The position numbers and the translations under genes were made by a program. Positions 1 through 32,807 of a stretch of DNA of 32,807 nt are shown here, piece after piece; position 1 is the stretch's first letter; the number at the start of each line of letters is the position of its first letter. The notes below the pieces were generated by a model. That model made no database searches and had not been told where the DNA came from. It worked only from the letters and a program-made list of their open reading frames with translations. The stretch comes from Candidatus Acidiferrales bacterium. Lineage in GTDB: Bacteria > Acidobacteriota > Terriglobia > Acidiferrales > UBA7541. The DNA lies in assembly GCA_030038275.1 (NCBI GenBank), contig JASHPG010000145.1, forward strand, positions 1 to 32,807. Reading direction: 5' to 3'.

Positions 1-1
1 C

Positions 2-121
2 GACCGAATTTTAGTGCTTGAGGGCGGTCGAATAGCTGAAGAGGGCCCGCACGACGAACTGGTCAGGTTTGGCGGGCGTTACGCGGAAATGTTCGAATTG
101 CAGGCGTCGAATTACAGATGA
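2..121 (+). CDS. ABC exporter ATP-binding domain, C-terminal end (partial)
   Basis: The window opens inside an open frame of 39 codons ending in TGA at 119-121. The residues read [15 protein letters not shown] followed by [18 protein letters not shown], which is the standard tail after the H-loop of an ABC transporter nucleotide-binding domain of the MsbA/exporter type. Such a protein would use ATP to move a lipid, glycan or peptide across the inner membrane. It ends 17 bases before the NdvB-like gene, so the two may be co-transcribed; export of a glucan is one possible link, but the substrate cannot be told from this fragment. Confidence 0.85.
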
Positions 122-138
122 GGTCAGGACTTTAAAAA

Positions 139-3100
139 ATGGCAACAGTTCCACAATCCCCAGTGAATTCGGGTTCGATCCTTCATCCTGAGCTTCCAGC
201 TAACAATTGCGGCTCGCAACGTGAGTTAGCCCTAGCAGCGGTACCACGCCTAGCTGTATCACCGGATGATGAACTGCTACGCCGAGAGGCGCTTCGGGCT
301 GCGCAGTCATGGCACTTGATGCCCCCCGCTGATGAACACGCGCGCTTCGCGCAGAGACTGTCGATAGCGTCGAAGCAGATTGGCCTCTTCGTCAAGCGCC
401 TTCAAGACTTAATTGCGTCCGGCACGACGTTAAAGGGTGACTGCTCGGCGTTCCTCGGCCACCTGATGGCCATCCGCACCGCGTCGCGCGAGTGCCGACA
501 AGCATTTCGTTCAAAGACGCCTCTTCCATGGGTGCGCGCCGACGCTTCAAAACTCGAGGTTCCCCGCGTCTACGCGCTCTCCACCGGCCTGTTGGATGCG
601 GCTGACGACAACTTCACTGAGTCCCGATTTTTGGTCTTCGCGCAGGCGGTTCAGGAACGGTCGCCGCTCGAGATGAAGGAACTATGGAACCTGAGGGCCT
701 ATCTTGAGTTCGCCCTCCTTGAGCGAATAGCCGAGGTAAGCCAGCATCTGCAGAAGCATTCTTCCTCGCAATTGAGCTTGGGTACGACCAAGAGTTCCAG
801 CAGGCTTCGCCGTTGCGCCGAGAGTCTTCGAACCGTACTAGAATTGAACTGGAAAGAATTGTTCGAGGATATTGACCAGACTGACAAGATTCTTAAGTCG
901 GATCCTCTAGGCACCTACGGCCGTATGGATTTCGAAAGCCGTGACGCGTACCGTGCCGCGGTAGCCAAGCTGGCGGCTCGCTCAGCGCATAGCGAGGCAG
1001 AAGTCGCACGGGAAGCCATCGCGTTGGGCAGGCAGGCTCAAGCGGTTGATACTTTCACCGGCAGAGCGAAAGAGCGTAGAACTCACGTTGGATATTACCT
1101 GGTCGGGCCCGGCCAAGAAACGCTGAAGCAGCGAATCGGCTATAGATCGAGTTTCCTGGAAAAGGTTCGAGGCTTTGCACTCCGCGGGCCGGATTACCTC
1201 TACTTTGTTTCCATTGAGGTCCTAACACTCGTTCTGATGGCGGCCGTATTGTGGGTGATGAGCCCCAAGCCTCCCGCGGCGTGGCTGGTGATCCTGATTT
1301 TGTTACCAGTGCTGGAATGCGGAGTGATGATCACCAACAGTATTGTTACTTCGTTCCTGGCTCCGAAAAAACTCCCGAAACTCGATTTCTCCAAAGGAAT
1401 ACCAAGTCGCTGTGCCACGATCGTCGTGGTGCCGACTCTGCTTACTAGCGAAGCTCAAACGAGAAAAGCGGTCAAAGATTTGGAGATCCGTTTTCTGGGC
1501 AATCGCGACCGGAATTTGCATTTCGCGCTACTTACCGATCCCCCGGATTCCAAAGAGCAATTCGACGAAAAAGACGAATTGGCCGGGCTGTGCTCTGAGT
1601 TGATCGAAGGATTGAACCAGACCTACGCCGGCGGAAAAAGCGGATCGTTTTTTCATTTCCACCGCTCTCGTTCGTTCAATAGCCGCGAAGGCATTTGGAT
1701 GGGCTGGGAGCGAAAACGAGGAAAACTCCTTCAGTTCAACCGTTCCCTAATGGGCCAAGAAGATGCCTTTTCGCTCAAGACGGGGAACCTCCCTTCTCTT
1801 TCAGGCATTCGGTATGTAATCACCCTCGATTTGGACACTCAGCTGCCGCCCGATTCTGCGCCCCGGATGGTCGGTGCCCTCGCTCATCCGTTGAACTCCG
1901 CGGTGATTGACTCGCGGTCTAACGCTGTTGTTGAAGGATATGGAATTCTTCAGCCGCGGGTGGAAATCAGCGTGCAGTCCGCCCACCGATCCCGTTTGGC
2001 CTCCTTGTTCTCCGGAGAAACTGGGCTGGACATCTACACTCGAGCGGTTTCCGACGTTTACCAGGACCTTTTCGGGGAAGCCATCTTCAGCGGAAAGGGG
2101 ATCTACGAGCTGGGGACGTTCCAAACGGTGCTCGACAACCGCTTGCCGTGCAACTCCGTTCTTAGTCATGATCTGATCGAAAGCGCCTACGTACGCGCTG
2201 GCCTCCTGAGCGATGTCGAGGTCGTTGATGATTATCCATCTGCTTTCAGCGCCCTGAACCGCCGAAAACATCGCTGGATGCGCGGCGACTGGCAGGTCAG
2301 TCCCTGGCTTTTCTCCCGTGTGCGGGACGCCGCCGGCCGGATCGCGAGCAATCCGATCAGCCATGTTTCCCGCTGGAAGATTTTCGACAATCTGCGAAGA
2401 GGCTTAACGGACGCGAGCATTTTCGCGGCGCTGCTGTGCGGCTGGTTTGCCATGCCGCAGGATGCGCTCCGGTGGGCGCTTATCGTCGTCGGTCTTCTGC
2501 TGTTCCCGACGTACTTCCGGTTGTCGCTGGGAATTATCAACGCGGGGCACAATCTGCTGTCGCTCGACTTTTGGAAGACGTCCCTTGAAGACTTCAAATC
2601 GAGTCACGAGCGGCTGTTCCTGCGCGTAGCGTTCCTCTGCTATCAAGCGCTGCTAGAGCTTGATGCCGCGGTTCGAACGCTTGTCCGCATGAAGATCACT
2701 CGCCGCAAGATGCTGGAGTGGGAAACCGCGGCGGATGCGGAATCCACCGATCGAGGTACGCATCTCGCGGACCGCTACATTCGAATTGGCGCGATGCTGG
2801 CGGTGGGAATTGGAATATTAATTGCCATCTTCTGTCCCGAGGCCATGCTGGCGTCGCTTCCGCTGCTCGGGCTTTGGGCGATATCTCCCAAAATTATCGC
2901 CTGGCTTAATGAGCCGTCTGGCCCGCGTCAATCGGCCCTTGATGATCGCGATCACGCTCTGATTCGGAACGCTGGCCTGCGCACATGGCGATTCTTCCGC
3001 GAGTTCAGTACCGCCGAGGAAAACTGGCTGGTGCCCGATCTACTGCAAGAGACGCCGCAATTGACAGCTCATCGCATTTCGACCACAAATCTCGGTTTGC

Positions 3101-4785
3101 TGCTCAATGCACGGCTGGCAGCGTACGACTTGGGCCATCTGTCTGCGAGCGAACTTGCGGACGTCACACAGAAAACATTTGAAGCTGTTGAACGGATGCC
3201 AAAGTACAACGGCCAACTTTACAACTGGTACTCCACTCACACGCTGCAGCCGGACCAACCGTTGTTTATATCAACCGTGGACAACGGAAACCTGCTGTGC
3301 AGCCTCTGGACTTTGAAAGAAGGATGCCGGGACATCCTTGCAAGTCCGATTCTTCGGCCCGCCGCGTGGCACAGCGTTCATGATCACGTGGATCTACTTG
3401 AAGAACTTATCCTGGATCAACGCGAAGCGGACGAGCTTCGGCCGGCCATCAATGACTTGCGGCAGCGGATCACGGCCTTATCGCCGGAACTCCCGGATAC
3501 GTTCGAGAAATACGCCACCCTCGACCTGGATATGGCCATCTTCACTGAAAAGATAGCAGGATCTGCCGCTGGCAGCGAGATTCGATGGTGGGCTGGCGAA
3601 CTCCAGTGTCGCGTCAAACAGTTGGTGGGATCCGTCCGAGAATTCACGCCGTGGCTGCTTCCCGATTATACACAGGTTCGGGAGCGCATCGGCATTGCGA
3701 CGCTCCCGGGGCTTTCCGATCTAACGCTTGAATCCTGCCCGAAAGCGTACGCAGCGCTAGAAAAAGCTGTTCATCGCCTCGTTGGAAATTCCGAAACTCC
3801 TGATGTCGTGCGCACAGCAGCGGTTCGGCTCTTGAGGCATTTGGAAGGGGCCGCTTCGGCCGCGAAAACGCTGTCTGACCGGCTGTCCCGCATCGCGCGT
3901 GCCGCCCAGACTTTGGCCGACGGAATGGACTTCAGCATATTTTTCGACGATAAGCGCGAAATGCTCGCGATCGGATACGATGCGAATGCGGGTTCCATCA
4001 GCAAGTGGCACTACGATCTGCTTCCGTCAGAAGCGCGCTCGGCGGCGTTTGGCGGCATCGCGCAGGGATCGATCCCGCATAAGACGTGGTTCCGCTTGGG
4101 TCGATTCCACGGATCGCATGATGGCGAACCGGTTCTGTACTCCTGGGCAGGAACGATGTTCGAGTATTTGATGCCTTGTCTCTGGATGCGTTCGCATCGG
4201 AACTCATTGCTTGAGCGAAGTGCCAGAACCGCAGTTCGGGTGCAGCGGAAATTCGCCGAAGAAAAGGGCGGTATTCCTTGGGGAGTATCCGAGTGCGCCT
4301 GCAATGAATACACCCAAGACGGCCACTACGTGTACCACGCCTTCGGCGTGCCGGCCCTGGCTTTGCACCGGGACGAATACTCAACCGACTTGGTCGTCGC
4401 TCCCTACGCGACGTTTCTGGCTATGATCGTCGAGCCTGTTGCGGCAGCACGCAATCTTGCCAGAATGAAGAGTATGGGCTGGCTTGGCGCCTACGGGTTT
4501 TACGACGCAATCGACTTCACACCGCACCGGGTATCGCAAGGCAAACAGCACGAGATCGTTCGCACCTGGATGGCTCATCACCAGGGTATGAGCCTCGTGG
4601 CCATCTCAAACGCTCTATGCGACTTCGCGATGCAGCGGCGTTTTCACGCAGATTCCAGGGTCGCCGCAGCAGAACGCGTGCTACATGAGAAGGCTCCTCG
4701 CGTCCTTCCAGCTTGGGAACAGGAAATCATCGAAGCTTTCCGGCCAGCCGGAACGCCCGCCGAACCTGCGAAATCCGCTGCCTAG
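139..4785 (+). CDS. Cyclic beta-1,2-glucan synthase-like GT84/glycoamylase protein, lacking the GH94 region
   Basis: This 1548-residue protein follows the NdvB/Chv-B plan over most of its length. It has a soluble N-terminal region, two hydrophobic segments around residues 355-405, and a cytoplasmic family-84 glucosyltransferase region with a DxD pair at D564/D566 (LDLDTQLPPDSAPR) and an RRKHRWMRGDWQ motif. Further membrane segments lie near 765-800 and 884-916. The PF10091 glycoamylase-like region includes WYSTHTLQPDQPLFISTVDNG near residue 1040, then YDLLPSEARSAAF, MFEYLMPCLWM and TWMAHHQGMSL near the end. Known cyclic glucan synthases are about 2800 residues and carry a C-terminal GH94 phosphorylase that trims chain length; that part is absent here and the frame ends cleanly. 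It probably makes a beta-glucan from UDP-glucose at the inner membrane. The start codon has only a weak Shine-Dalgarno sequence (GAGG, 14 bases upstream). Confidence 0.85.
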   Translation: MATVPQSPVNSGSILHPELPANNCGSQRELALAAVPRLAVSPDDELLRREALRAAQSWHLMPPADEHARFAQRLSIASKQIGLFVKRLQDLIASGTTLKGDCSAFLGHLMAIRTASRECRQAFRSKTPLPWVRADASKLEVPRVYALSTGLLDAADDNFTESRFLVFAQAVQERSPLEMKELWNLRAYLEFALLERIAEVSQHLQKHSSSQLSLGTTKSSSRLRRCAESLRTVLELNWKELFEDIDQTDKILKSDPLGTYGRMDFESRDAYRAAVAKLAARSAHSEAEVAREAIALGRQAQAVDTFTGRAKERRTHVGYYLVGPGQETLKQRIGYRSSFLEKVRGFALRGPDYLYFVSIEVLTLVLMAAVLWVMSPKPPAAWLVILILLPVLECGVMITNSIVTSFLAPKKLPKLDFSKGIPSRCATIVVVPTLLTSEAQTRKAVKDLEIRFLGNRDRNLHFALLTDPPDSKEQFDEKDELAGLCSELIEGLNQTYAGGKSGSFFHFHRSRSFNSREGIWMGWERKRGKLLQFNRSLMGQEDAFSLKTGNLPSLSGIRYVITLDLDTQLPPDSAPRMVGALAHPLNSAVIDSRSNAVVEGYGILQPRVEISVQSAHRSRLASLFSGETGLDIYTRAVSDVYQDLFGEAIFSGKGIYELGTFQTVLDNRLPCNSVLSHDLIESAYVRAGLLSDVEVVDDYPSAFSALNRRKHRWMRGDWQVSPWLFSRVRDAAGRIASNPISHVSRWKIFDNLRRGLTDASIFAALLCGWFAMPQDALRWALIVVGLLLFPTYFRLSLGIINAGHNLLSLDFWKTSLEDFKSSHERLFLRVAFLCYQALLELDAAVRTLVRMKITRRKMLEWETAADAESTDRGTHLADRYIRIGAMLAVGIGILIAIFCPEAMLASLPLLGLWAISPKIIAWLNEPSGPRQSALDDRDHALIRNAGLRTWRFFREFSTAEENWLVPDLLQETPQLTAHRISTTNLGLLLNARLAAYDLGHLSASELADVTQKTFEAVERMPKYNGQLYNWYSTHTLQPDQPLFISTVDNGNLLCSLWTLKEGCRDILASPILRPAAWHSVHDHVDLLEELILDQREADELRPAINDLRQRITALSPELPDTFEKYATLDLDMAIFTEKIAGSAAGSEIRWWAGELQCRVKQLVGSVREFTPWLLPDYTQVRERIGIATLPGLSDLTLESCPKAYAALEKAVHRLVGNSETPDVVRTAAVRLLRHLEGAASAAKTLSDRLSRIARAAQTLADGMDFSIFFDDKREMLAIGYDANAGSISKWHYDLLPSEARSAAFGGIAQGSIPHKTWFRLGRFHGSHDGEPVLYSWAGTMFEYLMPCLWMRSHRNSLLERSARTAVRVQRKFAEEKGGIPWGVSECACNEYTQDGHYVYHAFGVPALALHRDEYSTDLVVAPYATFLAMIVEPVAAARNLARMKSMGWLGAYGFYDAIDFTPHRVSQGKQHEIVRTWMAHHQGMSLVAISNALCDFAMQRRFHADSRVAAAERVLHEKAPRVLPAWEQEIIEAFRPAGTPAEPAKSAA

Positions 4786-4871
4786 TTCTTTTCATTTGCG
4801 GCGTTTCGCTCGCCGCGCGTAGCATACCCATAGCGTCTTGGGATCGAGTCGACGCGGGAAAGGCACCACGC

Positions 4872-6431
4872 GTGAGGCTTCGCTATGTGGCAGTTGTTCT
4901 CGGCGCCGTGGCCCTTGTCGCCGCCTTTACTGCCGCTCCGTCTGTCCCCGCGAGAACATATCAGGTGAACGATAAAGCCGCTAACGGGAGCCGCGGCGGC
5001 GGTTTGCACGAGACCATCCACGTGAACCTTCGCGCGCCTAGCCACCCATTCCCTCATTTTTGGGAGCAAATGTTCGGCTCCGGCCGCGCGACTCTAAGTT
5101 TGCGGGCGGATTATCGCCACGACTTGCGAGAGGTTAAAGAAGCGACTGGTTTCCGATATATCCGTTTCCACGGAATCTTCGATCGCGACGTCGGGCTGTA
5201 TAGCGAAGATGCTGACGGCCAACCTGTTTACAACTTTTCATATGTGGACCAGATTTACGACGGTTTACTGGAAAATGGCGTGCGGCCGTTCGTCGAACTA
5301 AGTTTCATGCCGAGAGATTTGGCGGCGCGTCCGATCGAGCAAGCGTTTTGGTATCACCCGATCGTTTCGCCACCAAAGGACTGGAACAAATGGGCGGATC
5401 TCATAACGCACTTCGCCCGTCATCTCGTGCAGCGCTATGGCATAGACGAGGTGTCGCAGTGGTATTTCGAGGTTTGGAATGAACCGAATTTGGACTTCTG
5501 GGCGGGCGAGCCAAAGCAGGGATCGTACTATCACCTGTATGACGTTACAGCCCGCGCGCTCAAATCCGTAAGTCCGCGCCTGCGAGTGGGCGGACCGGCA
5601 ACAGCTCAAGCTGCCTGGGTTGACAGCTTCATTCGTCACACTGTAAGCGAGCATGTGCCGGTCGATTTCGTTTCCACTCACGTGTACGGAAATGATTCGC
5701 CCGAAAACGTGCTAGGCACGAACGAGCCGGTGTCCCGCGCGCAAATGGTCTGCCGTGCCGCGCAAAAAGTTCACAGTCAGGTGAAAGCGTCCGCACTCCC
5801 GAATCTGCCCATCATTTGGAGCGAATACAACGCGAGCTACAAAAATGAACCTGATGTCACGGACTCGCTCTTCATGGGGCCTTGGATCGCAAACACAATC
5901 CGCGAATGCGACGGCCTTACCGACATGATGTCGTATTGGACGTTTTCCGACGTATTTGAAGAACAGGGCATCGTGAAAAAGCCGTTTTACGGCGGGTACG
6001 GACTGATTGCCGAAGACAGTCTGCCGAAACCTTCGTTCAATGCTTTCAAACTGCTTCACAAGCTCGGCGATTTACGCATTGCGCTCGATTCTGATTCAGC
6101 CCTACTGACCCGGCGAAGAGATGGCACCTGGGGCATGGCTGTGTGGAACCTGTTTCCGCCGGAGCAGAAGGGTGAGTCGAAGTCTGTGACGATCGGGCTC
6201 GATGGAATGGCCGGCAGAACGCCAGTATTAATATCTCGCCTGGACGCCTCCCACGGATCCTTGCTACGAGCCTATGCGGATATGGGCAGCCCCGACTATC
6301 CCACTAGGAAGCAGATTGCTGAACTCCAGCACGCTGCGGAACTGCCTCCTCCCGAAAAAACCGCCTTCACTGATGGCAAATTGGATCTTGTGATTCCTCG
6401 GCAAGGACTCGTTCTGCTGGAATTCAAGTGA
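4872..6431 (+). CDS. Secreted GH39 family glycosidase (beta-xylosidase-like)
   Basis: The frame is open from inside the previous gene, but the start is best placed at the GTG at 4872: a GGAAAGG Shine-Dalgarno lies about 9 bases before it and a signal peptide follows (RLRYVAVVLGAVALVAAFTAAPSVPA). The mature enzyme is a TIM-barrel glycosidase of clan A, family 39. The acid/base glutamate is E204 in WNEPN and the likely nucleophile is E318 in IIWSEYN. YIRFHGIFDRD and VRPFVELSFMP are typical barrel strands. Family members cleave beta-xylosides or related glycosides such as iduronides, so the real substrate is uncertain. It sits behind the glucan synthase-like gene and converges on a glycoamylase-like gene, which points to envelope or plant polysaccharide turnover. 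About 519 residues, usual for the family. Confidence 0.85.
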   Translation: MRLRYVAVVLGAVALVAAFTAAPSVPARTYQVNDKAANGSRGGGLHETIHVNLRAPSHPFPHFWEQMFGSGRATLSLRADYRHDLREVKEATGFRYIRFHGIFDRDVGLYSEDADGQPVYNFSYVDQIYDGLLENGVRPFVELSFMPRDLAARPIEQAFWYHPIVSPPKDWNKWADLITHFARHLVQRYGIDEVSQWYFEVWNEPNLDFWAGEPKQGSYYHLYDVTARALKSVSPRLRVGGPATAQAAWVDSFIRHTVSEHVPVDFVSTHVYGNDSPENVLGTNEPVSRAQMVCRAAQKVHSQVKASALPNLPIIWSEYNASYKNEPDVTDSLFMGPWIANTIRECDGLTDMMSYWTFSDVFEEQGIVKKPFYGGYGLIAEDSLPKPSFNAFKLLHKLGDLRIALDSDSALLTRRRDGTWGMAVWNLFPPEQKGESKSVTIGLDGMAGRTPVLISRLDASHGSLLRAYADMGSPDYPTRKQIAELQHAAELPPPEKTAFTDGKLDLVIPRQGLVLLEFK

Positions 6432-6455
6432 CGATCTGAGGCGTGCGACGCAGCC

Positions 6456-7817
6456 TTATCCTTTGAATTGATACCTGGGACCATTGGGCTGAAAACCGGC
6501 GCGCTGCATTCCTCGTCGCGCTTCGGGGTTTTTCATGAACGTGTTCCACACGAATCCCGAGCGCGCGTTTTCCGCCATGACCATCGTGATTCCAGTGTCA
6601 ATTCCGATCACGTCCGTGTCGTACCAGTTCGTTAGAGGATTAAACGCGTCCACAAACCCGTAGCGGCACCAACCGCGCGCGCCGTATTTGTCCTTGATCG
6701 TCTGCAAAACTTTAACCGTTTGCTGTGGCAGGAATGGGAGCGAGCCTCCCGCGGCACAAGGAACCACCGTCCCGTCGATTGGACCAGTAGCCGGAGGGCC
6801 GCCCCAAACCACGTATCCGTTCACTGAATCCGACGCGGTAATTCCCCAGAGTTCGTCCGAATAGTCGGAAAACTGGCCGTGCAGGTCCAGGCAAAACCGC
6901 TTATGAGCCTCGGTGGCAAGGATCGAGTTCTGAAAGTAATCGGCGTAATGGTCATGTCTCTCACGAAAATCGAACCACGCCTGCGAGTACTGATGAATGA
7001 AGAGCGGAGCGAATGACCCGATATAGCGAATGCCGTCGTAAACGAACGGCACGCGTTTCCAGGCGTCCCAGCTATCGGCGGGCAGCGGGTACGTTGCTGA
7101 TCCAAGCCCTAGCAGATACATCATCATTAATTCGCTGTAGTCGCTCCAGCGGCTTGGCAGAAAACCTGTTTCCGGCGTCCAGCCGTGAGATAAGACGCTC
7201 GTGTCCTCCGAAAGCCATGTCCATTCCACCCGGTCGAAAATCAGGTGCCCGAGTTCCTTGATCTCCCACTCGTCGAAGTGCTGGCGGCAGGTCAACACTC
7301 CACACAGCAAAATCGCAGTGTCGATCGACGAAACCTCGGAATCGAACTGCCGCTCGGCGGTATTTATGTTTGCCCAGTGATAGAAAAACCCGCGGTGATT
7401 CGGCAGTTTCTTCCATAGGAATCGCAAGGTATTTAGCACTCTGTCCCGCGCCTGTTCGTGCGCAATGTAATTTCGCGCATCCGCGATACAGATGGCAGTC
7501 AGTCCGAAACCAACGGCCGCGATGCTACTCAGGGAACTCTGCTTGCCCGTAATGACGTTGGCGCGATCCCTCACCAGGCCGGTCTGAGGATTGGCCTGCT
7601 CCCAGAAGAATCCAAAACTGCTGCGTTCGACCGTGTCGAGGAATGCGTCCTGCTCAGGCGTAAGCGGACTTTGGTCCGGAAGCGGCGTAAACGGCTTTGT
7701 CGCGATGGCTTGATGCTTGTTGTCCACGGCTCCAGCGAACGCCGCGCTCAGCGCACCCGTTAACGGTAAGCAGGCCCCGGCGCGGAGGCCTTGCGCCAAA
7801 AACTTGCGTCTAGTCAT
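6456..7817 (-). CDS. Tat-exported glycoamylase-like (PF10091) enzyme
   Basis: The start is set at the ATG at 7817, giving MTRRKFLAQGLRAGA, a twin-arginine signal (RRKFL) followed by a hydrophobic stretch. A TATAAT box lies at 7849-7854 on this strand, too close to allow the further upstream ATGs a normal leader. The mature part begins TPEQDAFLDTVERSSFGFFWEQANP and continues to WYDTDVIGIDTGITMVMAENARSG and FVWNTFMKNPEA, the pattern of stand-alone glycoamylase-like proteins that are often annotated as beta-glucosidase or glucoamylase. The same fold is fused to the glucan synthase-like gene 4 kb away, so this may be a periplasmic partner acting on the same glucan. The substrate is not known. It is convergent with the GH39 gene, with 24 bases between the stops. 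Confidence 0.85.
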   Translation of the reverse strand: MTRRKFLAQGLRAGACLPLTGALSAAFAGAVDNKHQAIATKPFTPLPDQSPLTPEQDAFLDTVERSSFGFFWEQANPQTGLVRDRANVITGKQSSLSSIAAVGFGLTAICIADARNYIAHEQARDRVLNTLRFLWKKLPNHRGFFYHWANINTAERQFDSEVSSIDTAILLCGVLTCRQHFDEWEIKELGHLIFDRVEWTWLSEDTSVLSHGWTPETGFLPSRWSDYSELMMMYLLGLGSATYPLPADSWDAWKRVPFVYDGIRYIGSFAPLFIHQYSQAWFDFRERHDHYADYFQNSILATEAHKRFCLDLHGQFSDYSDELWGITASDSVNGYVVWGGPPATGPIDGTVVPCAAGGSLPFLPQQTVKVLQTIKDKYGARGWCRYGFVDAFNPLTNWYDTDVIGIDTGITMVMAENARSGFVWNTFMKNPEARRGMQRAGFQPNGPRYQFKG

Positions 7818-7980
7818 TTTCCGCAAAAAGGGACGGACCATCTGTAAAATTATAGCCGTGGTTTCGTGCCAGAGAAGCATGAAAGGAATGTTTCGGGATA
7901 ACTATTTGTCACTTCCTCGCATGCTGAGAACCTCGCCCCGTCCTCGTCTTGCTGATATCCTTCAAGCAAGGCCGATTTGA

Positions 7981-8976
7981 ATGCGCAGCCGTAGCCGTAT
8001 TGCAATATCGATAGCGATCCTCGCGGCGGGTGGTATGGCCGCTGGCCTCGTTGAAACCGTTTGGCTGCACCGAGCCAGACATATCGTTATGGAGGGCGCG
8101 GTTCTCAAGCAAGCTTCAGACGTAAACAAGCGCTCTCCGATCGCGGATGTCCAGGTAAGCGTCCAGGGCTCCGCTGTTCCCATCGTCGCAAAGACGAATT
8201 TTTCGGGATTTTTTAAGCTCGAGCTGCCGCTTGGCGTCCGTGCCGGAGAATCTGTCGTGTTGCAATTCCGGCATCCGGATTACCGGCCCTTGAACGCAAC
8301 CGAGGTCATCGGCCCTCAACTCTACCTCATCAGCATGATGCCGCTGCCCACTCCCAATCCCAACGTGGCGCCCGCCGGACCCCCCGTAAAAATTTCGAAC
8401 CTGCGAGTACGCTACACCACTCAGATCCAGACCGACGTAAACGTGGGAAGCGAGGTAACCACTTTCGAAGTAAAAAATGAGGCGAATATTCCTTGCGGGG
8501 GTCGCAAACCATGCTCGCCAGACGGTCTCTGGAAGGCAAGCATCGGCACGGCTAGTCTCGATGCGGGTGAAAGCAACGTCTTTGAAAACGCCAGAGTCTC
8601 TTGCATCGCTGGTCCCTGCCCTTTCACAAAAATTATCAAGGACAATTACTCCCAAACCAGCCGGCAGATCAGCGTCTCGGTGCTCGACTGGTCTGGAACG
8701 ACGACCTTCCTGATGCAAGCCGAAGTCTTCCGCCGCGAAATCAGCAATTCAGTCCGCGAGCTCTACCCTGTGGAGTTCGGCGATTCGATCAACTTTAGCC
8801 TTCCCCCGCCGGCGGAAGGCCCATCTTTTGAAGCGGAAGTGAATTCCGTCGAAACCGTTTTCCCATTGGGACCGAGTCCAATGCTGCCTTGGGCAAATTG
8901 CAACGTGCAGGTGGCGAAAAGCCAATCGAAAAGCTACCGATGCGAATTAAAAGCTGGCTTCGCGGTTGCCCACTGA
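7981..8976 (+). CDS. Exported protein with carboxypeptidase-regulatory-like domain
   Basis: The 331-residue product starts with a basic run and a hydrophobic segment (IAISIAILAAGGMAAGLVETV), a signal peptide or membrane anchor. Residues about 36-115 (IADVQVSVQGS, then TNFSGFFKLELPLGVRAGESVVLQFRHPDYRP) read as a carboxypeptidase regulatory-like beta-sandwich, common in acidobacterial secreted proteins. The rest is not recognised, but it has spaced cysteines (PCGGRKPC, VSCIAGPCPF, NCNVQ and YRCEL) that could form disulfides outside the cytoplasm. It is divergent from the glycoamylase-like gene, sharing the 163-base region between them. No enzymatic motif is seen, so the role is unknown; cell-surface or outer-membrane association is an inference. 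Confidence 0.7.
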   Translation: MRSRSRIAISIAILAAGGMAAGLVETVWLHRARHIVMEGAVLKQASDVNKRSPIADVQVSVQGSAVPIVAKTNFSGFFKLELPLGVRAGESVVLQFRHPDYRPLNATEVIGPQLYLISMMPLPTPNPNVAPAGPPVKISNLRVRYTTQIQTDVNVGSEVTTFEVKNEANIPCGGRKPCSPDGLWKASIGTASLDAGESNVFENARVSCIAGPCPFTKIIKDNYSQTSRQISVSVLDWSGTTTFLMQAEVFRREISNSVRELYPVEFGDSINFSLPPPAEGPSFEAEVNSVETVFPLGPSPMLPWANCNVQVAKSQSKSYRCELKAGFAVAH

Positions 8977-9306
8977 CGGGATTTCGTCTGCCCGTTTCGA
9001 GATCCCAATGAATCCCAATATCCTTGGCTTTTTCGCGGCATTCAAACACACGAGTCACAAGTGCCCCGCCGTAAGTCCTTGAATTTGTCGGGCATACAAC
9101 GACGCATATCAGGTGTTTACCTGAGCAGGTATGACGGGGTTCTCTGCCTTGAGCCAAATGCTGCCAGAATGGTACTCAACTTAGAACGTCGGCTTGGGCT
9201 CGCTAAAACAGGGCCGACTGGACTGCATGCGCTTTAGAGTTTCGAGTTACAGCTTTCGTGACGAGACAGACAGTTCGAGTACCACCCGCTAAGGAGTCAA
9301 CGAACA
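8977..9306. other. Intergenic region before the response regulator
   Basis: No credible gene is seen on either strand in this 330-base gap. It must contain the response regulator promoter, but I cannot pick a convincing -35/-10 pair. The only clear signal is the Shine-Dalgarno AAGGAG at 9291-9296. Confidence 0.5.
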
Positions 9307-9939
9307 ATGTCAATCCGCGTCGTACTTGCTGACGACCACGTCTTGGTTCGAGAAAGCCTGAGATCGCTTCTTGAGCGCGAAGGCTTTCAAATTGTCGCGG
9401 AGGCCGCCGAAGGACAGGAAGCCTTGCGTCAGATCGAACTACAACGCCCCGATATCGTCGTCATGGATATTGCCATGCCAGTCTTGAATGGACTCGAAGC
9501 GGCCCGCACCATTAGCCGCTCCTTTCCTAAGATCAAAACGATTCTCCTCACTCAGCATGACGAAGAGCAATACCTGTCTGAAGCGCTGGATGCCGGGGTA
9601 AAAGGGTACGTCCTTAAAAGTCAGGCCGCGCGCGATTTGGTTCAGGCGATGCGACAGGTTTCCGGCGGCGAAATTTACCTCAGCCCTGGAGTTTCAAGGG
9701 CTCTGCTCGAAGCGTACCGCTCCAAGTCGAAGAAGCCCGCTGACTCGCTCACTCCTCGTGAACGCCAGGTGCTGCAATTAATCGCCGAGGGCAAATCTAC
9801 AAAAGACGTTGCCTCCGTGCTCGGGATCTCCGTGAAAACCGCCGAATCCCACCGCACGCGGCTCATGCAGAAGCTGGATATCCACGAAACCGCCAGCCTG
9901 GTCCGCTACGCCGTTCGCCGAGGTATGGTGCAGCCTTAA
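9307..9939 (+). CDS. NarL/FixJ-family response regulator (orphan)
   Basis: The 210-residue protein has a complete receiver domain: acidic pair D9/D10, phosphoacceptor D54 in VVMDIAMP, T82 and K104. After a short linker comes a LuxR-type helix-turn-helix (LTPRERQVLQLIAEGKSTKDVASVLGI and ESHRTRLMQKL, about residues 143-195). It should bind DNA as a dimer when phosphorylated. A strong AAGGAG lies 10 bases before the ATG. No histidine kinase is next to it in this window, so its partner is encoded elsewhere or it is fed by an unlinked kinase. Neighbouring genes are exported proteins, but nothing shows they are its targets. Confidence 0.95.
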   Translation: MSIRVVLADDHVLVRESLRSLLEREGFQIVAEAAEGQEALRQIELQRPDIVVMDIAMPVLNGLEAARTISRSFPKIKTILLTQHDEEQYLSEALDAGVKGYVLKSQAARDLVQAMRQVSGGEIYLSPGVSRALLEAYRSKSKKPADSLTPRERQVLQLIAEGKSTKDVASVLGISVKTAESHRTRLMQKLDIHETASLVRYAVRRGMVQP

Positions 9940-10148
9940 GCTGATTCTGCCCTCCAGCGGACTTGTGTTCCCGAAATCCACGCATTTCATCATGCGCTCC
10001 CGTTTTAGCAAGTAGCAGACATCTTCCCGATCGCAATCTGTAACTGCCTCTTTGCCGGGCTGTATCGCGAACCGCGGATAACTGTAAGGCGTCACGCGTC
10101 TGACGGAAGCAATTCGTTCAGGACGCTTTGAAGTTAACCTGCATCTAA

Positions 10149-11717
10149 ATGAGTGGGTTATTCGTGGGTCTGATTCGGAGGTCGGTGCCTGTGCGGCGTC
10201 TGTACGAAAGAGAAACGCGAAGGCGAACGGTTGGTTTGCTTCTGCTTTATGTCGGTTTTGCGGCCCTGATCACCGCTTCTGCCTGCCCTATTGCGCGGGC
10301 TGGCGTCGGAGTCGTGCTGAACGAGTCGCTCGATACCAGCGCTCAATGGGTCACTGGCTCCGGACACACTTCCATATATTTTTCCCGCATTTGCCCTGCT
10401 TCTCCCATAAAACTGCGCCTTTGCCAGCCCGGTGAACGCGGTTCTGTAATGAGCAATTACATAAATCTTGGCGAAAGCCGGCGGTTCGAATGGAACGTCG
10501 TCCCGCTCGATGTGTATCTCTATGGGGTTCGAACCCCCCAAGATCGCCCGCTCCTCGGCTCACCGCAACTCAAGTCTCTTCTCGAACAAAGCTATCGCGA
10601 GCGGGTTTTGTCAAAATACTGTTACGCGGAAAGCTGCGTCACCAGCGAGAAAGCCGAGTGGAAAGAAATGGTTGGCGCGACCATGTCTCGCAGCATGTAC
10701 GTCTTCTACGTGGACACGTCCCTCCAGCAGGATCTGCGCATAATCGCTGAATTCAACTCGCTTCCTAATCAGAATCACTTCGATGGAGTCACGGACAACT
10801 GCGCTGACTTCGTCAAAAGAATCCTCGATACCTATTTTCCGCATTCCGCCCATCGCGACGTGATCGATGATTTCGGCATGACCAGCCCCAAGGCTATCGC
10901 CCGGACTTTTACCCGTTACGCGCTGCAGCATCCCGATCTGCAGTTCTGTGTTCTGCACTTTTCGCAACTTCCCGGAACTATCAAGCGCAGCACGCAACCT
11001 CACAATGGCACCGAGCAGCTATTCCGCTCCAAGAAACTGTTAATCCCAATGGCCATTTTTGCCAACCACGAGCTGCCGTTCGTCGCGGCCGCCTATTTCT
11101 TGCACGGCCGTTTCAGCCCGGAGGGGCAATTCGAGGCTCACCCGGCAACAGAAAAAATCTACCTGCAGGATCATGCTGAAGCCTTACAAGTTTCGCTGCG
11201 GCCCCATAGGGCGGCCAGTTTCCTGCAAGTGCCCGACGATGCGAAAGGTCGCATTGAGATTGTCGGCACGCGAGGCGAATGGAGGCAGTACAAGAAGCAG
11301 TTCAACGCAATCTTAAAGGATGCGCTGCGCGAGCGCCTTATCCCCAGCAGAGCCTACGTGGACCAGTTCTTCTCCCAACTCGATCATTGCTCGTCGCCAT
11401 TCGTCGCGGCTGACGGCTCTCTGTGGCTGAATGTCTCTTGCGACAACAGCACCAGCGAATTGGGCGTCGGGGCAAACAGCATCTTCGCTCCCGCCAGCGA
11501 CCGTCGTCTGGCATTCGCATTCCTTTTAGCGCGCGTGAACCAGGTTCTGAAAAGCCCCAAGCATCGCCGCGAAACCATGCTCGAATTCAGGCAAGACTGG
11601 GCGCGGCTGGAGTATGCACGCGACAGAATCTCGGATGCTCGCGATGTCGCGTCTGTTCCTTCGCACTCCCTGGTATCTACCGCATCTTTAGACGAAACCT
11701 CCGCTCGGAGAAATTAA
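10149..11717 (+). CDS. Exported protein with permuted NlpC/P60-like (papain-fold) motifs
   Basis: The 522-residue product has an N-terminal hydrophobic segment (VGLLLLYVGFAALITASACPIARA, about residues 29-52) after a basic region, so it is exported or membrane-anchored. Two motifs suggest a circularly permuted papain-like fold: a histidine first, H73 in GSGHTSIYF, and a cysteine later, C218 in VTDNCADFVKRIL. That His-before-Cys order is the one seen in LRAT/YiiX/DUF4105-type proteins. Such enzymes act as peptidases, amidases or acyltransferases on cell-envelope substrates. The C-terminal half (about 300-522) is not recognised. The start is uncertain: no good Shine-Dalgarno precedes the ATG at 10149. 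It lies 37 bases upstream of an alpha/beta hydrolase gene and is probably co-transcribed with it. Confidence 0.6.
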   Translation: MSGLFVGLIRRSVPVRRLYERETRRRTVGLLLLYVGFAALITASACPIARAGVGVVLNESLDTSAQWVTGSGHTSIYFSRICPASPIKLRLCQPGERGSVMSNYINLGESRRFEWNVVPLDVYLYGVRTPQDRPLLGSPQLKSLLEQSYRERVLSKYCYAESCVTSEKAEWKEMVGATMSRSMYVFYVDTSLQQDLRIIAEFNSLPNQNHFDGVTDNCADFVKRILDTYFPHSAHRDVIDDFGMTSPKAIARTFTRYALQHPDLQFCVLHFSQLPGTIKRSTQPHNGTEQLFRSKKLLIPMAIFANHELPFVAAAYFLHGRFSPEGQFEAHPATEKIYLQDHAEALQVSLRPHRAASFLQVPDDAKGRIEIVGTRGEWRQYKKQFNAILKDALRERLIPSRAYVDQFFSQLDHCSSPFVAADGSLWLNVSCDNSTSELGVGANSIFAPASDRRLAFAFLLARVNQVLKSPKHRRETMLEFRQDWARLEYARDRISDARDVASVPSHSLVSTASLDETSARRN

Positions 11718-11754
11718 TCGTCGGCGTCGCCGCTCCCATGATATTGAACCCCCT

Positions 11755-12582
11755 GTGAGCCTTGTGAAGCATCCCGCGCTGATCGGCGTCTTTTCCGCGC
11801 TCATCGTCGCGCTTTTAACCGCCGGGCCGGTATCGGCCAACTCCGCGCCACGGCCCGCGGCCGCCCAGCCGCCGGCGATTGTCATTGGCTTTGTTGGCGG
11901 ATTCGTTAGCCCGGAAAATCGCGTCCATTCCGAAGTCCAGTTCGCGGACCAGCTCCGCCGGATTTACCCGTCCGGAGTTAACGTTGAAGTTTTTGGGGAC
12001 CACCGCGTCAATCAAGCGCACCAGCGCGTTCTGGCGCTCTTGGCACCCGGTGGTCACGGTGCTCTGTCCAATGACGAGAAGCAAGACGCCCGAATCGTAC
12101 TCTACGGCCACAGTTGGGGTGGCGCCGCCGTCGTCGAGTTGGCACGTGCGCTACAAAGGGATGGTGTTCCAGTGCTTCTCACCATTCAAATCGACGCCGT
12201 TCCTAAGAACTGCGACACAATTTCCGTAATCCCCTCCAACGTGCGCGAAGCGGTCAATTTCTACCAACCTCATGGGCTACTCCACGGCGTCAGACAAATT
12301 CGCGCACAGGACCCGTCGCGCACGCGCATCGTCGGCAATTTCCGTTTCGACTACACGCATAGCAATCTCCGATGCCCGGCTTATCCATGGTGGGACCGCT
12401 ATTTTATGAAGGCGCACACGCAGATCGAATGCGACCCTGCCGTGTGGAATAAAGTGGAGTCACTCATCACTGCGGTTCTTCCGGTTCCGCCGCCCCAAAA
12501 CCCAGCCGTCGTGCAGCACCGACTCGCCTCGTCGCCTAAATCAAGCCCTCGCATCAATAGATTCGCCGCCGCTGCCCGGTAA
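11755..12582 (+). CDS. Exported alpha/beta hydrolase (lipase/esterase-like)
   Basis: The protein has a signal peptide (HPALIGVFSALIVALLTAGPVSA) and a nucleophile elbow GHSWGG with the serine at about residue 120, preceded by a beta strand (RIVLYG), as in alpha/beta hydrolases. A later AHTQIECDP could hold the catalytic histidine, and QIDAVPK is the usual place for the acid, but these two are tentative. The start is GTG at 11755 or GTG at 11764; both keep the signal peptide. Total length about 275 residues. It follows the permuted NlpC/P60-like gene closely. The gene ends 5 bases before the left end of the integrated element, so the insertion did not truncate it. Confidence 0.75.
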   Translation: MSLVKHPALIGVFSALIVALLTAGPVSANSAPRPAAAQPPAIVIGFVGGFVSPENRVHSEVQFADQLRRIYPSGVNVEVFGDHRVNQAHQRVLALLAPGGHGALSNDEKQDARIVLYGHSWGGAAVVELARALQRDGVPVLLTIQIDAVPKNCDTISVIPSNVREAVNFYQPHGLLHGVRQIRAQDPSRTRIVGNFRFDYTHSNLRCPAYPWWDRYFMKAHTQIECDPAVWNKVESLITAVLPVPPPQNPAVVQHRLASSPKSSPRINRFAAAAR

Positions 12583-12587
12583 GGGTC

Positions 12588-12608
12588 TGGTAGGGGCGGT
12601 GGGGATCG
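12588..12608. repeat. attL-like copy of the tRNA-Lys 3' end
   Basis: These 21 bases are identical to 27017-27037, the last 18 bases plus CCA of the tRNA-Lys gene, in the same orientation. The flanking base differs on each side (c/t before, g/a after), so the identity block is exactly 21. It is the expected left junction of an element that integrated into the tRNA gene. Confidence 0.88.
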
Positions 12609-13008
12609 GACTAAAAGCGACGCTGAAAATTCGTAAGTTATTGATTCTACTAAACGCGAAAAACGGCAAAAACACCGAATTCGCCCAAGCGAGGTACACG
12701 CCGGGTACACCGACTTGAGCGAAGTATGATCTGCGCTTCAGAACAGGAATTTGAGCGCCACTTCTGAAATGCGCGGCGGCGCTGCTTTGAGCTCCTGCCT
12801 TGGTTGCGTTACCGCCTGATATCGGTTACGTCGACTGTTCTCAGAGTCCGGTCGCGCTCGGGACGAGGACAGTTAGTCTCGGTTGCGCTTCAGTCCGACA
12901 TCGATCGGAGGGTTTCAATTTGCTGACACTCGTAGCATCATCCAATTTCATCTTGGCCGAGAGGGATGGTATCCTCGCTGTTTACAAGGACATTAGTCTA
13001 CGCGAGAG
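12609..13008. other. Left end of the element, no gene seen
   Basis: This 400-base stretch holds the GGTACAC repeats at 12691-12712 and, in frame with the integrase across the predicted circle junction, a short coding tail ending in TAA at 12634-12636. A 70-codon frame at 12800-13012 has no family resemblance. The promoter of the FG-GAP gene is presumably here but not recognisable. Confidence 0.5.
12691..12712 (+). repeat. Left arm-type site candidate (two GGTACAC repeats)
   Basis: GGTACAC occurs at 12693-12699 and 12704-12710, one helical turn (11 bp) apart. The 22-base block matches 26952-26973 at 20 positions. Both blocks lie inside the element, about 83 bases from the left core and 44 bases from the right core. 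That is where tyrosine integrases of the lambda kind have arm-binding sites. Confidence 0.55.
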
Positions 13009-13695
13009 ATGATGCACTACATCGGCGACCATACACAACCGCAGCGCAAACGCAGGTCCTTCAATCGCCCGCTAGTGTGGGGATGTCTTTTCTTATCGCT
13101 ATTCGCGCTTACCGGCCGTGCTTGGGGGCAGGCTTCTGACAATCTTCGCATTCCAGCGACTTCGATTGGCCCCGGTTCTCAATTCGGAATCGCCGATTTC
13201 GATGGTGACCACCGCCCAGACATCGCCTACGTTCAGGCGGGACAAAGCTTCCAAGGCAATAATATCTACTGCATCGAATTTCGCCTTTCGTCGAGGGGGC
13301 CAAGTTGCTTCTGGCTCGTAGCGCCTTCAGGAGGTCTGTTCGTTGAGGCCCGCGACGTCAACGGTGACCATGCAATCGATTTGGTGGTTTCCACGGCATG
13401 GTTCAGGAAACCAGTAGCCGTTCTGCTGAATAATGGCCACGGTAACTTTACCGCAGCGAGCCCGTCTGCCTTTCCACATGCCTTTCAACAGGTGTCAAAC
13501 AAGGGCCTCTCCTCGCAGCAGCGCCTTGCGACTTCAATCAGTGCTCTCACGCAGTCGCGCGTGGGCGTGTGTACGGAGATGCCGCTCTCGGATCATGCGT
13601 CGCAAGCGAGATTTCGTCTGCTTTCAACCCTGGCGATTTTTTCCCCCCAATCGTTCCGCGCGCATCACGGCCGAGCTCCCCCGAGTCAAAGCTAA
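13009..13695 (+). CDS. Exported FG-GAP/VCBS-like protein next to the Czc operon
   Basis: The 228-residue product has a basic N-terminus and a hydrophobic segment (VWGCLFLSLFALTGRAWGQA), consistent with a signal peptide cut near residue 41. Two calcium-binding-type FG-GAP repeats follow: DFDGDHRPD at residues 63-71 and DVNGDHAID at 116-124, the second leading to VAVLLNNGHGNF. Two repeats are far too few for a full beta-propeller, so it may bind metal or assemble with partners. The last 75 residues have no recognised feature. The start is one of two adjacent ATGs (13009, 13012). It stands 129 bases before czcC and may be part of the metal-efflux unit, perhaps as a periplasmic accessory; that role is an inference. 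Confidence 0.7.
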   Translation: MMHYIGDHTQPQRKRRSFNRPLVWGCLFLSLFALTGRAWGQASDNLRIPATSIGPGSQFGIADFDGDHRPDIAYVQAGQSFQGNNIYCIEFRLSSRGPSCFWLVAPSGGLFVEARDVNGDHAIDLVVSTAWFRKPVAVLLNNGHGNFTAASPSAFPHAFQQVSNKGLSSQQRLATSISALTQSRVGVCTEMPLSDHASQARFRLLSTLAIFSPQSFRAHHGRAPPSQS

Positions 13696-13824
13696 GCACC
13701 AACCGTAGTGATTTCCCGCACCACGACAAACTGACCAGGCTGCGTGTCGAAGCGAGCCGTTCTCGGCTTGTTCACAGGAACGCAGTCACAACCACTATTG
13801 CTATAGGAAATCGGAGTTCACGAA

Positions 13825-15126
13825 ATGAAATCTGGAGTGTCTAGATGTGTGGCGGTGCTCACATATGTTTCGTTTAGCTGTGTTTTTCTCCTGTCGATTG
13901 CAGTAACTACAAGGGCGCAAACCACAGCTGCCTTGACCTGGGACCAAGTACGTCAGCGTTTCCAACAGAACAACCCGACGCTGCAGGCTGGCGAGACGGG
14001 TATCGCCGAATCCAGAGCTGAAGAGATTACCGCGTACTTGCGCCCGAACCCAGAGCTCACACTGACGGGAGATGGAACGCAGATCGCTCCGAATAAAGGC
14101 GTTTGGGTGCCGCTCGCCGGAACTTTTGAAGTCGCGTCAGTCAGTTACCTGCACGAACGCGATCACAAGCGGGAGCTGCGCCTGAAGAGCGCCCAGGAAG
14201 GAACGGCAATCGCGGTTTCGGGGCAGTCGGACTTGCAAAGGACGCTGCTCTTCGACCTTCGTACGGCTTTCGTTGCGACGCTCCAGGCAAAGGCGGACCT
14301 GCAGCTGGCCAAGGATGACTTGGCGTTTTGGGACCAAGTGCTCACCATTAGCAGCGATCGATACCACGCCGGAGACATAGCGAGCATCGACCTCGATCGG
14401 CTGGAACTGCAGCGCGTGCAGTTCGAATCAGACGTGCAGACGGCTGAAGTAAACCTGCGGACGGCAAAGATTCAACTGCTGGCGCTATTGAACGACCGGA
14501 CGCCGGTCGATCAGTTAGATGTTACGGGGCCGTTTGATTTTACAGACCAGCTTCCACCGGTCGATGACGTGCAAAACATGGCGCTGGCGAATCGGCCGGA
14601 CCTGCGCGAAGCGATGCAATCGGTCGATCAGGCGAAAGTGAATCACCAGTTAGCGGTGGCCGATGGCTCGACCGATCCGACGCTCAGCGCGTGGTACACG
14701 CATAACGCCTCCACCAACAACCCGTACGGCAACCAAACGCTGGGTGTGAGTATTGACGTCCCGCTGCGCATTTTCGACCGCAACCAGGGAGAGAAGCTGC
14801 GCACGCAATTGGATATCACGAAAAACCAACAACTCCTGAATGCCACCCAAGCACAGGTATTCAGCGACGTGGATTCAGCATACGCCCAGGTAAATAGTGA
14901 TCTGATCCTCCTGAGACCATACAAAGTGAAGTATCTGCAACAGGCCACGCGGGTGCGGGACACGATCCGGTTTTCGTATGAGCACGGAGGCGCATCGCTG
15001 CTCGATTTTTTGAACGCGGAAAGCGACTACCGAAACGTGCAACTCAGTTATTTGAATCTGATCGGCTCTTATTTGACAGCTGCGGCGCAATTGAACATGT
15101 CAGTAGGTCGGGAGGTGATCCAGTGA
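13825..15126 (+). CDS. czcC: TolC-family outer-membrane efflux protein (CzcC-like)
   Basis: The 433-residue protein has a signal peptide ending near residue 31 (VTTRAQ) and the two-fold alpha-helical repeat of TolC proteins. Examples are LTWDQVRQRFQQNNPTLQAG at the start of the first repeat and NRPDLREAMQSVDQAKVNHQ opening the second, followed by LSAWYTHNAS and VSIDVPLRIFDRNQGE. The ending SLLDFLNAESDYRNVQLSYLN is typical. It forms the outer-membrane channel of a tripartite resistance-nodulation-division (RND) pump. A GGAG lies upstream of the ATG. Its TGA overlaps the GTG of czcB (GTGA), so the two are translationally coupled. Confidence 0.9.
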   Translation: MKSGVSRCVAVLTYVSFSCVFLLSIAVTTRAQTTAALTWDQVRQRFQQNNPTLQAGETGIAESRAEEITAYLRPNPELTLTGDGTQIAPNKGVWVPLAGTFEVASVSYLHERDHKRELRLKSAQEGTAIAVSGQSDLQRTLLFDLRTAFVATLQAKADLQLAKDDLAFWDQVLTISSDRYHAGDIASIDLDRLELQRVQFESDVQTAEVNLRTAKIQLLALLNDRTPVDQLDVTGPFDFTDQLPPVDDVQNMALANRPDLREAMQSVDQAKVNHQLAVADGSTDPTLSAWYTHNASTNNPYGNQTLGVSIDVPLRIFDRNQGEKLRTQLDITKNQQLLNATQAQVFSDVDSAYAQVNSDLILLRPYKVKYLQQATRVRDTIRFSYEHGGASLLDFLNAESDYRNVQLSYLNLIGSYLTAAAQLNMSVGREVIQ

Positions 15127-16262
15127 CAAGTGTGCGAAATCTTGGCATCGCCAGCTGCCTTCTTGTCAGCTTCGCGTTGACATCCTGCGGAAACAAATTC
15201 GATCCCGCCTCGGGCGCGGCCGCGGCACCCCAAGTCGTGAACGTGAGCAACACAGATGTGGTCACGGTCGAAAATCCGAGCGAGTTTCCCCTCGTGGCCG
15301 CGGGAAGGATCGATGTTCCGCATAAACTGAACGTGACCGGCTCCGTCTTTCCCGATGTCAACCAGGAAGTTCCAGTTATTTCGCTCGCCAGTGGCCGGGT
15401 GGTCGACGTTCGCGTCACGTTGGATCAGAACGTGTCCAAGGGCCAGTTGATGATGCAGGTCCAAAGCCCTGACGTCACCAACGCCTTCGACGCGTACTTG
15501 AAGGCCACAAACGACGAGTCACTTGCGAATAATGCGTATGTGCGGGCGAAGCTCCTTTACAGCCATGGCGCGATCTCCCAAGGAATGCTGGAGCAGGCTC
15601 AGGACGCGGAAGGTGATGCCAAAGCAGATCTCGATGCGGCAAACCGCCAGCTGAACACGCTGGGCATCGACAAAAACAATCCGACGGACATTGTAAACGT
15701 CTACGCACCAATTTCCGGTGTGATCGTGGCGCAAAACGTCACCAACGCCGCAGCGACAGGCGTGACCTACTCCGGGTCAGCCACTGCCTTCACGATTGCC
15801 AATCTGTCCCACGTGTGGGTCATCTGCGATGTCTACGAGAACGATCTGCCGCAGGTGCGAGTCGGCCAGGAAGCGCGAATCAGCGTGGGCGGATATGCCA
15901 ATAGGGTGTTCACTGGCCGTGTGAGTGATGTTGGACCCGTTCTGGACCCAACGATTCGCACTGCCAAGGTGCGCATCGATGTTCCGAATCCAGGCATGCT
16001 GCGGCTGGGAATGTTCGCGACAGCGACGCTGATCGGTCAGACAAAGGAAGTGCACGCCATAGTACCGGCCGACGCCATTCTCCACCTGCACGATCAAGAC
16101 TGGGTTTACGAGCCGGTGGGTGGGAACCGCTTCCGGCGCGTTGCCGTGCAGGCCGGAGACATGCTGCCGGGCGGCAGTCAGGAAATTCTGTCTGGGATTG
16201 CGCCCGGACAGCAGCTGGTCCGGAGCGTTCTGCAGCTCGAATCGGTGCTGGAGGCACAATGA
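15123..16262 (+). CDS. czcB: RND efflux periplasmic adaptor lipoprotein (CzcB-like)
   Basis: The 379-residue adaptor begins at GTG 15123. It has a lipoprotein signal with lipobox LTSC, cysteine 22, so it should be anchored to the inner membrane by lipid. The membrane-fusion plan is visible: a first barrel/lipoyl half (PVISLASGRVVDVRVTLDQNVSKGQLMMQVQSPD), an alpha hairpin (about residues 120-180, with KLLYSHGAISQGMLEQAQD), the second lipoyl half (VYAPISGVIVAQNVTNA), then a beta-barrel (VWVICDVYENDLPQVRVGQEA). It joins the permease to the outer-membrane channel. No histidine-rich N-terminus, as some CzcB proteins have, is seen. Its stop overlaps the czcA start (ATGA). Confidence 0.9.
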   Translation: MTSVRNLGIASCLLVSFALTSCGNKFDPASGAAAAPQVVNVSNTDVVTVENPSEFPLVAAGRIDVPHKLNVTGSVFPDVNQEVPVISLASGRVVDVRVTLDQNVSKGQLMMQVQSPDVTNAFDAYLKATNDESLANNAYVRAKLLYSHGAISQGMLEQAQDAEGDAKADLDAANRQLNTLGIDKNNPTDIVNVYAPISGVIVAQNVTNAAATGVTYSGSATAFTIANLSHVWVICDVYENDLPQVRVGQEARISVGGYANRVFTGRVSDVGPVLDPTIRTAKVRIDVPNPGMLRLGMFATATLIGQTKEVHAIVPADAILHLHDQDWVYEPVGGNRFRRVAVQAGDMLPGGSQEILSGIAPGQQLVRSVLQLESVLEAQ

Positions 16263-19200
16263 TTCGCAAGCTCGTCGACTTCTCCCTCCAGAACAAATTC
16301 CTGGTGCTGGCGCTCGGCGTACTCCTGTTCGCCTGGGGCATGATCTCGTTTCATCAGCTACCCGTTGAGGCTTACCCCGACGTGGCCAACAACTACGTCG
16401 ATATCATCGCGCAGTGGCAGGGCATTTCCGCCGAACAGGTCGAGCAGCAGGTGACCATCCCCATTGAGGTCGTCATGAACGGCGTTCCCGGTGTGGCGCA
16501 CGTGCGCTCGTGGTCTATCTTCGGTCTCTCGACGGTCGAGCTGGTCTTCGGCGAAGAAACAACAGATTTCGAGAACCGTGAACGCGTGCTGGAGCGGCTC
16601 TCGCAGGTGAGCCTACCGCCGGGTGTGGTACCGCAGATGGGCACGGACTGGAGCCCCGTCGGCCAGATCTACTTTTACATCCTACGAAGCACTAATCCCG
16701 AATACGACGTGATGAATTTGAAGTCTCTGGATACCTGGGTGGTGCAGAAATACCTGAAGTCCGTTCCCGGCGTGGTTGATACCAATCCTTTTGGCGGTCC
16801 AACCCGTGAGTATCAGGTTCGCCTCGATCCAGACAAGCTGGTTAGCTATGGGTTAAGCCTCGCCCAGGTAGAGCAGCAGCTCACAAACAATAATGTGAAC
16901 GGCGGCGGCAGCTTCATTCAGGCGGGCGAGCAACAGATCAACGTACGTGAAGTGGGTCTCGTGCGCAACATTCAGGATATCGGCAACACCGTAGTGACCA
17001 CGAAAGGTGGAACGCCGATTCGGATCAAAGATCTGGGCATAGTCGAGCAGGGACCCATGATTCGTCTCGGGCAGTTCGGCAACGCCTATCACCGCGAGGA
17101 CGGAAAGCTGGTCGATGACGATGATGTCGTCTCCGGCATCGTCTGCCTGCAAAAGGGCGCCGATGCTCAACCGACGCTGGACGGAATCCACGAAATAGTG
17201 GACGAGCTGAACACGCAGATTCTCCCCAAAGGCGTCACCGTCCATCCCTTCATCGATCGTAGCGACCTGCTCCACTTCACCACGCACACGGTGCTGCACA
17301 ACCTGACCGAAGGCATCATTCTGGTGGTCGTGATTCTGCTTTTGCTCCTAGGCAACGTGCGAGGCGCGCTGATCGTGGCGCTGACGATCCCTTTTTCACT
17401 GCTCTTCGCCGCCACCTGCTTGCAGCTGAAACACATTCCCGCCAACCTTCTTTCGATCGGTGCACTCGATTTCGGCATGGTGGTAGACGGTGCTGTAGTG
17501 ATGGTGGAGAACATCGTCCGTCATCTTTCGCACACAGAAGGAAACGAGCGTCCCATCGAGACGCGCCTCGCGGAAGCAGCGCACGAGGTGCAGCGGCCAG
17601 TCTTCTATGCAATAGCCATCATCATCACCGCATACTTGCCCATCTTTATGCTGCAGGCCGTGGAAGGCCGCATCTTTCATCCCATGGCCTGGACGGTGGC
17701 GTTTGCGCTGCTGGGGGCATTGCTCTTTTCCATCATTCTGGCACCGGTTCTTTCCAGTTTCGCTTTCAGGAAGGGGGCGGGTGAGTGGAAGAACCCGGCC
17801 ATGGAGTTTCTGCGCGAACGTTACCGAAGTAGCGTTCATTGGAGCATCAGTCACCGCAATTTCACAGTTGGGATCGGCGTGGTGTGCTTGCTTCTAGCGA
17901 TCTATCTAGCTTTTGGTGGCGTGATCGGCTCCGAGTTTCTGCCGCATCTAGACGAGGGCGCACTGTGGGTCCGGGGCACACTCAATCAGAGTATCGGATC
18001 TACAGAGAGCGTCGCCATTGCCAACCAAGCCCGCGTGATTCTTTGCTCCTTTCCCGAAACCACGGAATGCACAAGTCAGACTGGCCGCCCCGATGACGGG
18101 ACGGACCACACCGGCTTCTTCAATACGGAATATTTCGTTGGCTTAAAGCCGGATAAGCAATGGCGCCCAGCCTTTCGCAGAAACAAAGACAACCTGATTG
18201 CTGCCATGAACTACGAGTTGCAGAAACGGTTCCCCACCGTCATCTGGGGTTTCTCGCAGCCCATTGAGGACAACATGGAGGAGGCGGTGAGCGGGGTGAA
18301 AGGAGAGCTGGCCACTAAAGTTTACGGCAGCGACTTACACACGCTTGAGGACCTTGCCGATCGAATAGCCGACATTATGAGCCGTGTCCCAGGGATTGCG
18401 GATCTCGGTGTTTTCCAGGTCACCGGCCAGCCCGATCTTGATATTCAGGTGGATCGGCAGAAGGCCGCACGATGGGGCATCAATGTCGGCGATGTTCAGG
18501 ATGCTGTGCAGACTGCTGTCGGGGGCACGGCACTGACCCAGGTGCTCCAGGGTGAACAAGTCTACAACCTCACGCTGCGGTATCTCCCGCAATACCGCGA
18601 CACAGAGGAGGCCATTCGCAATATCCGTCTGCTGGCTCCCAGCGGAGAGCGCGTTTCGCTCGCCCAGCTCTGCGACATTCGCGAAGCGGATGAAGGCTCG
18701 GAGATCTACCGCGAGAACAACCAGCGCTACGTGGCAATCAAGTACAGCGTCCGTGGCCGAGCGCTGGGAGATGCTGTGAGGGAAGCGATCGCAAAGGTAG
18801 ACGCGCAGGTGAAGCTGCCGCGCGGGTACCGCATCGGGTGGGAGGGTGAATACCAGAGCGAAGTGCGTGCCGAAAAGCGTATGGCTGTCATCGTCCCGCT
18901 CACGGTACTTGTGATCTTCATCATCCTGTATTCGATGTACCGATCTTTTAAATGGGCTCTGCTGATCCTTGCCACTGTGGCTATGGCCAGTATTGGTGGT
19001 TTGCTCGTGCTGCTGATCACGCACACCAATTTCAGTGTTTCGTCAGAAGTGGGTTTCCTGGCGCTGTTCGGTGTGTCGGTACAGACCGGCGTCATCATGC
19101 TGGAGTATATCAACCAGCTACGCGCGAGCGGTCGTTCGATCGAAGATTCCGCCGTCGAAGGCGCGGTTCTCCGGCTCCGCCCGATCATGATGACCATGCT

Positions 19201-19399
19201 GGTGGCGACCCTCGGTTTGCTGCCAGCGGCCATGTCTCACGCCATTGGCTCAGATTCGCAACGGCCATTCGCGATTGTCATTGTCGGGGGCCTGATCACC
19301 AACCTGCTGATGAGTGCGTTCCTGCTGCCGACGCTGTATGTGTGGGCGGCCAGGGAGGGCGACAGGCTTCCAGAGTCGGAAGAATCCCTTGAGGTGTGA
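16259..19399 (+). CDS. czcA: Heavy-metal efflux RND permease (CzcA family)
   Basis: The 1046-residue protein is a full-length RND permease of the heavy-metal (HME) class. Membrane helix 4 carries the HME proton-relay motif as D404, D410 and E417 in DFGMVVDGAVVMVENI, the pattern that separates divalent-cation pumps from drug pumps. TM1 is followed by HQLPVEAYPDVANNYVDI, and the second half repeats the fold (VIGSEFLPHLDEGALWVRGT, then TVLVIFIILYSMYRSF and QTGVIMLEYINQLR). It exports divalent metal ions such as Co, Zn, Cd or Ni from the periplasm or cytoplasm by proton antiport; the ion cannot be read from the sequence. Coupled start with czcB. No metal-sensing regulator gene lies nearby, so control is unknown. 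Confidence 0.93.
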   Translation: MIRKLVDFSLQNKFLVLALGVLLFAWGMISFHQLPVEAYPDVANNYVDIIAQWQGISAEQVEQQVTIPIEVVMNGVPGVAHVRSWSIFGLSTVELVFGEETTDFENRERVLERLSQVSLPPGVVPQMGTDWSPVGQIYFYILRSTNPEYDVMNLKSLDTWVVQKYLKSVPGVVDTNPFGGPTREYQVRLDPDKLVSYGLSLAQVEQQLTNNNVNGGGSFIQAGEQQINVREVGLVRNIQDIGNTVVTTKGGTPIRIKDLGIVEQGPMIRLGQFGNAYHREDGKLVDDDDVVSGIVCLQKGADAQPTLDGIHEIVDELNTQILPKGVTVHPFIDRSDLLHFTTHTVLHNLTEGIILVVVILLLLLGNVRGALIVALTIPFSLLFAATCLQLKHIPANLLSIGALDFGMVVDGAVVMVENIVRHLSHTEGNERPIETRLAEAAHEVQRPVFYAIAIIITAYLPIFMLQAVEGRIFHPMAWTVAFALLGALLFSIILAPVLSSFAFRKGAGEWKNPAMEFLRERYRSSVHWSISHRNFTVGIGVVCLLLAIYLAFGGVIGSEFLPHLDEGALWVRGTLNQSIGSTESVAIANQARVILCSFPETTECTSQTGRPDDGTDHTGFFNTEYFVGLKPDKQWRPAFRRNKDNLIAAMNYELQKRFPTVIWGFSQPIEDNMEEAVSGVKGELATKVYGSDLHTLEDLADRIADIMSRVPGIADLGVFQVTGQPDLDIQVDRQKAARWGINVGDVQDAVQTAVGGTALTQVLQGEQVYNLTLRYLPQYRDTEEAIRNIRLLAPSGERVSLAQLCDIREADEGSEIYRENNQRYVAIKYSVRGRALGDAVREAIAKVDAQVKLPRGYRIGWEGEYQSEVRAEKRMAVIVPLTVLVIFIILYSMYRSFKWALLILATVAMASIGGLLVLLITHTNFSVSSEVGFLALFGVSVQTGVIMLEYINQLRASGRSIEDSAVEGAVLRLRPIMMTMLVATLGLLPAAMSHAIGSDSQRPFAIVIVGGLITNLLMSAFLLPTLYVWAAREGDRLPESEESLEV

Positions 19400-19460
19400 C
19401 CGTAAAGACCTATGCGCGGACTGGTGTGGCGGCTGAATTGTTTTGAAGAGGTAGGTTGTT

Positions 19461-19919
19461 ATGCACAACGTTGTCCTATTGGGCGGCGGAACAGTTGCAT
19501 TTTTTTGGCTCTTACTCATGCTTGCTGACTATGGCTGGGAAAGAAAGAAACGTCGAGGTTTCGCTCCAGGACCTCTGCCGGATCGACGAGAACAATTACG
19601 CGAGCGGACAACGTACGGGTGGTACTCGTGGGTTCGGTATCTCATCATAATTCTATTGACGTACATAAATACGGTGGCAGTTCTAAATTCCGGGCCTGAC
19701 AACCATGAGAGTTTCGTTTCACCTCTGCGGGTGGTTTCGCTATTCTTGATCGTGATCCTGTTTTCAATCGCTCTGCTAATTATCGATGGATATTGGGACA
19801 GAAGGCGCGGCGAATTGATGGGCAGTCGAAAGACCCTATTTTTCCTGTACTTTTGGATCCGGTATCCAGCGTTGATCTTCGCGACAATCCAACTCACACG
19901 ACGAGGATTTGAGGCCTAA
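19461..19919 (+). CDS. Small membrane protein of unknown function
   Basis: The 152-residue product has about four hydrophobic segments: residues 3-23 (NVVLLGGGTVAFFWLLLMLAD), about 57-75 (WVRYLIIILLTYINTVAVL), about 90-110 (VVSLFLIVILFSIALLIID) and about 126-145 (LFFLYFWIRYPALIFATIQL). Basic loops lie between them. A GAGG stands upstream of the ATG. It follows czcA by 61 bases on the same strand and could be read through from it, but the base composition is noticeably more AT-rich than the Czc genes, suggesting a separate origin. No family is recognised. Confidence 0.6.
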   Translation: MHNVVLLGGGTVAFFWLLLMLADYGWERKKRRGFAPGPLPDRREQLRERTTYGWYSWVRYLIIILLTYINTVAVLNSGPDNHESFVSPLRVVSLFLIVILFSIALLIIDGYWDRRRGELMGSRKTLFFLYFWIRYPALIFATIQLTRRGFEA

Positions 19920-20103
19920 ATGAACCCGCTGTCGGGCCAAAGTAAACGCATGGCTTGCCTAATATAGCGCCCGAATCAAGTGGCGCGGTTTGCGCTTCCG
20001 CTCCCCAACCCTTAAGCCTGCGCAGATGCTCGCTTACCGGGAATTTGCGCCGTTGACTGTCCCCGGATAGTTTTGAAAGCAACCCAGGTGACAAACCCTG
20101 TCG

Positions 20104-20560
20104 TCAGTGATTCCGAAACTCTTTGGCGATACGCGACCGAGAATGCGGGCTGCCGCAACTACGGGTTAGAGGTTGGAGCGCCGTGCCGTCCGACGTCGTC
20201 AGCACATCTGCACTCTTCGTGCGCGAGGCGGCGCGCTTAGGCCGGACTTCAAATTGCACGCCCTCGCTTTCCTGCAAGTACTTGACGATCTCAAACAAAT
20301 TTCGCGCTTGAGGATTGCCGTGCGGTCCGAGCATTCGCATCAGACTCTTTGCGGAACGATGCGTGATTTCGCTCAGCTTGTGGAATCCCACGGTTGCGTT
20401 AATGAAATCGCGCAGAACGATCTTGCCGGTCTCAACATCACCGGAGAGAAAGTTTTCGACGCCCTCGCGCAGAAGCGCCTCGCGAAAACCGGGATCACGT
20501 TGAACGCGCGCCTGGATCGCTTCCGAGGTGATTTGCGCGGTGGGTCGTCCTCGGATAGTT
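20104..20560 (-). pseudogene. Antitoxin gene remnant, duplicate of 21527-21910
   Basis: Translated on this strand, the region reads QARVQRDPGFREALLREG, then ENFLSGDVETGKIVLRDFIN and HKLSEITHRSAKSLMRMLGP, almost the same as the intact antitoxin 1.4 kb away. The shared DNA includes a perfect 49-base stretch (20327-20375 with 21690-21738) and the similarity continues past the C-terminus. Here the N-terminal MALTRDF is replaced by unrelated residues without a start codon at that place, and no toxin gene lies upstream. It is most likely a decayed copy left by duplication or by insertion of the next module. An internal GTG start (20391) could still give a short product. Confidence 0.65.
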
Positions 20561-20620
20561 CCGAAAGCACGACCGGCGCGTAATCGGGAACTTCAGGGAG
20601 AGTGCCACCCAGAGCAGCCC

Positions 20621-20650
20621 TTGACAGATATATAAGTTCTTATATACACT
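20621..20650 (+). promoter_or_regulatory. Promoter with operator-like palindrome for the first toxin-antitoxin pair
   Basis: TTGACA at 20621-20626 is followed by TACACT at 20645-20650 (18-bp spacer); TATACA at 20643-20648 is an alternative with 16 bp. In the spacer lies tatataagttcttatata (20629-20646), two perfect 8-base arms with a 2-base centre. A HigA-type repressor bound there would block the polymerase. The expected transcript start falls on or next to the GTG at 20656, so the toxin message may have no leader. Confidence 0.6.
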
Positions 20651-20655
20651 TAGCC

Positions 20656-21027
20656 GTGACCAGCCCAGGTTCGGAAACCCGCATTCGTTGGCTTGGGGAC
20701 TCGCAAGATGTCATCCGTGGATTCTCCAAAGATGCGCGCCAGAACCTTGGGAACGATTTGCAGCGTCTCGACGAAGGTGAGGAGCCTCTGGATTTCGCTC
20801 CAATGGGTGCCGTTTTGCCGGGCGTCTTTGAGCTTCGGGACCGCGATTCCGAACATTGGTACAGAGTCCTCTACATTCCCTTGGAGGGCTCGATTTATGT
20901 ATTGCACTGCTTTACGAAAAAGACCAATCAAACGCCGCCGAAAGAGATTGAAACCGCCAGAAAGCGACTCCAGCTTCTAAGGCAAGAGGTCGCGAGGCGG
21001 AAGAAAGAGGCCAAGCATGAAAAGTAA
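20656..21027 (+). CDS. HigB-like toxin (RelE/Gp49 family)
   Basis: The product is about 123 residues if the GTG at 20656 is used; the open frame reaches back to 20602 but that would place the start upstream of the promoter. RIRWLGDSQDVIRGFSKDAR, then LQRLDEGEEPLDFAPM, WYRVLYIPLEGSIYVLHCF and the tail TKKTNQTPPKEIETARKRL are the pattern of PF05973 (phage-derived Gp49-like, HigB2) toxins. These are ribosome-dependent endoribonucleases that cut translated mRNA. The gene overlaps the start of the XRE antitoxin by 11 bases, the toxin-first order of higBA modules. It should stabilise the element in its host. Confidence 0.88.
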   Translation: MTSPGSETRIRWLGDSQDVIRGFSKDARQNLGNDLQRLDEGEEPLDFAPMGAVLPGVFELRDRDSEHWYRVLYIPLEGSIYVLHCFTKKTNQTPPKEIETARKRLQLLRQEVARRKKEAKHEK

Positions 21028-21283
21028 CGTGTTCGAGCAAATCGGCTTCTCCCCGGAAGAAGCAGCCTCACTGAAGATGAAGTCGGAGCTGCACTCGCAG
21101 ATCGTGAAGACGATCAAAAAGCGTGGATACACACAAGCGGACTTGCAAAAGCGATTGGACGAGCCACAGCCAAGGGTCAGCGATTTAATGACGGGAAAAA
21201 TCTCGAAGTTCAGTTTGGAAACGCTGATCAGCTACGCCGAGGCGTTAGGCTTACACCCGCAGATTCTCGTCGGAGCACGCTAG
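21017..21283 (+). CDS. HigA-like antitoxin, XRE-family regulator
   Basis: The 88-residue protein is a helix-turn-helix antitoxin: residues about 25-80 (HSQIVKTIKKRGYTQADLQK, RVSDLMTGKISKFSLETLIS and YAEALGLHPQ) match the XRE/HTH_37 type that goes with Gp49-like toxins. It overlaps the toxin gene by 11 bases, so translation is coupled. By analogy with HigBA it neutralises the toxin and represses their common promoter, for which the palindrome at 20629-20646 is a fitting operator. Confidence 0.88.
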   Translation: MKSNVFEQIGFSPEEAASLKMKSELHSQIVKTIKKRGYTQADLQKRLDEPQPRVSDLMTGKISKFSLETLISYAEALGLHPQILVGAR

Positions 21284-21429
21284 GGAACACGCGGGCGCGC
21301 CGGCGTGACCCTGCGGACCTTTCGGCGGCCACGCAAACTCTTTTCCTCTGCGATTATTTCAGCCGCGCGGTCCTCGACCTTCTTCCGCTCGGCTGGACTC
21401 AGCTTCCGAATTACTTCATTCACGTTCAC
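21280..21429 (-). CDS. Short HigA-type antitoxin N-terminal fragment
   Basis: A 49-codon frame starts at GTG 21429 and ends at TAG 21280-21282, sharing its stop bases with the end of higA on the other strand. The translation includes NEVIRKLSPAERKKVEDRAA and EIIAEEKSLRG. This is the helical N-terminus seen in XRE antitoxins of RelE-type modules, but no helix-turn-helix follows; the tail is basic (RRKVRRVTPARPRVP). A GGGGA lies about 10 bases before the GTG. It may be the stump of a lost third module or a small functional protein. Confidence 0.45.
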   Translation of the reverse strand: MNVNEVIRKLSPAERKKVEDRAAEIIAEEKSLRGRRKVRRVTPARPRVP

Positions 21430-21526
21430 GGATGGTTACGTCCCCTTTCCCCTTCCGACAAGCAAATTGAATTGAACCATCGCCGACGGATATGTGTCGA
21501 GAATGCGGCTTCCACGCGACTGCGGG

Positions 21527-21910
21527 CTAGAAGTTCGAACGTCGTGCCGTGCGAACTGTCGCAGGCATGTCGGTGCGCTTCTTGCGCGATGCGGCACGCG
21601 TTGGCCTGACTTCGAAGCGCACGCCTTCCGCTTCCTGCAAATACTTCACGACCTCAAATAGATTCCGCGCTTGAGGATTACCGCGCGGCCCGAGCATTCG
21701 CATCAGACTCTTTGCGGAACGATGCGTGATTTCGCTCAATTTGGGAAACCCCACTGTGGCGTTGATGAAATCGCGAAGGATGATCTTTCCGGTCTCAACA
21801 TCGCCGGAGAGAAAGTTTTCGATGCCCTCGCGCAGAAGTGCCTCACGAAAGCCAGGGTCGCGTTGAACGCGCGCCCGGATAGTCTCTTTGAAATCTCGTG
21901 TCAATGCCAT
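21527..21910 (-). CDS. Antitoxin / DNA-binding regulator of a RelE-type module
   Basis: The start is the ATG at 21910 (MALTRDFKETIRARVQRDPGF), with GAGGTAAGG just upstream overlapping the end of the toxin gene. The protein (127 residues) is of the HigA-like antitoxin kind: a helical N-terminus (REALLREGIENFLSGDVETG), then IILRDFINATVGFPKLSEITHRSAKSLMRMLGPRGNPQARNL-type residues forming the helix-turn-helix. It lies 5 bases after the toxin stop, toxin first. The basic C-terminal tail (VRPTRAASRKKRTD) is longer than usual. A decayed second copy stands at 20104-20560. Confidence 0.8.
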   Translation of the reverse strand: MALTRDFKETIRARVQRDPGFREALLREGIENFLSGDVETGKIILRDFINATVGFPKLSEITHRSAKSLMRMLGPRGNPQARNLFEVVKYLQEAEGVRFEVRPTRAASRKKRTDMPATVRTARRSNF

Positions 21911-21915
21911 TGGCC

Positions 21916-22245
21916 TTACCTCTCTGTCCCTTTTCGTTCCTTGTAGTCCTGCCATCGGACGAGTGCTGTTGAGATGTCCGTGTGCTGGCGTCTTTTCGTG
22001 CCGCCGCCAAGGAGTATCACCAGCCGCTCGCCATCCTTCCCGAAGTAGATGCGGTAACCCGGGCCGAAATCAATCCTGTACTCGTAAACGCCAGTCCCAA
22101 CGCCCTTTGCGTTAGAAAAATTCCCTTGCTGTATTCGTGCGAGAGCAGCGGCAACTTTCGCGGCTGCTTCTTTGTTCAAGCTATCGGACCACGCGGCGAA
22201 TGGGCTGTGTCCACGACGGTCCAGGTATTCGCGTACTTCGATCAT
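21916..22245 (-). CDS. RelE/ParE-family toxin
   Basis: The start is best at ATG 22245 (MIEVREYLDRRGHSPFAAW); the frame is open further upstream but those codons lie beyond the promoter. The 109-residue product has the addiction-module killer pattern: PFAAWSDSLNKEAAAKVAAA, the basic strand GVYEYRIDFGPGYRIYFGKD, and VILLGGGTKRRQHTDISTAL with a C-terminal basic helix. It should inhibit translation by mRNA cleavage. Its expected transcript start is on the ATG itself, so the message would be leaderless. Confidence 0.88.
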   Translation of the reverse strand: MIEVREYLDRRGHSPFAAWSDSLNKEAAAKVAAALARIQQGNFSNAKGVGTGVYEYRIDFGPGYRIYFGKDGERLVILLGGGTKRRQHTDISTALVRWQDYKERKGTER

Positions 22246-22278
22246 GTTAGATGGTAACACAAACGGTACCAATGTCAA
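22245..22278 (-). promoter_or_regulatory. Promoter and operator of the RelE-type module
   Basis: On the minus strand TTGACA (22278-22273) and TACCAT (22256-22251) are 16 bp apart. The palindrome TGTTA-N5-TAACA occupies 22245-22259, overlapping both the -10 box and the start codon of the toxin. Binding of the antitoxin there would shut off the module. Confidence 0.55.
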
Positions 22279-22323
22279 TAAGCCACGATTCGATCTGCAT
22301 AACCTACCATAAGAATCTTGTGC

Positions 22324-22352
22324 TTGACAATATGTACGCTATACATTACACT
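22324..22352 (+). promoter_or_regulatory. Promoter with central operator for the membrane protein/XRE pair
   Basis: TTGACA (22324-22329) and TACACT (22347-22352) are 17 bp apart. The inverted repeat ATGTA-cgcta-TACAT (22332-22346) fills the spacer. This is a clean site for autorepression by the XRE regulator encoded second in the operon. Confidence 0.65.
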
Positions 22353-22376
22353 CATCGAAGTTTTCGGGAGGCCCGT

Positions 22377-22763
22377 ATGCTTGTTCAATCCCCGGAGAAT
22401 CTAGCGCACCGCCGTCAAAGTGCTCTCTGGCTCTTCTATGGCGCTGCAGTGGTTTCCGCAATCGCGATCAGCGCAGTCGGTAAGGTTCCTTCTCTTCGTG
22501 TTCCGGTCCTCGCTCTCGCTGTTCTGGCAGCAGGGGCCGCGATTCTGTTTCTCCTTCGCTTCCTCCGCTCGAACGATGAGCGCGAGCAACAAATCAACTA
22601 CCGCGCCCTGACGTTTGCGTTCGCCGGCACACTAATTTTCTCGCTCACTATCGGCTATTCGCAGGCCGTCGGTTTCCATTCCGTGTCATGGCTGGGAATC
22701 CCGGCATTGATGGTCGTGCTGTGGAGCATCGGCCTCATTTTGTATTCATGGCGGTACCGATGA
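22377..22763 (+). CDS. Four-helix membrane protein paired with an XRE regulator
   Basis: The start is the ATG at 22377 with GGGAGG 5 bases before it; in-frame codons from 22251 lie before the promoter. The 128-residue protein has four hydrophobic segments (LWLFYGAAVVSAIAISAV, VPVLALAVLAAGAAILFLLRF, LTFAFAGTLIFSLTIGY and GIPALMVVLWSIGLILYSW). A conserved-looking acidic loop NDEREQQINYRAL sits between helices two and three. Small membrane proteins with a DEREQ loop are commonly encoded just before an XRE regulator, but their job is not known to me; sensing or anchoring the regulator is a guess. Its TGA overlaps the ATG of the next gene. Confidence 0.75.
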   Translation: MLVQSPENLAHRRQSALWLFYGAAVVSAIAISAVGKVPSLRVPVLALAVLAAGAAILFLLRFLRSNDEREQQINYRALTFAFAGTLIFSLTIGYSQAVGFHSVSWLGIPALMVVLWSIGLILYSWRYR

Positions 22764-22978
22764 AGACCCGGCTACGTGTGTTACGCGCAGAAGTGGAATG
22801 GTCGCAGGCCGAGCTCGCGGCGCGTGTCGGGGTAGCTCGCGGAACCATCAATGCCATTGAAACTGGCAGGTACGATCCCAGCTTGCCGCTGGCGTTCAAA
22901 ATCGCGCGGGCGTTCGGAAAGAATGTTGAAGAGGTGTTTCTGTACGCCGAAGACCAGGAGCACCAGCCCCGGTCCTGA
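22760..22978 (+). CDS. XRE-family transcriptional regulator
   Basis: The 72-residue protein starts at ATG 22760, which overlaps the stop of the membrane protein (ATGA). MKTRLRVLRAEVEWSQAEL, then AARVGVARGTINAIETGRYDPS and LAFKIARAFGKNVEEVF form a complete Cro/C1-type helix-turn-helix with almost nothing else. It closely resembles the short regulators that go with DEREQ-loop membrane proteins. It probably binds the ATGTA-N5-TACAT site in its own promoter. Confidence 0.9.
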   Translation: MKTRLRVLRAEVEWSQAELAARVGVARGTINAIETGRYDPSLPLAFKIARAFGKNVEEVFLYAEDQEHQPRS

Positions 22979-23002
22979 ATTGAAGAGCCCTGGAGAATCG
23001 CG

Positions 23003-23920
23003 ATGGACCTCCCGTACAACGTCTCCGATTTTGCGTTTCCCTCTCGATGGGACTCGGACTCCGACCCGACCGTGGTCGAGCGTGCGGGCAGACCGGAAAT
23101 CGCCGACAGAACACGGACCGAATCTGCCCGCGACAAAGATTCCGATTCCGGCGCGTCGCGAGGCTCCGACCGATCCAGAACGATCTATCGAGGACGTGAG
23201 CGCGAGTACTCTCTGCGCGATTCGGAAGTCCGCACGCTTGCCGATGTCGGCAGATTTCGCGTGGTTCCGACCGAAGACTTGGCACGTTTCGGATACCAGG
23301 GCGATCAGGCCCGTATGGAAGCAGACATCAGAAATCTGCGAAAGCACGGCCTTGTCGAGCAGCGGTTGATCGAAGGCCACTCCTCGTATTCCACGAAGGC
23401 CCTGACGCTAACGAAGGAAGGCCACCGGCTGTTAAAACGCGCGCAGATAGTCCCGGATCAGCAAGCAATCTACCACGGCCTTGTGAAGCCAAAAGAGGCC
23501 CGCCACGACGCCGAGCTTTACCGGCTGTATCAAAAGGTCGCACGAGAAATAGAACGTTCAGGCGGCAAGGTTCGACGCGTAATCCTCGATCTGGAACTCA
23601 AGAAAGATGTCTACCGGGCGCTGGCCCGAATACGGCCAGACAAGGATGAAGCGTATGAGCGAATCTCGGTCGCCAGCCGCTTCGATTTGAAGGTGGTCGG
23701 GGACAAGATTCCCATTCCCGATCTGCGCATCGAGTGTGAGGACGACTCCCGCGAGGTGCACCGGCTCGACCTTGAAGTTGCCACTCGCGACTACCGACCC
23801 CACGGTCTGGGCGAGAAAGCGAAGGCCGGTTTCCATCTGTTCGCTCGACCACAAGACCACGACAGGTTACGTCGCGTGCTTGATTCTCAGGAAATCACGG
23901 CCAGGATTTTTGCCCTATGA
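23003..23920 (+). CDS. Replication-relaxation family protein (winged helix plus nuclease-like domain)
   Basis: The 305-residue protein has a charged, probably disordered N-terminus (residues 15-65, rich in D, R and S). A winged helix-turn-helix follows (about 70-150: DSEVRTLADVGRFRVVPTED, NLRKHGLVEQRLIEG and LTLTKEGHRLLKR). The C-terminal half (RHDAELYRLYQKVAREIE, then IPIPDLRIECEDDSREVHRLDLEVATRDYRPHGLGEKAKAG in pieces) resembles the Replic_Relax fold (PF13814) found on plasmids and integrative elements. PDLRIE, LDLEVA and the following lysines could be a PD-(D/E)xK-like core. Its stop overlaps the next start (ATGA). Role: probably replication or mobilisation of the element; not proven. Confidence 0.65.
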   Translation: MDLPYNVSDFAFPSRWDSDSDPTVVERAGRPEIADRTRTESARDKDSDSGASRGSDRSRTIYRGREREYSLRDSEVRTLADVGRFRVVPTEDLARFGYQGDQARMEADIRNLRKHGLVEQRLIEGHSSYSTKALTLTKEGHRLLKRAQIVPDQQAIYHGLVKPKEARHDAELYRLYQKVAREIERSGGKVRRVILDLELKKDVYRALARIRPDKDEAYERISVASRFDLKVVGDKIPIPDLRIECEDDSREVHRLDLEVATRDYRPHGLGEKAKAGFHLFARPQDHDRLRRVLDSQEITARIFAL

Positions 23921-25002
23921 AATTCCTTCCGATCCACATCGACGCCCTGCGCAGCTTTGGCTATACCGAGGAAGAAGCACGTTTCCTCTACCTTGTGGCC
24001 ACCCATTCCGGCTACTTCACTTGCCAGCAGTTCTTGCATTTCATCCAGACGAAGCCAGGCAAGCGCAGTGTGGCATTTGCGCAAAAGGTGATCGAGAAAA
24101 AGCACGCGAAGACGAAGCCGTATCTCCGGCATGGCCGCGTGTTTCACCTTTTCTCACGCAATCTGTATGAAGCCATCGGCAGGGAAAATGTCCGCTTCAG
24201 GCGCGTTCATTCAACTCAATACATCCGAATGCGGCTCATCGCCCTGGATTTTGTTCTCCGAAATCAAGACGTGACGTACCTCGAAACCGAAGAGCAGAAG
24301 CTCACATTTTTCTGCGACCAAATGGGAATCGCCAAGAAAATCCTTCCCCACAAGCGGTATTCGGGGGCGATCAAAGGCGAGTTCACCGACCGCTATTTCG
24401 TGGACAAATTCCCGATGTTCTACAACCCCAGCGTGTCTCTGCCGCCTGTGGTCACCTTGAGTTTCATCGATCCAGGGTTTGAGAGCATGGAGAGTTTCAG
24501 GACCCACCTGGACGCATATATGACGCTCTTCACTAAGCTCAGCCAGGTCCGCCTCTATTACATCGCGACCCGCGACACGAATTTCGAGCGTGCCAGGAAG
24601 CTCTTCCACGAGACGTTTCAACGGCTCTGGAACCCCGATTCTCCGTTCGGACTGCTCCAATATTTCCGCACGCGTCGGCTCTGGGATGAGAAGCAATTCG
24701 CCAAACTGAACAACCGGGACATCGAGTTTTTGAATCTGTCGCAAGAGCGCTTTGGCAACCCTGGAATCGAAGACCTATACAAGAAATGGTGGGTCGGCAC
24801 GATGACAGAGAACACGGTGCGGTCCGAATCCATCAAGTACCGCCAGCCATCGCAGGCCGCGCTTATCTCCATTATCGTGAACGGGCAGGCTGCATTATTC
24901 GAGACGCATCCGCACCGGCCCGTAAATGTGCCGGTGAAAAGCTCCGGGGAAGCACTTTTCCAGGGAGATTTCACCTCCCGGTTCAGTGAAGCGAGAACCT
25001 AA
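23917..25002 (+). CDS. Conserved mobile-element protein coupled to the replication-relaxation gene
   Basis: The 361-residue protein starts at an ATG overlapping the TGA of the upstream gene, so the two are made together. The N-terminus (IDALRSFGYTEEEARFLYLV, then THSGYFTCQQFLHF and KRSVAFAQKVIEKKHAKT) looks like a winged helix-turn-helix with a basic recognition region. The rest (RMRLIALDFVLRNQDVTYLE, CDQMGIAKKILPHKRY and RARKLFHETFQRLW) is not assigned to a family I can name. I recall similar proteins beside replication-relaxation genes in acidobacterial elements, but no function. A DNA-binding partner of the upstream protein is the natural guess. Confidence 0.6.
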   Translation: MKFLPIHIDALRSFGYTEEEARFLYLVATHSGYFTCQQFLHFIQTKPGKRSVAFAQKVIEKKHAKTKPYLRHGRVFHLFSRNLYEAIGRENVRFRRVHSTQYIRMRLIALDFVLRNQDVTYLETEEQKLTFFCDQMGIAKKILPHKRYSGAIKGEFTDRYFVDKFPMFYNPSVSLPPVVTLSFIDPGFESMESFRTHLDAYMTLFTKLSQVRLYYIATRDTNFERARKLFHETFQRLWNPDSPFGLLQYFRTRRLWDEKQFAKLNNRDIEFLNLSQERFGNPGIEDLYKKWWVGTMTENTVRSESIKYRQPSQAALISIIVNGQAALFETHPHRPVNVPVKSSGEALFQGDFTSRFSEART

Positions 25003-25050
25003 CCCGAAGAAAGAACAAGAAAATGCGCGAGACCAGGCACGGAAATGGAA

Positions 25051-25179
25051 CGCGGCCAAAACACGACCAGAGGCGGGAGCGACCCCATCGCGCCGCAGAA
25101 TCGCGGCCCGATCCCTTCGGGCTTCGGGGGTCACTCCCGCCTCTTTCTGCTGGGAAGCGCAGCTCGTGTTTTGGCCGCG
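25051..25179. repeat. Large branched inverted repeat (cruciform/structured element)
   Basis: An outer 16-bp perfect stem pairs 25051-25066 (cgcggccaaaacacga) with 25164-25179. An inner 18-bp stem pairs 25069-25086 with 25127-25144 at 17 positions. The right side has an extra 19 bases (25145-25163) that contain their own CTGC/GCAG hairpin, making a three-way junction. The apex (25087-25126) holds a 6-bp GCCCGA/TCGGGC hairpin and a CGCG/CGCG pair. The one mismatch (C at 25080, A at 25133) becomes a G-U pair in a minus-strand RNA. It sits in the gap after the replication-relaxation pair; candidates are a replication or transfer origin, or a structured RNA. Confidence 0.8.
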
Positions 25180-25253
25180 AGCTATCGGCAAATTCCAAGG
25201 GCTTTGTAAGACAAGTTGTCAGACAAACTCCGAATGAGGATTGAGGACGAAAC

Positions 25254-25490
25254 ATGGCGATCATCAAAGCACCACCCAAACAACCTAAGTCAGTCGCGAT
25301 CCAAGCGCGAGTTGCGGAAGCCATCAAGAATCAATTGGACGGCTACGCAGAATTCATCGGCTCAACTCCGTCCTACGTGATTACCGAGGCTCTGAAAGAC
25401 TTGTTCAGGCGGGACAAGGAATTCAAGTCTTGGCAGGACCAACACGCGTGTGATGCGGGCGAGGATGCGCCCGCTGTGCATCATGCGTGA
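25254..25490 (+). CDS. Small ribbon-helix-helix-like DNA-binding protein
   Basis: The 78-residue protein has a GAGGA upstream of its ATG. VAIQARVAEAIKNQLDGYAEFIGSTPSYVITEALKDLF has the strand-helix-helix rhythm of CopG/Arc-type regulators: a short strand, a helix, then the STPSYVITEAL helix. Proteins of this kind on mobile elements control copy number, transfer or an antitoxin. It stands 75 bases after the branched inverted repeat, which could be its target. The final codons overlap a hairpin (arms 25451-25460 and 25469-25483). Confidence 0.6.
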   Translation: MAIIKAPPKQPKSVAIQARVAEAIKNQLDGYAEFIGSTPSYVITEALKDLFRRDKEFKSWQDQHACDAGEDAPAVHHA

Positions 25491-25592
25491 CACCGATGCC
25501 CCTGAATCACGGCAGCGGCAAATGCAGGGGACCACAGGGGGAGAGAACACGAATTTGTCACATTCAGTTCCATCCAGGAGTAGCTGCGAGCA

Positions 25593-25838
25593 ATGGTCGT
25601 CGAACTACAACTCGAAACCTCAGTGCACATCGAGCGGCACTATGCCGTTACGGAAATCGCTGAGATGTGGAACCTCAGTCCTGATAAAGTTCGTGAAATT
25701 TTCGAGGGTGAACCAGGTGTGCTTGTGATTGGAGATCGCAGTCCCCGCCACAAGAGACGCTATGTTACGCTGCGGATTCCGCATTCTGTATTACAGCGGG
25801 TCCACCGGCGACTATCGGCGAAAGCTGCTGTTCGCTAG
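25593..25838 (+). CDS. Excisionase-like helix-turn-helix protein
   Basis: The 81-residue protein lies 12 bases before the integrase gene on the same strand. HYAVTEIAEMWNLSPDKVREIF is a MerR/excisionase-type helix-turn-helix, followed by a wing (GVLVIGDRSPRHKRRYVTLRIPHSVLQRVHRRL). Small basic proteins next to a tyrosine integrase usually serve as recombination directionality factors that favour excision. A GGAG precedes the ATG. The assignment rests on position and helix-turn-helix, not on a close family match. Confidence 0.6.
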   Translation: MVVELQLETSVHIERHYAVTEIAEMWNLSPDKVREIFEGEPGVLVIGDRSPRHKRRYVTLRIPHSVLQRVHRRLSAKAAVR

Positions 25839-25850
25839 GAGTGTTGCGCG

Positions 25851-27080
25851 ATGCTGACCATTTACCGCCGTCACCGAACAAGCTGCAAGCAGCGCACGAA
25901 AGGGCGCAAGCACCGGCATTGCCAGTGCCCTATTTGGGTTGATGGCTTCCTTGGCGGCAAGGAGATGCGCGAGTCTCTCAAGCTGCGCGATTGGCAGCGA
26001 GCGCAAGAGATGGTCCGCGAATGGGAAGCCGAGGACCGGCGGACACGCCAGACGGAGCAGCAAATAACGATTAAGGATGCTCATCGGAAATTCATTGCGG
26101 ACGCCGAAGCGCGGAAATTGAATCAATCGACCCTATACAAGTATCGTCTCCTATTCCAAGAGCTTGACGCTTTCACGGAAGCATACAAGCTGCAATTCCT
26201 CGCACAACTGGACCTCGACACGCTTGCAACGTTTCGTGCGACGTGGACACAAGGGCCGCGCACGAGCCTCAAGAAGCTGGAACGCCTGCGGGCATTCATG
26301 CGGTTTGCTGAAAAGAGAAAATGGATTGCCGACAATCCAGCAATTGACTTGAAGGCTCCCAAGGTGCCGAACAAGCCCACGATGCCCTTTACGCGGGAAG
26401 AGATGACTCGGATGGTTGCGGCCCTTGAACCTTATGGCGAGAGCGCCGGCAAACGCAATGCGCAGCGCCTCAGAGCTTTTCTGCTTTTGCTGCGCTATTC
26501 TGGGCTTCGAATCGGAGATGCAACACAGCTTGAAGTGAGCCGCCTAAACGGGAACAAGCTGCTTCTCCATACGCAGAAAACCGGCGTGCCTGTGTATTGC
26601 GTCTTACCGGATGCCGTTGTGGAGGCATTGGAAATAGCGCCGCGTTCGAGCGAGCGATATTTCTTCTGGACAGGCGCATCCACAGTGCGGAGCGCAAAAG
26701 GAAAATGGCAGCGGCGCTTGCAGCGCCTCTTTGAATTCGCAAAGGTTCCCACCGGCCATCCGCACCGCCTCCGCGATACGTTTGCGGTCGAATTGCTTCT
26801 CGCAGGTGTGCCTCTCGATAGAGTCTCCATCCTTCTCGGGCACAGTAGCATCCGCATTACGGAACGGCATTACGCGCCATGGACGCGATCTCGCCAAGAG
26901 CAGATCGAAGCCGACCTCCGGGCCGCTTGGAGCAACGATCCGCTCGTTAAAGAGGTACACGCGGGGTACACGGCGAGACCCGCCGCCAGAACTCGCGTGT
27001 TTTCATGGAGAAAGATTGGTAGGGGCGGTGGGGATCGAACCCACGACCTTCGGCTTAAAAGGCCGCTGCTCTACCACTGA
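25851..27080 (+). CDS. Tyrosine integrase of the tRNA-Lys element
   Basis: The 409-residue enzyme has all the catalytic residues of tyrosine recombinases: R220 (GLRIGD), a beta-hairpin lysine (HTQKTG), H305 and R308 (HPHRLRDTFA), H331 (LGHSS) and the nucleophile Y341 (ERHYAPW). The N-terminus has a cysteine/histidine cluster (CKQRTKGRKHRHCQC) that may bind zinc. A SAM-like core-binding region follows (about 65-165). It cuts and joins DNA at the att cores. The end of the frame (IGRGGGDRTHDLRLKRPLLYH) is simply the antisense reading of the tRNA gene, so the last 12 codons are host DNA. In the excised circle the frame would instead end KSDAENS and TAA. Confidence 0.93.
   Translation: MLTIYRRHRTSCKQRTKGRKHRHCQCPIWVDGFLGGKEMRESLKLRDWQRAQEMVREWEAEDRRTRQTEQQITIKDAHRKFIADAEARKLNQSTLYKYRLLFQELDAFTEAYKLQFLAQLDLDTLATFRATWTQGPRTSLKKLERLRAFMRFAEKRKWIADNPAIDLKAPKVPNKPTMPFTREEMTRMVAALEPYGESAGKRNAQRLRAFLLLLRYSGLRIGDATQLEVSRLNGNKLLLHTQKTGVPVYCVLPDAVVEALEIAPRSSERYFFWTGASTVRSAKGKWQRRLQRLFEFAKVPTGHPHRLRDTFAVELLLAGVPLDRVSILLGHSSIRITERHYAPWTRSRQEQIEADLRAAWSNDPLVKEVHAGYTARPAARTRVFSWRKIGRGGGDRTHDLRLKRPLLYH
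26952..26973 (+). repeat. Right arm-type site candidate (two GGTACAC repeats)
   Basis: GGTACAC occurs at 26954-26960 and 26965-26971, 11 bp apart, inside the 3' end of the integrase gene. The block matches the left one at 20 of 22 bases, and also lies on the element side of its core. Confidence 0.55.
27017..27037. repeat. attR-like core in the tRNA-Lys 3' end
   Basis: This is the right copy of the 21-bp direct repeat shared with 12588-12608. It covers the CCA, discriminator, 3' acceptor strand and part of the T arm of the tRNA-Lys gene, a usual attachment site for tyrosine integrases. Confidence 0.88.
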
Positions 27081-27091
27081 GCTACGCCCCT
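27017..27091 (-). tRNA. tRNA-Lys (anticodon TTT), CCA encoded
   Basis: Read on the minus strand from 27091, the acceptor AGGGGCG pairs with CGCCCCT. The D stem is GCTC/GAGC, the anticodon loop CTTTTAA gives TTT, and the T arm GTGGG-TTCGATC-CCCAC is complete, followed by A and encoded CCA. The 27-43 pair of the anticodon stem is a G-A mismatch. The gene is intact although it is the integration target, because the element restores the 3' end. Confidence 0.95.
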
Positions 27092-27490
27092 GCACATCAC
27101 ATCATCTTACCTGAAAAGCTCGCGACCCACATGGGATCGCCAGCGCTGGAAGAGCCACTCCAGAGACCGCTTCGCGCTCGCCCTCCGGAATTGCCCTCAA
27201 ATTAAGCGTCCACGCTCCACGCGAATTGAGCGCGCTACCGCGCCTCCGCATCCGGGATCGCTAGGACTTGCGGCTAAGGTTTACACCTGATTTCTTTCAG
27301 GCCCGGCTGGCGGCAAAAATAGTTTACTGGAGCAGCGCACAGCGTCCGGCATCGGTTTCCTGAACTTCCGCGTCACCATTCGCGCTGCTCGTTGCTAGAA
27401 ACACTGGGACGTTGTGCGCGTCGTTTGCCTCTGACTCAGAGGCTGGTAATCGTAGCAACAGCTTGAATCGAAGTCGGAGGAAAATTACCT
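27092..27490. other. Intergenic region right of tRNA-Lys
   Basis: No gene is seen. It holds the tRNA promoter (minus strand) and that of the small protein at 27491. The one notable structure is a palindrome, gcctctgactcagaggc, at 27427-27443, about 48 bases before the next ATG. Confidence 0.5.
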
Positions 27491-27793
27491 ATGAAACGCC
27501 CGCGCAAGCCGACCAGTGAACACAGCGACAAACCTTCCGTGACGCTTTCCGGCACGGTCGAAAAAGTCATTCCATCTCCCCATCCCTCGCTTCCCGAAAA
27601 AGCGCAGATCGCCGTCGAGGAAGCGGACCACATGTACCGCGAATTGCGCATCGAGAATTCACTTGAGGACGAGAATGGAAATCACGTCAGCCTGAAACCC
27701 GGCGCCGAAGTGGACGTTACCATCGAGGCCGATTCCGACGATACGGCTCCCAAGAACGGCAAACCCGCTGCAAGCGCGCCCGCGTCGAAATAA
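27491..27793 (+). CDS. Small conserved protein of unknown function
   Basis: The 100-residue protein has GGAGG about 10 bases upstream of its ATG. The central part (VTLSGTVEKVIPSPHPSLPE, then AQIAVEEADHMYRELRIENS and ENGNHVSLKPGAEVDVTIEA) reads as a small beta-rich domain with charged, probably flexible ends. There is no signal peptide or membrane segment, so it is cytoplasmic. I recall close relatives in acidobacterial genomes but no known role. It is convergent with nth. Confidence 0.65.
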   Translation: MKRPRKPTSEHSDKPSVTLSGTVEKVIPSPHPSLPEKAQIAVEEADHMYRELRIENSLEDENGNHVSLKPGAEVDVTIEADSDDTAPKNGKPAASAPASK

Positions 27794-27872
27794 CTGCGTT
27801 TTCGCTGGCTGGCTAGATTGTGCCCGTAAAATGCGCGGCGCTTGTCCGCCCCAATTACGGCGCAGCGCGCAT

Positions 27873-28616
27873 TTACACAGTCTTGTCCTTTGAATAGCAA
27901 ATCCTTTCAAGATTGCATTCGATGCACCGCGGCTTGCGCGCTTGGCACACTCGCCTGCCGTGCCAAATCAACTGGTGGGCAAACAGTATCCATTTCTCCT
28001 GCGGCACCACTCGTATCAAGTCCTGCTCGATTTTTTTCGGATCGGTATTTTTCGTCAGGTCCAGTCGTCCAGAAACTCTTTGTACGTGCGTATCGACGAC
28101 CACTCCGGACGCGATCCCAAACGCCGTACCCAGCACCACGTTCGCCGTCTTCCGCGCAACGCCCGGCAGCGTAAGCAGTTGTTCCATCGTCTTGGGCACT
28201 TCTCCGTGAAACTCGTCCACGATTTTTCTGCTCGCGCCCATAATGGATTTCGTCTTGTTCCGGAAAAACCCTGTCGAACGAATTTCTCGCTCCAACTCCG
28301 CCGGATTGGCGTACGCAAAATCTTCCGGCTTCGGATACTTCGCGAAGAGTCCCGGCGTCACCTGATTCACCCTCTCGTCCGTGCATTGCGCCGAAAGAAT
28401 CGTCGCGATCAGCAATTGAAACGCGTTCTGGTGCTTCAACGCGCAAGTTGCCGCCGGATACGCTTCATCCAGTTTTTCTAGAATTGCGCGAACGCGAGCC
28501 AGATCCGTTCCCCGCTTCTGCCCCGCCGCGCCCGCGCGCGATTTCGCCTGGAGCGCTTTGCCCGGCCTTCGCGAAAGCGAAGGCCCTGTCGATTGTTTTT
28601 TCTTTTGGTTGGCCAT
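27873..28616 (-). CDS. nth: Endonuclease III
   Basis: The start is ATG 28616, since upstream in-frame codons lie inside the DUF427 gene region. The 247-residue enzyme has a basic 35-residue extension, then the helix-hairpin-helix LPGVARKTANVVLG with catalytic K156, D175 in VVVDTHVQRV, and the iron-sulfur cluster cysteines C224, C231, C234 and C240 in the C-x6-C-x2-C-x5-C spacing. It removes oxidised pyrimidines and nicks the resulting abasic site in base-excision repair. It is the last gene of a four-gene run that starts with egtB; a link between thiol antioxidant synthesis and oxidative DNA repair is plausible. Confidence 0.96.
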   Translation of the reverse strand: MANQKKKQSTGPSLSRRPGKALQAKSRAGAAGQKRGTDLARVRAILEKLDEAYPAATCALKHQNAFQLLIATILSAQCTDERVNQVTPGLFAKYPKPEDFAYANPAELEREIRSTGFFRNKTKSIMGASRKIVDEFHGEVPKTMEQLLTLPGVARKTANVVLGTAFGIASGVVVDTHVQRVSGRLDLTKNTDPKKIEQDLIRVVPQEKWILFAHQLIWHGRRVCQARKPRCIECNLERICYSKDKTV

Positions 28617-28648
28617 GTGGCCGAAAACTATATCACAGGCCGGATGGG

Positions 28649-28933
28649 CTACGGTTCCACGCGTACGCCCTTCCAAAACGCGATCCGGTTTTTGATCTGT
28701 TCGGCGCCGGCTTTCGGCGTGGGGTAATACCACGCCGCGTCCAGGTTGCGGGCTCCATTGACTTCTACGTGGTAGTAGTTTGCAGTTCCCTTCCAAGGGC
28801 AAAACGTATGCGTTCCGCTCGGCCGCAGGTGTTCCGTTCGCACCGATTCGTCGGGAAAATAATGGTTCCCTTCCACGACGATCGTATCGCCGCTTTCCGC
28901 GAGCACCGTGCCGTTCCAGACCGCTTTCGCCAT
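28649..28933 (-). CDS. DUF427 family protein
   Basis: The 94-residue protein starts at ATG 28931-28933 and is a single DUF427 domain: AVWNGTVLAESGDTIVVEGN, then YFPDESVRTEHLRPSGTHTF, CPWKGTANYYHVEVNG and AAWYYPTPKAGAEQIKNRIAFW. The family is a small beta-fold (SSL-like) with no settled function. It lies 41 bases after egtD and 32 before nth, in the same direction, so it is probably in the egt operon. Confidence 0.9.
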   Translation of the reverse strand: MAKAVWNGTVLAESGDTIVVEGNHYFPDESVRTEHLRPSGTHTFCPWKGTANYYHVEVNGARNLDAAWYYPTPKAGAEQIKNRIAFWKGVRVEP

Positions 28934-28974
28934 TGTGTTACCGGGATTCGATTTCGTGCGCGAAGCCGAAAAAG

Positions 28975-29961
28975 CTAAACCGCGAAGAAAAGTGTTTGCG
29001 CGAACGGCCACTCCGCGTCGATCCATTGTCCCGCCGGCTCGAATCCGGCGCGGCCGCTTATTTCCTTCACTTCCTGCCGGTCGTATTTGTGCGAGCTTTC
29101 CGTCCAAATCGTCTCGTCCTTGCGCAGATGCAGCCGGAAACCAGCCTTCCGAATCGCCACGTTCTGCCACGCCTTGGACCGCAAGTGCATTTCGATTCGC
29201 CGTTCGCTTTCGTCGTACCGCACCACGTGTTCGAACTGGCTTAAATCGAATTCTCCGCCCAGTTCCCTGTTGATGCGTGCCAGAATATTCTTGTTGAACG
29301 CCGCGGTCACGCCCGGTGGATCGTCGTAGGCCAGCTTCACCATCGGAATCGGCTTTTCCAGATCCGTGGCCAAAAGCAGCGAGTCGCCTTCGCGCAGGGT
29401 CGCGCGAACGTCGCGCAAGAATTGCTCGCCCGCCGGGCGGTCGAAGTTTCCGATCGTGCTCCCGAGGAACAGCACCAGCAACCGTTCCCCTTCCCTTCTC
29501 CGTGCCGCTACTTTGTGCAATCCATCCAAATACGCGCTCTCGAATCCCACCAGGCTCACCATTTCCAGATGCCCAAGCTCTTGCTGGCACCGGAAAAGCG
29601 CGCTCCCCGAAATGTCGATCGGGTAGTAGTTCACGCGCTGCCGCCGCGCCAGCGCCTCAAGCAGATATCGCGTCTTCTGCCCGTTTCCGCTGCCCAACTC
29701 CGCCACCACCACCGGCCCCGGCAGTCGCTCGACGACCTCACGCGCGTGCCGCTCCAACAGCCTCATTTCCGCCCGGCTTAGCCCGTATTCCGGTAGCAGG
29801 CAAATCGCATCGAACAGCGCCGAACCGAGCGCGTCGTAGAGATATTTCGAAGGTAACTCTTTCTGGCCCGGGTGGCTCAACCCCATCACTACGTCTGAAC
29901 AAAATTCGGAAAGAGCCCGCGTCGCCGCGCCGGTCGCGGCCATTTGCGCCGATGAAGCCAT
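28975..29961 (-). CDS. egtD: L-histidine N-alpha-methyltransferase
   Basis: The 328-residue protein is an EgtD methyltransferase, which adds three methyl groups from S-adenosylmethionine to histidine to give hercynine, the first step of ergothioneine synthesis. The SAM site is VAELGSGNGQKTRYLLEAL (about residues 86-103), followed by YYPIDISGSAL (112-122), FLGSTIGNF (165-173) and LLLATDLEKP. AFNKNILARIN is in the region that binds histidine. The start has GGAGGAA six bases upstream, placed in the last codons of egtB, and the two genes are one base apart. Confidence 0.93.
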   Translation of the reverse strand: MASSAQMAATGAATRALSEFCSDVVMGLSHPGQKELPSKYLYDALGSALFDAICLLPEYGLSRAEMRLLERHAREVVERLPGPVVVAELGSGNGQKTRYLLEALARRQRVNYYPIDISGSALFRCQQELGHLEMVSLVGFESAYLDGLHKVAARRREGERLLVLFLGSTIGNFDRPAGEQFLRDVRATLREGDSLLLATDLEKPIPMVKLAYDDPPGVTAAFNKNILARINRELGGEFDLSQFEHVVRYDESERRIEMHLRSKAWQNVAIRKAGFRLHLRKDETIWTESSHKYDRQEVKEISGRAGFEPAGQWIDAEWPFAQTLFFAV

Positions 29962-29962
29962 G

Positions 29963-31318
29963 CTATTCCTCCACGCAGCGGAATTTGCTGTAAACGTATG
30001 GGTAGTGCGGCTGGAACCAGTTGCGGAACGTTCGCCTGAGCATGCACGCGTCCGTGCGCGCGGAACCGCCCTTCATCACGAAGTGCTTCCCGTCAAAAAA
30101 ATTAGCCGAATAACCTGGATAAAACGCAAATCGCTCGAATCCCGGTAACGGGCTAAATTCCGAGGACGTCCACTCCCATCCATTACCGAGCAGATCGAAA
30201 ACTCCAAACGCGCTGGCACCCTGCGGATGCCCATCCACTGGCGTCGCGTCCCAATTTTGATGGTGGAAATTCCCGTGCGCGGGCTCCGGAGCGCTATCGC
30301 CCCATGGATACGCGCGTTCAATTCCCTCGGACGTCCCGTACGCCGCGCGATGCCACTGCGCCTCGCTCGGCAATTTCTTCCCAGCCCATTTTGCGAACGC
30401 CGAAGCCTCCGCGTGGCTCACCCATACAGGCCAGCTCATCGGCAGCGGGATTGGGCCGAACATTCCTCGATATTGCCATCTCGCATTCAAGTCGCCCGTT
30501 CGCTCGCCGGCTTTCAGCGACCAAAAATGCGGATGCTCGATGCCCGCCCGCCGCCTCCATTCCCAATCTTCCGCTTTCCAGTAGCGCGCATCCTGATAAC
30601 CGCCCGACTGCAGGAATTTCAAATATTCGCCATTCTTCACCGGATACGCGTCTATGGAAAACTCCGGCACGTAAATAACTTGATCGCCGAATTCATTGTC
30701 CCAGCCAAACAGATGCGGCGGAGTCTTGCTCATTCCAAGCGTGGCGGTCCCTTCGGGAATCTTCAACTGGTGCTGCGCGGGCGCCGACCGCGTATCCGCC
30801 CGCGGATAGCTCGGCGCCTGTTTTTTCTCAAATGCCAAATTGTGGAAGAGATACGCAATCGTTTCCGCATGCATCAGCCGATGTTCAATGGCAACGTTCA
30901 GGAGCGTTCCATCGGCCAATGCGCCGTCTAAATCGGCCGGAGCCGTCCGCGCGTTGTGAAGCGCTCCGTCCAGTCGCGTGCGAATGTCGCGGTTGTATTG
31001 CTCCACGCGCGCGATACTGGGCCAATCTTTCGGCATATCGCTCGGCAGCCCGCCATCCACCGGATCGATTCCGAATGCGAAAAGTTTGTCGTATTCGCCT
31101 TGGTTCGATTTCAGCCCTAAAGGTCCGCTCAGCAGGTTCCAGTCGAACGCCTCCAGATGGCCCAAATAGAAGATCAGGCGATGGCGCTCCGGTATCGGCC
31201 GTTCGTAATAGGAATTGGGCGGCAGCAGACGGAACAACGCGTCGGTGCGGACGCGAGCCTCGTCCATTCGGGAAAGCAAATCCGATTGCGTCTTGAGAGC
31301 GGGTTGCGGCGCGGCCAT
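29963..31318 (-). CDS. egtB: Ergothioneine synthase, iron-dependent sulfoxide synthase
   Basis: The 451-residue protein has an N-terminal DinB-like bundle with the three iron ligands H54 (LGHLEAFD), H146 and H150 (IEHRLMHAE). The C-terminal formylglycine-generating-enzyme-like domain (about 190-450) contains VSHAEASAFAKWAGKKLPSE, RAYPWGD and FDLLGNGWEWTSSEF. EgtB joins hercynine to gamma-glutamylcysteine or cysteine with oxygen to form the sulfoxide intermediate. It starts the operon egtB-egtD. EgtA, EgtC and EgtE genes are not nearby, so this may be a cysteine-using (EgtB type II-like) route or the other genes lie elsewhere. Confidence 0.92.
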   Translation of the reverse strand: MAAPQPALKTQSDLLSRMDEARVRTDALFRLLPPNSYYERPIPERHRLIFYLGHLEAFDWNLLSGPLGLKSNQGEYDKLFAFGIDPVDGGLPSDMPKDWPSIARVEQYNRDIRTRLDGALHNARTAPADLDGALADGTLLNVAIEHRLMHAETIAYLFHNLAFEKKQAPSYPRADTRSAPAQHQLKIPEGTATLGMSKTPPHLFGWDNEFGDQVIYVPEFSIDAYPVKNGEYLKFLQSGGYQDARYWKAEDWEWRRRAGIEHPHFWSLKAGERTGDLNARWQYRGMFGPIPLPMSWPVWVSHAEASAFAKWAGKKLPSEAQWHRAAYGTSEGIERAYPWGDSAPEPAHGNFHHQNWDATPVDGHPQGASAFGVFDLLGNGWEWTSSEFSPLPGFERFAFYPGYSANFFDGKHFVMKGGSARTDACMLRRTFRNWFQPHYPYVYSKFRCVEE

Positions 31319-31413
31319 TAGGGCACCTCTGAGGGAAGGAGTTTCACTTCTACTCCCGTCGCTGGCGTGGGAGCAAGCAGTTTCTATAGGCTTCCGATTG
31401 GATGCAGTGAACG

Positions 31414-32058
31414 CTAGGAAGGAATCAGAAAACTCGGCGCTCTCAGAAGCGCGATGATTTTGGCGAAGGCCTTGCCGCGATGGCTACAGCGGTTCTTCCT
31501 CCCGGGTGGCGCTTCCGCGAAGGTACAACCCATCTCTGTTGAAAGGAACAACGGATCGTAGCCGAATCCACCGGTCCCACGCGGAGCCTTCAAAATCGAG
31601 CCTTCCGCGAAATCGGACGTAACCGCCAGCGCCCGCCCGCTCCGCGCGAGAGCCGCAACGCAAACGAAACGCGCGCACCGCTGTTCGCCGGTCAGTTCGC
31701 TCATCTCGTGCAGCAGCTTTTGGTTGTTCTGCTCGTCCGTCGCGTTCAGTCCGGCGTAGCGCGCGGAGCGCACGCCGGGCGCTCCGCCGAGCGCGGGCAC
31801 AACCAGTCCGGAGTCATCGGCGAGCACGATTTCGTCCACGAAGCGGCTGTAGTGCAGCGCCTTCGCGGCGCCGATTTCCGCGAACGTAAGCGCGCTCTCT
31901 TCGAATGCGGGATGCTCGTGAAAACCGGGCATCAAATCGAGTTCGACGCCGGAACCCCGCGCGGCCATTTCGCGATATTCGCGCAGCTTGCCCGCATTCG
32001 AGGACGCCAGCAAGACGCGAATCGCCTGCCTCGCGCCGCCGCTATCGCGCTCGGCCAC
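31414..32058 (-). CDS. rdgB: Non-canonical purine NTP pyrophosphatase (RdgB/HAM1)
   Basis: The 214-residue protein starts at GTG 32058, overlapping the end of rph by 17 bases. The nucleotide-binding [10 protein letters not shown] motif is near the N-terminus, the metal-binding [13 protein letters not shown] follows, and then [15 protein letters not shown] and SHRGKAF complete the HAM1 pattern. It hydrolyses dITP, XTP and similar damaged nucleotides to the monophosphate, keeping them out of nucleic acids. rph-rdgB is a common gene pair. Confidence 0.95.
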
Positions 32059-32779
32059 GGAAATCCATGCCTAGAAGTTCGTGCTGAGCGCGCGCCAACC
32101 GCTTAATACCGGACGAGGCGAGATCGAGCAGCCGCGCCAGCTCGTCCGTGGTGTACGGACGGCCTTCGGCAGTGGCTTGTACTTCGACGAATTCCCCGCT
32201 TCCGGTCATCACCACGTTCATATCCACCTCGGCGCGCGAATCTTCGTCGTAAGCGAGATCGAGTAGCAACTCATCACCTACGATGCCCACGCTCGTGGCG
32301 GCCACGGAATCGAGAATCGGGATGGAACGTAAAATCCCCGCGGACACAATGCGCTGCATCGCCAGCGCCAGCGCCACGAAAGCGCCGGTCACGGAAGCCG
32401 TGCGCGTGCCGCCGTCCGCTTGAATTACGTCGCAATCAAGCCATACGGTCCGCTCGCCGAGCATTTTCAGATCGACGGCGGCGCGAAGCGTGCGTCCGAT
32501 CATGCGCTGGATTTCGAGCGTACGGCCTGATTGCCGGCCGCGCGCGGATTCGCGCGGAGTGCGTTCCTCGGTCGAGCGCGGCAGCATTCCGTATTCACCG
32601 GTGACCCATCCTTTGCCGGTGCCCTTCAGGAATTGGGGCACGCCATCGTCCACCGTCGCGGTGACGATCACGCGCGTATGGCCCAGCTCGATCAGTACGC
32701 TGCCCTCCGCGCTGGGAATGAAATCCGGAGTCATCTTGATAGGCCGCAAGTCGTGCGGAGCGCGTCCGTCAGTTCGCAA
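32042..32779 (-). CDS. rph: Ribonuclease PH
   Basis: The 245-residue protein starts at TTG 32779 with AAGGA about 8 bases upstream; the ATG at 32798 is out of frame. [19 protein letters not shown], then [20 protein letters not shown] and [18 protein letters not shown] hold the phosphate and RNA-binding residues. [15 protein letters not shown] and [19 protein letters not shown] complete the RNase PH core. The phosphate-dependent 3'-exonuclease trims tRNA precursors and works as a hexamer. It is the first gene of the rph-rdgB pair. Confidence 0.96.
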
Positions 32780-32807
32780 AATCGAAATTCCTTTCCATCG
32801 TAATTTT

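Follow-up and report, generated by a model that had tools for sequence, protein, structure and literature searches.

Inverted repeats have been described in the transfer origins (oriTs) of pAD1 and pAM373 (PMC5587640). The MOBC relaxases, of which PF13814 is the Pfam model (PMC5357655), are described as restriction-endonuclease-like, with an N-terminal winged helix in TraX of pAD1, and the auxiliary relaxosome proteins as mostly of the ribbon-helix-helix (RHH) type (PMC12857230). pAM373 was examined here together with five plasmids encoding relatives of its relaxase, which were chosen from 282 matching records (relaxases 41-73% identical to that of pAM373; only pAM373 and L194 of the six are typed MOBC). 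In all six, a nested inverted repeat measuring 141-166 bp preceded the relaxase gene; in the five annotated plasmids it was located between this gene and the T4CP gene. The repeat of pAM373, presumably its mapped oriT, has an inner stem of 25 bp and an outer stem of 18 bp in a total of 142 bp. Residues D152, E170, E172, R180, Y181 and Y203 were invariant in the six plasmid relaxases; such residues are said to be catalytic in TraX in the 2013 work of Francia et al. An earlier sequence-only reading of the locus described below knew of no family with its shape: the plasmid repeats, likewise nested and of similar size, qualify this remark. No description of the hairpin family itself, of the accompanying two-gene module or of their spread in Acidobacteriota was found in searches of the open-access PMC literature, nor one of any transfer origin for this phylum.

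The window, i.e., the whole 32,807-nt stretch of DNA of a Candidatus Acidiferrales bacterium that was analyzed, contains a giant nested inverted repeat in the non-coding gap between the stop of the P0002 gene (25002) and the next ORF start (25254). Its features are collected in the table; below, G numbers denote genomes and L numbers denote loci. Arm complementarity confirmed the two stems proposed by the sequence-only reading: a perfect outer stem of 16 bp (25051-25066/25164-25179, 100% complementary) and an inner stem of 18 nt (25069-25086/25127-25144, 94% complementary, one mismatch) with a 40-nt spacer and the core AGCGACC. Folding of both strands reproduced the branched apex (25087-25126) and showed that the 19 extra bases on one side (25145-25163) fold on themselves as a side hairpin, while the mismatch was indeed a G-U pair solely on the minus strand and C.A on the plus strand. 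The minimum free energy was -86.6 kcal/mol for the plus and -93.8 kcal/mol for the minus strand (z -8.4 and -9.8, respectively), with 0 of 200 dinucleotide shuffles folding equally well on either strand, and no deeper 130-nt fold was present in the window sampled every 15 bases. The full-length hairpin is a single copy in its own genome, and an Rfam scan of the window at gathering scores had a tRNA as the sole match, the hairpin matching no family.

Features of the hairpin locus and the surrounding element (positions in the window)
Feature	Position	Strand	Basis
Attachment-site repeat, left element end	12588-12611	.	repeat comparison
P0001, 305 aa, winged helix and C-terminal alpha/beta domain; candidate divergent MOBC-like relaxase	23003-23920	+	
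P0002, 361 aa, winged helix and alpha/beta domain; usual hairpin partner; candidate relaxosome subunit	23917-25002	+	
Giant nested inverted repeat, candidate origin of transfer	25051-25179	.	arm complementarity, folding, alignment
RHH-like protein, 78 aa, directly 3' of the hairpin; candidate relaxosome accessory protein	25254-25490	+	
Helix-turn-helix (HTH) protein, 81 aa, putatively excisionase-like by position	25593-25838	+	matches below cut-off
Tyrosine integrase of the element; tRNA-Lys overlaps its 3' end	25851-27080	+	
Attachment-site repeat at tRNA-Lys, right element end	27017-27040	.	repeat comparison
tRNA-Lys, overlapped by the 3' end of the integrase gene	27017-27091		

The pairing proved to be conserved among homologous loci. 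In an alignment of 19 rows, 92% of the stem cells paired, compared to 78% in shuffles and 39-48% with one arm slid, and two-sided changes were present in 10 of the 19 stem pairs. A further 25 hairpins that had not been used for training showed the same, and among them pair 12, for example, was A-T in 14 and G-C in 11; this set includes the near copies L172 and L174 and omits 4 of the 29 non-training loci (L149, L150 and L171, located more than 1.9 kb from P0002, and L151, cut off by a contig end). The compensatory changes that the sequence-only reading proposed to look for were thus found. The stems stay paired despite numerous changes on both sides, and the loss of pairing among homologous loci, named in that reading as a refutation, does not apply. 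The core AGCGACC/GGTCGCT persisted while the outer stem changed on both arms, and in some solo copies the core itself was altered on both arms (GCAACC/GGTTGC in L100, L108 and L106). A protein-bound palindromic operator controlling the P0001-P0002 or the integrase operon would suit a palindrome located between operons with winged-helix proteins beside it, but would be expected to keep its sequence rather than its pairing, while here the outer stem differs between lineages and the pairing stays; we regard this role as extremely unlikely.

The composition of the pairs is informative on the nature of the conserved molecule. In 42 hairpins (the set used for pair counts and flanks, with the near copies L172, L054 and L045 additionally omitted), the 672 cells of pairs 2-17 comprised 648 Watson-Crick, 9 G-U, 3 A-C and 12 other combinations. 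A structured RNA expressed from the gap, serving as a regulator or a guide with P0002 as its binding protein, would agree with the conserved pairing and with the deep fold on both strands, of which the minus strand is the more stable; against it, only 9 of the 672 cells were G-U on the gene strand (still exceeding the 3 A-C), many sites scored with the covariance model on both strands, and Rfam offered no match at gathering scores. An RNA, one of the four options considered in the sequence-only reading, is therefore disfavored and seems very improbable, while the two-sided drift combined with few G-U cells points to a DNA structure. In the 42 flanks, a search for a recurrent binding repeat beside the hairpin revealed only upstream words of the GGCGGC/GCCGCC type (GGCGGCG in 28 of the 42 upstream flanks, compared to no more than 8 for any word in shuffles), which perhaps represent the P0002 terminator. 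A second small GC hairpin, GGCGGC...TGCCGCC, was also seen within 150 bp upstream of the large one in many loci (L052, L057, L145).

An exact copy (21 of 21 bases) of the 3' end of tRNA-Lys (27017-27037) is present at 12588-12608; over 24 bases (12588-12611 vs 27017-27040) the identity is 96%. The region 12588-27040 is therefore best regarded as an integrative element of 14.4 kb, located at tRNA-Lys and putatively able to excise. The integrase ORF extends 40 bases beyond the right end repeat. The genes at this end follow the order P0001, P0002, hairpin, 78-aa RHH-like ORF, 81-aa HTH ORF and tyrosine integrase; the RHH fold of the 78-aa protein was assigned by eye from the sequence pattern, and the protein matched a PHROG transcriptional repressor (E 2.7e-4). 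The hairpin thus combines a non-coding location, inverted repeats and a position beside the DNA-processing genes of a mobile element, as expected for an oriT. The end repeats also enclose an RND-type efflux system (OEP, HlyD, ACR_tran; 13825-19399) and a Gp49/HTH_37 gene pair (20602-21283), which we take to be of the HigBA-like toxin-antitoxin type, and a gene for a histidine-specific methyltransferase (PF10017; 28975-29961) is located just outside the element.

Homologues of P0002 were present in 25 of the 297 genomes of the phylum, and folding of their loci revealed deep hairpins adjoining P0002 in many of them, with the core AGCGACC/GGTCGCT in common (AACGACC in some) and with variable outer stems and apices. 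A motif rule placed a hairpin 3' of a P0002 copy in 19 of the 20 larger loci, and in the remaining one (L042) it was found by the covariance model R1, built from 19 hairpin sequences. With strict filters, R1 detected the hairpin in 26 of the 297 genomes: 24 had both hairpin and P0002, one only P0002 (G066), two only the hairpin (G088 and G291) and 270 neither, and G066 has a hairpin according to the motif rule and the model search of its locus. The significance of this co-occurrence (Fisher p 6e-32) is overstated, as the model derives from hairpins next to P0002. With 17 of the 25 P0002 genomes having supplied sequences to R1, a cleaner test is provided by a set of 51 loci with a gene for a P0001 relative, almost all of them in records with the title Acidobacteria; in 47 of these P0002 was adjacent to the P0001 relative. 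Where at least 700 bp were available downstream of the pair, a hairpin was present in the locus in 34 of 39 cases and within 1 kb in 30; without the six training loci these numbers were 28 and 24 of 33, a recurrence downstream of similar gene pairs of the kind that the sequence-only reading proposed to search for. It was mostly located 19-362 bp 3' of P0002, and no hairpin was found in the locus for five of the 39 pairs (L144, L157, L160, L165, L173).

Counted over 44 P0002 places (collected loci and the window), the hairpin was present within 1 kb in 32 and absent in 12, the latter comprising, among others, L049 and L051 (second gene copies), L115 (gene fragments) and places in the genomes G050 and G024. 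In five genomes of family f48 (G160, G108, G214, G168, G222) no P0001 was found at lax thresholds in about 19 kb around P0002 and the hairpin. Loci L046, L048, L049, L051 and L056, all from one family, had P0002 and the hairpin with no P0001 in the stretch read, and the second P0002 copy in L049 and L051 lacked a hairpin and had a small conserved ORF after it. Proteins of the P0001/P0002 type were also encoded in records titled Cyanobacteria (L132, L146, L147, L171; these may be contigs of G167, a genome of the window's phylum) and in records titled Gemmatimonadaceae or Gammaproteobacteria (L141; L142). Scans of plasmids with the hairpin DNA, P0002 and P0001, and of viral contigs with P0002 and the P0001 alignment, both of which catch close relatives or few patterns, gave no relative. 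The hairpin is a real DNA structure, conserved and carried by mobile elements of Acidobacteriota together with a pair of relaxase-like genes.

The contexts in which the hairpin occurs are ICE-like, IME-like and solo, the solo sites being no more than putative mobile elements. In ten conjugative loci with P0001, P0002 and T4CP (L039-L045, L050, L116, L118) the hairpin was located between P0002 and T4CP; it was followed by an RHH-like ORF in eight of them (not seen in L040 and L118), and a VirB11-type ATPase followed T4CP in six, as judged by protein clusters. Pfam matches for proteins of example conjugative loci included T4CP, T2SSE/VirB11, VirB8, TrbL, VirB4-like and TrbI, and in G139 and G061 all of T4CP, VirB11, VirB8, TrbL, VirB4-like and TrbI were present within about 20 kb. 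The RHH-like protein of the window gave no blastp alignment with its L041 counterpart, the likeness being supported by the sequence pattern, the position and a single tblastn match in L050 (E 1.9e-5). In the loci of the mobilizable type, including the window, P0001, P0002 and the hairpin are followed by a tyrosine or serine integrase. A palindrome next to a gene for DNA processing would equally suit a replication origin of the excised element, either double- or single-strand, with P0001 and P0002 as initiators and with transfer secondary or absent, and relaxases and rolling-circle initiators are described as overlapping in function (PMC5714925, PMC5357655); the position of the module next to T4CP in conjugative loci and the occurrence of solo hairpins without P0001 and P0002 nearby nevertheless make this origin unlikely.

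Outside G050 and G024, solo hairpins without P0002 within 4.5 kb had an integrase within 3 kb at 8 of 12 sites (one of the eight being a fragment at a contig end), or at 9 of 15 with the inclusion of three sites having P0002 about 4 kb away; the genomes concerned have 4-14 integrases each, counting the tyrosine type only. G050 and G024 contain 14 and 6 hairpin places (L088-L098), respectively, with an integrase within 3 kb at only 3 of the 18 listed solo sites, and the nine solo copies without P0002 that were compared had near-identical stems, which would fit better with a dispersed repeat family in one genus. These numerous copies, together with the solo copies near integrases elsewhere, would be in line with a role of the hairpin in recombination or insertion, as a site of the att or integron attC kind, or with a dispersed repeat of the MITE/REP type. 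Such an explanation is, however, quite improbable for the hairpin of the window, considering that the likely ends of the element are at 12588 and 27017 and not at the hairpin, that the hairpin stands beside T4CP in conjugative loci and in G139 is about 16 kb away from the recombinase found, and that the integrase of the window is not of the integron type (20.5 bits with the integron-integrase model at a curated cut-off of 265). In two different genomes, two hairpins were located about 430 bp apart beside a serine recombinase (L100, 6588-7099; L108, 6576-7083), one of each pair having the GCAACC/GGTTGC core changed on both arms.

The predicted model of P0001 (mean pLDDT 81.9) consists of a winged helix and an alpha/beta C-terminal domain. 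The N-terminal winged helix agrees with that expected of MOBC relaxases, Foldseek matching it mostly to winged helices of the MarR/PadR type, and the C-terminal domain carries a motif of D240, D256-x-E258 and Y264: in 43 sequences D240, E258, Y264 and R265 were invariant and D256 was kept in at least 90%. The best 50 Foldseek rows for P0001 were winged-helix proteins and other non-nucleases, with no nuclease among them. PF13814 did not match P0001 of the window and matched 2 of the 21 homologues, the best at 2.8e-5 and the other (L118) at 0.015, below cut-off; the pAM373 relaxase itself scored 27.1 bits, just above the cut-off of 25.3. In hhalign, P0001 aligned with the pAM373-type relaxases with a probability of 6% and in the winged helix only. 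With neither the PF13814 cut-off reached by the window's protein nor homology found in the catalytic part, the hairpin system is not classed as a member of MOBC. In P0002 no conserved nuclease motif was recognized by eye, its top Foldseek row was a weak match to the restriction enzyme SdaI (E 0.087, prob 0.51), and it had no match to plasmid relaxases; the structure search gave no firm nuclease assignment for either protein. A profile comparison of P0001 with P0002 found no homology, so paralogy of the two is not supported. The "replication-relaxation" label attached to this gene pair by the sequence-only reading received no backing from Pfam, NCBIfam or PHROGs for the two proteins of the window, and a weak one through the P0001 homologues.

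Known relaxases in the carrier genomes were searched for with PF03432, PF08751, PF03389, PF07514, PF13814 and PF02486; the PF01076 profile gave no match even in the controls and is uninformative. The 99% complete genome G139, with the module in a conjugative locus, had no match to the six families at the thresholds used, and the same was true for G269 and G168, while PF13814 had no match in the 14 genomes searched. The only match in G054 was to PF07514, below cut-off. G061, G094 and G163 contained known relaxases, on separate contigs or, for G094, at a distance of about 480 kb, and the fragmented assemblies G066 and G222 had TrwC matches on other contigs. In G108, PF03432 and PF03389 matches were located 33-37 kb away on the same contig, so its element may hold another relaxase. 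Guglielmini et al. (2011) reported numerous type IV secretion loci with no relaxase close by and considered two explanations, relaxases of unknown type and systems that are not conjugative (PMC3158045). The gene pair with the hairpin in conjugative loci of Acidobacteriota represents a concrete candidate for such missing relaxases.

Among the options of the sequence-only reading a transfer origin is best supported, given the gene order, the matching repeat of the MOBC plasmids and the solo copies near integrases. Set beside the observed conservation, covariation, gene order, element boundaries and the lack of a match to the six relaxase families in one carrier genome, the likely role of the hairpin is that of a cis-acting oriT on which a divergent MOBC-like protein pair acts, which would make the 14.4-kb integrative element a mobilizable one. 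The best outside support for this is architectural, by analogy with the nested repeat beside the pAM373-type relaxase genes. Against an oriT stand the 12 of 44 P0002 places where 1 kb contains no hairpin, the five of 39 gene pairs lacking one in their locus, and the weak MOBC homology, as well as the f48 loci without P0001, the G050/G024 copies resembling a dispersed repeat and the position of the repeat after, and not before, the genes.

For an oriT, we infer binding, nicking, the strand, the helper and transfer as follows. The integrase would excise the element from tRNA-Lys, and P0002 and/or P0001, helped by the RHH-like protein, would bind the palindrome via their winged helices. Melting of the supercoiled DNA would allow a strand to extrude as a stem with the branched apex, and P0001, as a divergent MOBC-like nuclease with the D...(D/E)xE...Y pattern, would nick one of the strands within the palindrome or close to it. 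This strand may then be taken over by the coupling protein and type IV secretion system that a co-resident conjugative element provides, and re-pairing of the hairpin on the transferred strand may help resealing in the recipient. If this reading is right, an oriT with its relaxase is a function of a known kind. Whether the findings reach further, to an additional relaxase system beyond the nine MOB families, we consider evenly balanced: a winged-helix pair acting on a conserved but sequence-drifting hairpin would be used by conjugative elements of Acidobacteriota otherwise scored relaxase-less and copied as a bare oriT by relaxase-less islands. The covariance model provides a handle for candidate transfer origins in Acidobacteriota, even at sites without a relaxase-like gene.

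The attC sites of integrons are long imperfect inverted repeats with a conserved core and a variable stem. The hairpin has the same general build, but differs in its core, in the integrase of the window, which by score is not of the integron type, and in being the only hairpin in its element. As a whole, the element resembles the SGI1-type IMEs and the oriT-only elements mimicking the oriT of their helper, having an integrase, a tRNA site, cargo and either a mobilization module or a matching oriT alone (PMC6414798, PMC11389934), albeit with a different relaxase type and in a different host phylum. With the oriT of MOBC plasmids (pAM373, pAD1; Replic_Relax) it shares a nested giant inverted repeat near a winged-helix relaxase or relaxase-like gene and a T4CP gene. 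In contrast to the pAM373 type, where the repeat is located upstream of the relaxase gene, it is downstream of a gene pair in the window; the repeats have nothing visible in common beyond GACC/GGTC, and two proteins with an RHH-like partner are present instead of one, aligning by profile with the pAM373 type in the winged helix only.
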